Shown here: positions 1 through 64,000 of the stretch, piece after piece
Layout: every line of letters begins with the position of its first letter
Position numbering within the stretch: the first letter of the stretch is position 1
Assembly (NCBI GenBank): GCA_014859895.1
Contig: JACZKS010000106.1
Span: 28,260-92,259 of the forward strand
DNA length: 64,000 nt
Direction of reading: 5' to 3'
Origin: Rhodospirillales bacterium
GTDB taxonomy: Bacteria > Pseudomonadota > Alphaproteobacteria > Rhodospirillales > Shumkoniaceae
Translations under genes and position numbers: made by a program
The notes under the pieces: model-generated
Told to the model about the DNA's origin: nothing
Seen by the model: the letters and a program-made list of their open reading frames with translations, nothing else
Database searches by the model: none

Positions 1-1
1 G

Positions 2-400
2 CAATACTCGGCGCCACAGCAGGTCCAGGCGAACAATCCGAGCGTCACCTATAAATTCAACGGCGACCAGGAACTGCTTCAGGCCAATCAGAGCGCCACG
101 ACGTTCTGCAACCAGTATCGGTCCGCCGCGCAGACTTCATCCATCACCGCCTCTCCGGAAGGCGGCAAGACGGTAATCTTCGAATGCGTGCCGATGCCGG
201 TGGTGATGACGACGGCCGGAGCCCCGGCGCAGCCGTTCAATCCCAATCCGACCTACACCTACAGTACGGACCAGGATCTGCTGGACGCCTCGAGAAACGC
301 CGAAACCTACTGCATGAACAATGGGTCTCAACGGGCGCTCTCGACCATCGTCACAAACGCCAATGGAACCAAGAGCGTCACGTTCCAGTGCACGCGCTAG
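2..400 (+). CDS. C-terminal part of a protein with a tandemly duplicated ~60-aa Cys-containing domain (5' truncated by window edge)
   Basis: Frame open from base 2; two similar units NPSVTYKFNGDQELLQANQSATTFCNQYRSAAQTSSI...VIFEC and NPNPTYTYSTDQDLLDASRNAETYCMNNGSQRALSTI...VTFQC. Confidence 0.7.
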   Translation, partial: QYSAPQQVQANNPSVTYKFNGDQELLQANQSATTFCNQYRSAAQTSSITASPEGGKTVIFECVPMPVVMTTAGAPAQPFNPNPTYTYSTDQDLLDASRNAETYCMNNGSQRALSTIVTNANGTKSVTFQCTR

Positions 401-505
401 TCTTAAGGAGGTTTCCATGGGTGGTGTTTCCAAAAGCCGGTTGGTCATCCCGGGTGCGGTTTTGCCGCTCACCCGTCCTCGACCTCGCGTCGTATGGAGG
501 ACACC

Positions 506-679
506 ATGTCGTTGATCTTGATCGCGCTCATCGTATTTCTGCTGCTTGGTGGTGGCGGCTATTACGGCTATCGCCGGCAGTATTACGGGATCGGAGGCAT
601 CAGTTCGATTTCCGTCCTGCTCGTCGTCTTGCTCGTCCTGATCCTGTTTGGCGGGCCGCACATGAGTTTTTTCAACTAG
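506..679 (+). CDS. Small two-TM glycine-rich membrane protein (DUF3309-like)
   Basis: MSLILIALIVFLLLGGGGYYGYRRQYYGIGGISSISVLLVVLLVLILFGG; GGAGG RBS 5 nt before ATG at 506. Confidence 0.65.
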   Translation: MSLILIALIVFLLLGGGGYYGYRRQYYGIGGISSISVLLVVLLVLILFGGPHMSFFN

Positions 680-692
680 CCCACAGGGCCCG

Positions 693-1682
693 CTACGGCA
701 AAAGCCCCGCCTCCCGATAGTAGCGGAGCGCCCCCGGGTGGATCGGCATCACCGCCTCGCTCGGCACCATGGCTTTCCTCTCAAGTCCCGAAAGTGCCGG
801 GTGCAGACGGCGGAAGTCGGCAAGATCCCCCAACACCGCCTTGGCCACGGCATAGACGAGATCGTCGGGCTGGCGCGCCGAGGTCAGAAGCACGGTCTGG
901 GTTCCGAAGGTCGGCGTGTCGGCCGGATTGCCCTCGTACATGCCGCCAGGAATGACCGAGGCGATATAATAGGGATGCGTCGCCAGCAGCCGGTCGATGG
1001 GGCCCCCGGCGACGGGCACCAGCCTGGCCCGGCACTCGCTCGTCGCCTCCTGGGTCAGGCCGTCGGGATGGGCTGCCTCGAAGATGATGGCGTCGACCCG
1101 GTTCGCGCACAGGGTCTCGTTCTGCTCGGTCGGGCCCAACTCCAGGGCGCGGTCGAAATCCGAGATCGTCCAGCCATAGAAGCCGAGCACGACATCGCGT
1201 GTGAAGGTGTAGCCGGCGCCGCGCTTGCCGATGCCGACGCGCCGGCCGCGGAGATCCTGGAAAGTGTGGATCGCCGAATCGGCCCGGGCGATGACGGCGA
1301 AGGATTCCCGGTGCAGGGCGATGACGGTGCGCAGCTCGCGATCGGGGCCGGTCGCCGCGAACGGCCCCTCGCCGCGATAGGCGCCATAGGCAAGGTCGGA
1401 TTGGGTGAGGCCGAATGTCGCCGTGCCGGCCCGCACCCTTTCGACATTGGCCACCGCGCCGTCGGACTCGATCGCGTGGCAGCGCTTGGCCGGATCCTCG
1501 GCATTGGCAAGATTGGCGATGCGGCAGATGGCGTTGCCGACCGGGTGGTAGATGGCGCCCGGGCTGGCCGCGGCGATGGTCACCGGCGCCCGCGTGACGA
1601 TGGCAATCGGGGCGGCGCACGAAGCCAGGCTGGCCGCCATGAAGACGGCGGCTGAGAGGCGGAACGATCGTTCACGCGTCAT
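693..1682 (-). CDS. TAXI-family TRAP-type solute-binding lipoprotein (orphan)
   Basis: Signal with lipobox-like LASC; TAXI pattern 'SPGAIYHPVGNAICRIAN...VRAGTATFGLTQSDLAYGAYRG...HPGALRYYREAGLLP'. Confidence 0.75.
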   Translation of the reverse strand: MTRERSFRLSAAVFMAASLASCAAPIAIVTRAPVTIAAASPGAIYHPVGNAICRIANLANAEDPAKRCHAIESDGAVANVERVRAGTATFGLTQSDLAYGAYRGEGPFAATGPDRELRTVIALHRESFAVIARADSAIHTFQDLRGRRVGIGKRGAGYTFTRDVVLGFYGWTISDFDRALELGPTEQNETLCANRVDAIIFEAAHPDGLTQEATSECRARLVPVAGGPIDRLLATHPYYIASVIPGGMYEGNPADTPTFGTQTVLLTSARQPDDLVYAVAKAVLGDLADFRRLHPALSGLERKAMVPSEAVMPIHPGALRYYREAGLLP

Positions 1683-1719
1683 GGCCTGATCTCCCATCGC
1701 CGGCCGGGAACGGCGGTTC

Positions 1720-2430
1720 CTACGCATCGAGCCGATAGTGGATCTGCGCGCCATCGCGCTCGAATTCGCCCTGCACCCATCGGCCTCCATCGTCATACCA
1801 GATGCTGCCGGCGATATAGGGCGTGATGAAGCGGTAGCGCGCCGTGCGAAGTGGCTGGCCGGCGAGCACGATCTGCTCATCGGCAAGTTTGCTCACGCTG
1901 ACGCCGATGACGCCGCCATATTGCGCATCGATGAGCGTGTCCTGCTGAAGAACCGCCGGCGTCCACAGGGAATTCGACGTCAAGGCACCACGTGCTGCGA
2001 GGTAAGGGCCGGCCCTGCTGACAACGCGAAAGCCGTGCGGAACCGCCACGCCCTCGACATCGATCGTCTCGCCGTGTTCCATCGTCCTACTGCTCAGCGA
2101 CATCAGACGGCCATCCTGCCAGATCTCCTCGGAGTGGTGGCTGAAGGCGTACACCGTGAAGAAGAGAGCCTTGACCACGAGATCGATGTCGGTGGTCACC
2201 CGGGTCTGCCCGGTTGCCGCGAAATGGTGGACTACGTGCGCGCCGATGCGGTCGCCCTTATAGAGGACCGAGAACTGGCGGTCGGCGGTCTCTCCTGGGA
2301 GGACGCCGGCCGTGCTGGACCATGCGATGCGCGGCAGGGCGCTGACCGCCGTTGCCGCCAGAACGGAAACCAGCAGCGTGCGCCGGCGGATCGATATCGG
2401 CGTTGGTGGGGGAGTGAATGCGTGCACGGC
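1720..2430 (-). CDS. DUF6134-like secreted protein
   Basis: Twin-Arg-like N-terminus (RRRTLLVSVLAATAVSA) followed by 'FSVLYKGDRIGAHVVHH...TDIDLVVKALFFTVYAFSHHSEEIWQDGRL'; start approximate. Confidence 0.6.
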   Translation of the reverse strand, partial: AVHAFTPPPTPISIRRRTLLVSVLAATAVSALPRIAWSSTAGVLPGETADRQFSVLYKGDRIGAHVVHHFAATGQTRVTTDIDLVVKALFFTVYAFSHHSEEIWQDGRLMSLSSRTMEHGETIDVEGVAVPHGFRVVSRAGPYLAARGALTSNSLWTPAVLQQDTLIDAQYGGVIGVSVSKLADEQIVLAGQPLRTARYRFITPYIAGSIWYDDGGRWVQGEFERDGAQIHYRLDA

Positions 2431-2440
2431 TGAGCCTGGC

Positions 2441-3091
2441 TTAGCGCTCGGATTTAGCGCGATAGCCGGCCTTCTCCGCATCGGTCTTGCAGACGAAGGA
2501 GCCGCCCGCGGTGCGGCCATACCAGCGCTCGGCGCTCAAATTATAGACGGGCGAGCGCCTGTTCACCCACACCACGGTGTCGGCCGGACAGTGATCCTTG
2601 GCCTCTTGATCAAATTGAAACCGTGCGGTCTGGGCCAGGGTTTGCGACTCGAGAGCGGCGGCCCCACCGTTAAGGATCCCGAGGACCAGCCGATCAAACT
2701 GAAACCTTTCGCTCTGGATCCCGGCGAGCGGATCGGCCGCCGCCAACCCACCGGTGAGAACCGCCAGAACGAGTAGCAACGCCGGAATGAGCGCCAGGGA
2801 AAGCATTTGCGGCCAGCGCGTCGGCCGTGCGGGGGTGACTTTCGCGACGGCGTCCAGCGTCGCCTCAGGCCGGCTCTCCGGCCCGCCGCGCCACGTCGCA
2901 ATCTCCGGGCAATCCCGTTCCATCCGCGCGATCTGCTGCTCGACCTTGAAGATCGCGTCGTTGGCGAAGGCAATGACAACCGTTTCTCCGGCGGCGGTGA
3001 CGATTTCCATTTCGACACGACGCTCATCCAGAAAGGCGATGAGCCCCATCGTGGCCGCGCGGTAATGCTTTTGCCCATGCAGATCAACCAT
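2441..3091 (-). CDS. Hypothetical protein with central TM segment
   Basis: ORF with hydrophobic segment LSLALIPALLLVLAVLTGGLA; no family recognised. Confidence 0.5.
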   Translation of the reverse strand: MVDLHGQKHYRAATMGLIAFLDERRVEMEIVTAAGETVVIAFANDAIFKVEQQIARMERDCPEIATWRGGPESRPEATLDAVAKVTPARPTRWPQMLSLALIPALLLVLAVLTGGLAAADPLAGIQSERFQFDRLVLGILNGGAAALESQTLAQTARFQFDQEAKDHCPADTVVWVNRRSPVYNLSAERWYGRTAGGSFVCKTDAEKAGYRAKSER

Positions 3092-3730
3092 GGTCACTCT
3101 CCCTATTGCCGGCCACGACAGGAGGCGGTTACCCTGAACCTGATGATGAGTTTAGAAGAGGAGAAGGGGCGGCGGCAGAGTCGGAAAATACTCAGGAGTC
3201 TTCCACTCAATTGGCAGAGGTAATGGGAGTTCCTGGACCCACCTCAACGTCTTCTTTAATGTCTTCAATCGCCCCAAGGGCTTTCTGGTTTGTAAGTAGA
3301 TGGTAGACATGCGGCCATAGGGATTTGGTGAACATCCGCTTTTTACAGCACTCCGACCTTCTGACCTACGGACCGGCCGCTACGGGCACTCAGCGGCGTG
3401 GCTATCCTCGCGGCCGATCCTCTTCAAGCCGACCGACCCTGGCCGTTACGCTTCAGCAGATTCTCGACGATGTCGATCCCCACCGGGCTGCCCAGGAGAT
3501 CGATGGGTCGCAATCCGTGCACGCTGGCTTGGGGGTCACCATCCAATTCTCGGCTCTCTCCTGCGAACTGAGGGTTGTCGTCGCCGTCACCAGGATAAAG
3601 GCAAAGGTCCATGGCCGTTTCGCTCTGCTCCCTACGGACGCGCAGCGCGGATCAATGTTGCTATCCACGGTTGACTGTTTCCACCGAGGGTGAGAGGCTC
3701 GGTGCCAAACTTCTCTTGGGGGGAATTGCT

Positions 3731-4393
3731 ATGACAGCAGCGTTTCGAGCGATGCTTGTCGTCGGCATAGCCGCGTTTCTGGGAGGCTGTGCCGTCGGCA
3801 GAAGCGTTGTCCCTCTGGATCAGAGCCGCGTGTTTGAGAACCCCATTTCGGGAACACCAGTCAAGATAACCTCAATCGAGGATGCGCGCATTTTTGAGTT
3901 GGCGCCGAAAGACCCTTCCACGCCGTCTTTGCAGGATGGTGAAATCGGCAACAGCGCAATCACTGCGAGGGCTTTTGCGCGTAAACGAGGCGGGTTTGGC
4001 AAGGCCTTCGGGGACATCCTGTTGCCGGAAGGACAGACCGTCGCTGGCGTTATGGAGGACTCGATTGGGAATGGCTTTCGCAAGGCCGGCTATCGGGTGC
4101 TTCAACCGGGCGATCAAGGCTATGAGCAGGCCATCGCGGTCGATGCGTGGGTAAGACAGTATTGGACGTGGGTTAATTTCGGTTTCTGGGCCCTCACCGT
4201 TCATTGTCGGGTCGAAGTCGATCTCAAAGGGAATTTGCCGGCTCTCGGCGGCGGGCTTACCATCCCTGCGGAAGTTTCCGAGGACATGCAGGCGGTATTC
4301 GAGGAGGATTGGCAGCGAATCGCCGCCAAGGGACGGGATCGGGTTTCTGAAAATGTGGCGCAAACGCTTGCGGATAAACCGAAGCCCCGTTAG
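3731..4393 (+). CDS. Lipoprotein (hypothetical)
   Basis: MTAAFRAMLVVGIAAFLGGCAVG lipobox; ATG preceded by GGGG-rich RBS region. Confidence 0.7.
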   Translation: MTAAFRAMLVVGIAAFLGGCAVGRSVVPLDQSRVFENPISGTPVKITSIEDARIFELAPKDPSTPSLQDGEIGNSAITARAFARKRGGFGKAFGDILLPEGQTVAGVMEDSIGNGFRKAGYRVLQPGDQGYEQAIAVDAWVRQYWTWVNFGFWALTVHCRVEVDLKGNLPALGGGLTIPAEVSEDMQAVFEEDWQRIAAKGRDRVSENVAQTLADKPKPR

Positions 4394-4407
4394 GCGGCGT
4401 TTTATCC

Positions 4408-5634
4408 TTACGCCCGTCCGAAGATCAGCGACGTATTGATCCCGCCGAACGCGAAGTTGTTGGACATGAGATGGGCGATCTCGATCTTGCGGCCGTGGCC
4501 TCGGAGATAGTCGAGGTTCGCGCACCGCGGATCCACGGCGTCCAGGTTGGCGGTGTGGCAGAACCAGCCCTCGCGCATCATTTCGATGCCAAGCCAGGCC
4601 TCCAGCGCGCCGCACGCGCCCAGCGAATGGCCGAAATAGCTCTTGAGGGAGTGGATGGGAATCCGCTCGCCGAAAACACGCTGCGTTGCCTGGCTTTCGG
4701 CGATGTCGCCCCATTCAGTGGCGGTGCCGTGGGCGTTGACGAAACCGACTTCCCCTGGCGGCAGGCCGGCGTCCTCAAGCGCCAGGCGCAGGGCGACCTC
4801 CATGGTCTCGGCCTGCGGTTGGGTGACATGGGCGCCGTCCGAGTTGGTGCCGAAGCCGACGACCTCGGCGTGGATGGTGGCGCCCCGCGCCACCGCGCGT
4901 TCCCGCTCCTCGAGGATCAGTGTCGTTGCGCCTTCGCCGATGACCAGGCCGTCGCGGTCCTTGTCGAAGGGACGGGGCGTCCGTTCGGGGGCGTCGTTCG
5001 TTGTCGACGTGGCGTAGAGGGTGTCGAAGACGGCGGATTCCGTGATGTCGAGTTCCTCGGCGCCGCCCGCGATCATGACGTCGGCCTTGCCGTAGCGGAT
5101 GGACTCGGCGGCATAGCCGATGGCCTGGCTGCCCGAGGTGCAGGCGCTGGACGTGGTGATGATGCGCCCGGTGACGCCGAAGAACAGGCTGATGTTCACC
5201 GCCGCGGTGTGGCTCATCATCTGGATGTAGCTGGTGGCGTTGAGGGTCTTCGAGGCACCGTGCATCATCAACTCGGCGAAGGCCAGCACCGGGGCCGGGC
5301 TGCCGAACGAAGACCCGAAGGCGATGCCGGTACGTCCCGACTTCAGAATGGGATCGTCGAGAAGGCCGGCACCGGCCAGGGCCTTCTCGGTGGCGAACAC
5401 GGCCATGCGCGCCACCGGGCCCATGGTTCGCGTCTTCTTCCGGGGATAGCGCTCGTCGAAGGAGAAGTCCGCCACCGGCGCGGCGAGGCGGGTGTGGATG
5501 CCGGTGAAGCGTTCCCATTCGGCCATGTGGCGCACGCCGGTCCGCCCCTCGGCCAGGGCCGCCCGGATGGTCGGCCAGTCGTTGCCGAGCGCCGTGACGC
5601 CCTGCATGCCGGTGACGACGACGCGCCGCATCAC
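4408..5634 (-). CDS. apeR: Beta-ketoacyl-ACP synthase, ApeR-like
   Basis: KS Cys motif TSSACTSGSQAIGYA, NAHGTATEWGD, KSYFGHSLGACGA; position in APE-type cluster. Confidence 0.85.
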   Translation of the reverse strand: MMRRVVVTGMQGVTALGNDWPTIRAALAEGRTGVRHMAEWERFTGIHTRLAAPVADFSFDERYPRKKTRTMGPVARMAVFATEKALAGAGLLDDPILKSGRTGIAFGSSFGSPAPVLAFAELMMHGASKTLNATSYIQMMSHTAAVNISLFFGVTGRIITTSSACTSGSQAIGYAAESIRYGKADVMIAGGAEELDITESAVFDTLYATSTTNDAPERTPRPFDKDRDGLVIGEGATTLILEERERAVARGATIHAEVVGFGTNSDGAHVTQPQAETMEVALRLALEDAGLPPGEVGFVNAHGTATEWGDIAESQATQRVFGERIPIHSLKSYFGHSLGACGALEAWLGIEMMREGWFCHTANLDAVDPRCANLDYLRGHGRKIEIAHLMSNNFAFGGINTSLIFGRA

Positions 5635-6356
5635 ACCATGCCCCCGTTGACCGAAACGACCTGACGGGTCACATAACCGGCGTCGTCGGACACCAGAAAG
5701 GCGACGACGGCCGCGACATCCTCGGGCGTGCCCAGGCGGCGCATCGGGATCAGCCGCATCATCTCGTCGCGCGGCATGTCCGCCACCATCTGGGTGTCGA
5801 TGATCCCCGGCGCCACGCAGTTGACGGTGATGTTCCGCTTCGCCAGTTCGATGGCCAAGGCCTTGGCGGCGCCGATGATTCCGGCCTTGGCGGCGCTATA
5901 GTTGACCTGGCCCCGGTTGCCGACCAGGCCGGAGACAGAGGAGAGGGCGACGATCCGCCCGCCCTTGCGGGCCGAAACCATCGGCATCACGGACGGGCGA
6001 AGCACGTTGTAGAAGCCGTCGAGATTGGTCCCGAGCACGCTATCCCACTCGTCGTCCTCCATGGCAGGAAAGGCGTTGTCGCGGGCCACCCCGGCGCACA
6101 GCACGATGCCCCAGTAGGCGCCGTGCGCCTCGATGTCGGTTTCGAGCGCCGCGCGGCAGGCGGCACGGTCGGCGATGTCGAAGGTGAGGATGCGCCCATC
6201 CGATCCCGCCTTGCGGACCTCGGCCAGGGTCTCCCCGGCACCCTCGGCATCGGATCGGCAGTGGACGACGACGGCGGAGGCCTGGCGGGCGAGGCGGATG
6301 GCGACCGCCCGTCCGATGCCCTTGCTGGCGCCGGTGACCAGCACGGTTTTGGTCAT
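5631..6356 (-). CDS. apeQ: 3-oxoacyl-ACP reductase (SDR), ApeQ-like
   Basis: TGASKGIGRA, NYSAAKAGIIGAAKALAIELAKRNITVNCVAPG; 4-nt overlap with neighbour. Confidence 0.88.
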   Translation of the reverse strand: MTKTVLVTGASKGIGRAVAIRLARQASAVVVHCRSDAEGAGETLAEVRKAGSDGRILTFDIADRAACRAALETDIEAHGAYWGIVLCAGVARDNAFPAMEDDEWDSVLGTNLDGFYNVLRPSVMPMVSARKGGRIVALSSVSGLVGNRGQVNYSAAKAGIIGAAKALAIELAKRNITVNCVAPGIIDTQMVADMPRDEMMRLIPMRRLGTPEDVAAVVAFLVSDDAGYVTRQVVSVNGGMV

Positions 6357-6805
6357 TCTTTCCCTCCGAAGGTGCCCAGGTCCTTGGGCTGGTAAACGTT
6401 CAAACGGGCTTCCGCCACCACGGCGCCGGTGCGCCTGATTTCGCAGTCGAAGCAGGCCATCTCGTCATCGCGCAGGGCGACGCGGGCCGAGATTTCCAAC
6501 CGCTCGCCGACACGGAAAAGGGGTACGTGCGCCTCAAACCGTCGCGTGCCCAAAAGGAACCCGACGCGGACGGCTTCCCCCGCCGCCAGCGCTTCCGCGC
6601 CGGCGAAGGCGCCGCAGGCCTGGGCCATGAGCTCGATCCCCACATGCGCGGGAACGCCGTCGCCGGCGAGGAACGGGTGGCCGGTACCGATCGTGGCCAC
6701 GGCCAGGATGCTGTCGGTGTCGTACCCGATCACCTCGTCCAGCAGCACCATCGGCGGGGCGTGGGGCAGCAGGTGTTCGACGGGCCAGGGACAAGGGATC
6801 ACCAT
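6353..6805 (-). CDS. apeP: 3-hydroxyacyl-ACP dehydratase (hotdog), ApeP-like
   Basis: VEHLLPHAPPMVLLDEVIGYD...HVGIELMAQACGAFAG. Confidence 0.82.
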   Translation of the reverse strand: MVIPCPWPVEHLLPHAPPMVLLDEVIGYDTDSILAVATIGTGHPFLAGDGVPAHVGIELMAQACGAFAGAEALAAGEAVRVGFLLGTRRFEAHVPLFRVGERLEISARVALRDDEMACFDCEIRRTGAVVAEARLNVYQPKDLGTFGGKE

Positions 6806-7995
6806 CCCCTCCCCAGCACCAGGCAGCAGTTGGAGCCGCCGAAGCCGAACGAATTGCTGAGGGCGGCGGCCCTGCGCGCGTCCGGCAGGCGGTCGTCCGT
6901 TGTCGCCAGCCGGATCGGCGCCAGCGCCGCGTCCGCCACGCCGTCCCACAGGTGGGGCGGCAACCGCCGGTCGGGATTGAAGCGGGGGTGGAGCGTGAGC
7001 CACAGGAAGGCGGCCTCGATCGCCCCCGCCGCCCCGAGTGCGTGGCCGGTCATGGCCTTGGTCGAACTGCACGGCGTCGTTTCGCCGAACAGCGCGGAAA
7101 CGGCCTTGGATTCCATGATGTCGTTGAGCGGCGTCGCGGTGCCGTGCAGGTTGATGTAGCGGATGTCGTCGCGCTCGAGGCCGGCGTCGGCAAGGGCCAT
7201 TCGCATGGCGTCCAAGGCGCCTTTTCCTTCCGGGTCCGGAGCGCTGATGTGATGGGCGTCGGAGGTTTCGCCGATGCCCAGCAAGGCGATCTCCGATGGT
7301 TCCCGGGTCATCAGGAAAACCGCTCCGCCTTCGCCGATGGTGATGCCGTCGCGGTTGGCGCTGAAGGGATTGCAGCGCCCGGCCGAGACCGATTCCAGGG
7401 CCGAGAAGCCGGCCAGGGTGAGGCGGCACAGGGTATCCACCCCGCCGACCACCGCGGCGTCGCAAAGCCCGGCGGCGATCAGTCGCCTCGCCGAGGCGAA
7501 CGTCTTGGCTCCCGACGAACATGCCGTCGCCACCACGTAGGCGGGGCCCTCCGTCGCCAGCCAGCGGGCGGCAAAGGAGGCGGCGCTGCCGACCTCCTGC
7601 TGGCGATAGTCGAAACCGGCCGGCCACCGGCCGGTTTCCAGATGCGCCGCCAGCGCGGCCTCGCCTTCGGCCATCCCCGAGGTGCTGGTGCCAAGCACGA
7701 CGGCGATGCGATCGGGGCCGTAACGGCGCGCCGCCGCTTCGATGTCGGCGCGGATTTCCGAAAGAAGCGCTGCCAGGAGACGATTGTTGCGGCTGTCGAA
7801 CTGGGAAAACGCAGACGGAAGAGCTGGCAGCGGGCGCTCGATAGCCCCGACGATGGACGCGCGCCCCTGCGGAACCTCCTTGCCGGGCCGCAGCGTTTCC
7901 CGGCTCCCCGAAAACAGGAGGGGGGCAACCTCCTCCTTTCCGAGACCGAGGGAAGCGCCAATCCCCACCGCGTTGAGGTAAAGTGGCGGGCTCAT
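6799..7995 (-). CDS. apeO: Beta-ketoacyl-ACP synthase, ApeO-like
   Basis: VVATACSSGAKTFASA, NLHGTATPLND, KAMTGHALGAAGAIEAA. Confidence 0.85.
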   Translation of the reverse strand: MSPPLYLNAVGIGASLGLGKEEVAPLLFSGSRETLRPGKEVPQGRASIVGAIERPLPALPSAFSQFDSRNNRLLAALLSEIRADIEAAARRYGPDRIAVVLGTSTSGMAEGEAALAAHLETGRWPAGFDYRQQEVGSAASFAARWLATEGPAYVVATACSSGAKTFASARRLIAAGLCDAAVVGGVDTLCRLTLAGFSALESVSAGRCNPFSANRDGITIGEGGAVFLMTREPSEIALLGIGETSDAHHISAPDPEGKGALDAMRMALADAGLERDDIRYINLHGTATPLNDIMESKAVSALFGETTPCSSTKAMTGHALGAAGAIEAAFLWLTLHPRFNPDRRLPPHLWDGVADAALAPIRLATTDDRLPDARRAAALSNSFGFGGSNCCLVLGRGW

Positions 7996-8582
7996 CGCGG
8001 CACCATCTGGGACTGAACCTTGATGTCATACCGTCGGGCATGGTTCACGAGCGTTGCCACGCCGGCCCACGGATCGGCGTCGTGGGTGATCGAGATGACT
8101 TCGGTCGTCCCTTGACGAATGGAGCGCGACGTGGGCGTCACCCGGATGTCGGCGCCACGCAGGCCGCGGCGAATGCCCTCCTCGGGCCAGAACAAAAGCA
8201 TGATGTCGGCCAGGACGTTTTCCGGGGGCAGGACTTCCGGCAGCCAGGGCGCCCGCTCGACCTCAAGACGGGCGCCATCCCACGCGATGGTCATCGCGCG
8301 CCGGCCGAGGCCGTCGGTGCAGACCAGGAAAAGCCGATCGGGGGCGACGCTGAGGCGGCCTTCGAAAACGGACGAGGTGCCCTCGTATCGCGCGGTGACG
8401 AGTTGCGCCGCCTCCACCCGGTGTTTCAGCGCGGACGGGGGCGGTAGTTCAAGTTCCACGCCAGGGGCCACGAGGACGCTTTCCGGCGAACGAGGAACGG
8501 AAGAAGCGCAGCCCGCAAGGGTGATGGCGAGGATGATAGTCATAACGACGCGCAAGACGGGAGCTTCGACCTCATGTTGCAT
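7992..8582 (-). CDS. apeN: DUF3261-type lipoprotein, ApeN-like
   Basis: ILAITLAGCASS lipobox; located between KS and MMPL exporter as in APE clusters; start uncertain. Confidence 0.7.
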   Translation of the reverse strand: MQHEVEAPVLRVVMTIILAITLAGCASSVPRSPESVLVAPGVELELPPPSALKHRVEAAQLVTARYEGTSSVFEGRLSVAPDRLFLVCTDGLGRRAMTIAWDGARLEVERAPWLPEVLPPENVLADIMLLFWPEEGIRRGLRGADIRVTPTSRSIRQGTTEVISITHDADPWAGVATLVNHARRYDIKVQSQMVPR

Positions 8583-8619
8583 CTGTACTCTATACAACTC
8601 TCGGGGCCTTCTCCATCTC

Positions 8620-10926
8620 CTATCGCGGCGGTTTCGACGCCGCGCCAGGAGCCACCAGGAAGGCGATAGCGATGCCCGTCAGCATGGTGATGCCGAAGGT
8701 CTGGACGGCGGCGGTGTGGCTGAAGGCCAGCAATCCGAACGACAGCATCGTGGTCAGGGTGGCCAGCGTCACCGCCGTCAACGTAGCGGCTTCGCCAGCG
8801 CCATCCTCGGCGCAGAAAATCGCGTAGTCGACGCCGATGGCCAGCACGAGAACCAGCGCCATGGCGGCGAAGAACGTGAACGGCAGGCCGCACAGGGCGA
8901 GCAGGGAAGGGGCCAGGACCACGGCGGCCGACGGCGGCGCCATGATGCGCAGGCCGCCCCGCCATCCGTGCCGGACCGCCAGAAGCGGCACCATCAGGAG
9001 GATGGAGCCGCCAAGCAGCCACACCGCTTGGCGGCGGTAGTTGCCGAGAAGGGCCGTGACGTCCGCCGCCGGATCGATGAAGCGCACGCCGGCCAAGCCA
9101 TCGCCTGCCCGCCGCGCCGCCGCGGGGTCCGTCAGCCCCTGGAGCGCGACGACGTGGAGGACGCTATCCTTCGCGTCGTCGAGGACAAGCGCGTCGAGGA
9201 ACGCCGCGAGACCGGTGGCGCGCACCCGGCGCAGGTCCAGGAAATCGTCCGCGCGCCGTTCGTCCGCGCCGGGCGTCATGCCGAGGCGATCCTGCAAGCC
9301 AGCCAACTGCGATTTCTCCAATCGCTCTTCAATCAGGCGGCGATTCTCTCTCTGCCGGGCGATCGACGGCACGAAGTCGGCCGGGGACCGCCACCCGGCG
9401 AGGGCGCCCGTCTTGACGAGGGGCGCCAGTCTGGCGGCGAGACTTTCCTCGCTGGCAAGGGCTTCCTCTTCATCTTTCGCCTCGACCAGGAAGAACTGGC
9501 CCGCCGTATCGATGCCGGCGAGGCGCTGTATTTCGCTTTGCTCGGTGACCAAGTGGGGAGGCAGCATTTGCTGCCGCCGGATATCATCCTCGGTCCTCAT
9601 CGTCGAGAACCCGGCCACGCCGACGGCGAGGGCGACGATGGCCGCTGTGATGCGCACCCGCCGCAGCCCGTCCTCCGTCCACAGCCGATGCGTCAGCGCC
9701 GCCATGCGCCGCCATGCCGCCGGCAGCGGACGCGGGCGTACGCGGTCGAGCAGTGGAAACCACAGGATGACCGTCAGCAGCGAGGCCGTCACGCCAATGA
9801 CGGAAAAGACCGCGACCTGCCGCAAGCCGGGATAGGGCGCGATGGCGAGCGCGCAATAGCCGATGGCCGTGGTCCCGGCCCCGAGGAGCATGCCCGGCAG
9901 GACGCGGCGCAGCCGTTCCGCCGGTCCGGCGCGGGGCGTGAAGATCTGCGCGAAATAGTGGACGCTGTAGTCGACGGTGACGCCGATCAGGCCGGCGCCG
10001 AACAGAAGGACCGCGACGTGCGGGGTTCCGAACGCGACCACCGACGCCGACAGCGCGGCAACGAGGCCAGCCAGGATCGACAGCACGCCCAGGGCCAAGG
10101 GCGTGACCGAGTGGAAGGCCAACAGCATCAGGGCGATAGCGCCGACCACGGCGCAGGCGGTAATTATCGAGGCCTCGGCGAGGGCTTCGCTGGCGCCGGC
10201 GCGAGCGTAGAAGATCGTGCCCAGGCGGAGAACGGAAAGCTCCTCCCCGGGGTCGTCGGCGGCGGCCATCGCCGCATCCCAGGCCTGCTGAAAACGGCTC
10301 TGGAATCCCAGTGCGAAGGGGTCGCCGGCAAGTTCGCCGGAAACGACGATCCATATCCGGCCTTCGTCTTGGATGGTCAACAGCCCATCGTCGGGGAAGG
10401 CCTGGCCGCCGAGATGGGGAAGGCCTTTCAGGAATTCCGGGAACAACAGGAACGGGTCGTTCCTGAGCAGCCGGGAGCCGGCGAAGCTGGCGAATCCGTA
10501 AATCTGCGACAGCGCGCGATTGACGATATCCTGCCCGCGGTCTTCAAGAAGCCGCCGGCGGTCGGTTTCCGAGAGCAGGCCCGACCGGTACGGGAAGTAC
10601 GCCGCGCCCAGGCGGGCGGCGGCCGTGGAATCCGGAACGGCGTCCGCGGGCGACAGAACGCCGGAACGGGCTAGACTCGCGGCCATCTCCGTAGCGGCGC
10701 GACGGGCGAGACCGCGATCGCGGTGTCCCACCAGGACCACGATCCGGCGGGCGACCAGTTCGGTCATCGCCTGTTTGGCGCGGGCGACAGCCGGATCGTG
10801 ATCCGTGACCGGCAGAAGCGCCATGAGGTCGGTTCGGAACGGCGCGCCGTCGGCGAAGCGCCAGCCAAGATAGCCGGTGGCGGCGACGATCACCCCAAGC
10901 CAGAGGATGGCCAGCTGGCGCCTCAT
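8620..10926 (-). CDS. apeM: MMPL/RND-type exporter, ApeM-like
   Basis: 768 aa, two TM blocks, GVTVDYSVHYFAQIF and GVDYAIFCAEDGAGEAATLTAVTLATLTTMLSFGLLAFS. Confidence 0.85.
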   Translation of the reverse strand: MRRQLAILWLGVIVAATGYLGWRFADGAPFRTDLMALLPVTDHDPAVARAKQAMTELVARRIVVLVGHRDRGLARRAATEMAASLARSGVLSPADAVPDSTAAARLGAAYFPYRSGLLSETDRRRLLEDRGQDIVNRALSQIYGFASFAGSRLLRNDPFLLFPEFLKGLPHLGGQAFPDDGLLTIQDEGRIWIVVSGELAGDPFALGFQSRFQQAWDAAMAAADDPGEELSVLRLGTIFYARAGASEALAEASIITACAVVGAIALMLLAFHSVTPLALGVLSILAGLVAALSASVVAFGTPHVAVLLFGAGLIGVTVDYSVHYFAQIFTPRAGPAERLRRVLPGMLLGAGTTAIGYCALAIAPYPGLRQVAVFSVIGVTASLLTVILWFPLLDRVRPRPLPAAWRRMAALTHRLWTEDGLRRVRITAAIVALAVGVAGFSTMRTEDDIRRQQMLPPHLVTEQSEIQRLAGIDTAGQFFLVEAKDEEEALASEESLAARLAPLVKTGALAGWRSPADFVPSIARQRENRRLIEERLEKSQLAGLQDRLGMTPGADERRADDFLDLRRVRATGLAAFLDALVLDDAKDSVLHVVALQGLTDPAAARRAGDGLAGVRFIDPAADVTALLGNYRRQAVWLLGGSILLMVPLLAVRHGWRGGLRIMAPPSAAVVLAPSLLALCGLPFTFFAAMALVLVLAIGVDYAIFCAEDGAGEAATLTAVTLATLTTMLSFGLLAFSHTAAVQTFGITMLTGIAIAFLVAPGAASKPPR

Positions 10927-11525
10927 CGAGCCGCCGACCGCAACAGGGCGGCTTCGTCCGGTTCGAGCGGCCCCGCCGACAGGCGCTGATCGGAGAACCG
11001 GATACGGTCGAAGTCGCCCTCCTGCCTGTGGATTTCCACCGTTTCGACGAACTGGCCGACCTCGATGTCCAGGCGTTGGAAGGGCATGGCTGTCGTCCCG
11101 CCATTCGGAAGGGGAACCAGAGCCAGCCGGTTTCCATCGCGTGTCACCGCGAAGGCGATTTCCATAGCGCCCAGGTTGCCGCTCAGCGCGGCGTCGAGCA
11201 TCTGGTAGAGGCGGGACATCATTGGTGCGTGGGAAACCGGCAGGCGCAGGGATTCCGTCCCCGCCGCCCGTTGCAGAAGACCGGCCGGCGTGACCACCGT
11301 CGTCACGGCGAAGGGCGATTGCACGGTCCAGATCAGGCCTTCGCCGGGGGCCAGGACGAACCGCCCCTCAGAGATCAGCGGCTTGGAAAAGCCTTGCAGG
11401 TGGCGTTCCTGGACGAACCGCCCGCGCACAATGTCGCCTGGCTGAATGGTGGTGGGGTCCGCGTTTGCCGCGCCTATCAAAAGAAACAGCGCGACCAGCC
11501 CGGCAAGTGGGCGGTGGAACGTCAT
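10923..11525 (-). CDS. apeL: LolA-like outer-membrane lipoprotein carrier protein, ApeL-like
   Basis: Signal peptide then GRFVQERHLQGFSKPLISEGRFVLAPGEGLIWTVQSPF. Confidence 0.8.
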   Translation of the reverse strand: MTFHRPLAGLVALFLLIGAANADPTTIQPGDIVRGRFVQERHLQGFSKPLISEGRFVLAPGEGLIWTVQSPFAVTTVVTPAGLLQRAAGTESLRLPVSHAPMMSRLYQMLDAALSGNLGAMEIAFAVTRDGNRLALVPLPNGGTTAMPFQRLDIEVGQFVETVEIHRQEGDFDRIRFSDQRLSAGPLEPDEAALLRSAAR

Positions 11526-11932
11526 GGAAGAAGTCTCCGCACCTTCTCGCGAAGCACGGCCGGCGATTCGAACAGCATTTCCGAGGTTGCCCCGTCCACC
11601 GCCACCTGCGTCGTCGTGGCCTTGGTCAGAACGGCGCCCGACGCGGCATCGGTGATCCGGTATGTGATACGCAGGCGGTTCTCGTATTCGGCGAGGCGAG
11701 CCTCGACGCTGATTTCCTGTCCGAACTGGATGGCCCGCACGTACTTGACGTGGAGTTCGACGACGGGCCACAGGTAGCCGGACTCTTTCATTTCGACGTA
11801 GTTATATCCGATGGCGTCGAGCAGCGCGCAGCGGGCCTGTTCCAGGAAGCGCACATAGCTTCCGTGCCAGACCACCTGCATGGGATCGAGGTCGTAGAAC
11901 TGCACCTTGATGGCAACGGCGGCCGCGATCAT
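11522..11932 (-). CDS. apeK: Acyl-CoA thioesterase (4HBT hotdog), ApeK-like
   Basis: VQFYDLDPMQVVWHGSYVRFLEQARCALLDAIGYNY. Confidence 0.87.
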   Translation of the reverse strand: MIAAAVAIKVQFYDLDPMQVVWHGSYVRFLEQARCALLDAIGYNYVEMKESGYLWPVVELHVKYVRAIQFGQEISVEARLAEYENRLRITYRITDAASGAVLTKATTTQVAVDGATSEMLFESPAVLREKVRRLLP

Positions 11933-13602
11933 TGGGGGCGCGACTCCTTGATGGCGAAATCGAAGAAATTGTACCACTGGAACGGGTCGAACAGGCATTC
12001 CACCTCGAGCCGGCGGGCGTAGCGCGCCACGTAGTCGGCCAACGCCGTTTCGCGGGCGCCGCGCGGCAGCGTGATGCTGTCGCAGAACAGCTCCAGCCGT
12101 GCTGTCCAACGCGTTCCCTCGCGGCGGCAGAAGAACAGGTAGACCGGGCATTCCAGAAGCGAACCGAGCAGCCAAGGTCCCTGTGGGAAGGGCGCGACGC
12201 CGTCAAGGAAGGGCACCTTGCACACCCGGCCCTGCGAAAGGACCGGCACCCGGTCGCCGGCGATGGCAACCCACTCGCCGCAGGCGATCCGCTCGCGCAG
12301 CGCGATCGCCATGTCGGGGCCGACGTCGGTGACCTGCATGACCTGTCCGGCCTCGCGGTCCCGGAACTTGGCGACTAGGCGGTTATAATGCTCGGCGTTG
12401 CGGCTGTGGGCCAGTACGGTCAGGCGGCGGCGCAGATCGGGACGCATGAGGGCGCGGGCCAACTCGACGTTGCCGACGTGCGAGACGACCAGCAGGGCGC
12501 CGCGCGGATCGGCCGCCGCGCGGTCCAACGTCTGCGGATCGTCGATGGCCATGGCGGACGATGGGATTCCGCCCGTCCATGCCGCGAAGGCGTCAAGGGC
12601 GCGCGACGCGAAATCCATGACGTGCCGGTATCCATGCCGCCAAGTGATCCGGCGGGGCGATCCTGCGGCGGCGAAGGCGCGCGCGAGAAAATCGAGGGAG
12701 GCGCGTCGCTGGGTTTTGCCCGTGACGTAGAAGTAGAGGACGATCGGCGCCATCACCACACGGCAGCCGCCGCGCCCGAGCAGGCGGTAGGCGGAGGCAA
12801 TGAACCGCAGGCCCCAGAACGCTCCCCGCTCGCGCAACTGGGCCCAATGAGCTGTCGCTTCCAGCGGTGGGGGACGGTGGCGCAGGATGGACGGAAGGCG
12901 AAACAGCGTGCCGAGGACGAGGCGGGTGTGCATCCAGGTGATGCGCAGGTTGTCGGCGACGAGGTCGAAGTTGGAAAGGTTGCCGGGCGGATAGGTGACG
13001 CGCACCGGCACCATGATCGGGGGCACGCCCCGCCAGAACAGGCGGACCATGATCTCGGTGTCGAAATCCATGCGCCGGCCCGGCTTTTCTTTGGCGAGCA
13101 GGCAGTCGACCTCGTCCAACGGATACACGCGCAGGCCGCACATGCTGTCGGTGATGCGAAACGACAGCGTTTCCACGAAGACCCATACGTGGGTTGCCCA
13201 GCGGCCGATCCGGCGGCTGCGCGGCACCGACGCGTCATAGGCCGGATACCCGCTCACCAGGGCGTGGGGGTGCGCGCGTGCGCGCGCCAGCAGTTCGGGA
13301 AGGGCGCCAAGATCGTGCTGGCCGTCGGCATCCGCCTGAACGGCGTGGGTGAAGCCGCCGGCGATGGCGTGCCGGAATCCTTCCGCGACGGCGCCGCCCT
13401 TGCCCTGGTTGACCGCCAGGCGATGGACGGTCACGCCCTTGGCGGGGGCATCGAGGGAAGCGATGGCGGCTACGGCCGGCTCGTCACTGCCGTCGTCGAT
13501 GATGAATACGGGCAGACCCAGGGCCCGCAGGCGGCCGACGATGTCCGGCAATACTTGCCAGTGGTTTCGGCTGGGTACGATGGCGCATGGCCGGAACGTC
13601 AC
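11929..13602 (-). CDS. apeJ: Fusion: family-2 glycosyltransferase + LpxL/HtrB-like acyltransferase, ApeJ-like
   Basis: N-term AIVPSRNHWQVLPDIVGRLRALGLPVFIIDDGSDE...AVQADADGQHD; C-term lysophospholipid acyltransferase pattern; GTG start overlaps upstream TGA. Confidence 0.82.
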   Translation of the reverse strand: MTFRPCAIVPSRNHWQVLPDIVGRLRALGLPVFIIDDGSDEPAVAAIASLDAPAKGVTVHRLAVNQGKGGAVAEGFRHAIAGGFTHAVQADADGQHDLGALPELLARARAHPHALVSGYPAYDASVPRSRRIGRWATHVWVFVETLSFRITDSMCGLRVYPLDEVDCLLAKEKPGRRMDFDTEIMVRLFWRGVPPIMVPVRVTYPPGNLSNFDLVADNLRITWMHTRLVLGTLFRLPSILRHRPPPLEATAHWAQLRERGAFWGLRFIASAYRLLGRGGCRVVMAPIVLYFYVTGKTQRRASLDFLARAFAAAGSPRRITWRHGYRHVMDFASRALDAFAAWTGGIPSSAMAIDDPQTLDRAAADPRGALLVVSHVGNVELARALMRPDLRRRLTVLAHSRNAEHYNRLVAKFRDREAGQVMQVTDVGPDMAIALRERIACGEWVAIAGDRVPVLSQGRVCKVPFLDGVAPFPQGPWLLGSLLECPVYLFFCRREGTRWTARLELFCDSITLPRGARETALADYVARYARRLEVECLFDPFQWYNFFDFAIKESRPQ

Positions 13603-13952
13603 GGCGCCACCGTCACTTGGCCCGTTGAGCACATCTTGCCGTTGCGGCGGTACTCGAAGGAAAGCCGGTGCCTTTCGCACTGGTGGCGCAATGCGAGGAC
13701 GAGGGTGTCGCCGGGACCGATGGGGGAGGCGAACTTGACCTGGAACCGCTGCGCCGCCACCAGTTCGAGGCCCAGATATTGCCGCGCGAAGGCCATGGCC
13801 CAATCGATCTGGACGACGCCGGGAAGGATCGGGAACGCCTCGAAGTGCCCCCGGAACCAGAAGAGATCGGGAGGGACGAGAAGGTCGAACTCGGCATGAC
13901 CTTCCTGGACGCGACGGGCCAGGACGACGGCTGTCCGGGGGGCGTTATCCAT
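13599..13952 (-). CDS. apeI: Dehydratase (hotdog), ApeI-like
   Basis: LFWFRGHFEAFPILPGVVQIDWAMAFARQYLGLE. Confidence 0.82.
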   Translation of the reverse strand: MDNAPRTAVVLARRVQEGHAEFDLLVPPDLFWFRGHFEAFPILPGVVQIDWAMAFARQYLGLELVAAQRFQVKFASPIGPGDTLVLALRHQCERHRLSFEYRRNGKMCSTGQVTVAP

Positions 13953-15300
13953 GTTTCCGCTCCTCGAACAGGGCCACGAGATCGGCCGTGTGCGTCTTGC
14001 CCATGGGCCCGATCGGCAAGGCCGGCGTGAAGCGCCAGCGACGCGGCAATCCCGCCGCCTCGAGGCGGAAGGCGAGTTCGCGCCGCAACAGCCGGCCGAG
14101 CCGGAACGGGCCAATCTCCGCCAGCTTGGCCTGTCCCGCTTGCGAGGGGATGACGACAGCCGCCAGGATCGCCCGTTCGCCGGGCAGCGCGATGGCGGCG
14201 GCGCCAGCGACCAGTGGCGAGGCGGTGAGGGCCTGTTCCACCTCCGCCAGGGCCACGCGCTTGCCCTCGATCTTGACGACGCGATCGGTGCGGCCGAGGA
14301 GGGTGAAGCCTTCGGAAGATACCTCCACCCGGTCGTCCGTGGCGACCCACGACGTCTCGTCGACGTGCCGCGCCCGCAGCCGAAGGCGGCCGTCATCGCC
14401 CCGTGCCGTGGCGACCCCCGGCAGGGGCCTCCAGCAGCCGTTGCCGCAGTCCCGGCGGCGTGTCGCGACGGCGCCCGTTTCCGTGCTACCGTAGATTTCA
14501 TCGATGGGAATCCCGAAGATCCGGGTGGCGTCGTCCGCGGCCCATTGCGGCAGAGGGGCTCCCGCCGAGAGCACCATACGCGGGCGGCGGTCGGGCGGGA
14601 CCGGCGGCAGGCCGCCCAGGCGGGTCAAGTGAGCCGGGCTGGATACGACGACGGCGCCCGGCGACAGGCCATCGATCAGGCTTTCCCAGTAGTCTTCCAT
14701 GTGCGGCGCAAACGGCCGCCCCGTCAGCAACGGCCATACCACCTTGAAGGCCAGTCCATAGATATGCTGATGCGGGACCGTCGCCACGGCCGTCGCGTCG
14801 GGCGGAAGATCGGGCCACTGCGTATCGAGGGCCGCAGCCTCGCGCTCCAGATGGAGCAGGCTTTTTTCGATGTGCTTGGGGGCGCCGGTGGAACCGGAGG
14901 TGAAGAACTCTATCAACCCGGCTTCGGGGCGGCAGGGGATCGGCTTCCCGCCCCCGGCCCCGTGCCGAAGGGCGATGCGCGGGCCGGGCAGGTCGGACTG
15001 GTCCGACACCAGGTGGTCGAAGGCGCCGGCCAGGCCGGCCAGCGTGCCTGGCTGGACGTTGGGGGGAACCACGGCGGTCGCTCCGGCCGACGTCAGGCCG
15101 AGGACGGCGACGAGAAACAAATAGCTGTCGCTGGAGACGACGGCACCGCGGCGGCATCCCGCGGCGACGACGGCGGCCGCCATAGCCGCCGTGTCGGCCA
15201 GCAGATCCCGTCGCGTCAGGACGGCGCCGGCGCGCCAGCTGACGGCCACGCCATCGTATTCGGCCTGGGCAAGGATGGAGGCGAATGACATCGGCTTCAT
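13945..15300 (-). CDS. apeH: AMP-dependent acyl-CoA/ACP synthetase, ApeH-like
   Basis: FFTSGSTGAPKHIEKSLLHLERE, YGSTETGAVATRR; overlaps neighbours by a few nt. Confidence 0.83.
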   Translation of the reverse strand: MKPMSFASILAQAEYDGVAVSWRAGAVLTRRDLLADTAAMAAAVVAAGCRRGAVVSSDSYLFLVAVLGLTSAGATAVVPPNVQPGTLAGLAGAFDHLVSDQSDLPGPRIALRHGAGGGKPIPCRPEAGLIEFFTSGSTGAPKHIEKSLLHLEREAAALDTQWPDLPPDATAVATVPHQHIYGLAFKVVWPLLTGRPFAPHMEDYWESLIDGLSPGAVVVSSPAHLTRLGGLPPVPPDRRPRMVLSAGAPLPQWAADDATRIFGIPIDEIYGSTETGAVATRRRDCGNGCWRPLPGVATARGDDGRLRLRARHVDETSWVATDDRVEVSSEGFTLLGRTDRVVKIEGKRVALAEVEQALTASPLVAGAAAIALPGERAILAAVVIPSQAGQAKLAEIGPFRLGRLLRRELAFRLEAAGLPRRWRFTPALPIGPMGKTHTADLVALFEERKHG

Positions 15301-15839
15301 TCCGCCCCGTCCTTCGTCCGCCGCCGGACCCACCGGCGGACCAGAAGCTCGCCGCCCATCAGGAGACCCATGAGAAGATAGGACAGAAGCCCATTGTACA
15401 ACGCCCAAACGGCCGGGTCCTCCGCCAAGGCCGTCCACCCGGAGACGCCCGCGTTGGCAAGCAGGAAGAAAAACCAGACGAGTGTGACCCGCCGCATGTA
15501 ACGGCGGGCCGGCGCGGTGACGACGGTTCCGGCAAGGGCGGCGAAGCGCTCGATCAGCGTCGGGGGGAACAGGAGCGACCCGCCGAACGCCGCGGCGAAG
15601 GCCAGGCTCATGAGGACCGGGTAGGCTTTGGCAGCCACCATGCCGTCGACGGCCAGGAGCGCCAGGAGGCCGAGGCCGACGGCGGCGAGGGTGCCCAAGA
15701 CCATCGCGTCGCGCCCTTCGCCGCGCAGCCAGATTGCCCGTATCGCCAGCACGGCGAGGGCCAATCCGACGAATGCGGCCGGTGGCACGTGGCCGATCCC
15801 GGCATAGACGATGAAAGGATAGGCGGCGCCGAATGCCAC
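15297..15839 (-). CDS. apeG: Multi-TM membrane protein (COG4648-like), ApeG-like
   Basis: Hydrophobic VAFGAAYPFIVYAGIGHVPPAAFVGLALAVLAI; position; start uncertain. Confidence 0.68.
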   Translation of the reverse strand: MAFGAAYPFIVYAGIGHVPPAAFVGLALAVLAIRAIWLRGEGRDAMVLGTLAAVGLGLLALLAVDGMVAAKAYPVLMSLAFAAAFGGSLLFPPTLIERFAALAGTVVTAPARRYMRRVTLVWFFFLLANAGVSGWTALAEDPAVWALYNGLLSYLLMGLLMGGELLVRRWVRRRTKDGAE

Positions 15840-15864
15840 CAAGGCCAGGCGGGATGCGCGGGGT

Positions 15865-16110
15865 CTACGCGTTGAGCAGGGAATGGACACGGTCGACCAC
15901 ATCCCCGACCGTCCGCACGGACTTGAATTCCTCGGGCTTGAGCTTGCGCCCGGTCAGGTCCTGGAGCTTCACCATAAGGTCGACGGCGTCGATACTGTCG
16001 AGATCGAGATCTTCGAACAGGCGTGCGTCCGGGCTGATTTTGTCGAGGGGGACCTCGAACACGGTTTCAAGAAAAGTTTGCAACTTGAGGAAGATTTCGT
16101 CACGGCTCAT
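15865..16110 (-). CDS. apeF: Acyl carrier protein, ApeF-like
   Basis: LFEDLDLDSIDAVDLMVKLQDLTG (phosphopantetheine Ser in DSI). Confidence 0.88.
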   Translation of the reverse strand: MSRDEIFLKLQTFLETVFEVPLDKISPDARLFEDLDLDSIDAVDLMVKLQDLTGRKLKPEEFKSVRTVGDVVDRVHSLLNA

Positions 16111-16376
16111 CGAACGGCCTCACGATGCGCGCGGACGAAATCGGCAAGGTTGCGAATGCAGGCAAAGCTTTTCTTCACTTCATCCGAGGCGGAATCAATC
16201 TTTATCCCATAAATCTTCCGGATCGAAACGCCGATCTCCAGCGCGTCGATGGAATCCAGCCCAAGGCCGGAATCGCCGAAAAGTGGCTCGTCGCTGTCGA
16301 TATCCTCAGGCGCAAGGTCTTCGAGCTTGAGCGTCGTGACGATCAGCGTCTTCAGTTCGGATTCCAGGTCGCCCAT
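16107..16376 (-). CDS. apeE: Acyl carrier protein, ApeE-like
   Basis: LFGDSGLGLDSIDALEIGVSIRKIYG. Confidence 0.88.
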   Translation of the reverse strand: MGDLESELKTLIVTTLKLEDLAPEDIDSDEPLFGDSGLGLDSIDALEIGVSIRKIYGIKIDSASDEVKKSFACIRNLADFVRAHREAVR

Positions 16377-17140
16377 GCTCGCATTTTTTCCACGTAATAT
16401 TGACGCACAAAGGTTGCCAATCTTCGCACCGCCTGCGACCGGAAGGGATATCCCAGGAAGGCGGAAATGTCCAGCCGCTCCCCAACCTCCACGTGAAAAA
16501 CCGGGCGGATTCGGGGGATGTCGTACCAGGCTCGTCCCTTGGGGAGAAAGACGGGTGCACAATTAATGGTCGTAATACAGAGATCCGTCCGGGCGGCGAA
16601 CGCGATGTTGGCGAAACCGCGTTTTACGACCATCGCCTGTCCCTCGACGCTGCGCGTTCCTTCCGGGAAGATGATGACGTTGTCGCCGCTCCTCAGGGCG
16701 TCCGCGCAGCGCTCGACCAGGGTTTCCGGATCGAGGTCATTGCGGATGTAGCCCGCCCCGGCGACCACGGGACGCAGGAATGGATTGCTCCAGATCTGGT
16801 GTTTTACGACGCACTGCACGCGCGGCAGCATCGACATGAGGATCACGGCGTCGAGGAGCGACGGGTGGTTCGAGACCACCAGCAGGCCCCGCGCGTTCAC
16901 AAGAAGCGAACGGCCGGAGACGCGAAGCTCGATGATCCGGAAGAAACACAGCGCGCGGATGAAGATCCGGAAACTGGTTTGGATAAGGAACTGGATCCGC
17001 CGTTTGCGGGCCAGCGGGTTGCGCGACAGCCAGATCACGGGAGGGAAGAGGGCCGTCGCCATGGCCAAGCCTCCCAGCCCGAAGACCGCCAACCCGACCC
17101 CGGTTCCCGCCACCCGCCAAAGGCGTTCGAGCCTAGACAC
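16352..17140 (-). CDS. apeD: 1-acylglycerol-3-phosphate acyltransferase-like, ApeD-like
   Basis: NHPSLLDAVILMSMLP...VIIFPEGTRSVEGQ. Confidence 0.83.
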   Translation of the reverse strand: MSRLERLWRVAGTGVGLAVFGLGGLAMATALFPPVIWLSRNPLARKRRIQFLIQTSFRIFIRALCFFRIIELRVSGRSLLVNARGLLVVSNHPSLLDAVILMSMLPRVQCVVKHQIWSNPFLRPVVAGAGYIRNDLDPETLVERCADALRSGDNVIIFPEGTRSVEGQAMVVKRGFANIAFAARTDLCITTINCAPVFLPKGRAWYDIPRIRPVFHVEVGERLDISAFLGYPFRSQAVRRLATFVRQYYVEKMRAWATWNPN

Positions 17141-17798
17141 GGCGCCATCGCCACATCATGCGGCCGCCGCGGCAGGCCGCCTCGGGCTCGTTTGAACAGA
17201 GGAAGGCAAGGAAGCCGGCGGCGAGGTCCTCCGGTTGCCCTGGCGTTTCCGCCTCGAGAGTCGCTTTCACCCCAAGGTCGCCCCGACCCTGCGGTGGTCG
17301 CAGGGAAAGCGCGAGAACGGTGCCGGCGCCGCCGTCGGCGAACTCGGCATAGGCGTCCGGCAACGGTTCGTCGTAGTGAACCAGAAGCACGGGGTCGCCC
17401 GGATTTTCCGACAGACTGGCCGCCGCCTCCATCAACCCGTAGCCAAAGGTGTCGGGACCCGCGGCCAAGGCGGTGTGTCCCTGGCGGTTTCCCATGGCAA
17501 TGGACATCGCGCCGGCAAGGGCATGATGGACCGACATGCTGAAGTCGGCGGGCGAGACGGTGTCTTCCCCCGCCAATGTCTGCAACATCGAAAAGGTGCG
17601 GGAGTACTCGCCGTGGCGGGAGGAAAATATGAAGCGGGTGTTTTGTGCGGGAGCAAGCGACCATGCCGCGGCCAATGCCCGCCGCCCGAGGGGCGTTACC
17701 CGCCGGCGGATCGAAGCGGGAAGCGCCTGTTCACACGGCTGGGCTTCCGTGCCCACGGCCCCGCGCCAGGCGTTCACACTGATCCTGAATTCCCCCAT
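17133..17798 (-). CDS. apeC: Beta-ketoacyl synthase chain-length-factor-like protein, ApeC-like
   Basis: Short KS-fold protein lacking the Cys nucleophile motif: FSSRHGEYSRTFSMLQTLAGEDTVSPADFSMSVHHALAGAMSIAMGN. Confidence 0.78.
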   Translation of the reverse strand: MGEFRISVNAWRGAVGTEAQPCEQALPASIRRRVTPLGRRALAAAWSLAPAQNTRFIFSSRHGEYSRTFSMLQTLAGEDTVSPADFSMSVHHALAGAMSIAMGNRQGHTALAAGPDTFGYGLMEAAASLSENPGDPVLLVHYDEPLPDAYAEFADGGAGTVLALSLRPPQGRGDLGVKATLEAETPGQPEDLAAGFLAFLCSNEPEAACRGGRMMWRWRRV

Positions 17799-17940
17799 CC
17801 CTACAGTTCCGGCCGTTCCCTGTCATACGATCCGCCCATAAGCCCCCGCCGGCGGATTCCAGGGTTTGTTTTCGTCTCGCTTCCGTTTTCCCGATGCTAT
17901 CACGCGCGCATTGCGATGGGCACGCCCTTTACGTCCGAAA

Positions 17941-18339
17941 TCACTTTTTCCTGAGTGCCGCCAGGGAAAGTCGTTCCTGGATGTCACGATCCAGAAGGAT
18001 CACCCACTTGCCGTAATTGTAGTGGATATTCCCCTGGCTATCGATGAGACCGCGGCTCGTGTTGTAGACGATGCTGTAGGAGGTCTGGGAATACTTGAGG
18101 TCGATGACCGCCTCGTAGGCCTTTGGCTTTATCAGCGTTGCCACCAGATGCCCGTCTGCCTTCTTGTCGACCATCCAGCCCCGGGCGATGGCCGCCTCGG
18201 CGATCTCGCTGCCGATCTCGGTCATAGGAAGCTTCTGCGCGGAATATGGGACGGGGTGGTTGTCGACGTTTTGGATTGGCCGCGCGGCGCAGGCGGCGAG
18301 GAAGAGCGCGATGGCAATGACGGAAAACCTGAACATCAT
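17941..18339 (-). CDS. Small lipoprotein (hypothetical)
   Basis: MMFRFSVIAIALFLAACAAR lipobox. Confidence 0.65.
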   Translation of the reverse strand: MMFRFSVIAIALFLAACAARPIQNVDNHPVPYSAQKLPMTEIGSEIAEAAIARGWMVDKKADGHLVATLIKPKAYEAVIDLKYSQTSYSIVYNTSRGLIDSQGNIHYNYGKWVILLDRDIQERLSLAALRKK

Positions 18340-18472
18340 GCTGAACCCCTAATGTTTATGCCGTTCGCAACGATAATGTGCCGGCATCCGACATACAACA
18401 CAACGGATGCGCCTGTCGCGTGGCGACGGGCCTCGGCGCGCGATCCGTTCGCGTGGAAAATCCTGCCTGCCG

Positions 18473-18955
18473 TCAGTGCAGGGGGAAGGAATAGTAGAGG
18501 GTGACGGACTCGGCACCCGGGTTGGTGTCGCCAATGCCCGCGTTCGACATGTGCGAGAACGCCATGCCCAGGCGGGACCTGTCGTCGAAGCGGTAGGCGA
18601 CTTCGAGTTGCGAGCGGATTTCGAAGGCACTGCCGAGGTCCTTTCCGCTGCCTTCGTGGTAATACCCGGGGGCCACGCTGGGCGAAATCACCAGGCGGCG
18701 CCCGAAGTAGAAATCCGACAGCACGCCGGCGTAGGCGTGCACCGATCCATCCGTGGACGCCATGACACCGGCCAACGGCTTGAAGATCCAGAAGCGAAGG
18801 CCGGAACGGTACTCGGCGCGCGCTTCGACGGCCGTGTCGTCCTGATGCACGACATCGAACCAGCCGCCGCCGACGGCCAGGAAATCCGGGTCTTCGGCGT
18901 AGGCTGGCATTGCAATAGCTGTGGCGAGGATGGCGGCTAAAAAAACTCTGAGCAT
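18473..18955 (-). CDS. Acyloxyacyl hydrolase / PagL-like lipid A 3-O-deacylase
   Basis: Signal peptide, beta-barrel-like sequence, FEIRSQLEVAYRFDDRSRLGMAFSHMSNAGIGDTNPGAESVTLYYSFPL (His-Ser active-site region of the family). Confidence 0.8.
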   Translation of the reverse strand: MLRVFLAAILATAIAMPAYAEDPDFLAVGGGWFDVVHQDDTAVEARAEYRSGLRFWIFKPLAGVMASTDGSVHAYAGVLSDFYFGRRLVISPSVAPGYYHEGSGKDLGSAFEIRSQLEVAYRFDDRSRLGMAFSHMSNAGIGDTNPGAESVTLYYSFPLH

Positions 18956-19186
18956 TTCTTGATCTCCCCGATAACTTTAACAGGTCCGGAAAAGGACGCA
19001 AGATGTCGAGCGAGATCTACGGCAGGGTGTGACGTTAGCCATAGTAAGCCATCGGTTTTCGCAGAGTTGGCGGGGCGCTCAAAGCATTTTGGTCAGTAGC
19101 AAGTAAAGGTGTTGCGAGTCCCCGTAACCAAATTCAAGCCGCCAATCCAATGGGTTAACGGCTTTCGGTTGAAGAGACGCTTACCG

Positions 19187-20074
19187 CTATTCCGAGATTG
19201 CGTATTTTTCCAGGATACCTCGGATCTTGCCGTCCAGTTCGGGGTTTGACAGGAGGGCAGGCTGCCGGCTGGCGCCCACGCTTCCGTCCATCAGGTAGAG
19301 GGCGCGTTTCACCATCGCCGGCGCGTATCCCAGGGCATACAGGTCGACGCGCAGGTTGGTGAACAGTTCCTGCTGGTGTTCCGATGCGACGAGGTTCCCT
19401 TTTTCGAATTCCTTGCAGATCGCATTGAGTGGCGCCGGCATGACATTGCCGAGGCCGGATATGCATCCCTTGGCTCCCTTGGACAGGGCGTAATGGATAA
19501 GGGAGTCCGGTCCCGAGAACACGTCGAAATCATCGCGGCCGTTGGCGATATCCAGGTAAGCGTCGATCGTTTCCTTGGTGCCGCCACTGTCCTTGATGCC
19601 AAGTATATTGGGGTGGTCGGCAAGCTTGGCAGCCGTTTCCGGTTCGATGTGGTTCTGGGTGCGTGCCGGAATATCATAGAGGTAAACGGGGCGCAGCAAG
19701 GCATCCGCTACGCGCGAGAAGTGGGTGAACAGCCCCTCCTGCGTGCAGCCGATGAAGTAGGGCGTGATGACGGCTACAGCGTCCACCCCGAGTTTCATCA
19801 TCTCCTTGCCGAGCAGGATCGTCTCGAAGGTCGATGGCGTCCCGGCGTTGACGAACACCTTGACCTTTCCGGCCGCCTCGTCGACCACCTCGCCGCACAG
19901 GCGCACCTTCTCTTCGAAAGTCAGGCTAGTGAAGTCGCCGTTGGTGCCGCAGCAAAGGATGTTGTTTCCCGCGGCCACCTGTCGGCGAACCTGCTTGCGG
20001 ACGGCGGCGTAGTTGATGTTCTCCCGGTCGTCGAAGCAGGTGATCAACGCGACGAAGGGAAGGCGCTCTTTCAT
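19187..20074 (-). CDS. DHDPS/NanA-family aldolase-lyase
   Basis: CCGTNGDFTSLTFEEK, VYLYDIPARTQNHI, LGIKDSGGTKETIDAYL (Schiff-base Lys). Confidence 0.82.
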   Translation of the reverse strand: MKERLPFVALITCFDDRENINYAAVRKQVRRQVAAGNNILCCGTNGDFTSLTFEEKVRLCGEVVDEAAGKVKVFVNAGTPSTFETILLGKEMMKLGVDAVAVITPYFIGCTQEGLFTHFSRVADALLRPVYLYDIPARTQNHIEPETAAKLADHPNILGIKDSGGTKETIDAYLDIANGRDDFDVFSGPDSLIHYALSKGAKGCISGLGNVMPAPLNAICKEFEKGNLVASEHQQELFTNLRVDLYALGYAPAMVKRALYLMDGSVGASRQPALLSNPELDGKIRGILEKYAISE

Positions 20075-20204
20075 GATGTTCCTCGGATTCTTGAAGGATG
20101 TTTGGGATGGGCCGCGTGCACCCGGGGGGCGCGCGCCGCGCACACCGGGCGATCGTTCGCTCGGTCCGCGCGACAATCGGATGACGCGCCTCGTATTTAT
20201 TGTT

Positions 20205-21326
20205 TCAGGAGAATGCATCGGACTCGTCGATGCAAAGATACTTGATGGTTTTCCGGTGGTGCGTGTACGAGATATGAAGGAGGCCGTCTTCCGACTGGAT
20301 AATCGACGGATAGGACAACTCCCTGTTGACTCCGCTAGCGGAATCGTTGCTCAGACAGTAGCCGTCACCCTCGGCGATGGTGACGATTTTTGGCCACGAC
20401 TTGCCGCCATCGAGAGACAATGCCAGGGACAACGGCGATCGTGGCGCCCCCCAGAAGGCACGGCTTTGCGGCGGCTCCTTTGCGCAGGACTGTTCGTCGA
20501 GGTCGTCATAGAGGGACGTCCGCCTGCCGGTGGCATCCATCGCGCTGGCGCGGTTGAACACCATGGCAATGTGACCATTCTTCAGCGTCGTCGCCTGAAT
20601 GGATGAATTGTTGTTCGGCAGGTCCGTCGGCGACGGCGGACTCCAGGTCCTTCCGGCATCGTTGGAAATGCTTCTGTAAATGTGGTCGGCCCAGCGGCTG
20701 CGGTAGAACGCCACCAGCTGCCCGTCCGGACGCTTGAGAATGTTCATGTGTACGCAGCCGGTGCTGCCGGGCACCGCCACTTCGTCCCAGGTCATGCCCC
20801 GGTCGTGAGAAATCTTGACGGCGCTATGGTCGTGCTCTCCGGTCCAAGTTTCGCCCCCCCTGCTATTGCAGTAGAAGACTGGAAGCAACCACCGATTGTT
20901 GTCGAGCACGACTACGGGCTGCCTGACGAATAGGCCTAGCTCGTCGAACATCTGTCGCGGCTCGCTCCAGCTTTCCCCCAGGTCGGAGGACGTTCTGCAC
21001 CGGACGAATGCCTGCTGTTGATTGCCGCCGGGCTGTGCGGTGTAGAACAGCCAGAGCCGCCCGTCCGGGTCGAGGAAAAGCACCGGGTTCTGTTCCGAGC
21101 GTTCGGAATCATTGGAGAGTTGAAGCGGGGCGCCCCATTTCGAACTGCCCTTCCTCCGGCGCGTCATATGGACCGATATGTCCGATTTTCCCTCCATGGT
21201 GCCCGCAAACCAGACACAGAGAATATCGCCGTTCGGCAGCGCGATGAGATTGGAGGCATGATTCTGCACACGATTCGTTGGCAGTGAGACGGCGCTGAAG
21301 CGAGGGTGGGTCGGATTGTCGGTCAT
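20205..21326 (-). CDS. Sialidase (BNR/Asp-box) family protein, no signal peptide
   Basis: Four Asp-box motifs: SSDLGESW, SHDRGMTW, SNDAGRTW, SLDGGKSW; HASNLIALPNGDILCVWFAGTMEGKSD. Confidence 0.82.
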   Translation of the reverse strand: MTDNPTHPRFSAVSLPTNRVQNHASNLIALPNGDILCVWFAGTMEGKSDISVHMTRRRKGSSKWGAPLQLSNDSERSEQNPVLFLDPDGRLWLFYTAQPGGNQQQAFVRCRTSSDLGESWSEPRQMFDELGLFVRQPVVVLDNNRWLLPVFYCNSRGGETWTGEHDHSAVKISHDRGMTWDEVAVPGSTGCVHMNILKRPDGQLVAFYRSRWADHIYRSISNDAGRTWSPPSPTDLPNNNSSIQATTLKNGHIAMVFNRASAMDATGRRTSLYDDLDEQSCAKEPPQSRAFWGAPRSPLSLALSLDGGKSWPKIVTIAEGDGYCLSNDSASGVNRELSYPSIIQSEDGLLHISYTHHRKTIKYLCIDESDAFS

Positions 21327-21337
21327 GATGCGGGGCG

Positions 21338-23233
21338 TCAGGACTGGCCTGCCTCCGGAAGATTGCGGGCAACACTTTTCTTGAGCAGAAAACACCATCC
21401 GATAGCGAAGATGGCGCCGCTTACGCCGACTGACCACGCCATCGACAGAGTCGGCGAGAACACCAGAACCAGGCTCAGGACCAGGAACACGGCCCTTTCG
21501 GCGATGTTCAGGTTCCCCTTCAGCCACCCCTGCAGAAAGACGGCCCAACAGAACGTTGCCAACAGCATGCCCACCGTGGCGATGGCTGTCTGCGCGAGCG
21601 AGCCCTGCCATAGAATGGCCGGATCATCGATAAAGCTGAACGGCACGAGGAAGATGACCAGCGAGTAGGCAAAGGCCAGCATGCCGGTCTTACTTACATC
21701 CGACTTGGCGATGGCGGCCGCGGCATACGAGCACAGCGCCACTGGCGGTGTCACCATCGACAGGACGCAGTAGTAGAGGACGAACAAGTTGGCGGCCAGA
21801 CGATCGACGCCCATGTCCATCAGTGCTGGCGCGAAGACCAGCGAGCCGATGATATAGGCCGCCACGGTCGGAAGGCCCATGCCCATGATGATGCACCCGA
21901 CGATCACCATGACGAGGGACAGGTAGAGGTTTCCGGTTCCGATCTCGGTCAGCAGCCGCACGAACTTCAAGGCCAGGTTCGATTGGGTGGCCACGACCAT
22001 GATGACGCCGACGGCGGCTAAGGGCACCGAAATCCACGCCATCTGCTTGGCCGTATCCAGGACCATGTCATAGAGGCTTCGCAGTTTGTAGCGCGTGCTC
22101 TTACGCAACAGTGGCGCGACGAGCGCGGTTGCCGAACCGACGAGCGCGGCGTAGGGCGCCGAATAGCCAGCGACCAGAAACGCGATCAGGGCGACCGGCG
22201 CTGCCAGGAGATGGATTCGCGGACGGATCGGCTCGATCTTCAGAAGCTCCGGCGCCACATTGCCGACCCCGAACTTGCGTGCGCGCAGGTCGACGATGAC
22301 GAACAGCGCGAAGTAGAATGCAAGTGCGGGCACCAGCGCCGCCGCCGCGATGGTCAGGTAGGGAATTCCCAGCAGATCCGCCATCACAAAGGCCGCAACC
22401 CCCATGACCGGCGGCATCAGTTGGCCTCCCGTTGAGGCAATGGCCTCGGTCGCCGCCGCCTGCTCCTTGGAATAGCCGGACCGGTGCATGATGGGGATCG
22501 TGAGAACGCCGGTCGATGTTACATTGGCAATGGCCGATCCGCTCACCATGCCAAAGAGAGCCGAGCCGACCAGCGACATCTTGGCGGCGCCACCGGCAAG
22601 CCGGGAGGTGGCCTTCATCGCCAGATCGATGAACAGATTTCCTCCACCGGTGAAAGAAAAGATTGCCCCGAACATGACGAAATAGAACACGAAGTTGATC
22701 GCGGCGCTGGCGGTCACGCCGAATATCCCCTCGGTCTGCATCGAAATGATCTCGGCCTGAGTTGCCAGGGTGAAACCCGGGAAGGCGAACAAGCCGGGCA
22801 TCAGGCTGCCGAAGTAGGCGTATCCCATGAAGACGAGAACCACGCTCAACAGCGAAAAGCCGACCGATCGACGCACCCCTTCGAATATCAGCAGAAGCCC
22901 TGCGACATGAAGAAAGATGTCGATGGGAAATACCGGATCGATGATTTCCAGTCGTCTTTCCAGTCTAGGGATTTCGCCCAGATAGAGCATCGCGATCGTC
23001 AGCGCGAGTGCGATAAGGGCGGCATCGACGATTCGCGCGACGGCGAGGGTGCCGGGGCGTCCATCGGCCACCCGTATCGGATTGAACGCCAGGACTAGGG
23101 CGACGGCCATGTAGACATGAAAGGTCGCTGCCATCAACGGCGAGGATGGTCTGAAGAACTGCATTGCCAGGAAGGCGACATAAACGAGCGCGAGTATCGC
23201 CTGAATGCCGCGCAACAGATTGGCGTAACTCAA
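21338..23233 (-). CDS. TRAP transporter fused permease (TAXI class)
   Basis: ~630 aa polytopic; GSAIANVTSTGVLTIPIMHRSGYSKEQAAATEAIASTGGQLMPPVMGVAAFVMADLLGI; TTG start with GGAGG upstream. Confidence 0.85.
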   Translation of the reverse strand: MSYANLLRGIQAILALVYVAFLAMQFFRPSSPLMAATFHVYMAVALVLAFNPIRVADGRPGTLAVARIVDAALIALALTIAMLYLGEIPRLERRLEIIDPVFPIDIFLHVAGLLLIFEGVRRSVGFSLLSVVLVFMGYAYFGSLMPGLFAFPGFTLATQAEIISMQTEGIFGVTASAAINFVFYFVMFGAIFSFTGGGNLFIDLAMKATSRLAGGAAKMSLVGSALFGMVSGSAIANVTSTGVLTIPIMHRSGYSKEQAAATEAIASTGGQLMPPVMGVAAFVMADLLGIPYLTIAAAALVPALAFYFALFVIVDLRARKFGVGNVAPELLKIEPIRPRIHLLAAPVALIAFLVAGYSAPYAALVGSATALVAPLLRKSTRYKLRSLYDMVLDTAKQMAWISVPLAAVGVIMVVATQSNLALKFVRLLTEIGTGNLYLSLVMVIVGCIIMGMGLPTVAAYIIGSLVFAPALMDMGVDRLAANLFVLYYCVLSMVTPPVALCSYAAAAIAKSDVSKTGMLAFAYSLVIFLVPFSFIDDPAILWQGSLAQTAIATVGMLLATFCWAVFLQGWLKGNLNIAERAVFLVLSLVLVFSPTLSMAWSVGVSGAIFAIGWCFLLKKSVARNLPEAGQS

Positions 23234-23448
23234 AATGCACCTCCAAGACCGGTCATCTCTGGTTGTTCCGTCTGTACAATCGGTCGAGTTTGCTGAGTGT
23301 TTGCTGGCGCATGTGGGGAAGGGGGCCATGTCGTCATCGTACAACATCGCGTTGCGCCGTCCCCGAGACGGGAGCCGGTAACCCGGGCGCCCTGTCGCCG
23401 CACCTCGGAAAAGGCGGGCGGTGGGCGACCCGGGGTGCCAGTTTCACA

Positions 23449-24459
23449 TTACTTGATCCAACCCTGTTCGCGATAATAGCGTGCGGCGCCGGGATGCAGG
23501 TCGAGCACCACCTGGTCGGGTTGCGCGGCTGCCTTCGGGTCCCAGTCGCTGAGCGCGGGATAGGTGCTGCCGATCTTGCCGGCGTTTTCGACGAGCGCCT
23601 TGGTCGCCTGGTAAATGACCGCGTCGGGTACATCCTTGTGGGCGATTAGGATCGTCGGCGAGGTGGGGTTGATGTAGTCTGCCGTCGCCCCGCGGTAGCT
23701 GCCAGCCGGCATAACGCCCGCGGGTGCGCCCAGCTTTGTCATGAAATCGAGAACCTTCTGCGGGATGGGCACGAAGACCATCTCGGTGGTCAGTGTCACT
23801 TCGGCCATGGTCGCTTGGCCAACCGGGGCATTCTCGATATAGACATCGGCGGTTCCGTCCCGGATCATTTGCGCGATCTGGGCCGTGCTGATCTGCGTGA
23901 TGGCGTTTTTGGCGCGCAGTTGCTCGAGGCCGGTCCCAAGCGCTTGGAACATGTAGTCGGCGACAATCGGCACCTGCGATCCGGTCGGCTTCATGACGAA
24001 CCGGGGCAGAGAGGTGGCGCTGACCAGCTTTTCGAAGGTGTCATTGCCGGTCCGCTGAACGTAATCCTTGCGGGCGGCGACCGTGGTATGAGCGATCTGG
24101 AGACCGCCAACGACGGTGCGGATGTCCTTGCTTGGGCGCCCTTCGAATTCTTTGCCGATGCCGTCGCGGGCCCAGACCGCCGCGTTGGCCGTCGCGAAGC
24201 CCAATTCGGCCGCCTTAGTGTGGACGGCGAGGGGATTGGCCATTCCGCCGCCACGCGGCAGCACCTCCACCGCGATCTTGTGTTGGCCCGACGACGCCGA
24301 AATGATCTCGCCGAAGGTCGAGCCGTAGGAATACCAGCTTGCTCCTGGCGCCTGACTGATGAGTTTGAGCTGTACATCTTGGGCGCTTGCGGAATGGTTC
24401 AGCAGGGGCAGTACGGCGATCGTTCCGCCGAGCGCAACACACTTCAACAACCGGTTCAT
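23449..24459 (-). CDS. TAXI family TRAP transporter solute-binding protein
   Basis: Signal peptide; PGASWYSYGSTFGEIIS...LHPGAARYYREQGWIK. Confidence 0.83.
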   Translation of the reverse strand: MNRLLKCVALGGTIAVLPLLNHSASAQDVQLKLISQAPGASWYSYGSTFGEIISASSGQHKIAVEVLPRGGGMANPLAVHTKAAELGFATANAAVWARDGIGKEFEGRPSKDIRTVVGGLQIAHTTVAARKDYVQRTGNDTFEKLVSATSLPRFVMKPTGSQVPIVADYMFQALGTGLEQLRAKNAITQISTAQIAQMIRDGTADVYIENAPVGQATMAEVTLTTEMVFVPIPQKVLDFMTKLGAPAGVMPAGSYRGATADYINPTSPTILIAHKDVPDAVIYQATKALVENAGKIGSTYPALSDWDPKAAAQPDQVVLDLHPGAARYYREQGWIK

Positions 24460-24769
24460 TTTCTCCTCCTCGAAGTGATGGCCGTTTCGGCCGACTCTCG
24501 ACGGCGGCTGTGTCACTCGGGCCTGTGCAACGGCGCCGTCTCCGCTGACGTATTCCGTGATTGCCCGACGTTGGCGGTCATCCGGCAACATCCGTATCGA
24601 CACCCCGTGTATCTATCGCCGCCATGAGCGGATCGACGGTCAACCAACCAGGACGGGTTCTCGAGTGCCAAAACGGTGTCTTTCCACGCGGGGCGGCTCG
24701 GCCATTTATTGGTTATCGCACGGATCGCCGTGCGCCCAGCCTGAACCCCACTCCCTGTGCTTGCCTAGT

Positions 24770-24792
24770 GATCGGATTCCGATCATATGATC
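24770..24792. promoter_or_regulatory. Two overlapping perfect palindromes upstream of the TRAP operon
   Basis: GATCGGATTCCGATC (24770-24784) immediately overlapping GATCATATGATC (24781-24792). Confidence 0.5.
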
Positions 24793-24913
24793 GATTAAAA
24801 TTCTGCGCGTTCGTACGGAGCTTGTCAACGTCTATGTCGGGTGGCCGTCGCTTCGGCCTTTGACGGGTGGATACGCGCCTATCTCCGAGGGAGGGGATGC
24901 GGAGTGGTGGAGC

Positions 24914-25762
24914 CTAGCGGCGCAAAAACGTGGGGGAAATCGAGAATTGGCCATCGGCAAGCCGGCTAAATGAGAACTTCACGGCATCCGACAGTTCTTT
25001 AGCGGCCGTGAGGACCGCCGGGGTGGCTCGTTCGATAAAGCTTTCCATGCGCATGCGCTCGGACGTGATGGTGAGACTGATGCCGCCGACCGGGACTCCA
25101 TCGGCGTCAAGAACCGGTGCCGCCACCGTTCGCAAACCGAAGGCGTTCTCTCCGTCGGAGACGGCGTATCCTTGAGAGCGGACCAGTTCCATGCGTTTGA
25201 GCAACTCCTCGAGCCCCACGAGTGTCCTCTCCGAAAACTTGGTCCGGTGCGAGGCATTCAGGCGGTCGATCTGTTCCTGGCGGGGCAGGAACGCAAGCAT
25301 TGCATGGCCGAGGGCAGCGGCGTAGGCCTTGGTTCGGGTTCCTGGGCGACGGTCGAACCCCGAAAGCGATAGCCCGCTCTCGATCCGGACGATGTAGACT
25401 ACGTCGTCGCGGTCCAGCACTCCATAGGACGCCGCATCGGCGATCTCCGGCACCAGTTCCCGCAGAATCGGAAATGCGTGTTCGCGAAGATCCGAACCCA
25501 TCAACGCGTTGTAGCCGATCTGCAGGCACTTCAGGGTCAGGCGAAAGCGTTTGTTGTCGTTGGTGGCGCGAAGAAATCCTAAAGAAACCAGGGTGTGGAC
25601 CATGCGAAATGCCGTACCGCGGTCGATGCCCGCCCGTGCCGCGATCTCGGGCAATGACAATTCCGGCTCGTCGGCCTGGAAGACCGAAAGCACACCAAGC
25701 ACTTTAGCCGCGGAACGGACTTTGTTCTTCTCGTTCTCCATCGGGTCACGCCGCTCGACCAT
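24914..25762 (-). CDS. IclR family transcriptional regulator
   Basis: KVLGVLSVFQADEPELSLPEIAARAGIDRGTAFRMVHTLVSLGFL; C-terminal IclR ligand domain. Confidence 0.87.
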   Translation of the reverse strand: MVERRDPMENEKNKVRSAAKVLGVLSVFQADEPELSLPEIAARAGIDRGTAFRMVHTLVSLGFLRATNDNKRFRLTLKCLQIGYNALMGSDLREHAFPILRELVPEIADAASYGVLDRDDVVYIVRIESGLSLSGFDRRPGTRTKAYAAALGHAMLAFLPRQEQIDRLNASHRTKFSERTLVGLEELLKRMELVRSQGYAVSDGENAFGLRTVAAPVLDADGVPVGGISLTITSERMRMESFIERATPAVLTAAKELSDAVKFSFSRLADGQFSISPTFLRR

Positions 25763-26020
25763 TGAAATCTTCTCCGTGATCGCTATCCGAACGTTCGTTT
25801 GGTTGTCTACAGTGCGGCCGGTGCCCTGTCAACACGAGGGCGGAGGGGGCGAGGGAGGTAGAGAAAACGGTTGGCAACGAGTTCTATGTGTTCGGAATCC
25901 GTTCAAAAAATGCAAATCCGTATCACCCAGACAAACAGTTGTGCCAGAAATGATATAGGAATTCTGCCGACTGGTTGACAACGGTTAGGATTGGAGCCAC
26001 CATGCATTTAGTCGCTGTAT

Positions 26021-26035
26021 GTTCGGAATGCGAAC
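26021..26035. promoter_or_regulatory. IclR-type operator candidate
   Basis: Inverted repeat GTTCG-GAATG-CGAAC in the IclR/ADH divergent region; related imperfect GTTCGGAATCCGTTC at 25890-25904. Confidence 0.5.
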
Positions 26036-26099
26036 TAACGTATCAAAATTATATCGTGCCCCGACGTTCCACATAGGAACGGCGGCCGGAGGATCTGTT

Positions 26100-27245
26100 T
26101 TGTCCAGCCTTGCCCGTCCCGTCACTCTGCAATTTCCGCCTTCCCTCGAACTTGGCCAGGGAACCGCATCGGCAGTCGGCCGCTGGGTCGAGGCGCAGGG
26201 GTGCCGCCGCGTTCTGGTGGTCGCGGACGCCTTCAATGGAGACCGGATCGACCGGCTGGGGTTGCCCGGTCAGGCGGTTGTCTTCGATCGGGTCAAGCCC
26301 GAACCGGACATCGCCAACCTCGAAGCTCTTCTTGCCGTGGCGCGCGAAGCGGCGCCCGATCTCGTGGTCGGGTTCGGCGGCGGCAGCGCGATGGACTTGG
26401 CCAAATTGGCGGCCGTCCTTCACGATTGCGGGCAGACGCTTTCCGACGTGGTCGGTGCCGGCCGTGTCGCCGGACGACGAAGCGCCTTGATCCAGGTGCC
26501 GACAACGTCGGGGACCGGCAGCGAATGCGGCACCCGCGCGCTGGTGACCGATGCGGCCAACAGCCGGAAACTGGCGGTGGAGAGCCGCCACATGTTGGCC
26601 GACGTGGCGGTCATTGATCCGGAATTGACGACCTCGGTCCCGCCCGCGGTGACGGCGGCGACGGGTGTCGATGCCTTGGCGCACTGCGTGGAATCCTTCA
26701 CCAACCGCAAGTCCCACCCGCTCGTCGATCTCTATGCCGAGGAGGGCATCCGGCTCGTCGGTCTGCATCTGGCGCGCGCCGTTGCTGCCGGCGACGATTG
26801 CGAGGCGCGGATGGGCATGAGCCTGGCCAGCATGTATGGCGGGCTCTGCCTTGGCCCTGTCAACACGGCGGCCGGCCACGCCGTCGCCTACCCGCTGGGG
26901 ACCCGTTTCGGCCTGCCGCATGGCCTGGCCAACGCCCTGATCTTCCCTTACGTCCTGGCATTCAACGCTCCAGCCTGTCCTACCAAGACGGCCCGCATTC
27001 TCGACCTGCTGGGGCAGCCCGGCGGCGATGCCCCGTCGGAGGAAGAGGTCTTCCGTCTCGCCGGCGGCTTCTGCCGACGCCTCGGCATCGATGCCACCAC
27101 CAGCGTTCCTGCCCTCGCAGAGGGAGATCTGGAGGCAATGGCCGACGAAGCATTTTCGATCAAGCGCCTGCTCGACAACAACCCACGGGAGGTCGGTCGC
27201 GACGACATCCTCGGCATGTACCGTCACTTGGCGGGCAACCAGTGA
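26100..27245 (+). CDS. Iron-containing alcohol dehydrogenase
   Basis: VGFGGGSAMDLAKLAA, VPTTSGTGSECGTRALVT, HAVAYPLGTRFGLPHGLANALIFPYV; TTG start with GGAGG 7 nt upstream. Confidence 0.83.
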   Translation: MSSLARPVTLQFPPSLELGQGTASAVGRWVEAQGCRRVLVVADAFNGDRIDRLGLPGQAVVFDRVKPEPDIANLEALLAVAREAAPDLVVGFGGGSAMDLAKLAAVLHDCGQTLSDVVGAGRVAGRRSALIQVPTTSGTGSECGTRALVTDAANSRKLAVESRHMLADVAVIDPELTTSVPPAVTAATGVDALAHCVESFTNRKSHPLVDLYAEEGIRLVGLHLARAVAAGDDCEARMGMSLASMYGGLCLGPVNTAAGHAVAYPLGTRFGLPHGLANALIFPYVLAFNAPACPTKTARILDLLGQPGGDAPSEEEVFRLAGGFCRRLGIDATTSVPALAEGDLEAMADEAFSIKRLLDNNPREVGRDDILGMYRHLAGNQ

Positions 27246-27308
27246 CGTGAGACAACAGGGGAGACCCCGATTGAGCTTCTTCCGGTACGGGTGTTTTCAA
27301 GGGTTGGA

Positions 27309-28553
27309 ATGCTAGAAATCGCCGTCATCGCCGACGATCTGACGGGGGCCGCCGACACCGGCATCCAGTTTCGGGCTCTCTATGGCCAGACGCTGCTGAT
27401 GGCCGACAACGGGCTGGCGGCGCGGCCGCCGCAACCGATGCCCGAAGTGCTGACGGTCCACACGATGAGCCGGGCGCTGCCGGTCGGGCAGGCTCGCGCC
27501 CGGGTTCGGCTGGCTGCCGAAAGATTGACCTTGTGGCGGCCGGGCCGGGTGTTCAAGAAGGTGGATTCCTGCCTGCGCGGCAACATCGGTGCCGAGACCG
27601 ACGCCTTGATGGACACGCTGGGCTTGTCGATGAGCTTCATTGCGCCGGCCTTTCCCAAGGTCGGGCGCACGACCGTAGACGATGTGCATCGCGTGCATGG
27701 CCAGCCGGTAGCCGAAAGCGAGATGGGCCGAGATCCGGCCACCCCGGTGACGGAAAGCCGGCTGTCAAAGGTCATCGCCGCCCAGAGCCATCATCCGGTC
27801 GGTCACGTCGACCTTGCGACGGTGGCGGCGGGCGGGGAAGCCCTGGTGGCGGCGGTCGAGCGGCTGGCCGGGCAGGGTTCCCGCCACATCCTCTTCGACA
27901 TCGCCGAGCAGGACCATTTGTCGGCGGTGGCCGGCCTGGCACTCAAGCATTTTCCGGGCGCCCTGCTGGTCGGCTCGGCGGGCCTGGCCCAGGGTCTGTG
28001 CGATTGCTACCCCCATCGAGCGGCATCACCTCCTTCCGTTCGCAGGGTGCCAGGCCATCACCTGATCGCGCTGGGCACGGCTTCGCCGCGGGCTCGCCGT
28101 CAGGTCGAGGTGCTGGAGGCGACCTATCCCTGCGCCCTCATCGAATTGGATGCCGGGCGCCTCGCCAAGACCGATCTGGTACCCGAAGAAGCCGATCTCG
28201 CCGATTTGGCGGATGCCTTGGCGGGCGGCGACGTGGTGGCGCGTATCGCGCCGCCGCCGGGCGACACTTCGGCCCGCACCACCCGTCGGGTGGCCGGAGG
28301 CTTCGGCGCCCTCATCGCCGCCCTGGTGGCGCGCATGCCGCCGGCCAGCTTGTTTCTGTCGGGGGGCGACACGGCACTCTCAGTGTTGGGGAGGCTGGGC
28401 GCGCGCGGGCTTCGGCTGGAGAGCGAAATCGTGCCCGGCCTGGTGCTGGGCACCGTGGTCGGCTGTGCCTTCGAAGGGTTGGCGGTGGGTACCAAGCCTG
28501 GCGCCTTCGGCGACGACGACGCGCTGCTCAAATGGCGTGAATTCTGGTCATGA
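27309..28553 (+). CDS. Four-carbon acid sugar kinase family protein (DUF1537)
   Basis: IAVIADDLTGAADTGIQF...FKKVDSCLRGNIGAETDALM; LFLSGGDTALSVLGRLGARGLRLESEIVPGLVLGTV. Confidence 0.87.
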   Translation: MLEIAVIADDLTGAADTGIQFRALYGQTLLMADNGLAARPPQPMPEVLTVHTMSRALPVGQARARVRLAAERLTLWRPGRVFKKVDSCLRGNIGAETDALMDTLGLSMSFIAPAFPKVGRTTVDDVHRVHGQPVAESEMGRDPATPVTESRLSKVIAAQSHHPVGHVDLATVAAGGEALVAAVERLAGQGSRHILFDIAEQDHLSAVAGLALKHFPGALLVGSAGLAQGLCDCYPHRAASPPSVRRVPGHHLIALGTASPRARRQVEVLEATYPCALIELDAGRLAKTDLVPEEADLADLADALAGGDVVARIAPPPGDTSARTTRRVAGGFGALIAALVARMPPASLFLSGGDTALSVLGRLGARGLRLESEIVPGLVLGTVVGCAFEGLAVGTKPGAFGDDDALLKWREFWS

Positions 28554-28560
28554 GGAAGGA

Positions 28561-29601
28561 ATGAACATGGGCCTGCCCATCCTGGCCATCACCATGGGCG
28601 ATCCGGCCGGCATCGGCGCCGAGATCGCCGTCAAGACCCTGGCCGAGAAGGAGATGTACGGAATCTGCCGGCCGCTGATCATCGGCGACGCCTGCGTCAT
28701 GGAGGACGCGGTGCGCCTTTGCAGGCTCGATCTAGCGATCAATGCCATCGAGGAACCGGCGGCGGGGAAATATCGATCCGGTATCCTCGATGTCCTCGAC
28801 ATGGGCACCCTGACGCTCAAGGAACACGTCTACAAGCAGGTTACCGCCCGGCAGGGCGATGCCGCCTACCGTTACGTCGCCAAGGCCATCGAGCTGGCCA
28901 TGGCCGGCAAGGTGGACGGCACCGTTACCGGACCGATCAACAAGGAATCCCTCAACCTCGCCGGCCACCACTACTCGGGCCATACCGAGATCTATGGGGC
29001 GCTCACCGGCACCAAAGACTATGCCATGATGCTGGCCGACGGCGACTTCCGGGTGGTGCACGTCTCCACCCACGTCAGCTTGCGCCAGGCCTGCGACCGG
29101 GTGAAGACACCGCGCGTGCTCAGGGTCATCGAACTGGCCGACGCCGCCTTGAAGCAACTGGGCATCGCCAAGCCCCGCATCGGGGTCGCCGGCCTCAACC
29201 CCCATTGCGGCGAGGCCCGCATGTTCGGCACCGAGGACGAGGACGAGATCCGGCCCGCCGTCGAACTGGCAAAGGCCGCCGGCATCGCCGCCGACGGACC
29301 GCTGCCAGCCGATACCATCTTCTCCAAGATGGCCGGCGGAATGTTCGACATCGTGGTCGTCATGTATCACGACCAGGGCCACATTCCGACCAAGCTGATC
29401 GGCTTCAAGTACGACGGCAAGACCGACACCTGGGGCCAGATGGCCGGCGTCAACATCACGCTGGGCCTGCCGATCATCCGCGTTTCGGTCGACCACGGCA
29501 CCGCCTTCGATCGGGCCGGCGAAGGTCGCGCCAATCCGCAATCCCTCATCGAGGCGGTGCGCTACGCTGCTCGTTTCGCCAGGGGCCGCCAAGCCGCCTG
29601 A
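28561..29601 (+). CDS. 4-hydroxythreonine-4-phosphate dehydrogenase family (PdxA2-like)
   Basis: LAITMGDPAGIGAEIAVK, VTGPINKESLNLAGHHYSGHTEIYGAL, MYHDQGHIPTKLIGF, RVSVDHGTAFDRAGEGRANP. Confidence 0.9.
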   Translation: MNMGLPILAITMGDPAGIGAEIAVKTLAEKEMYGICRPLIIGDACVMEDAVRLCRLDLAINAIEEPAAGKYRSGILDVLDMGTLTLKEHVYKQVTARQGDAAYRYVAKAIELAMAGKVDGTVTGPINKESLNLAGHHYSGHTEIYGALTGTKDYAMMLADGDFRVVHVSTHVSLRQACDRVKTPRVLRVIELADAALKQLGIAKPRIGVAGLNPHCGEARMFGTEDEDEIRPAVELAKAAGIAADGPLPADTIFSKMAGGMFDIVVVMYHDQGHIPTKLIGFKYDGKTDTWGQMAGVNITLGLPIIRVSVDHGTAFDRAGEGRANPQSLIEAVRYAARFARGRQAA

Positions 29602-29710
29602 ACGCCAGCCCGCGAGCGGTCGGCGCAGGCGCGGTCGGTGTCGCGGGCCAGCACGGCGTCCATGATCGCCTGATGCTCGGCATGACCGTCACGCGGGATG
29701 GTCGTCGCCC
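29562..29710 (-). pseudogene. 3'-terminal remnant of a GntR/FCD-type regulator
   Basis: Minus-frame peptide TSRATTIPRDGHAEHQAIMDAVLARDTDRACA resembles the FCD C-terminal helix; no N-terminus or HTH nearby. Confidence 0.45.
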
Positions 29711-30004
29711 GGGACGTATGCCGACGACTGGGAAACCAGCGTGATGATGGAATTGTCGCCGCAACGGGTACGGCCGGAACGGGTGAATGCAGCCTATCCG
29801 GACTTCGATTCGCAATATCTCCAGTTGGAGCTGGCGGGGGCGACGGTGGCCTGGCTGACCCGCGACTACAGCCCGACGGGAACGTGGGGCGATGCCACCG
29901 TCGCCAACCCGGAGCGGGGACGGGCTCGTATGGACGCCCTGATGGAAGGCCTCGTTGCGGTGTTGACCGAGATTTCCTCGTTCGAAATGGGCTGGAAAGC
30001 CTGA
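29711..30004 (+). pseudogene. 3' remnant of a creatininase-family protein
   Basis: Frame open from ~29711: GTYADDWETSVMMELSPQRVRPERV...SPTGTWGDATVANPERGRARMDALMEGLVAVLTEI; N-terminal two thirds missing. Confidence 0.55.
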
Positions 30005-30069
30005 GGAAAGATGTCTCCAAGCTGAATTCCGCTTCCGTAAATATTCCGCGGGCTTCAAGATGGTTCATC

Positions 30070-30963
30070 ATGCACCCCCGCGACATCGCGGCCGCCGCCG
30101 CCATCGTTCTGTTGTGGTCAGTCAACTTCAGCGCCAACAAAATCGCTGTCGGCCAGTTCCCGCCGGTGATGATGGTGGCCATGCGCTTCGCGTTGATCGG
30201 GGCCATGTTGGCCCCGCTGCTCAGGCCAACCGGCAAGCCTTTCTGGCGGATCGCGCTCATCGCCTTCACCTTGGGCGGCCTGCATTTCGGGCTGTTTTTC
30301 TCCGGTCTCAAGGGCATCGGGGCGGGGATGTCGGCCATCGTTACCCAGCTTGCGGTACCGTTCAGCGCCGTTCTCGCCGCCGTCTTCTTTCGCGAGCGCA
30401 CCGGCCTGCCTCAGGTGGCGGGCATGGCTCTCGCCTTTGCCGGCATCTATGTCATCGTCGGCGAGCCCACGCTGGAATTCGACGCCCTGCACCTGGGGCT
30501 TGCCGTCGCCTCGGCCTTGGCCTTCGCCGCCGCCAACATTCAGATCAAGCTGCTGGGCCCGGTCAACGGTTTCGTGTTGAACGCCTGGATCGCGGTATTA
30601 GCGGCACCGCAGTTGGCCATCGTCTCGCTGATCGGCGAGGAAGACCAATTCGCCGCCCTGGCGGCAGCCGATTGGCGGGGCTGGAGCGCGATGATCTTCA
30701 CGACCGTCAGCGGAGGCGTCGTCGCCTATGGCTTGTGGTACTACCTGCTGGGCCGTTATGCGGTGAACCGCATTGTGCCGCTGACCCTGATGGCCCCGGC
30801 TTTCGCCATCCTCATCGCGGGTGTCGTGCTGAACGAACCCCTGACGTGGAAGGTGCTGGCGGGCACCGCGTTGACGTTGATCGGCGTGGCGGCCATCCAA
30901 CTGCGCCAAGCTTCGTCGAGAAAGCCGGGGCGGCGATGTGATGCCAAGCGGGATCGATCCTGA
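30070..30963 (+). CDS. EamA/DMT family transporter
   Basis: ~10 TM; LLWSVNFSANKIAVGQFPPVMMVAMRFALIGAML; second EamA repeat present. Confidence 0.85.
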   Translation: MHPRDIAAAAAIVLLWSVNFSANKIAVGQFPPVMMVAMRFALIGAMLAPLLRPTGKPFWRIALIAFTLGGLHFGLFFSGLKGIGAGMSAIVTQLAVPFSAVLAAVFFRERTGLPQVAGMALAFAGIYVIVGEPTLEFDALHLGLAVASALAFAAANIQIKLLGPVNGFVLNAWIAVLAAPQLAIVSLIGEEDQFAALAAADWRGWSAMIFTTVSGGVVAYGLWYYLLGRYAVNRIVPLTLMAPAFAILIAGVVLNEPLTWKVLAGTALTLIGVAAIQLRQASSRKPGRRCDAKRDRS

Positions 30964-30965
30964 AA

Positions 30966-31868
30966 TCATCCCGCTTTCATGAATTCCAGGATCTCGCGAA
31001 AGCCGATCGGGCGGATGCCCGTGCCGGCAACCCAATCCAGGAACTCCTTGTCCTGGAAGATCCGAAACTCGTCGGTCCGCCAATGGGCGCGAGGGGGCAC
31101 GATCGCCTCGATGTCGCCCGGTGCGCAGCAGTGGAAGGCCATGAAGCTCAATCCCGGCGGTGCCGCGGCGACCAGATCGCGATAAGCTTTGTCGCTCTCG
31201 CCGGAGGGGACGCCGGGGGTCAGTGCCACATGGTCGACGACCGGGTTCCCTGAAGCCTCGATGTCGGCTGCCCGTTCATCGTAAATGGCCGGGTCGACGG
31301 GGCCCATGTTGAGAACCCCGATATAGCCGCTGGTGCCGCGCGGGAACAGGATGGGCAGGCCGTAATCGCGGCCCAGACGGATGTAGACGTCGATCAACTC
31401 CGGCGTCAGGGCCGCCCCCATGTGGGTGTCGAGGTGGGTGATCCCGATCCCGGCCGCCAGCGCGGTATCGATCTGGGCGCGCATTTCGGCCTCCGCCGCC
31501 TCGACGACCAGGTGTTCGCGCAGCATGGGAATCCGCCGCCACATGAAGCCGTCGCCGTCGATCAAGCCGGAGGCGCGGGAGACGGTGCTGATCGGCCGCC
31601 ACCGGTAGTGCTCCCATTCGCTGGTCAGTGTCAGGTGGACGCCAATGTCGAGGGCGGGGTTTTCCGCGGCGATGGATACCAGTTCGCGAAACCATGGGCA
31701 GGGGACCATGACCGATCCGCAGGTGATGAAGCCGCGCCCTGCCAGGCGTGCGAAGGCGACGTTGGCGCCATGGCACATGCCGACGTCGTCCTGGTGGGCG
31801 ATGACCAGGCGGGCGTCCTCGGCCCGCCCGAGGAAGCGGGCCAGGGTGAGGGTGGACGCGCCGCTCAT
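30966..31868 (-). CDS. ChbG/HpnK (YdjC)-family carbohydrate deacetylase
   Basis: ARLVIAHQDDVGMCHGANVAFARL, DIGVHLTLTSEWEHYRW, ITHLDTHMGAALTPELIDVYIRL. Confidence 0.82.
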   Translation of the reverse strand: MSGASTLTLARFLGRAEDARLVIAHQDDVGMCHGANVAFARLAGRGFITCGSVMVPCPWFRELVSIAAENPALDIGVHLTLTSEWEHYRWRPISTVSRASGLIDGDGFMWRRIPMLREHLVVEAAEAEMRAQIDTALAAGIGITHLDTHMGAALTPELIDVYIRLGRDYGLPILFPRGTSGYIGVLNMGPVDPAIYDERAADIEASGNPVVDHVALTPGVPSGESDKAYRDLVAAAPPGLSFMAFHCCAPGDIEAIVPPRAHWRTDEFRIFQDKEFLDWVAGTGIRPIGFREILEFMKAG

Positions 31869-32269
31869 GATGGCTTTCCCGATCGACCGCCGGCCGACGG
31901 TTCAAGTTGAAGCGGTTCATCAAGAATCATGTTTTGTCCTTTGAAATACATTCTATATTCCGTTTGAGGATAGGCACCGACTCCGGGTTTTTCCGCCTCC
32001 AGCCAGATGCGATGGAAGGTGTGGCCGGTAAAGGTGAAGCGCCCATCGGCATCCGTCGTTGTCCGGCCGCGCGGTGTTGTGACCAACAGGGTCCGTTCGG
32101 ACAGGACCACCGCGGCCCCGGCGACCGGTTGGCCTTGTGGGCCGATCACCCGTCCCCCGATGATCCCGTCGTCGTTCATCGCGATGTATGTGTTCCATGC
32201 CAGGGTGACGACGGCAACGGTGCCGAAGGTCACGGCATAGCGATTGAGCAAGATGGCCTTCCAGTTCAT
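31865..32269 (-). CDS. Membrane-anchored carboxypeptidase-regulatory-like (CarboxypepD_reg) domain protein
   Basis: N-terminal TM then GGRVIGPQGQPVAGAAVVLSERTLLVTTPRGRTTTDADGRFTFTGH. Confidence 0.7.
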   Translation of the reverse strand: MNWKAILLNRYAVTFGTVAVVTLAWNTYIAMNDDGIIGGRVIGPQGQPVAGAAVVLSERTLLVTTPRGRTTTDADGRFTFTGHTFHRIWLEAEKPGVGAYPQTEYRMYFKGQNMILDEPLQLEPSAGGRSGKPS

Positions 32270-32279
32270 CGTCTTGCCC

Positions 32280-33092
32280 TCATCCCTTGGCCGCGCCCGA
32301 AGTCAGCCCGGCGATGAACTGTTTCTGGGCCAGCAGAAAGATGACGAGGCCGGGGACCAGCACCATGATGCAGAAGGCGTAAAGCGCTCCCGTCGAGTCC
32401 TCGACCACGGTGAGGAAGCGGGCCAGGCCGAGCGGCAGGGTTTGCATGTCGTTGTCGCGGATGATGACCAGCGGCCACAGGAAGTTGTTCCACGACCAGA
32501 TGAAGGCCAGGATGATGTTGGTGGCGATCGCCGACTGCGACAGCGGCACCATGATCCTGAAGATGATCATCCAGTCGGGCACTCCGTCGATGCGTGCCGC
32601 GTCGATCAGCGATTTCGGGATGGCGTCGAAGCTGGCCTTGAACACGAAGATACAGACGATGGTCGAGCAGAGCGGCAGCGCCATGCCCAGGTGCGTGTTC
32701 AGAAGCCCGATGTCCCGCGTGATCAGATAGGCCGGGATGATCGTCACCTGGAAGGGGATCATCATGCAGCTCAGGAACAGCATGATGATGGCGCCCTTGC
32801 CCATGAACTCGCGGGTCAACGCGAAGCCGGCCATGGCGTTGAGCACGACGTTGGCCACCACCACGATGATCGAGACGATGACGCTGTTCACCAAGTAGCG
32901 GAAGAACGGGATCGAGTACCAGACGTCGACGTAATAGAAGAGGTGCGGGTTTTCAGGAACCAGCGACGGCGGGTAGGCGAAGATGTTCTCGCCCGTCAGG
33001 CTGGTCTTCAGGACCCAGTAGAAGGGCACCATCATGGCCGCGCAGATGATGCCGAGGCCCAGGTGGATCACCCATTTCGGAAAGCGATTCAT
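32280..33092 (-). CDS. Carbohydrate ABC transporter permease (MalG-like)
   Basis: EAA-type loop: IDAARIDGVPDWMIIFRIMVPLSQSAIAT. Confidence 0.87.
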   Translation of the reverse strand: MNRFPKWVIHLGLGIICAAMMVPFYWVLKTSLTGENIFAYPPSLVPENPHLFYYVDVWYSIPFFRYLVNSVIVSIIVVVANVVLNAMAGFALTREFMGKGAIIMLFLSCMMIPFQVTIIPAYLITRDIGLLNTHLGMALPLCSTIVCIFVFKASFDAIPKSLIDAARIDGVPDWMIIFRIMVPLSQSAIATNIILAFIWSWNNFLWPLVIIRDNDMQTLPLGLARFLTVVEDSTGALYAFCIMVLVPGLVIFLLAQKQFIAGLTSGAAKG

Positions 33093-33103
33093 GGGGGCCT
33101 CCT

Positions 33104-34009
33104 TTAGCCCGTTTCCACGGCGCCGACCTCGCCGCCGGCCAACCGGTTGGCCAGCCAGGCCAGGAAGACGAAGAACAGGAAATTGACGATGGTCAGGGCC
33201 GCGGCGTAATCGAATTGCGCCAGCTTGAACGCCACCCGGTAGATATAGGTGACCAGCAGTTCGGTGGCGTGGCTGGGGCCGCCGTCGGTCATCACGTAGA
33301 TGAGATCGAAGTTGGTGAACGAATTGATGATGCCGATGACGAAACAAAGGAAGATTGACGGGCGCAGCAGCGGCAGAGTGATGCGCCTAAAGCGCATCCA
33401 GGCGTTGGCGCCGTCGATGGCCGCCGCCTCGTAAAGGCTGGGCTGGATGTTCTGCAGGCCGGTCAGCAGGATGATCATGTAGAAGCCCAGCACCTGCCAG
33501 ATCGAGGCGACGATCACCGCCGGCAGCGCCAGACTGGCGGTTTCCAGGAACGGGATGCCCTGCTCGACGATGCCCAGCGACACCAGGACGTAATTGAAGA
33601 GGCCGACCTTCTCGTTGTAGAGCCACTGCCAGATGATGCCGACGGCCACCGTCATCACCGGATACGACATGAAGACGATGGTCCGATAGACGTTGCGGCC
33701 GCGGATCGGGGTGTCGACCAGGATGGCGACCAGAAGCGCGATCAGGATGCCGATGGGGGCGCTGGCCATGAAGATCGCGGTGTTCCAGAAGGCCTGCCAG
33801 AACACGTCGTCGTAGAGGAGCATTTCCTCGTAGTGGTAGAGGCCCGCGAATTCGGCCGGCTTGTAGGGCGACCAGAACTCGAACGACAGAACGCCGTTCC
33901 ACAGGAGTGGAATGATCCGGTAGAGCAGGAAGATCAGCAACGACGGCGCGAGGAAGAACCAGATCAGCAGAAGCTCGCGTGTCCGTTTCCTGCGAATGGC
34001 GAAAGCCAT
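33104..34009 (-). CDS. Carbohydrate ABC transporter permease (MalF-like)
   Basis: EAAAIDGANAWMRFRRITLPLLRPSIF. Confidence 0.87.
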   Translation of the reverse strand: MAFAIRRKRTRELLLIWFFLAPSLLIFLLYRIIPLLWNGVLSFEFWSPYKPAEFAGLYHYEEMLLYDDVFWQAFWNTAIFMASAPIGILIALLVAILVDTPIRGRNVYRTIVFMSYPVMTVAVGIIWQWLYNEKVGLFNYVLVSLGIVEQGIPFLETASLALPAVIVASIWQVLGFYMIILLTGLQNIQPSLYEAAAIDGANAWMRFRRITLPLLRPSIFLCFVIGIINSFTNFDLIYVMTDGGPSHATELLVTYIYRVAFKLAQFDYAAALTIVNFLFFVFLAWLANRLAGGEVGAVETG

Positions 34010-34049
34010 CGTTCCAATTCCCCTTGGACTATTTCACCGAAGGCGGGAA

Positions 34050-34072
34050 GGGTGCCGGGACACCCGGCACCC
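34050..34072. other. Perfect 10-bp-arm hairpin between SBP and permease genes
   Basis: GGGTGCCGGG-ACA-CCCGGCACCC. Confidence 0.75.
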
Positions 34073-34104
34073 GCCCGCTTCGGCTCGACGCTTGCGCCGT
34101 CATC

Positions 34105-35358
34105 TCAGCGGCGAGTGAGGACGCGATTGACCTTCTTCTCGGCCTCGTCGAGCGCTTCCTTGGCGCTCTTGTCGCCCAGCAGGGCCGCCTGAAGCTCGGG
34201 ATAGAAGGCTTCCTTGACCTGGGCGTCCTTGGCGATCGGCCAGTTGCCGGTCAGCTTGTCCAGGTGTTTCAACTGTGTTTCCAGCACCGGAACGACGACC
34301 GGGATCTTCTCGGCGAAATATTTCATCAGCCGACTGTTCGCGGCCTTGTCGCCGGTCAGGTTGTTGGAGCCGGTTCCAAAGACGTAGGCGCCGTCGCCGC
34401 TGCTGATCATCTTGACGAATTCCCACGCCTCCTCGGGGTGCTTGGTGCCCTTTGAGATGAGGAACGCGTGGGAGTTCGGGGTCGACCATCTGCCGGGGAA
34501 ATCGGCGGCGCCGACGGTGTCCTCGTTGACCCACGGGCCCTTGCTCTTGAACCACAGGTAGGCGGGGGCGTGGGCATTCAGCATGCCGATGGTGCCGGCG
34601 GCGAACGCCCCGTTCGGTTCGACCCAGCGGCCGGTCCAGCTGATCTTGTTGATGACGCCGTCCTTGGTCGCCTTGGCCAGCTTTTCGACCAGGGCGACGG
34701 CCTTGGGCGTGTTGAAGGCGGCCTTCTTGAGGTCGGGGGTGAGAAGGTCGATGCCGTTCTCGGCGAAGATCGGCCAATAGAGCCAGTCGAAGTTGAGCGT
34801 CATGAAGCCCGACTTTTCGCCCTTGGTCATCTTGGCCGCGTAGTCCATCAGCTGGTCGAAGGTGGCGGGCGGATTGGTCAGCCCGGCCTCCTTGAGCATC
34901 AGCTTGTTGTAGAACAGTAAGGTCTTGGAAATGTAGAAGGGCACGCCGTAGTTCTTGCCCTCGAACACCCAGCCGTTCACGACCTCGGGATAGAGGCCGT
35001 CGGTGAAGGCCTTGTCACGCTTCAGATAGGGGGTGAGGTCGAGCAATCCGCCCTGGGAGGCGTATTCCAGCCACAGGCCGCCCTGCACGTCGATGATATC
35101 CGGCGCGGTCCCTGCGACCACCTGGGTCTGATAGAAGGTGCTGAATTCGGTGCCCTTCTTGTCCAGCCATTCGATGGTGACGTCGGGATGGCTCTTCTTG
35201 AACATCTCCTTCCACTGGTTCATCCCCTCCTCGAAGTAGGGAATGTTCCAGGTCAGGATCGAGATCTTCTTCTGGGCCTGGGCCGCCGTCGTCCCAAGGC
35301 CGAGCGCCATGGCGAACGCGGCGCCGATGGCGATCGGTGTCAGCCGTTTCAGGTTCAT
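34105..35358 (-). CDS. Sugar ABC transporter extracellular solute-binding protein
   Basis: Signal peptide; family-1 SBP pattern WKEMFKKSHPDVTIEWLDKKGTEFSTFYQTQVVAGTAPDIIDVQG. Confidence 0.87.
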   Translation of the reverse strand: MNLKRLTPIAIGAAFAMALGLGTTAAQAQKKISILTWNIPYFEEGMNQWKEMFKKSHPDVTIEWLDKKGTEFSTFYQTQVVAGTAPDIIDVQGGLWLEYASQGGLLDLTPYLKRDKAFTDGLYPEVVNGWVFEGKNYGVPFYISKTLLFYNKLMLKEAGLTNPPATFDQLMDYAAKMTKGEKSGFMTLNFDWLYWPIFAENGIDLLTPDLKKAAFNTPKAVALVEKLAKATKDGVINKISWTGRWVEPNGAFAAGTIGMLNAHAPAYLWFKSKGPWVNEDTVGAADFPGRWSTPNSHAFLISKGTKHPEEAWEFVKMISSGDGAYVFGTGSNNLTGDKAANSRLMKYFAEKIPVVVPVLETQLKHLDKLTGNWPIAKDAQVKEAFYPELQAALLGDKSAKEALDEAEKKVNRVLTRR

Positions 35359-35452
35359 GGTGTCCTCTCCTGTTTCCGTCTTTCTTCGGCCCGGCCGGAA
35401 ATTCGGCGGGCCGTCTTCTTTTCGTTGGCGGGCGTAATGCCGCGGAGGGCCT

Positions 35453-36475
35453 TCAGTAGGCCAATGCCAGTTCCCTTCCCTCCGCCAGCGACCGCTCCGC
35501 TTCGAGGCAGACGATGATGCGCTTACGGGCCTCCTCGCCCGAGACGATCGGCTTCCGCTCGCGGAAGGCCGTCACCGCTCGCCTCAGTTCCTCCTCCAGT
35601 TCAAACAACTCGCCGGACGGGGCGACCTTCAGGGTCTCGCACGCTTTCCGGCCCTTGCGCTGGACCTTGATCTCGAATGCCGGTTCGCGGGTCCGGTCCA
35701 TGGTGCCGGACCACCAGGTCCGGATGGACCCGTCGGTGCCGACGATTTCCATGACGTGATGGTGCTCGAAGCCGGCGAGCGTCTGGGTGACGACGGCGTA
35801 GAGCGTGCCCGGCCAGCGGACGATGCTGGTGAAGTTGTCGCTCATGCCGGCGTCGCGGCTTTTCGAGCTGCCGATCGATAGCACCGAAACCGGATCGCCC
35901 CAGGCCTCGAAGTACCACATCAGGGAATCGAAGAAGTGGACGGGCTCCTCCAGCGTCCACGAGCCGACCTTGCCGGGCTCGTAGCGCCAGGCCCCGCTGC
36001 CGGGGCGATAGGGGAAGCGGAACAGGCTGACGTTGGCATAAAGCGGCGCGCCGATGTCGCCCGCCTCGATGATCTTCTTCAAAGCGCCCCACTGGCTGGA
36101 CAACCGGAACTCGTGGCCGATGGTCAGCACGCGGCTGTTCCGCCTCGCCGCCGCGATCAGGCGGTCGCATTCGGCCACCGTGAGGGCCATCGGCTTTTCG
36201 AGCAGCACGTCCTTGCCGGCGTCCAGCGCGGCGGTGCCGATCTCGCAATGCAGATGGTTGGGGACGACCACATCGACGGCGTCGATGTCTGATTGGGCCA
36301 GCAACTGGCGATAGTCGGTGTAGAGGGGAACGTCGGGATGGGCTTCCCGGGCCGCCGCGGCGGAGGCGCCGCCGCCGCAGGCGATGGCGGCCAATTCGGC
36401 GCCCGGCGCGCCCTTGATGGCCGCCGCATGATGCCGTCCCCACAGTCCATATCCGATCAGCCCGAAACGTACCAT
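35453..36475 (-). CDS. Gfo/Idh/MocA family oxidoreductase
   Basis: VRFGLIGYGLWGRHHAAAIKGAPGAELAAIACG...DVLLEKPMALTVAECDRLIAAA. Confidence 0.85.
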   Translation of the reverse strand: MVRFGLIGYGLWGRHHAAAIKGAPGAELAAIACGGGASAAAAREAHPDVPLYTDYRQLLAQSDIDAVDVVVPNHLHCEIGTAALDAGKDVLLEKPMALTVAECDRLIAAARRNSRVLTIGHEFRLSSQWGALKKIIEAGDIGAPLYANVSLFRFPYRPGSGAWRYEPGKVGSWTLEEPVHFFDSLMWYFEAWGDPVSVLSIGSSKSRDAGMSDNFTSIVRWPGTLYAVVTQTLAGFEHHHVMEIVGTDGSIRTWWSGTMDRTREPAFEIKVQRKGRKACETLKVAPSGELFELEEELRRAVTAFRERKPIVSGEEARKRIIVCLEAERSLAEGRELALAY

Positions 36476-36538
36476 CCAGGTGCCTCCTCCTTGCGGGGCG
36501 ATCGACCGTTCAGAAAACGCGGTTTCCTTCTCTCTCTT

Positions 36539-37390
36539 TCAGCGCAACTGCGGTTCGGGCAGTTCCGCGACGAAATCGGCGACGATGAAACGGACGTCGG
36601 CGTGGCCCTGCAGCAGCGACGCCGGAACCGATGCCGTGACCGGCCCGTGCAGGATCTTGCGCACGATGGCCGACTGCCAGAACCGGTTCATGTAGATGCG
36701 GACCTTGCGGCTTTGCAGGATCTCCTGCATGCCGACCGTCACCGCCCGGGCTGGGATGCGCTCGATGTTGCCGCGAGACGCGGTGATGGAATTGATCAGG
36801 CGGGTTTCCCGCGACAGGGTGACGACGCGGGTGGGCAGGGCGGCGAACGCCTCGGGCGAACAGGCCTCCCCGGGTTCGGGCGGATCGTTGAAGGCGACAT
36901 GGCCGGTGATGCCGATGCCACCGAAACAGACGTCGGTGCCGCCGTGGCGCGCAATCAGGCGAGGGGTTGCCGCGACATCCCGCGGGTCGGGGAAATGCCG
37001 CTGTTCAGGCGGCGGCGCCAGGTCCGGGCGCAGCCGGCCGTAGAAATGCGCATCCATGTGGCGGCGGAAGCTCAGGGGATCGTCGGCGGCGATCCAGCCC
37101 CGGCCGTCGGCGGTGAGATACTCGTCCATGTTAATGACGACGAGATCGGCCAAGCTGATGCCCTCGGCGTTGCAGCGATCGGCCACCATCTCGTACTGGC
37201 CGACCGGCCCGACCGGCAGGATGAAGACGACCTTATCGCGGCCCCGCCCTTTGGCGGCAGCGTATTCGGCCAGCAGGTCCTCGGCGAAGCGGCGGATGAC
37301 TGCCGCGTCGTCGGCCACGATCTCGACGGGGATCTTCGCCTCTTTCGCGAGGTGTTCCTTGGAAATGCTCAAGGGATTCGCCATGTCCAT
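36539..37390 (-). CDS. Glucosamine-6-phosphate deaminase/isomerase (NagB)-like protein
   Basis: VVINMDEYLTADGRG and GGIGITGHVAFNDPPE (variant of NagB GGVGxDGHIAFNEP). Confidence 0.72.
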   Translation of the reverse strand: MDMANPLSISKEHLAKEAKIPVEIVADDAAVIRRFAEDLLAEYAAAKGRGRDKVVFILPVGPVGQYEMVADRCNAEGISLADLVVINMDEYLTADGRGWIAADDPLSFRRHMDAHFYGRLRPDLAPPPEQRHFPDPRDVAATPRLIARHGGTDVCFGGIGITGHVAFNDPPEPGEACSPEAFAALPTRVVTLSRETRLINSITASRGNIERIPARAVTVGMQEILQSRKVRIYMNRFWQSAIVRKILHGPVTASVPASLLQGHADVRFIVADFVAELPEPQLR

Positions 37391-37397
37391 TCCCGCC

Positions 37398-38498
37398 TCA
37401 CAGCACCTGTTCGGTCGCGGCATCGAAAAGATGCATCTTGCCCATGTCGATGGTGAGAGGCAGCGTGTCGCCACGCCTGAGGCCGACCAGCGGCGGCATC
37501 CGGACAACCACCTCGGTTCCCGCCAGATCGAAAAAGAAAAGCGTGTCCGACCCCAGCGGTTCGACGACGCCGATCGTCGGGGCGATGCGGGCCCTGGAGC
37601 CATTCACAACCGGCGCTTCATCCTGGTGAAAGACCTCCGGGCGCAGCCCGAGAACAAGGTCGCGGTTCTTTTGCGGGCCGTAACGCTCGGCGAGCTCGGC
37701 GGGAATCGGCAGGGCGCTTCCGTCCTGCAGCGTCAGACTCAGTCCTTGCGGGCCTTCGGTCAGCCGGCAGGCGATGAAATTCATGGTCGGCGCGCCGATG
37801 AAGCCGGCGACGAAGATGGAATTGGGGCGATTGTAGACCTCGTCCGGAGAGCCGATCTGCCTGACGTAGCCGTCCCGCATGACGACGATCCGCTCGGCCA
37901 GGGTCATGGCCTCAACCTGATCGTGAGTCACGTAGATGACCGTCGTCTTGACCGTCTCATGCAGCTTCTTGATTTCGGTGCGCATCTGGGTGCGCAGCTT
38001 GGCATCGAGGTTCGACAACGGTTCGTCGAACAGGAAGACGTTGGGGCGCCGCACAATGGCCCGGCCCATGGCGACACGTTGGCGCTGGCCGCCGGAAAGC
38101 TGGCGGGGCTTGCGCTCCAGGAAATCGGTGATGTTGAGGATGTTGGCCGCCGCTTCGACCCGTTCGCGGATTTCGGCCGCCGGAATCTTTTGCATCTCCA
38201 GGCCGAACGACAGGTTCTTGAAGACCGTCAGGTGCGGATACAAGGCGTAATCCTGGAACACCATGGCGATGTCCCGGTCCTTGGGCGCCAACTCGTTGAT
38301 CACCTTGTCGCCGATGACGATCTCGCCCGAGGTGATTTCCTCAAGGCCGGCGATCATCCGAAGAACGGTGCTTTTGCCGCATCCCGAAGGGCCGACCAGC
38401 ACGACGAATTCGTTGTGCCGGACCACGAGATCGATCCCATGGACGACTTCGATGTCACCGAACCGCTTGGCGACCTTGCGAAGTTCTACGCCCGCCAT
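37398..38498 (-). CDS. ABC transporter ATP-binding protein (UgpC/MalK type)
   Basis: Walker [47 protein letters not shown]-terminal TOBE-like domain. Confidence 0.92.
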
Positions 38499-38528
38499 TC
38501 GTTCCTGCTCCCCTACCTCCCGTTCCGG

Positions 38529-39875
38529 CTAGGTCAGCTCCAGGGCCGGAATGTCCAGCATCCGCGCCAGCCGGCGCAGGGCCGGCCGATGATCGCCATA
38601 GGCCAAAGACATATGGTGTTCCAGTCCTTCGCCGATAACGGCATCCATGACTTCGCGGGCCGGCCGATCGAACCGCACTACGCCCGACGTCCCCGAGAAG
38701 CTGAGGGGACGTTTCAACACCTCGCCGCCGCCGACCACCAGCCGGAGCTGGTTCTTCGACTGGCTGAGGCGGGCCAGGGTGATGCGGCCGGGCTTGAAGG
38801 CGAATTCATAAAGCAGCGGCAGCCGGCGGTTGGAATGGACCGTCGCCCGCCTGGGGCCATCCGGGTCGGCCATTGACACCGGCGCCTGCCCGCAATGCCA
38901 GAACACCGCCGTGTCATCCGTCACGTCCACGTCCACGAGGTCCGAGTTGAAGGCGGGCGCATCCGAAAGCCAGCGCAGGATAAGGGTCGAGATCGTGCCC
39001 AACACATCGGCCTCGCAGCCGCAGGGCGTGCCGTCCTCGCCCATCATGCCCATGGGGCCGCAGGCTGCGCCGCCCAGTTCGGTGAAGAACTCCGGCCAGC
39101 AGCGCACGGCCAGACCCGCGAACTTTCCATCGTCGGCGGTCCGTCGCAGGGCCGCGTAGACGCGGAGGCTCTTGGCCAGGGCGTCCTGGTCGAGGCCGTC
39201 GAGGCCACTGATTTCCGAGGCGACGCGATCGCGGATCGCCCGGATATCGCCATCGGCCACCGACCGGGCACGCTCGAAGAAGGCGGAAAGGTCAATGGGC
39301 TCCACGGAAACACCAAGGAGGGATTGCAGGCCGGCCGGGTCGTATCGGCAGGAATCGAATCCGGCGGGATGCTGGCCGACGACGCCGATGCGCGTCTCCG
39401 CCAGTTTTCGGCGGATGGCGCCAGCCCTGGCCGTCGCTTCGATCTCGGCCAGGGCGGCGGGATCGTCGGCATCGCCGTTGACATAGTCGTAGGGGCGTCC
39501 GGCCCGACCCAGGGCATGGGCCGCCAGGTTGACGCCGCAGATGGCGTTGAGGCGCAGGCGCCCGCCGGTGCGGGGTTCCGGGAACGACCACAGGAAGAGG
39601 GGGGCGTCCACGGAGTCGGCCAAAGCCACCGTCATGACGGCGTCGGTGAAGGTCGCCTGGAGGACGAGGAGAAGGTCGAGTGGCCGGCGGGTCAGGTCGG
39701 CAACGCGGCCCTTGACGGCGTCGGCGTCGAACAGCAGATCGGGCGTGCCGATGAACTCCGCCTCCAGGCCCTGCAATTGACGCCATGCCCGATCCACCGT
39801 TTCCTGGGCGAAGGCGGTGTCGAACTGGGGCCTGGCAAGCACGACGAGCCCGATACGGGGGGTGAGCACGGTCAT
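38529..39875 (-). CDS. L-fucose/L-arabinose isomerase-like family protein
   Basis: RIGVVGQHPAGFDSC...FAGLAVRCWPEFFTELGGAACGPMGMMGEDGTPCGCEADVLGTIST. Confidence 0.75.
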   Translation of the reverse strand: MTVLTPRIGLVVLARPQFDTAFAQETVDRAWRQLQGLEAEFIGTPDLLFDADAVKGRVADLTRRPLDLLLVLQATFTDAVMTVALADSVDAPLFLWSFPEPRTGGRLRLNAICGVNLAAHALGRAGRPYDYVNGDADDPAALAEIEATARAGAIRRKLAETRIGVVGQHPAGFDSCRYDPAGLQSLLGVSVEPIDLSAFFERARSVADGDIRAIRDRVASEISGLDGLDQDALAKSLRVYAALRRTADDGKFAGLAVRCWPEFFTELGGAACGPMGMMGEDGTPCGCEADVLGTISTLILRWLSDAPAFNSDLVDVDVTDDTAVFWHCGQAPVSMADPDGPRRATVHSNRRLPLLYEFAFKPGRITLARLSQSKNQLRLVVGGGEVLKRPLSFSGTSGVVRFDRPAREVMDAVIGEGLEHHMSLAYGDHRPALRRLARMLDIPALELT

Positions 39876-40918
39876 GGCTGGAGGGCGACCCCGTAATTCT
39901 TCGGGAAGTGTGGGCCGGCCCCATACAGCGAGGTCTCGGCGACAAAGGCCGGATGATTCCGCCAGGGGGTTGCCAAGTCGTCGGTCAGGCGGTTGATGTC
40001 GCACATGTAGGAAATGGCGTCCGCCTTCAGGGCCTGATCCATCGACCCCAGGTCGGGGTACATCTGGGCGGCCGCCCACCAGATGGCGCGGCCCGCCAGA
40101 TAGCCGTTGGCCCCGGCCCGGTAGGCATAGGTCAGGATGTGCCGGAAGGCCTTCATGTCGGCGCCGGCGCTCAGCATCACCCAGGGGCGCGTGGTCGCCC
40201 GGCCCAACGCGTCGAACCATTGTTGGCAGGCTCGGGCCTCGGCGGAATTGGGGTCCGGGACATGGGGAGCGGCAATCGGGCTTTCGAGCTTGAAGATGTC
40301 GACGCCGAACCGCGGATCGGTGAATGTGCGAAGCGATTCGACGACCAGTTCGGGCCGCTTGGCGGAATGTTCGATGTAATCCTTCGTCTGGCCGTGTTCA
40401 CCGGGCAGGGGATAGACCAGCAGTTCGAGAAGGAAACAGATGTCCTGCTCGACGCAAGCCTTGCCGACCCGCTCGACCAGATCCTGCTGTCGCCGGCAGA
40501 CATCGCGATCGGCGTCGGGCCGATACCAGGCCAGGAGCTTGACGCCATCGGCGCCGATCCGCTTGATCTTTTCGACGCTCCAGTCGGCGATCTCGCGGGA
40601 AATGCGTCCTCCCGGGGTTTCCGCGAACGCATGGTCCTCGAGCGTCAGCAGCAGGCCCTGCCCGGGGCGCACATGGGCGATCGAGCGGGAATAGGCCCAG
40701 ATGGGATCCAACAGGATGGCCGAGCAGTCGGCGGCCAGGTTGCGGGTCAGGATTTCCTTGACGGCCGCCACGTCCTCATAGCTGGCATCGGCGACCTTCT
40801 TGCGTTGCTTGATCAGGTCCATGATCGGGGGACGCTGGTCGACGGCCACCATCTTGAAGCGGCCGTTGGTGTCGGCGAGCCGTCGCAAGGACCACAACTT
40901 TCCCGCAGAGAGGTGCAT
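39872..40918 (-). CDS. Class I tagatose-1,6-bisphosphate aldolase family (LacD/YihT-like)
   Basis: FKMVAVDQRPPIMDLI, CSAILLDPIWAYSRSI, GADGVKLLAWYRPDAD, DIFKLESPI, LSAGADMKAFRHILTYAYRAGANGYLAGRAIW. Confidence 0.78.
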   Translation of the reverse strand: MHLSAGKLWSLRRLADTNGRFKMVAVDQRPPIMDLIKQRKKVADASYEDVAAVKEILTRNLAADCSAILLDPIWAYSRSIAHVRPGQGLLLTLEDHAFAETPGGRISREIADWSVEKIKRIGADGVKLLAWYRPDADRDVCRRQQDLVERVGKACVEQDICFLLELLVYPLPGEHGQTKDYIEHSAKRPELVVESLRTFTDPRFGVDIFKLESPIAAPHVPDPNSAEARACQQWFDALGRATTRPWVMLSAGADMKAFRHILTYAYRAGANGYLAGRAIWWAAAQMYPDLGSMDQALKADAISYMCDINRLTDDLATPWRNHPAFVAETSLYGAGPHFPKNYGVALQP

Positions 40919-41017
40919 GCCGTCGCTCCTGACCTCTACGTTCGGGCGGAATTGAAATCATCCCGTACCCGCTACCCACCGAATAATTGTGGTTTTTCGG
41001 TAGGGATCACGCGACAA

Positions 41018-41062
41018 ATTGTACGAATTCCAACATTAATGTACAATGAATATTTCAAATAT
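41018..41062. promoter_or_regulatory. Tandem operator-like palindromes upstream of the aldolase operon
   Basis: ATTGTAC-N16-GTACAAT (41018-41047) followed by ATATTT-C-AAATAT (41050-41062). Confidence 0.5.
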
Positions 41063-41144
41063 GGACATTCACGCGATGTGGCGAGAGCAATGGGACGATT
41101 CCCGAACCGGATCGCAACGCAAGGACGCCCGCGTCACTCCGCGG

Positions 41145-41930
41145 TCACAGCCGTTGAGCCGGGCAAAGAACGATCTCGATTCCGCTTTGCTCGAGCAGGC
41201 CGGCGACCGGTGCCGGCGGCGCGTTGTCGGTGAACAGCACCGAAACGTCCGTCAGGCTTCCCTGGGCGACGGTGGCTGTGCGCGAGAACTTTGTATGGTC
41301 GGCCACCAGCAGGACCTGGCGCCCGTTGCGCATCATGGCCTGGGCGACGCTGACCTCGTCGGGGTAGAAATCGAGAAGCGTGCCGTCCGTCTCGACGGCA
41401 CCGATGCCGATGATCGCATAGTCGGCGCGGTGCTGCTCGACGAACTGCGTCGCCTGGGGGCCGACGATGCCGCCGTTGTGGGGGCGAATCGTGCCGCCCG
41501 CCACCGACACGTCGAATTCGGCCTCGGCGTGCAGGATTTCGGCGGCGTGCAGGTTGTTGGTGATGATCTTGAGGCGGTGCCGCTTGAGCAGGGCGCGGGC
41601 CACCATTTCAGTGGTGGTGCCGATGCTCAGGAACAGCGATACGTTGTCGGGCAGGTAGCTGGCGACGGCCTCGGCGATGGCCTCTTTCTCGGCCAGGCAG
41701 GCCACTCGCTTGGCGGCATAATCGATTTTGACGATGCTCGACGGCAGGCCGGCACCACCGTGGTGGCGGACCAGCAGGTTGGCGTCGCACAGCTGCTGGA
41801 TATCGCGCCGGATGGTCTGCGTCGAAACGTTGAAATGCTCGGCCAGCACTTCGACCACGACGAAGCCGCGGCGCCGGACGATCTCGAATATGGCGTCTCG
41901 GCGTTGACGACCCTTCATCCGTCGAACCAT
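41145..41930 (-). CDS. DeoR/GlpR family transcriptional regulator
   Basis: RRDAIFEIVRRRGFVVVEVLAEHFNVSTQTIRRDIQQLCDANLLVRHHGGA; LFLSIGTTTEMVARAL. Confidence 0.9.
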   Translation of the reverse strand: MVRRMKGRQRRDAIFEIVRRRGFVVVEVLAEHFNVSTQTIRRDIQQLCDANLLVRHHGGAGLPSSIVKIDYAAKRVACLAEKEAIAEAVASYLPDNVSLFLSIGTTTEMVARALLKRHRLKIITNNLHAAEILHAEAEFDVSVAGGTIRPHNGGIVGPQATQFVEQHRADYAIIGIGAVETDGTLLDFYPDEVSVAQAMMRNGRQVLLVADHTKFSRTATVAQGSLTDVSVLFTDNAPPAPVAGLLEQSGIEIVLCPAQRL

Positions 41931-42073
41931 GGAGCGGGGACAAGCGGAACGGGCATTTTGGGATTTCCGAGGCTCCCTGAAAAGGCTTGGGCAAAACCTA
42001 CTCTCAAGTTCGGCAAACGTCAAAACGCCGATCGCCGGCATCGATGGCGGCGGCAGGCTGGGTCGGAGGCATC

Positions 42074-42970
42074 ATGAACCCGCTGGGATGTCATGCCTTG
42101 GTATGGGCTGGCGGCTGGAATGCCGATCAGGCAAGGAGGTCCGTCGCCGGCGTTGCCGAGGCCGGATTCGACTTCATCGAGATCCCTCTGCGCCGTCCCG
42201 CCGGCATCGACGTCCCGGCCACGGCGCGCCTGCTCGAAGATTTTGCTCTCAAGGCGGCCGGTGGCCTCGCGCTCGGCTTCGACACCAACATCGCCGACGA
42301 CGACGCCGAAACGGCCGGGCGCGGCGAGGCCCTGTTGAACGAGGCCATCTCGGTGGCGCGCGACCTTGGCGCCTTCCAGATCGCCGGTGTCCTCCACTCG
42401 GCGCTGGGAAAGTACGAACGCCCCGTTTCCGCCACCGCCAGTGCCCGTGCCGTCGAGGTCCTGGCCCGGGTCGCCGAAAGGGCGCGGGAAGCCGGGCTCG
42501 TTCTCGCCCTGGAGGCGGTCAACCGCTACGAAAACGCCCTGATCAACACCGCCGGGCAGGCCCTCGCCCTGGTTTCGGCCATCGGTGCGGCAAATGTCGG
42601 CGTCCACCTCGACACCTTCCACATGAACATCGAGGAAAACAACCCCGCAGCCGCCATCCGCTCCTGCGGCCGGCGGCTGTTCCACCTTCACGTCGGCGAG
42701 AGCCACCGCGGCTACCTCGGAACCGGTACGGTCGATTTCGGCGCCGTCTTCCGGGCCCTGGTGGAGATCGGCTACGATGGCCCCATCGCGCTCGAGAGCT
42801 TCTCCTCGGCGGTCATCGATCCGGGCCTTTCCCACCGGCTGGCCGTGTGGCGCGACCTGTGGACCGATAGCGCCGATGTGGCCGGTCACGCTAGGCGGTT
42901 CGTCGCGGCCGGCCTTGAACGGGCGCACCAGGCGGCAGGTGCCGGTATCGACGGCGGGAGGAGGGAATAG
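42074..42970 (+). CDS. Sugar phosphate isomerase/epimerase (AP-endonuclease-2 fold, ketose 3-epimerase-like)
   Basis: AGFDFIEIPLRRP, LALEAVNRYENALINTAGQAL, VHLDTFHMNIEENNP, FHLHVGESHRGYLGTGTVDF. Confidence 0.85.
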   Translation: MNPLGCHALVWAGGWNADQARRSVAGVAEAGFDFIEIPLRRPAGIDVPATARLLEDFALKAAGGLALGFDTNIADDDAETAGRGEALLNEAISVARDLGAFQIAGVLHSALGKYERPVSATASARAVEVLARVAERAREAGLVLALEAVNRYENALINTAGQALALVSAIGAANVGVHLDTFHMNIEENNPAAAIRSCGRRLFHLHVGESHRGYLGTGTVDFGAVFRALVEIGYDGPIALESFSSAVIDPGLSHRLAVWRDLWTDSADVAGHARRFVAAGLERAHQAAGAGIDGGRRE

Positions 42971-42974
42971 CGGG

Positions 42975-43883
42975 ATGGTTTCGGTCATCTGTCTGGGCAT
43001 CGCGGTTTTGGACGAGATCTTCGCGGTCCGCGAGATCCCGACCCGCCCGGGAAAATACTTCGCCAGCGACTATCGCTCCATCGGTGGCGGACCGGCCTCG
43101 ACGGCGGCGGTGGCGGCGGTGGCGATGGGCGCCCGGACGGCGTTGTGGGCGCGTGTCGGCGAGGATAGGACGGGCGAGCAGATCGTCGCGGAACTGGCCG
43201 GGTTCGGCGTCGATGTTGGGCACATCCGACGGCTCCCCGGGGGGCGCTCCGGGCTGTCGGCGGTTGTGGTGGATGCGTCCGGCGACCGGCTGACCATCAA
43301 TTTCGCCGATCCCGCCCTTGATGCCGACCCCGCATGGCTGCCCCTGGCAGGCGTGAAGGAGGCGGATGCCGTGCTCTGCGATTGCCGGTGGCCGGCCGGG
43401 GCCGAGGTCGTTCTCCGGCAAGCGCGGCAGGACGGGCGGATCGCATTGCTTGACGGCGACACCACGCCCGATACGGCGGTGAAGGTGTTGGCGCCCCTGG
43501 CCAGCCATGTCGCCTTTTCACAGGGCGGCTTGCAGCAGTTCAGCGGCGCGACGGAGCCGGAAGCGGGACTGCGGATGGCGCGGGAACGGATCTCCGGGTG
43601 GCTGTGCGTCACGCTTGGTCCCGATGGTTGCATGGTGCTGGAGGACGGCGTGATCCGCCACATCCCCGCCTTTCCGGTGGAAGCGGTCGACACTACAGGT
43701 GCCGGAGATGTTTTCCACGGGGCCCTGGCGGTTGCTCTGGCGGAAGGGCGGGATGCGATGGCCGCCGTGCAGTTCGCCAGCGCGGCGGCGGCCTTGAAAT
43801 GTATGCGGTTCGGTGGCCGCGCCGGGATTCCGGGCCGCATGGAGGTCGATGGCTTTCTGGCGCGCCGGCTCTCCGCCCGGTAA
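42975..43883 (+). CDS. PfkB family carbohydrate kinase
   Basis: ICLGIAVLDEIFAV, GGGPASTAAVAAVAMG, VDTTGAGDVFHGALAVALAEG. Confidence 0.88.
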   Translation: MVSVICLGIAVLDEIFAVREIPTRPGKYFASDYRSIGGGPASTAAVAAVAMGARTALWARVGEDRTGEQIVAELAGFGVDVGHIRRLPGGRSGLSAVVVDASGDRLTINFADPALDADPAWLPLAGVKEADAVLCDCRWPAGAEVVLRQARQDGRIALLDGDTTPDTAVKVLAPLASHVAFSQGGLQQFSGATEPEAGLRMARERISGWLCVTLGPDGCMVLEDGVIRHIPAFPVEAVDTTGAGDVFHGALAVALAEGRDAMAAVQFASAAAALKCMRFGGRAGIPGRMEVDGFLARRLSAR

Positions 43884-43906
43884 CCGGAAGAAGCGATCCG
43901 TGGCTC

Positions 43907-45028
43907 CTACTGGCTGCACCCGCGGGCCTGCACGCGCAGGATGCCGGAGACCTTTCCGCCGCGTATCGCGTACACCCGGTCGACCAGGTTACTGACGACG
44001 CAGGCGTGATTGGGAATGACGCGGATCTTGTCGCCGACGCTTGGCTGCCCGGTGCCATTCCCGAGATCGACGAATCCGTGCTCCTCGCTCAAGGCATGGA
44101 TGGACGCTTCCGGCAACTCGGGGATGAATCCGTGGCCGTCCAGGCCAAGAAGGTCGCTGGTCAACGCCTTCGACCCCGCGTCGATGATGGCGCGCCCGGC
44201 GGTCGGTCGGCTCACCACCGTCGCCAGGACGTTGAGCGCGCAATCCGCGACCGTGCACACCTTGCGGGCGATCAGAGAGCGGTCGTTGTAGATGTAGGTG
44301 CCTACCCGGTATTCGGTCACCGTATCCAGGTCTCCGGCCCCCCACATATCGGGCGTACCGCCGCTGCTGACGACGGGGCAGGGAAGGCCGTCTTCCTCGC
44401 ACAGGGCCTTGGCCTTGGCCAGCCAGTCAGCCGCCGCGCGGGCGGCGCCGGCTTTCGGATAGGTCATCAGGCCCTTGAAGCGCAGAGGGGACATCGCCGC
44501 GATGCGTCTGGCCAGATCGCGCGCCGCCTCCGGGCTTTGCACACCGCATCGTCCGGCCCCGGTATCGCATTCGACGAGGACGTCGAGCGGCCGTTCGGCC
44601 CCGGCCATGGCCTCGGCCAGGCCCGCAACGACGGTTTCGCTGTCGGCCGTCACCGTCAGGGCGCATCGCCCGGCCAAGCGCCGCAAGCGGGCCAGCTTGG
44701 CGGCGCCCAGGATGTTGAAGGTGATCAGGATGTCGGACATGCCGGCGTCGACCATCACCTCGGCTTCGCCGATCTTCTGGCAGTTGATGCCGACGGCGCC
44801 GGCCTTCATCTGCAAGGCCGCGAATTCCGGGATCTTGTGCGTCTTGATGTGGGGTCGCAGGCGAAGCCCATGCTCGTCGCAGTAGGCCTGGAACCGTCGC
44901 ACGTTGGCTTCGACCACGTCGAGGTCGACGATGACGGCGGGGGTGTCGACGGCGTTGAACGGTCGGCCGATGAGATCCAGGGAATTGTCGTCAAACGGGC
45001 GGGGGGATGTTGGCATGCGCTCTCTCAT
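43907..45028 (-). CDS. DSD1 / D-threonine-aldolase-like PLP enzyme (alanine racemase N-terminal fold, Zn-binding C-terminus)
   Basis: RPHIKTHKIPEFAALQMKAGAVGINCQKIGEAEVMVDAGMSDILITF; C-terminal PNHAC (His-x-Cys). Confidence 0.82.
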   Translation of the reverse strand: MRERMPTSPRPFDDNSLDLIGRPFNAVDTPAVIVDLDVVEANVRRFQAYCDEHGLRLRPHIKTHKIPEFAALQMKAGAVGINCQKIGEAEVMVDAGMSDILITFNILGAAKLARLRRLAGRCALTVTADSETVVAGLAEAMAGAERPLDVLVECDTGAGRCGVQSPEAARDLARRIAAMSPLRFKGLMTYPKAGAARAAADWLAKAKALCEEDGLPCPVVSSGGTPDMWGAGDLDTVTEYRVGTYIYNDRSLIARKVCTVADCALNVLATVVSRPTAGRAIIDAGSKALTSDLLGLDGHGFIPELPEASIHALSEEHGFVDLGNGTGQPSVGDKIRVIPNHACVVSNLVDRVYAIRGGKVSGILRVQARGCSQ

Positions 45029-45112
45029 GGCTCGAAATACCTGTCCGCGATCTTTTAGCACGCGTGAGCGGTGGGTTGACAGACGGTCGAACTCTATGCA
45101 GAGAATGCACCT

Positions 45113-45152
45113 GTGTCCACTATAACGAATTGATATCCGTTATTCCGGACAC
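45113..45152. promoter_or_regulatory. 40-bp nested dyad in divergent promoter
   Basis: GTGTCC-act-ATAACG-aattgatatc-CGTTAT-tcc-GGACAC. Confidence 0.6.
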
Positions 45153-45186
45153 ATCCCGGGGAACATCCAGTAGGAGATGACGAACC

Positions 45187-46032
45187 ATGATGAGAGGCAT
45201 TCCCAAACTGGTGGGGCTGTTGAGCGCCGTCGCCGTGCTGACGACCGGCGTCGCCAACGCCCAAACGAAGAGCAAGCTCGACGAGGTTCTGGCTCGCGGC
45301 AAGCTTATCGTCGGTACCGGCAGCACCAACGCCCCTTGGCATTTCATCGATCAGGGTGGCAAGCTATCGGGATTCGACGTCGACGTGGCCAAGATCGTGG
45401 CCAAGGCACTGTTCGACGATCCTGAAAAGATCGAGTTCGTCAATCAGTCGTCGGACTCGCGGATTCCGAACTTGACCACCAACAAGGTGGACATGACCTG
45501 CCAATTCATGACCGTGACCGGCGGCCGCGCCCAGCAGGTCGAGTTCACCATTCCCTATTATCGCGAAGGCGTCGGCCTGCTTCTGCTGGCCAACGGCAAG
45601 TACAAATCCTACCAGGACCTGAAAGCGGCCGGCAGCAAGGTCGTCGTTTCCGTCCTTCAGAACGTTTACGCCGAGGAGATGGTCCGTCAGGCGTTGCCCG
45701 AGGCCAAGGTCGACCAGTACGACAGTGTCGATCTGATCTATCAAGCCCTGAATTCCAACCGTGCCGACGCCACGGCGACCGACCAGTCGGCCCTGCGCTG
45801 GTTCATGAGCCAGAACCCCAACCGCTATCTCGATGCCGGATACGGCTGGAACCCCCAGACCTACGCCTGTGCGCTCAAGCGGGGTGATCAGACGTGGCTC
45901 AACTTCGTCAATACGGCGCTGCACGAGGCAATGACCGGCGTCGAGTTCGCTGCCTACGCGGCCTCGTTCAAGAAATGGTTCGGCGTAGAGCTTCCGCCGC
46001 CAGCCATCGGCTTCCCGGTCGAGTTCAAGTAG
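45187..46032 (+). CDS. Polar amino acid ABC transporter substrate-binding protein
   Basis: Signal peptide; GKLIVGTGSTNAPWHFIDQGGKLSGFDVDVAKIVAKALF. Confidence 0.88.
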   Translation: MMRGIPKLVGLLSAVAVLTTGVANAQTKSKLDEVLARGKLIVGTGSTNAPWHFIDQGGKLSGFDVDVAKIVAKALFDDPEKIEFVNQSSDSRIPNLTTNKVDMTCQFMTVTGGRAQQVEFTIPYYREGVGLLLLANGKYKSYQDLKAAGSKVVVSVLQNVYAEEMVRQALPEAKVDQYDSVDLIYQALNSNRADATATDQSALRWFMSQNPNRYLDAGYGWNPQTYACALKRGDQTWLNFVNTALHEAMTGVEFAAYAASFKKWFGVELPPPAIGFPVEFK

Positions 46033-46064
46033 ATCCACGACGAAATCTAGGCGGAGGCCGCGCC

Positions 46065-46727
46065 ATGGACTACCGGTTCAATTTCGACGCGGTGTGGCGG
46101 AGTTTCGATCTCCTGTTGGCGGGATTGGGGCTCGGCCTGGGGCTGGCGGTGATTTCCATCTTTCTCGGCAGCCTGATCGGCTTAGTCGCGGCCTTCGCCA
46201 TGATTTCCAGGAACTCACTATTGCGTGGAATTGCTGTCGTCTACGTCACGGCGATCCGCAACACGCCGATCCTGGTCCTCATTTTCTTTACCTTCTTCGC
46301 CTTGCCGCAGATGGGTGTCCGCCTGGGCAAGGTCGAATCCTTCGTCGTCACCCTGACCATCTATGCCGGGGCCTATCTCACCGAGGTTTTCCGCGGCGGG
46401 CTGATGGCCCTGCCGCGCGGTCTGCGCGAGGCCGGCCTGGCGATCGGCATGACCGAATGGCGGACCAATTTTTGGGTGATCATCCCGGTGATGATCCGCA
46501 ACGTGCTGCCGGCGCTCAGCAACAATTTCATTTCGCTTTTCAAGGATACCTCGCTGGCGGCGGCGATCGCCGTTCCCGAGCTGACGTTCTATGCCCGGCA
46601 GATCAACGTGAACAGTTTCCGGGTCATCGAAACCTGGATGGTGGCGAGCCTGATGTACGTCGCGGCCTGCTATGTGATCGCGGCGGGCCTCAGGCGCATC
46701 GAACGCAAGCTCGCGATCCCGCGGTAA
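46065..46727 (+). CDS. Amino acid ABC transporter permease
   Basis: HisM-type: AIRNTPILVLIFFTFFALPQMGVRL...LREAGLAIGMTEWRTNFWVIIPVMIRNVLPALSNNFISLFKDTSLAAAI. Confidence 0.88.
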   Translation: MDYRFNFDAVWRSFDLLLAGLGLGLGLAVISIFLGSLIGLVAAFAMISRNSLLRGIAVVYVTAIRNTPILVLIFFTFFALPQMGVRLGKVESFVVTLTIYAGAYLTEVFRGGLMALPRGLREAGLAIGMTEWRTNFWVIIPVMIRNVLPALSNNFISLFKDTSLAAAIAVPELTFYARQINVNSFRVIETWMVASLMYVAACYVIAAGLRRIERKLAIPR

Positions 46728-46738
46728 GGGGCGACGCC

Positions 46739-47398
46739 ATGGAATTCACCCAATTTCTCAATGAGCTGTGGATCGCTCGCGGCGCGTTGTGGCAAGGCCT
46801 TCAGCTGACGATCGCCGTATCGGTGCTGGCCATCGTCTTGGGTACGGTGCTCGGGCTCTTCGTCGGCATGGTGCTGGTCTATGCGTGGCGGCCGTTCAAG
46901 CTGCTGGTCCGCCTGTACGTCGACTTCATCCGCGGCACCCCGGTCTTCGTGCTGGTGCTGGCCTCATTCTATATCCTGTCGGTGATCGGCATTCAGCTCA
47001 CAGCTTTCCAGGCGGGGGTGCTGGCCATAACGGTCTTCTGCAGTTCGCATGTCGGCGAGATGGTGCGCGGCGCGCTGCAGGCCATCCACCGGGGGCAGAC
47101 CGAAGCGGCGATGGCCATCGGCCTGACCTTCCGCCAGACCTTCCAGTACGTCCTGATGCCCCAGGCCCTGCGTCAGATCCTGCCGACCTGGGTCAACGCC
47201 GCGACCGAGATGGTCAAGGCCTCGACCCTGCTCTCGGTGATCGGGGTGGCCGAGTTGCTGCTTTCCACGCAGCAGGTCATCTCGCGCAATTTCCTGAGCC
47301 TGGAATTCTACTTCTTCGCCGGACTCATCTATTTTGTTCTCAATTTTTCCATCGAGCGGTTCGGGCGTCATCTCGAACGCCGGCTCGCCGTTTATTGA
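46739..47398 (+). CDS. Amino acid ABC transporter permease
   Basis: YVDFIRGTPVFVLVLASFY...TEAAMAIGLTFRQTFQYVLMPQALRQILPTWVN. Confidence 0.88.
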   Translation: MEFTQFLNELWIARGALWQGLQLTIAVSVLAIVLGTVLGLFVGMVLVYAWRPFKLLVRLYVDFIRGTPVFVLVLASFYILSVIGIQLTAFQAGVLAITVFCSSHVGEMVRGALQAIHRGQTEAAMAIGLTFRQTFQYVLMPQALRQILPTWVNAATEMVKASTLLSVIGVAELLLSTQQVISRNFLSLEFYFFAGLIYFVLNFSIERFGRHLERRLAVY

Positions 47399-47424
47399 CC
47401 CCGTGAGCAACGGAATGGACCGCC

Positions 47425-48192
47425 ATGGCTGACCCGCTTCTGGTTATCGAGAACCTCCACAAGAAATTCGACCATCTCGAGGTGTTGCGCGGGGTCGACC
47501 TTCGGATGAATGGCGGCGACGTGGTGTCGATCATCGGCTCCAGCGGGTCGGGCAAGACGACCCTGTTGCGCTGCGTCAACCTGCTGGAGGACTTCCACGA
47601 GGGACGCATCGTCGTCGATGGACAGGAAATCGGCTACGCGGTGAAGGGAGGCCGGCGGGTGCGATTGCCCAACTCCATCGTCGCCAGGCACCGCGCACTC
47701 ACCGGCATGGCGTTCCAGACCTTCAACCTGTTTCCCCATCTCAGCGCGCTCGGGAACGTCACGCTCGGTCTGATCAGGGTGCGCGGCATGAAGAAGGACG
47801 AGGCGGTGGCGATCGCCGAGCGCTGGCTCGACCGGGTTGGCCTTCTTGAGCGTCGGAACCACTATCCGGGCCAGCTTTCGGGCGGCCAGCAGCAACGGGT
47901 GGCCATTGCGCGGGCCATCGCCATGAACCCCAAGTTGATGCTGTTCGACGAGGTGACGTCGGCGCTCGATCCCGAACTGGTCAACGAGGTGCTGAACGTC
48001 ATCAAGGATCTCGCCCGTGACGGCATGACCATGCTGATCGTTACCCACGAGATGAAGTTTGCCTATGAGGTGTCGACCCGCATCATTTTCATGAACGAAG
48101 GCCGGATCGGCGAGGAAGGCCCGCCATCCGAGGTATTCAACAATCCGAAGACGCCACGGCTGGCCGAATTTCTCAAGAACAGCTCGTTCTGA
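47425..48192 (+). CDS. Amino acid ABC transporter ATP-binding protein
   Basis: [54 protein letters not shown]. Confidence 0.92.
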
Positions 48193-48226
48193 GGCCGGCC
48201 GGCGGAACAAGACGAAGGAGGGACTT

Positions 48227-48616
48227 ATGACAATCAAAAGGTACGGCAGCGGTCAGAAAGGTACCGGCGGCAGCCCGTTGCCCTTTGCCCGGGCGGTCGA
48301 GGCGGACGGTTGGCTCTATGTATCGGGACAGGTGGCGATGGTCGACGGCCGGGTCATTGACGGCGGCATCGTCGTCCAGGCCCACCAGGCGATCAAGAAC
48401 GTCATCGCCATCCTCAAGGAGGCCGGCTATGGGCCCGAGCACGTGGTACGGGCTGGCGTGTGGCTCGACGATGCCCGCGATTTCGCGGCCTTCAACGCGG
48501 TTTACGCCGAGTATTTCGCAGACAATCCGCCAGCCCGCGCTTGCGTGCAGTCCTCGATGATGGTCGACTGCAAGGTCGAGATCGACTGCATCGCCTACAA
48601 GGCGAAGGGCGGATGA
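48227..48616 (+). CDS. RidA family (YjgF/YER057c/UK114) protein, copy 1
   Basis: SPLPFARAVEADGWLYVSGQVAMVDGRVIDGGIVVQ...RACVQSSMMVDCKVEIDCIAYK. Confidence 0.87.
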   Translation: MTIKRYGSGQKGTGGSPLPFARAVEADGWLYVSGQVAMVDGRVIDGGIVVQAHQAIKNVIAILKEAGYGPEHVVRAGVWLDDARDFAAFNAVYAEYFADNPPARACVQSSMMVDCKVEIDCIAYKAKGG

Positions 48617-48639
48617 CGTCTTCAGGAAGGTAAAGCCAA

Positions 48640-49479
48640 ATGGACAAGCGTGTCGGGGGAGGAGGCAAAGTTCGGATGGAGGCCATCGAGAAACCGGGAT
48701 CGGATGCCGAGAACGGGCGGCGCGCCCGTGGCATCGATCGGGTCGTCCACATTCTCGACTACCTCTATCGCCAGGGCCGCCCCTTGAGGGTGAACGAAAT
48801 CGCCAAGGGAATCGGGGCGCCGCGTTCCACCGTTTACGAGATCGCCGACCATCTGCTGCAAGAGCAGATGCTGGAGGTTTTCGACGACGAGGGGCGCGTT
48901 TTCCTGGGCCGCCGGCTTTATTTCTACGGGCTGGCCTACACGGAGCGCTTCGACCTGACGCGCGAGGCTGGCAAGCATCTCAAGACCCTGACCGAGAAGA
49001 CCGGCGAGACCTCGCAGCTCTGCGTGATGCAGGGCAACAAGTACGCCGTCATCATGATGGATCACGGTGTCCGCCACTTTAAAATCAGCAGCAACGTCGG
49101 TGAGACCATTGCCTTGCCGTGGACGGCGTCGGGACGGCTTCTGGTTTCCCACCTGACAGACGGGGAAATCCTGAAGCTGATCCCGGAGGAGGATTTCATC
49201 CTTCCCGACGGCAGGCCCTTGCCAACGACGAAGTTCCTGGCCGAGGTGCGTGCCGCCGGCGATGTCGGGTTCTTCTCGTGCGACACCATCGTCGACAGCT
49301 ATACCCATTGTTTCGCCGCCGCCGTCATCAATGAAAAGCGGGAATGCGTCGCCACCCTTTGCCTGGTGGTGCCGCGCGAGGACGCTTACCGGCGATTCGA
49401 TGCGCTGAAGGCGGCCCTGACCGGCGAGGCGGAGGCGTTGTCCGATGTCCTGAGAGGAGGACACTCGGCCCTGGCGTGA
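48640..49479 (+). CDS. IclR family transcriptional regulator
   Basis: IDRVVHILDYLYRQGRPLRVNEIAKGIGAPRSTVYEIADHLLQEQML. Confidence 0.87.
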   Translation: MDKRVGGGGKVRMEAIEKPGSDAENGRRARGIDRVVHILDYLYRQGRPLRVNEIAKGIGAPRSTVYEIADHLLQEQMLEVFDDEGRVFLGRRLYFYGLAYTERFDLTREAGKHLKTLTEKTGETSQLCVMQGNKYAVIMMDHGVRHFKISSNVGETIALPWTASGRLLVSHLTDGEILKLIPEEDFILPDGRPLPTTKFLAEVRAAGDVGFFSCDTIVDSYTHCFAAAVINEKRECVATLCLVVPREDAYRRFDALKAALTGEAEALSDVLRGGHSALA

Positions 49480-49513
49480 GCCGGCAAGGCCGGTGCGTCC
49501 GGAGGAGACGGAA

Positions 49514-50713
49514 ATGACGGCTGAAGAGCTTTTCCGGCGATACGGATTGACGCGTGTCATCAATGCATCGGGAACGATGACCTCGCTTGGTGCCTCGCGG
49601 GTGATTCCCGAAGCGATCGAGGCCGGCGCCGCCATCCAGTCCGAATTCGTGCGCATCGATGAACTGCAGGCCCGGGCCAGCCGCGTCATCGCCCGGCTCA
49701 CCGGGGCCGAGGCAGGCTTCGTCGCCGCATGCAGCGCCGCGGGCATGAGCCAAAGCGTCGCCGCCTGCGTGACGGGGGCGAACCTGGCGCGCATCGAGCG
49801 TCTTCCCGACGTCGAGGGGCTGCCCGACGAGGTGCTCGTCCAGGCCGGCCATCTGGTGCATTACGGGGCACCGATCGAGCAGTCGGTCACGATCACCGGG
49901 GCCCGGGTGGTGCCATTGGGCACGGCGGCCCGGGTCGAGGCCTTCCACCTTGAGGACCGCATCGGCGAAAAAACCGCCGCCGCCCTGTTCGTGGTGTCCC
50001 ATCATGTGGTGCAGGAAGGCCAGATGCTGCTGGCCGACTTCGTCGCCATCTGCAAAGGGCGGGGCGTGCCCGTCATCGTTGACATGGCCAGTGAATACGA
50101 CCTGACCGGCCCCATCGCCCTGGGGGTCGACCTCGTCGTCTACAGCGGCCACAAGTTCCTGGGCGGGCCCACCGCCGGCATCGTCGCCGGCCGCAAGGAT
50201 CTGGTGCGCGCGGCCTATCTCCAGAACCGCGGAATCGGCCGTCCGATGAAGGTCGGCAAGGAAGGCGTCGTCGGCACCATGGCGGCCCTCGAAGCCTGGG
50301 AACGGCGCGACCACGCCGCCGCGCGCGAGCGCGAGCTTGCCAATGTCCGCCATTGGATGGAGGCCCTGGCCGGCGTGCCGGGCCTGCGGCTGGACATCCA
50401 CCCCGATTGGACGGGCAATCCCATCGATCGGCTGAAAATCACGGTCGTTGCCAAGGAGGCCGGGCTGCACGCCTGGGAACTGGCCGATCGGTTGGCCTCC
50501 GGGCGTCCGTCGATCCAGGTGCGCGACGACCTCATCGAGCATGGCTGTTTCTTCCTCGATCCCTGCAACCTGACCGCCGAGGAAGCGGCAATCGTCGGAC
50601 GGCGGATCGAAGAAGAGGTGGCGTCGGCGCAACGTCGGGGCGATGGCTTGGTCGTCAGCCTTTCCGAGCGGCGGAAAGGCCGGGTCGAAGCCGGTCTCAA
50701 ATGGCCTGACTGA
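49514..50713 (+). CDS. SelA-like PLP-dependent enzyme (D-glucosaminate-6-phosphate ammonia-lyase-like family)
   Basis: YGLTRVINASGTMTSLGASRV...ASRVIARLTGAEAGFVAACSAAGMSQSVAACVTG...VDLVVYSGHKFLGGPTAGIVAGRKDLV. Confidence 0.8.
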   Translation: MTAEELFRRYGLTRVINASGTMTSLGASRVIPEAIEAGAAIQSEFVRIDELQARASRVIARLTGAEAGFVAACSAAGMSQSVAACVTGANLARIERLPDVEGLPDEVLVQAGHLVHYGAPIEQSVTITGARVVPLGTAARVEAFHLEDRIGEKTAAALFVVSHHVVQEGQMLLADFVAICKGRGVPVIVDMASEYDLTGPIALGVDLVVYSGHKFLGGPTAGIVAGRKDLVRAAYLQNRGIGRPMKVGKEGVVGTMAALEAWERRDHAAARERELANVRHWMEALAGVPGLRLDIHPDWTGNPIDRLKITVVAKEAGLHAWELADRLASGRPSIQVRDDLIEHGCFFLDPCNLTAEEAAIVGRRIEEEVASAQRRGDGLVVSLSERRKGRVEAGLKWPD

Positions 50714-50762
50714 GCCCGGCGGCGGCTATCCCAACTCCCCAAGTTGACCTTGCCAACCCGGG

Positions 50763-50822
50763 ATGTCCGCGATATCGTTCATGTGTCCGACTTGTTAGAT
50801 TTATGTCCGAAATATCGGACAT
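50763..50822. promoter_or_regulatory. TGTCCG repeat array with terminal palindrome upstream of peptide ABC operon
   Basis: TGTCCG at 50764, 50784 and 50804 (exactly 20-bp spacing); the last is within ATGTCCGA-AATA-TCGGACAT (50803-50822). Confidence 0.65.
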
Positions 50823-50891
50823 ATCCGCCCGGCGCATGGAGGTGCGGCGCGGCGTGTCGGCAGAGAGGTTCATCAGGAAAGGGGAAAGACG

Positions 50892-52445
50892 ATGAAATCG
50901 TCTGTGCGATCGCTTCTTGTCACTGCCGTGGCCGGCGCGGTGTTCACCGCCGGCTGCGGGACTGTCTGGGCGCAGCAACCGGCCACCAAGGATAGCGTCG
51001 TCATCGTGGCCACCGTCGGCGAGCCGCCGACCCTCGATCCGGTCGGCGTGACCGCCGACCTCGTCAGCATCATCACCCAGCACGTGTTCGAGACCCTCTA
51101 TACCTTCGACAAGGAATGGAAGGTGATGCCGCTTTTGGCTTCCGGCATGCCGGTGCTGTCGGCCGACGGCAAGACGTTTACCATTCCGTTGCGCAGCGAT
51201 GTGAAATTCCAGGACGGCACGACAATGACGGCGGACGACGTGGTGGCGTCGCTCGACCGCTGGACGAAGGTTTCGCCGCGCGGCAAGACGACCACGTCGG
51301 CCATCGAGTCGATCACCGCGAAAGATGCCAATTCCGTCGTCATCGGGCTCAAGACCCCCTTGGCGCCGCTGACCTCGTTGCTGGCCATGAACAACGGCGC
51401 CGCGGCGATCATGCCGAAATCGGTCATCGACGGGACCAATGCCGTGAAGTCGCTGGTCGGCACCGGCCCCTACAAGATCCTGGAGCACAAGCCTGATCAG
51501 TACATCCGCCTGGTTCGTTTCGACGGCTACGTGTCGCCCGCGGGCGAGGCCAACGGCTACGGCGGCAAGCGGGTCGCCAAGATCAACGAGATCCGCTTCG
51601 TTCCGGTGCCCAACGCGACGACGCGCGTCGAAGGCATGGTCGCCGGCCAGTATCATTTCGCCGACTCGCTGCCGGCCGAAATGCTGCCGCGCCTCAAGGA
51701 TGCCAAAGGCGTGAAGGCGATTGTGGTGAAGCCGTTCGGTTTCCCGCTGATGATCATGAACAGCAAGACGGGCGTCTTTACCAACCAGAGCCTGCGCCAG
51801 GCGGTGCTGGCCGCTCTCGGCCCCAAGGACATGCTGCTTGCCGCCTTCGGCGATCCCGGCTTCTTTGCGCTCGAAGGCTCGGTCTATGCGCCGGGCACGG
51901 CCTTTTACGACGAGGACAGCGCCAAGACCTACAACCAGAACAATCCCAAGAAGGCGGCGGATCTGTTGAAGGCTGCCGGCTACAAGGCCGAGCCGGTCCG
52001 CATCCTGACTTCCACCCAGTACGACTTCCTCTACAAGATGAGCCTGGTCGCCCAGGCCCAGCTTGAACAGGCCGGTTTCAAGGTGGATCTCCAGGTTCTC
52101 GACTGGGCGACGCTGATGCAGAAGCGCGGCGACGAAAAGCAGTGGGATGCCTTCTTCACCTACCACACTTTCGTTCCCGAGCCTTCGCTGATCACCTTTG
52201 TCAACCCGGCCTACCCGGGCTGGTGGGATACGCCGGAAAAGCGCGAAGCGCTCGCCGCGTTCAACACCGAGATGGACCCGGCCAAGCGCAAGGCCAAGTG
52301 GACGGCCTTGCAGGGCCTGTTCTATACGCAGGTTCCGACCATCAAGGTGGGCGAGTTCTACAACCTCGCGGCTTCCAGTGATAAGCTGAAAGGCTACGTG
52401 CCGATGCCGTGGCCGTTCTTCTGGAACGCCGAGATCGCCAACTGA
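50892..52445 (+). CDS. Peptide/dipeptide ABC transporter substrate-binding protein (family 5)
   Basis: GEPPTLDPVGVTADLVSIITQHVFETLYTFDKEWKVMPLLA...LRSDVKFQDGTTMTADDVVASLDRW. Confidence 0.9.
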   Translation: MKSSVRSLLVTAVAGAVFTAGCGTVWAQQPATKDSVVIVATVGEPPTLDPVGVTADLVSIITQHVFETLYTFDKEWKVMPLLASGMPVLSADGKTFTIPLRSDVKFQDGTTMTADDVVASLDRWTKVSPRGKTTTSAIESITAKDANSVVIGLKTPLAPLTSLLAMNNGAAAIMPKSVIDGTNAVKSLVGTGPYKILEHKPDQYIRLVRFDGYVSPAGEANGYGGKRVAKINEIRFVPVPNATTRVEGMVAGQYHFADSLPAEMLPRLKDAKGVKAIVVKPFGFPLMIMNSKTGVFTNQSLRQAVLAALGPKDMLLAAFGDPGFFALEGSVYAPGTAFYDEDSAKTYNQNNPKKAADLLKAAGYKAEPVRILTSTQYDFLYKMSLVAQAQLEQAGFKVDLQVLDWATLMQKRGDEKQWDAFFTYHTFVPEPSLITFVNPAYPGWWDTPEKREALAAFNTEMDPAKRKAKWTALQGLFYTQVPTIKVGEFYNLAASSDKLKGYVPMPWPFFWNAEIAN

Positions 52446-52453
52446 CGACGCTG

Positions 52454-52486
52454 GCCGGGGACGGGGCGTCAGGCCTCGTCCCCGGC
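52454..52486. other. Perfect 10-bp-arm hairpin between peptide SBP and permease genes
   Basis: GCCGGGGACG-N13-CGTCCCCGGC. Confidence 0.75.
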
Positions 52487-52511
52487 TTCCGGCCCTATCT
52501 GGGACGCACCC

Positions 52512-53453
52512 ATGCTTACCTACATCCTGCGTCGACTGGTCGGCATGTTCATCGTGATGCTGATCGTCGCCGCCGTGGTCTTCATCATCGCCCGGGTCAT
52601 ACCCGGCGACCCGGCCGCCGTCATGCTGGGTTCGGCGGCGACGCCCGAGGATGTGGCGGCGTTGCGGGCGCGGATGGGCCTGGATCAGCCGTTCCTGACC
52701 CAGTTCACCCTCTACCTGAAGCAGATCGTTACCTTCGATCTGGGTGATTCCATCTTCCTCAACCGCCCGGTCACCCAGGCGCTGGCCGAGCGTGCCGAGC
52801 TCACCACCTTCCTGACGCTGATGTCGGTCGGTATCGCCGTCGCCATCGGCGTGCCGATTGGCATCGTATCGGCGGTCAAGCGCGGCCGGCTCGTCGATCA
52901 GGGGACAGTGGCGCTGGCCATGCTGGCGGCCAGCGTGCCGAGTTTCTGGATCGGCCTGACCCTGATCCGCTATCTGGCGGTCGATGTACCCTGGTTTCCG
53001 GTTGCCGGCTACGGTCCGCCGGGCGCCTCGCTCGCCGAACGCCTTCACCACCTGGTGTTGCCGGCGATCGCGCTGGGCATCCCCAATTCGGCCCTCATCT
53101 TGCGCTTTACGCGCACCAGCATGCTCGACGTCATGAACGAGGACTACGTGCGTACCGCGCGGGCCAAGGGGCTGCCGCCGCTGACCGTGATCCTGAAACA
53201 CGCGCTGCGCAACGCGCTCATTCCAATCCTGACGATCATCGGCTTGACCATCGCCGTCATGATCGCCGGCGCCATCGTCACCGAAACGGTGTTCGGTCTG
53301 CCCGGTGTCGGCAATCTGGTAGTGTCTGCGGTGCTGCGGCGCGATTACCCCGTGATCCAGGGGGCCCTTCTGGTGGTGTCGGGTCTTTACGTGCTGATCA
53401 ATCTGGCGGTCGACCTTCTTTATGCCGTCGTCGATCCGCGCGTGCGGTACTGA
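52512..53453 (+). CDS. Dipeptide ABC transporter permease (DppB-like)
   Basis: MLTYILRRLVGMFIVMLIVAAVVFIIARVIPGDPA; DYVRTARAKGLPPLTVILKHALRNALIPILT. Confidence 0.92.
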   Translation: MLTYILRRLVGMFIVMLIVAAVVFIIARVIPGDPAAVMLGSAATPEDVAALRARMGLDQPFLTQFTLYLKQIVTFDLGDSIFLNRPVTQALAERAELTTFLTLMSVGIAVAIGVPIGIVSAVKRGRLVDQGTVALAMLAASVPSFWIGLTLIRYLAVDVPWFPVAGYGPPGASLAERLHHLVLPAIALGIPNSALILRFTRTSMLDVMNEDYVRTARAKGLPPLTVILKHALRNALIPILTIIGLTIAVMIAGAIVTETVFGLPGVGNLVVSAVLRRDYPVIQGALLVVSGLYVLINLAVDLLYAVVDPRVRY

Positions 53454-53461
53454 GGGGACTC

Positions 53462-54367
53462 ATGACAAACGAATCCCCCGTCCTTGCCGCCCCGAAACCC
53501 CGCAAGTCCGGTTTTTTCGAAAGCCGGTCCCCCACCGCCATGCTGCTGCGCCAATTGGGGAGGCGCCCTCTGACCCTGATCGCGGCTGGTCTGCTGGCCG
53601 CCGTCGTCGTCATCGCCCTCTTCTCGCCGTGGCTTACGCCTTACGATCCGATGAAGATGGACATTCTCAACCGCCTCAAGCCCCCGACCACCGCGCATTG
53701 GCTGGGCACCGACGAATTCGGCCGCGACGTTCTCGCCCGCATCATGCTGGGGGCGCGCCTCTCCCTGCTGGTCAGCTTCCTGGTGGTGATCTTCGCCACC
53801 GTCATGGGAACACTGCTGGGCCTGCTGGGCGGTTACGTGCGGGCGCTCGACGGCGTGCTGATGCGTTTCACCGATGCGCTGATGGCGTTTCCCGACATCC
53901 TGCTGGCCATTGCCTTCCTGGCGGCGCTGGGCCCCTCGCTGTTCAATGTCGTTCTGGCGTTGGGTGTCGTCTACACGCCGCGGGTGGCCCGTGTCGTGCG
54001 CGCCGCCACGCTGGTGATCCGCGAACTGCCGTTCGTCGAGGCGGCGACCGCGCTTGGCGTATCAACGCCGCGTATCATCCGGGTGCACGTACTGCCAAAC
54101 CTGATGTCGCCGATCATTGTCCAGGCGACGTTCATCTTCGCCTTCGCCATCCTGACGGAAGCGGCGCTGTCGTTCCTCGGTGTCGGAGTGCCGCCGACGA
54201 CGCCGACATGGGGCAACATGATCGCCGGCGCCCAACAGTACATCCGCCAGGCCGATTGGCTGATCCTCTTTCCCGGCTTCGCCATCGTGCTGACCGTTCT
54301 GGCGCTTCAGATGGTCGGCGACGGCCTGCGCGATGCCTTGGACCCCCGTTTGCAGAAGGTCACATGA
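53462..54367 (+). CDS. Dipeptide ABC transporter permease (DppC-like)
   Basis: HWLGTDEFGRDVLARIMLGARLSLLVSF; ALSFLGVGVPPTTPTWGNMI. Confidence 0.92.
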   Translation: MTNESPVLAAPKPRKSGFFESRSPTAMLLRQLGRRPLTLIAAGLLAAVVVIALFSPWLTPYDPMKMDILNRLKPPTTAHWLGTDEFGRDVLARIMLGARLSLLVSFLVVIFATVMGTLLGLLGGYVRALDGVLMRFTDALMAFPDILLAIAFLAALGPSLFNVVLALGVVYTPRVARVVRAATLVIRELPFVEAATALGVSTPRIIRVHVLPNLMSPIIVQATFIFAFAILTEAALSFLGVGVPPTTPTWGNMIAGAQQYIRQADWLILFPGFAIVLTVLALQMVGDGLRDALDPRLQKVT

Positions 54368-55974
54368 TGACAGATTCCCCTATTCTCATCCGCCAGGCCC
54401 GCATCATCGACGGCACCGGGGCGCCGTGGTGGCGGGGCGACGTGCGGGTGGTCGACGGTCATATTGCCGAAGTCGGCGCCCGGCTCGACGCCGGCGAGGC
54501 GGCGGTGATCGAGGCCGACGGGCGTTATCTGGCGCCCGGCTTCATCGATACCCACGCCCACGACGATCTCGTCTACCTTCGCCAGCCTGACCGCCCGGAG
54601 AAGGTGAGCCAAGGCGTCACCTCCGTCGTCGTCGGCAACTGTTCGTTCGGGCTCTATCCGCAGGTTCCGGCCAGCGCCGCTCATTTACGCGACCATTTTG
54701 GTTCGCTGTTGGGCACCGTGCGCGAGGGCGAAAGCTTCGAGGATTTCGATGCCTATTGCCGGGCCCTCGAAAAGCCGGGTATCGCCATCAATCTGCTGTC
54801 CCTGGTCGGCCACGCCGCCCTCAGGCTCGCCGTCCTCGGATGGGAACAGCGCCCGGCCACAGAGGACGAACGTGAAGCCATGGCTGCCTTGCTCGACGCT
54901 CAGTTGAGCCAGGGGGCGCACGGCCTGTCCATCGGCCTCGTCTATCCGCCGAGCGCCTGGGCGGATACCGCCGAGCTGGTCCGACTGGCCGAGGTCGTGG
55001 CTTCCCACCAAGCCCTGCTGGCCGCTCACGTGCGGTCCTACGAGGGGGGATTGATCTCCTCGGTCGACGAGTTCCTGGCGCTGCTCAAGGCCGGCGGGGC
55101 CAACGGGCTGCTTTCCCATCTTCAAGCGGCGGGCCGGCCGTATTGGGGAAGCGTGCCCGCCGCCATCGAGCGCCTGGAGACGGCGCGCCGGGACGGCATC
55201 GACGTCAGTTTCGACATGTACCCCTATCCGGCCGGTTCCAGCACCATCCTCCAGCTGTTGCCGCCATCCGCCCAGGCCGGTGGCATCGAAGTCCTGCTTG
55301 CACGCCTCGCCGACGATATAGAGTGTGAAAAGCTACGGCGGGCCGTCGAGACGGGCGAGGCGCCGAACGATCCGGGATGGGAATCCAAGGTGCTTCTGAT
55401 CGGCTGGGAGAACGTCCGCATCGGCGGCGTCGGCAACGACGCGCTCAAGGCCGTCGAGGGACGCTCCCTGACCGACATCGCGGCCAGTCGGGGAACCACA
55501 CCGTTCGATGCGGTCGTCTGGCTGATCCAGGAAGATCGGGGCCGCACCAACATCGTCATGTTCCAATTGGACGAGAAGGACTTGCGGTCGGCCCTGACCC
55601 ATCCGCTGCACATGCTGGGCTCCGACAGCCTGCCGCGCGAAGGCGGCAAGCCGCACCCACGGGCTTTCGGCAGCTTTCCGCGCTACATCGGCCACTGCGC
55701 CAGGGACCTGGGCTGGCTTTCGATCGAGGAGGCGGTCCGCCACATGACCGCCGTCCCGGCGCAGCGCTTCGGCCTGCTTGACCGTGGCTTGGTGCGACCC
55801 GGATTGGTCGCCGATCTCGTCCTGTTCACCGACGCGCTGACCGATTGCGCGACCTTCGAGGAGCCAACCCACTTGCCCAAGGGGATCACGGACGTTCTCG
55901 TCGCCGGCACCTTCCTGCTGCGCGACGGGATGCCGACCGGGGCCCGCCCCGGGCGGGTCCTCAAACGCCATTAA
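54364..55974 (+). CDS. N-acyl-D-amino-acid deacylase / D-aminoacylase family amidohydrolase
   Basis: LIRQARIIDGTGAPWWRGDVRV, LAPGFIDTHAHDDL, QGVTSVVVGNCSFGLYP, GSDSLPREGGKPHPRAFGSFPRYIG. Confidence 0.9.
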   Translation: MMTDSPILIRQARIIDGTGAPWWRGDVRVVDGHIAEVGARLDAGEAAVIEADGRYLAPGFIDTHAHDDLVYLRQPDRPEKVSQGVTSVVVGNCSFGLYPQVPASAAHLRDHFGSLLGTVREGESFEDFDAYCRALEKPGIAINLLSLVGHAALRLAVLGWEQRPATEDEREAMAALLDAQLSQGAHGLSIGLVYPPSAWADTAELVRLAEVVASHQALLAAHVRSYEGGLISSVDEFLALLKAGGANGLLSHLQAAGRPYWGSVPAAIERLETARRDGIDVSFDMYPYPAGSSTILQLLPPSAQAGGIEVLLARLADDIECEKLRRAVETGEAPNDPGWESKVLLIGWENVRIGGVGNDALKAVEGRSLTDIAASRGTTPFDAVVWLIQEDRGRTNIVMFQLDEKDLRSALTHPLHMLGSDSLPREGGKPHPRAFGSFPRYIGHCARDLGWLSIEEAVRHMTAVPAQRFGLLDRGLVRPGLVADLVLFTDALTDCATFEEPTHLPKGITDVLVAGTFLLRDGMPTGARPGRVLKRH

Positions 55975-56009
55975 ACCTGCCGACTTCCGGGAAAGAGAGA
56001 ACAAAAATC

Positions 56010-56396
56010 ATGACCAAGCGTACGCCGATTTTCGCCAAGGACGGTGCCAAGCCGGCCGGCCAGTACAGTCACGCGATCGTTGCCAACGGCTTCGTCTTCG
56101 TCTCGGGCCAGGGGCCGCATGATCCGAAAACCGGTCAGCTTCCGCCGGATTTCGCGGGTGAGGTCAGGCAGGCCATCCGCAACATGGAGACCATCCTCGA
56201 AGCCGCCGGCACCGACCTTGCCCACGTGGTTCGGGTCACCGGGTACCTGGCCGATCTCGGCAACTTCAAGGCCTACAACGATGTCTACAAGGAGTTCTTC
56301 GCCGCCGAGCCGCCGAGCCGCACCACGATCGGCTGCCAGCTCAACGGCATCCAGGTGGAAATCGACTGCATCGCCATGTTGCCGGACGGCAAGTGA
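56010..56396 (+). CDS. RidA family protein, copy 2
   Basis: GQYSHAIVANGFVFVSGQGPHDPKTGQLP...PSRTTIGCQLNGIQVEIDCIAML. Confidence 0.9.
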   Translation: MTKRTPIFAKDGAKPAGQYSHAIVANGFVFVSGQGPHDPKTGQLPPDFAGEVRQAIRNMETILEAAGTDLAHVVRVTGYLADLGNFKAYNDVYKEFFAAEPPSRTTIGCQLNGIQVEIDCIAMLPDGK

Positions 56397-56423
56397 GAGG
56401 CGATCGCGGCGCCGCGCAACAGG

Positions 56424-57442
<1,019 letters not shown>

Positions 57443-57446
<4 letters not shown>

Positions 57447-58432
57447 TGCCGGCCTCGCTGGAACCGCTGCTTCGGGTTCGCGGCCTCGCCAAGCATTTCC
57501 CCGTGCGCGGCGGCCTGCTTCAGCGGCCGGTTGGCTGGGTCAAGGCGGTGGACGACGTGTCGTTCGACGTCAACCGCCACGAGGTCCTCGGTCTGGTCGG
57601 TGAATCCGGTTCGGGCAAGACGACGGCGGGCCGCGCCATCCTGCGGCTGATCGAACCGACCGCCGGGTCGGTTCAGTTCGACGGCCAGGAGATCACCGGC
57701 TTGCCTCCCCACGAGATGAGGATGCAGCGGCGGCGCATGCAGATCATCTTCCAGGACCCTTATGCCAGCCTCAACCCGCGCCAACGGGTGCGCGAACTGA
57801 TCGGCGAGGCCTTCATCGTGCATGGCATCGGCACGCCCCACGACCGCCGCGACCGCACGGCCGCGCTGCTCGAAAAGGTCGGGTTGATGGCCGACGCCAT
57901 GGACCGCTACCCGCACGAATTCTCGGGCGGCCAACGCCAGCGAATTGGCATCGCCCGGGCGCTCGCCGTGGCGCCCGATTTCATCGTTGCCGACGAACCG
58001 GTGTCAGCGCTCGACGTCTCGGTCCAGGCCCAGGTCATCAACCTGCTGCGCGACCTGCAGCGGGAGTTGGGGCTTTCGCTGCTGTTCATTGCCCACGATC
58101 TGGCGGTGGTGCGTTTCATCAGCGACCGCGTGGCCGTGATGTATTTGGGGCGCATCATGGAGATGGCGTCGAGCACGCGGCTCTATGAACGGCCGCGCCA
58201 CCCTTACACGCTGGCCCTGATGTCGGCCGCCCCCACCCCCGACCCGGACGCCAAGCGTGACCGCATCCTTCTTGAAGGCGACATCCCGAGCCCGCTGAAT
58301 CCGCCGACCGGCTGCGTCTTTCGGACACGTTGCCGCTTCGCCACGCCCGCCTGCGCAATGGCGGAGGCCCGGAACCTGCGGGAAGTCGAGCCCGGTCACT
58401 TCGTCTCGTGCATCCGCGACGACATCGCCTGA
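57443..58432 (+). CDS. Peptide ABC transporter ATP-binding protein (DppF-like)
   Basis: [60 protein letters not shown]. Confidence 0.92.
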
Positions 58433-58438
58433 AAAGCT

Positions 58439-59362
58439 TCAGTCAGACCGCAGTCGGCCAAGCATTGCCGGGTGGGGTGCCGGTGGAACCGCGGGGTTCG
58501 GCTGAACAAGGGCGGAAAGCAGGGCTTCGACCATGGCCATCTTCTTGCATCGGCGCAGGGTGACGACGCCCAGTTCCCGATAGAACGACGCGTCCCCGAA
58601 GGGAATGAAGCGGATCCGTTCGCGGTCGGGGCCGCGGACGTAAAGTTCAGGGACGACGCCGACTCCAAGCCCGGCGGAAACCATCAAAAGAATGCTCTCG
58701 AAGGTATCGAGTTCCATCTCCGGGACGATGCGGAGGCCGCGCTTTTCGATTTCGCGATCGATGCGATGCTCGACCGGAAGGTTGGGCACAAAACGCAAAT
58801 AGGGACCGGCGGAGAGAAGGTCGGAGGCCGTCGTGCCCGGCGTGTCTCTCGGGGCGATCACGAAGAACCGTTCGATGGCGTAGGGCCGCCAGAACAGGTC
58901 GCCGTCGACGTCCGGCGGACCGACGATCAGGGCGGCATCCAGTTGTCCTACCTGCACGTCACCGGTCAGGTCCTTGGACAGTCGACCGCTGTTGATCAGA
59001 TGCAGGACCAGATGGGGAAAGGTTTGCTTGAGGGACCGCAGGGCCGTCGGAAGAACGCCGGTCAAGGCGCTGCGCACGGCGCCGACGACGAGTGTGCCCC
59101 TGATGTCGGTGTGGCAATGGGTTTCGAGAAACGAGCGGTGCAGCGCCAGCATGGCGCGGGCCGTCTCCACGTACGCTTGCCCATGGCGCGTCAGCTTGGG
59201 GGGACGGCTGTCGCGGTTGAACAGCGGGATCCCGAGTTGGCCTTCAAGTTCCCGCATTTGTTGGCTGACCGCCGATTGCGTCAGGTTCACCACCTTCGCG
59301 GCCTTCGAGAACGAGCCATAGTCGGCGATGGCCACTAGGCTTTCCATTCTTCGCAGATCCAT
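58439..59362 (-). CDS. LysR family transcriptional regulator
   Basis: MDLRRMESLVAIADYGSFSKAAKVVNLTQSAVSQQMRELEGQLGIPLFNRD. Confidence 0.9.
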   Translation of the reverse strand: MDLRRMESLVAIADYGSFSKAAKVVNLTQSAVSQQMRELEGQLGIPLFNRDSRPPKLTRHGQAYVETARAMLALHRSFLETHCHTDIRGTLVVGAVRSALTGVLPTALRSLKQTFPHLVLHLINSGRLSKDLTGDVQVGQLDAALIVGPPDVDGDLFWRPYAIERFFVIAPRDTPGTTASDLLSAGPYLRFVPNLPVEHRIDREIEKRGLRIVPEMELDTFESILLMVSAGLGVGVVPELYVRGPDRERIRFIPFGDASFYRELGVVTLRRCKKMAMVEALLSALVQPNPAVPPAPHPAMLGRLRSD

Positions 59363-59400
59363 GGTTTGGCCTTCTTTCGTCTATCCGGGAAACGAGCATA

Positions 59401-59418
59401 ATTATAAGGAGCTCTAAT
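59401..59418. promoter_or_regulatory. Candidate LysR-type box in the divergent lysR/aminotransferase promoter
   Basis: ATTA-TAAGGAGCTC-TAAT, AT-rich interrupted dyad in the divergent intergenic region. Confidence 0.35.
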
Positions 59419-59583
59419 GAAAATCGTTAAATAAAATCGATATCATTAATTTATTGAGTGCATGTAGCCTTCTTGCGGATATCGGAGGACTGGCCAGAGG
59501 AGTCCGGTTCCCGATCGCGCCAACGAACAGGAAGCGGGGATGAACATGGTCCGTAGAGCTTCCGGGATTGCAGGGGAACGACC

Positions 59584-60786
59584 ATGAACGTGATTGCCCA
59601 ACACATGAGCGCCGTAAAGCAATCGGCGGCTTCCTCGGTGGCGGCGGTGGCGGCGGAGCTGGTGCGCCAGGGACACGACGTGATCCGCCTGTCGGCCGGC
59701 GAGCCCGATTTCGCCACGCCGGACCACGTCCAACTGGCCGGCATTCGCGCCATCATCGAGGGCAAGACGAAGTACCCGCCGATCCCCGGCATCCTTCCGT
59801 TGCGCGAGGCCATCTGCCGGAAGCTTGAGCGGGACAACGGCCTCAAGTACGGTCCCGAACAGATCATCGCCGGCGCCGGCTGCAAGCAGGTCATCTACAA
59901 CGCGTTGGGGGTGACCCTCGATCCCGGTGACGAGGTCGTGATCCCGGCGCCGTATTTCGGCTGCTACGTCGATCAGACGACGCTCAACCGCGGGGTGCCC
60001 GTGGTGGTCGAAACCACCCAGGCGAACGGCTTTCGGCTGATGCCGGAGCAGTTGGAAGCGGCCATTACGCCGCGCACCAAATGGCTCATCCTCAATGCGC
60101 CCAATAATCCGTCGGGGGCCGTCTACCGGCCCGAGGACCTCAAGGCGGTTGCCGAGGTTCTGCGCCGTCATCCGCAAGTGTGGCTGCTGTCGGACGACAT
60201 CTATGAACACCTCATCTACGAGGGGGCCGTCTTCCATTCGATCCTTGAGTTCGCTCCGGATCTGGCCGAGCGGACGCTGGTGGTGAACGGCTTTTCCAAG
60301 ACCTACAGCATGACCGGCTGGCGGCTGGGTTATGGCGCGGGGCCGGTCGGGCTCATCAAGAACATGGTCAAGCTGCAATCGCAGTCGACCAGCGGCGCCT
60401 GCTCCATTTCGCAATGGGCGGCGGTCGCGGCGCTCGAGGGGGATCACGGATTCGTCGCCAAAAACCGCGCGGTGTTCCAGCAGCGGCGCGACCTGGTGGT
60501 TGCCAAGGTCAACGCCATCGAGGGCTTGTTCTGCCTGTCGCCGGAAGGGGCCTTCTACGTTTTCGTGTCCTGCGCCGGCCTGCTGGGGCGTTCCACGCCG
60601 GAGGGAAAGGTGTTGGAGACGGAGGCCGATGTCGTCGAGTTCCTGCTGCACCAAGCCCATGTTGCGGTGATTCACGGGGCCTCGTTCGGCCTGTCGCCGT
60701 TCTTCCGGATCTCGTTTGCCGCCAAGACCGAACAGTTGGAAGAAGCCTGCCGGCGCATTGCCGAGGCCTGTTCCCGGCTGACGTAG
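59584..60786 (+). CDS. Class I/II PLP-dependent aminotransferase (AspC-like)
   Basis: VIRLSAGEPDFATPDHVQLAG, LNAPNNPSGAVYRPEDLKAVAEVL, VNGFSKTYSMTGWRLGYGAGP. Confidence 0.9.
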   Translation: MNVIAQHMSAVKQSAASSVAAVAAELVRQGHDVIRLSAGEPDFATPDHVQLAGIRAIIEGKTKYPPIPGILPLREAICRKLERDNGLKYGPEQIIAGAGCKQVIYNALGVTLDPGDEVVIPAPYFGCYVDQTTLNRGVPVVVETTQANGFRLMPEQLEAAITPRTKWLILNAPNNPSGAVYRPEDLKAVAEVLRRHPQVWLLSDDIYEHLIYEGAVFHSILEFAPDLAERTLVVNGFSKTYSMTGWRLGYGAGPVGLIKNMVKLQSQSTSGACSISQWAAVAALEGDHGFVAKNRAVFQQRRDLVVAKVNAIEGLFCLSPEGAFYVFVSCAGLLGRSTPEGKVLETEADVVEFLLHQAHVAVIHGASFGLSPFFRISFAAKTEQLEEACRRIAEACSRLT

Positions 60787-60845
60787 GGGCGGCCGGGCAT
60801 CGAAGCAAAGCTGTTAAGCAACGAATCGTTAGGCGGATAAAGAAG

Positions 60846-62204
60846 ATGGACGTTGTGCACCTCATGGACGCTCCCCTTTTCAAGGGGCTGACCACCACCC
60901 CGGCGATGAGGGAAATCTTCGACGCCGACGCCTGGCTTCAGGCCTGGCTGGATGTCGAAGCGGCGCTGGCCGAGGCCCAGGCGGAGATCGGCATGGTCCC
61001 CGCGGCGGCCGCGAAGGCGATCCGCGAGAAGGCCGACATCCGCCTCATCGACCAGGACAAGGTGCGCGAGCACGGTAAGGAAACCGCCCACACGTTGATG
61101 GGAATCCTCAAGGAATACCGCCGGAACCTGGACGAACCCCACCAGACGTGGCTGCATTACGGTGCGACCACCCAGGACATCATCGACAGCGGCACCATGC
61201 TGCAGGTGGCACGGGCGCACAAGGTCATCGAGGACCAGCTCGCCGGCCTTATCCGCGATTGCCTGCCCCTGATGAAAAAGCATCGCGACACGCTGATGGT
61301 CGCCCGTTCCCATGGCAACCATGCGCTGCCCTTCACCTTCGGGCTGAAGGTCGCCGGCTGGCTGGACGAGATGGACCGCAACCTCGACCGATGGCAGTCG
61401 ATCAAGGATCGCTGCCTGGTCGGCAGCATGTCGGGAGCCATCGGCACCTACGCGGCCTGGGGGGAGCAGGGGCTGGACGTGCAAAGGCTCACCTGCCAAA
61501 AGCTGGGCCTCGGGGTGCCGAGGACCTGGTGGCACAGCCAGCGCGACCGTCTGGCGGAGCTTTGCGGCGTGATGGCGCTGATCGCCGGTACGGCGGCGCG
61601 CATCGCACAGGAAGTCTACGTCTCCAGCATGACCGAGATCGGCGAACTGGCCGAGCCCTACAAGAAGGGGATCGTCGGGTCGAGCACGATGCCGCACAAG
61701 ATCAATCCGATCGTCAGCGAATGGGTCTTTTCGCTGGCCCGGATCGTGCGGGGCAACGCCGACGTCATGGCCGAGCTGATGGCTCCCCAGAACGAGCGCG
61801 ACGGCTGTTCCTGGCGGGCCGAATGGATCAAGCTTCCCGAAAGCTTCTGCATGACTTCGGCTCTGTTGGCCCATCTGCACAAGGTTCTGACCGGGCTGCA
61901 GGTCAATACGGAACGCATGTACGCGAACCTCAACATGTTGAAGGGCGTGCTGTTGTCCGAGCGTGTGATGTTCGTGCTGTCCAAGGCGATGCCGCTTGGA
62001 CAGGCGCACGAGGTCATCCATGAACTTTCCCTGGCGGCGCTCGCCCAGGACCGCCCGCTGCTGGAGGTGCTGATGGAAGACGAGAGGGTTTCGGCGGTTT
62101 GCAGCCGGCCGGAGATCGAAGACGCGCTCAAGCCCGAAAACTACATCGGCATGTCGGGCGCCGTGGTCGACGCCCTGCTTGCCGATCTCGAAAAGCGAAC
62201 CTGA
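60846..62204 (+). CDS. Fumarase/aspartase superfamily lyase (adenylosuccinate lyase / CMLE-like)
   Basis: HYGATTQDIIDSGTMLQ; signature GSSTMPHKINPI. Confidence 0.87.
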   Translation: MDVVHLMDAPLFKGLTTTPAMREIFDADAWLQAWLDVEAALAEAQAEIGMVPAAAAKAIREKADIRLIDQDKVREHGKETAHTLMGILKEYRRNLDEPHQTWLHYGATTQDIIDSGTMLQVARAHKVIEDQLAGLIRDCLPLMKKHRDTLMVARSHGNHALPFTFGLKVAGWLDEMDRNLDRWQSIKDRCLVGSMSGAIGTYAAWGEQGLDVQRLTCQKLGLGVPRTWWHSQRDRLAELCGVMALIAGTAARIAQEVYVSSMTEIGELAEPYKKGIVGSSTMPHKINPIVSEWVFSLARIVRGNADVMAELMAPQNERDGCSWRAEWIKLPESFCMTSALLAHLHKVLTGLQVNTERMYANLNMLKGVLLSERVMFVLSKAMPLGQAHEVIHELSLAALAQDRPLLEVLMEDERVSAVCSRPEIEDALKPENYIGMSGAVVDALLADLEKRT

Positions 62205-62223
62205 AGCCAGGCAGGACCAGTCG

Positions 62224-63633
62224 ATGCCCGACACCAACTACTCCTCTTGCTGGCTGTTTCCTCTCGCCCAATGGGGGGCGGGCCTCGATGGCGACGCGCT
62301 TGCCGAACCGGTTCGGTCGCGTCTCGGCGACTGCGCCCTCGATTGGTGGGGCGCCATGATTGCCGGAACCCGCCATCGGCTGGCCGAGCCCTATCGGCGA
62401 GTTCTTGGCGGGCCGGTGGCTGGCGACTGTTCGGTCGCCGGTTGCCCGGAAGGCCGGCCGCCCTTGCAGGCCGCCGCCGCGAATGCCGCGTTGTCGCACC
62501 TCCTCGAAGTCGACGACGGCCACCGGCTGGCCATGATGCATCCGGGAGTGACCGTATTTCCCGTCGTCATGGCCTTGGCGGAACACATGGACCTGAGCGC
62601 AGCCGAAATGCGCGCCGCGGTGGTTGTCGGCTACGAAGTGGGCCTGCGCGTCGGCGCACTGCTGGGCAAGGCTCACTATGCCACCTGTCATACGACGGCG
62701 ACCGCCGGGTGCTTCGGGGCGGCGGCGGCGGCGGCCCGGATTCTCGGGCTGGACGCCGAACGGACCCTTTGGGCGTTGGGCCACGCCGGGACCCAGGCGG
62801 CCGGGTTGTGGCAGTTCCTGGACGACGGGGCCGAAGCCGCCAAGGCCTTCCATCCGGCGACGGCGGTGCGCAACGGCCTGACGGCGGCGATGCTGGCGAG
62901 CGAAGGCATCCCCGGCGCGGCGCGGGTTCTCGAAGGGCGGCGCGGTCTGCTCGCGGCCTGGGGTTTGGCCGGCGATCCGGCCGTGCTGGCCGACGGGCTT
63001 GGCGATCGATTCGAAATTCTCCAGACCACCCTCAAGGGTTGGCCGGCTTGCGGTCAGATGCACAGCAGCCTGGACGCCCTTCGCGATCTGATGCGGCGCG
63101 AAAGGTTGCGGTCCGACGACATCGAGCGGATCGTGGTGACGGGGCCGCGTGCCCAGGTCGATATCGCCGACGTTCGCGATCCGCGTTCCTTCGAGGAGGC
63201 CAAGTTCTCCACCCGCTTCTGCATCGCCTTCCTGGCCCTGGAAGGGAGCCTTTCGTTTTCCAACTTCACCCCAGACGCCCTGGATCGCGACGCCGTGCGG
63301 CGGTTATCAGAAAGGGTTGAGGTCGTCGAGGAGCCATCGTTCACCGCCCGCTTCCCGGCGAAACGGCCCGCCAGGGTTGAGGTGCTTTGCCGCGACGGCT
63401 CGGCGTTTTCCGCCGAACGGAGCTTTCGCCGGGGCGATCCCGAGGATCCATGGTCGTGGGCCGACCTCGTCGAGCGGTTCGATGCGATCACGGTTGGGCT
63501 GGAATCCGTTTTGCGCGGCGAGTTTGTGGCCTGGTCCGAAGCCTTCGGCACGGCGGCCGGTCCGCAGGGCGGCGCCGTCCGTGCCCTGTTTCGGCGGCTG
63601 ATTGAAGATGGAGAGATCCGAGATGAAGCGTGA
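62224..63633 (+). CDS. MmgE/PrpD family protein
   Basis: SHLLEVDDGHRLAMMHPGVTVFPVVMALAEH; GKAHYATCHTTATAGCFGAAAAAARILGLD. Confidence 0.87.
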   Translation: MPDTNYSSCWLFPLAQWGAGLDGDALAEPVRSRLGDCALDWWGAMIAGTRHRLAEPYRRVLGGPVAGDCSVAGCPEGRPPLQAAAANAALSHLLEVDDGHRLAMMHPGVTVFPVVMALAEHMDLSAAEMRAAVVVGYEVGLRVGALLGKAHYATCHTTATAGCFGAAAAAARILGLDAERTLWALGHAGTQAAGLWQFLDDGAEAAKAFHPATAVRNGLTAAMLASEGIPGAARVLEGRRGLLAAWGLAGDPAVLADGLGDRFEILQTTLKGWPACGQMHSSLDALRDLMRRERLRSDDIERIVVTGPRAQVDIADVRDPRSFEEAKFSTRFCIAFLALEGSLSFSNFTPDALDRDAVRRLSERVEVVEEPSFTARFPAKRPARVEVLCRDGSAFSAERSFRRGDPEDPWSWADLVERFDAITVGLESVLRGEFVAWSEAFGTAAGPQGGAVRALFRRLIEDGEIRDEA

Positions 63634-63913
63634 CGCCATTATCCTGCGAGAGGTCGACAACGTTGCCACGCTGCTCCGGGATGCCACGAAGGGCGAGAAG
63701 ATCCGGGCCGGTGTCGGGGACGGCATCGTTGTTGTCACCGCGCGCGACGATATGCCCTTTGGCCACAAGTTTGCGGTGCGCGACATCGCGCGGGGCGAGG
63801 ACATCCTGAAGTACGGCGAGGTGATCGGCCGGGCGACGGCGGACATTCCGGCGGGGGCGCATGCCCATGTTCAGAACATCGAGAGCCTGCGCGGCCGGGG
63901 CGATCTGGCCTGA
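63623..63913 (+). CDS. UxaA-family dehydratase/lyase small subunit (SAF domain)
   Basis: MKRDAIILREVDNVATLL...DDMPFGHKFAVRDIARGEDILKYGEVIGRATADIPAGAHAHVQNIES. Confidence 0.85.
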   Translation: MKRDAIILREVDNVATLLRDATKGEKIRAGVGDGIVVVTARDDMPFGHKFAVRDIARGEDILKYGEVIGRATADIPAGAHAHVQNIESLRGRGDLA

Positions 63914-63950
63914 GCGTCAACGGATGAGAACTGAGAGAAGGACGGGGTTG

Positions 63951-64000
63951 ATGGAGTTTCAGGGATATCGGCGGGCGGACGGCCGGGTGGGGACGCGCAA
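63951..64000 (+). CDS. UxaA-family dehydratase/lyase large subunit, N-terminus only (truncated by window edge)
   Basis: ATG then EFQGYRRADGRVGTR, the UxaA large-domain N-terminal pattern. Confidence 0.7.
   Translation, partial: MEFQGYRRADGRVGTR

Follow-up and report, generated by a model that had tools for sequence, protein, structure and literature searches.

Predicted operators of the IclR family

Among the group 1 operators of the IclR family, Suvorova and Gelfand (2021, PMC8222616) describe the NGT-12-ACN subgroup, which follows the consensus NGTYCRAW4TYGRACN and which they report as frequent in sugar and sugar-acid regulons; they also note tandem IclR sites 18-22 nt apart in 94 orthologous groups. 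The locus considered here lies in a 64-kb stretch of DNA from a Rhodospirillales bacterium (64,000 nucleotides, referred to below as the window), in which related elements precede an amino-acid ABC importer and a peptide-type ABC importer. At the peptide importer, TGTCCGAAATATCGGACA at 50804-50821 agrees with the published consensus at every position, whereas the dyad at 45134-45151 (TATCCGTTATTCCGGACA) departs from it. Both sites of the window have their dyads 20 bp apart, as do 41 of 46 promoters of orthologous loci, and this spacing falls within the 18-22 nt range. The predicted targets, on the other hand, are amino-acid and peptide importers and not sugar or sugar-acid regulons.

The three-box sites of PcaU, PobR and HmgR are similar in that a palindrome is accompanied by an external direct half-site, of which there is one at the amino-acid importer (45114) and two at the peptide importer (50764 and 50784), and the PobR motif TTGTCCGATSATCGGACAR is nearly identical in sequence to the palindrome found here. 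By contrast, the gap is 6 in the window and 5 in these systems, the peptide promoter has two extra direct half-sites, and the position is likely that of a repressor. BhcR, which regulates the beta-hydroxyaspartate cycle, is an activator with a putative site upstream of the -35 box (PMC11323563). It provides the best NCBIfam match to the IclR protein of the window, and a BhcC-like aldolase gene adjoins the site here; however, the match reaches 56.5 bits against a cut-off of 350 for the BhcR model (NF045644), so that identity with BhcR was rejected, and the site in the window lies on or after the probable -10 box. The site is thus a predicted operator that is conserved, but its kind is already known for the IclR family; what is least usual in the system is its array of three dyads.

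Two related elements upstream of two importers

The predicted peptide-importer operator (50763..50822, + strand) comprises three tandem IclR-type dyads with a 20-bp period, with left half-sites at 50764, 50784 and 50804 and a strong inverted half-site at 50816-50821. An earlier note on this DNA had described three TGTCCG copies spaced exactly 20 bp apart, the last of which forms a palindrome, and both features are present: the copies lie at 50764-50769, 50784-50789 and 50804-50809, and ATGTCCGA-AATA-TCGGACAT occupies 50803-50822 (in full ATGTCCGAAATATCGGACAT, with the fit to the IclR consensus in 50804-50821). The pattern TGTCCG-N8-CGGACA that was proposed for a genome scan proved wrong; it has zero matches in the genome because the inner gap between the third TGTCCG and the inverted copy CGGACA is 6 bp. 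With this gap, TGTCCG-N6-CGGACA has a single match without mismatches in the 5.1-Mb genome, which is the palindrome of the peptide promoter. The 20-bp spacing, taken earlier as about two helical turns on a common DNA face, amounts to about 1.9 turns, and the dyads would therefore be oriented to nearly one side.

The hexamer itself is rarer than expected in the window, with 28 occurrences compared with about 47 expected, and no other hexamer has three copies at a 20-bp period there. When periods from 8 to 40 are allowed, triple-copy hexamers occur at only five further positions in the 64 kb, with periods of 24 and 30 bp.

A second predicted operator lies upstream of the amino-acid importer (45112..45153, + strand) and is kept in orthologues. 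It consists of TGTCCA (45114-45119), TATCCG 20 bp further on (45134-45139), a gap of N6 and CGGACA (45146-45151). The TGTCC/GGACA outer arms that had been noted at 45113-45152 are real, but what had been taken for a single dyad is better read as two tandem dyads with a 20-bp period. Judged by its half-sites, this element is a putative operator of the same type as the peptide-promoter array. In each array of the window the gene-proximal dyad is strong, while the remaining dyads retain mostly their left half-site and have a degenerate right arm. The layout is that of a row of group-1 IclR dyads (TCCG-N6-CGGA) with one strong dyad beside the gene and either one (amino-acid) or two (peptide) dyads upstream of it.

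A search of the whole 5.1-Mb genome for the composite TGTCC-N15-TGTCCG-N6-CGGACA with up to three mismatches returned one exact match, at the peptide promoter, and one match with a single mismatch, at the amino-acid promoter; there were none with two mismatches and 17 with three. The frequency of the motif at these promoters as opposed to elsewhere, on which the earlier reading had been made to depend, is thus in its favour, as only these two promoters come within one mismatch of the composite. Chance occurrence at both importers is excluded by this genome-wide frequency. The related idea that the palindrome serves as a hairpin of the 5' leader RNA draws on its position downstream of a probable promoter and on the fact that RNA folding is possible; however, direct repeats at a strict 20-bp period form no mutual hairpins and are yet conserved across two classes, and no terminator-like site was found. 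Taken together, a leader hairpin or chance repeats are extremely improbable explanations.

The probable regulator and the neighbouring genes

The amino-acid importer genes (binding protein, permeases and ATPase; 45187..48192, + strand) are followed on the same strand by a gene for a RidA-family protein (48227..48616) and, in the same gene row, by the gene of an IclR-family regulator (48640..49479), the probable binder of both elements. From this same-strand packing, the importer-RidA-IclR row is inferred to be one operon, and the operator at 45112-45153 precedes it, as for an autoregulated IclR operon. The IclR gene is separated from the peptide operator by the gene of a DgaE/SelA-like PLP enzyme (49493..50713, +), and the peptide-type importer operon (50892..58432, +; its extent inferred from gene packing) contains an N-acyl-D-amino-acid-deacylase-like gene (54370-55974) and a second RidA-like gene. 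A D-threonine-aldolase/BhcC-like gene (43907..45061, - strand) diverges from the amino-acid importer and shares the intergenic region with the operator in many orthologous loci; it is possibly also under the control of the 45112-45153 site.

The regulator has both IclR domains, HTH_IclR (PF09339, 40.9 bits, cut-off 22) and IclR_C (PF01614, 44.3 bits, cut-off 24), with Arg at position 62 in the recognition helix. Placement in the PcaR/PcaU/PobR subfamily was rejected, as the score against TIGR02431 (33.5 bits) is far below the cut-off of 284.75. A search of the literature brought up no paper that names a regulator for these genes.

Conservation across genomes

Both operators are retained in a congener, and the peptide array is kept in genomes G001 and G003. 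In G003, which belongs to another genus, the IclR gene and the peptide importer are divergently arranged, with TGCCCA-20-TATCCG-20-TGTCCG-N6-TGGACA in the stretch that separates them. The orthologue of the amino-acid importer, together with a DgaE-like gene, is found there on a contig other than that of the IclR gene and the peptide operon, and it retains the operator directly upstream (L165 8272-8305, contig C35). As the sites of these two unlinked importers are the only two matches to the common pattern in the G003 genome, linkage alone is insufficient to account for the pairing.

The wider comparison covered 80 named loci of orthologues in Alphaproteobacteria and Pseudomonas. The TGTCCG four-box score was discarded for distant orthologues, to which it does not transfer because their boxes read TTCCG; the core common to them and the window is TCCG-N16-TCCG-N6-CGGA. 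Across 46 non-redundant promoters that precede the orthologous amino-acid importer, and with no spacing preselected, TCCR pairs occur 20 bp apart 44 times and at any other spacing from 6 to 60 no more than five times, while the largest count at any spacing in 200 shuffles was six. TCCR-N16-TCCR-N6-YGGA is present in 41 of the 46. At dyads with an exact AT core, an upstream TCCG lay at offset 20 in 9 of 22, a small sample. Strict matches in the 80 loci lie upstream of importer, RidA, IclR or D-amino-acid genes in 60 of 64 cases, a count in which a palindromic site may register once per strand, so that the separate sites are fewer.

The pattern also follows the regulator. Among 318 genomes of the order to which the window belongs, it is present in 22 of the 23 that have a close orthologue of the IclR protein compared with 15 of 295 others; the placing of three genomes with a 37-39% identical relative in the latter group was decided once the pattern had been searched for. 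The Fisher p of 4e-23 overstates the evidence, since genomes of one genus do not count as independent and some of these loci had contributed to defining the pattern. IclR relatives in the genome contigs were found by an alignment-based scan, a single-sequence scan having found none.

These data bear on the question of whether some other protein is the binder. The genome contains 11 IclR-like matches and the peptide operon is followed by a LysR gene (58439-59362), so that another IclR paralogue or this LysR protein could be proposed; against this, the pattern follows the orthologue of the protein encoded at 48640-49479 across genomes, it stands beside that orthologue in distant loci without the rest of the gene set of the window, and the palindrome is of the published IclR type. 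Binding by another regulator is therefore rated as very unlikely. The earlier proposal that one regulator, probably the intervening IclR protein, links both importers gains support from the comparative evidence and from the fit to the IclR-family consensus (PMC8222616), because the composite is found at just these two promoters, tracks the IclR orthologue, persists where the importers are unlinked and varies with a recognition-helix residue, the last in few lineages. As far as can be judged from sequence, the TGTCCG repeats very probably serve as the binding site of the IclR-family repressor encoded nearby, which would place the two nutrient importers under joint control.

Promoters and the proposed mode of control

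A consensus scan places a probable promoter TTGCCA-N17-TATCGT at 50750..50778 (+ strand), with the -10 box overlapping the first dyad of the peptide array, and a similar arrangement of promoter and dyads is readable in G001 and G003. For the amino-acid-importer operon a probable -35 box TTGACA lies at 45076..45081 (+ strand), and the window, the congener and most of the orthologues inspected all have TTGACA 5' of the tandem site in their amino-acid promoter. The -10 box of this operon is weak, and the promoter elements of both operons are consensus guesses. The operators probably sit on or just 3' of the -10 boxes, a position that fits repression by promoter occlusion as the most likely mode of action.

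In the preferred model, adjacent IclR dimers would occupy nearly one face of the DNA and make up a tetramer, joined by one further dimer where the peptide promoter has three dyads. The bound protein would cover the -10 box and the start region and thereby repress both operons, which for the amino-acid importer/RidA/IclR operon would include negative autoregulation, until it is released by a small-molecule effector, which might be a D-amino acid, an N-acyl-D-amino acid or a keto-acid product. There is good confidence in this overall reading, in which the IclR protein encoded at 48640-49479 has its operators in both elements and represses the importer/RidA/IclR and peptide operons in an effector-released manner.

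The same protein might instead activate both operons, or activate one and repress its own, like PcaU and BhcR. Activators and dual regulators do exist in the IclR family, three-box sites of the PcaU type look similar, and BhcR is an activator (PMC11323563); yet the operators here lie on or after the probable -10 box, whereas the putative activator site of BhcR is upstream of -35, which makes activation rather unlikely.

Gene content and the three-dyad array

The deacylase-like, D-threonine-aldolase-like, DgaE-like and RidA genes point to the use of D-amino acids or N-acyl-D-amino acids; the deacylase-like protein is near N-acyl-D-glutamate deacylase. The region 41145-60786, with a PfkB-type kinase, the D-threonine-aldolase-like gene, the DgaE-like lyase, the N-acyl-D-amino-acid-deacylase-like gene and two RidA copies, looks like a D-amino-acid or amino-sugar-acid catabolic island. 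The ong cluster for an oxidised chitin sugar (PMC9537276) shares the enzyme classes D-aminoacylase, D-amino-acid deaminase fold, RidA and sugar kinase, but its regulator is of the MurR/RpiR type and its inner-membrane importer belongs to the SSS family, in contrast to the ABC importers found here.

The comparison yields an exact predicted operator for an IclR group that spans Thalassospira and Telmatospirillum to Rhizobium and Pseudomonas, and a testable regulon of two importers, two RidA copies, a deacylase, a PLP lyase and perhaps a D-aldolase. A more speculative proposal is that this group is an undescribed regulator of D-amino-acid/N-acyl-D-amino-acid (possibly amino-sugar-acid) scavenging that coordinates two different ABC importers, and that the three-dyad array, which two genera retain, takes up more protein than a single tetramer and makes for a steeper switch than the two-dyad amino-acid promoter; this is regarded as possible but doubtful. 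Two-dyad and three-dyad operators offer a natural comparison for one regulator.

At position 62 of the IclR protein, Arg goes with GTCC operators and Lys or Thr with TTCC, with few exceptions. A link between residue 62 and the operator base G or T is suggestive only, because the covariation amounts to about two changes on the tree and a single origin remains compatible with it; the test on independent pairs had one or two pairs and was without power.

In five Pseudomonas loci (L109, L145, L152, L155 and L159) an extra inverted half-site, seen as a second match on the minus strand, is found 20 bp gene-proximal of the dyad, at about 6290-6400 (about 3776 in L109), which suggests that these loci may also carry a three-dyad array.
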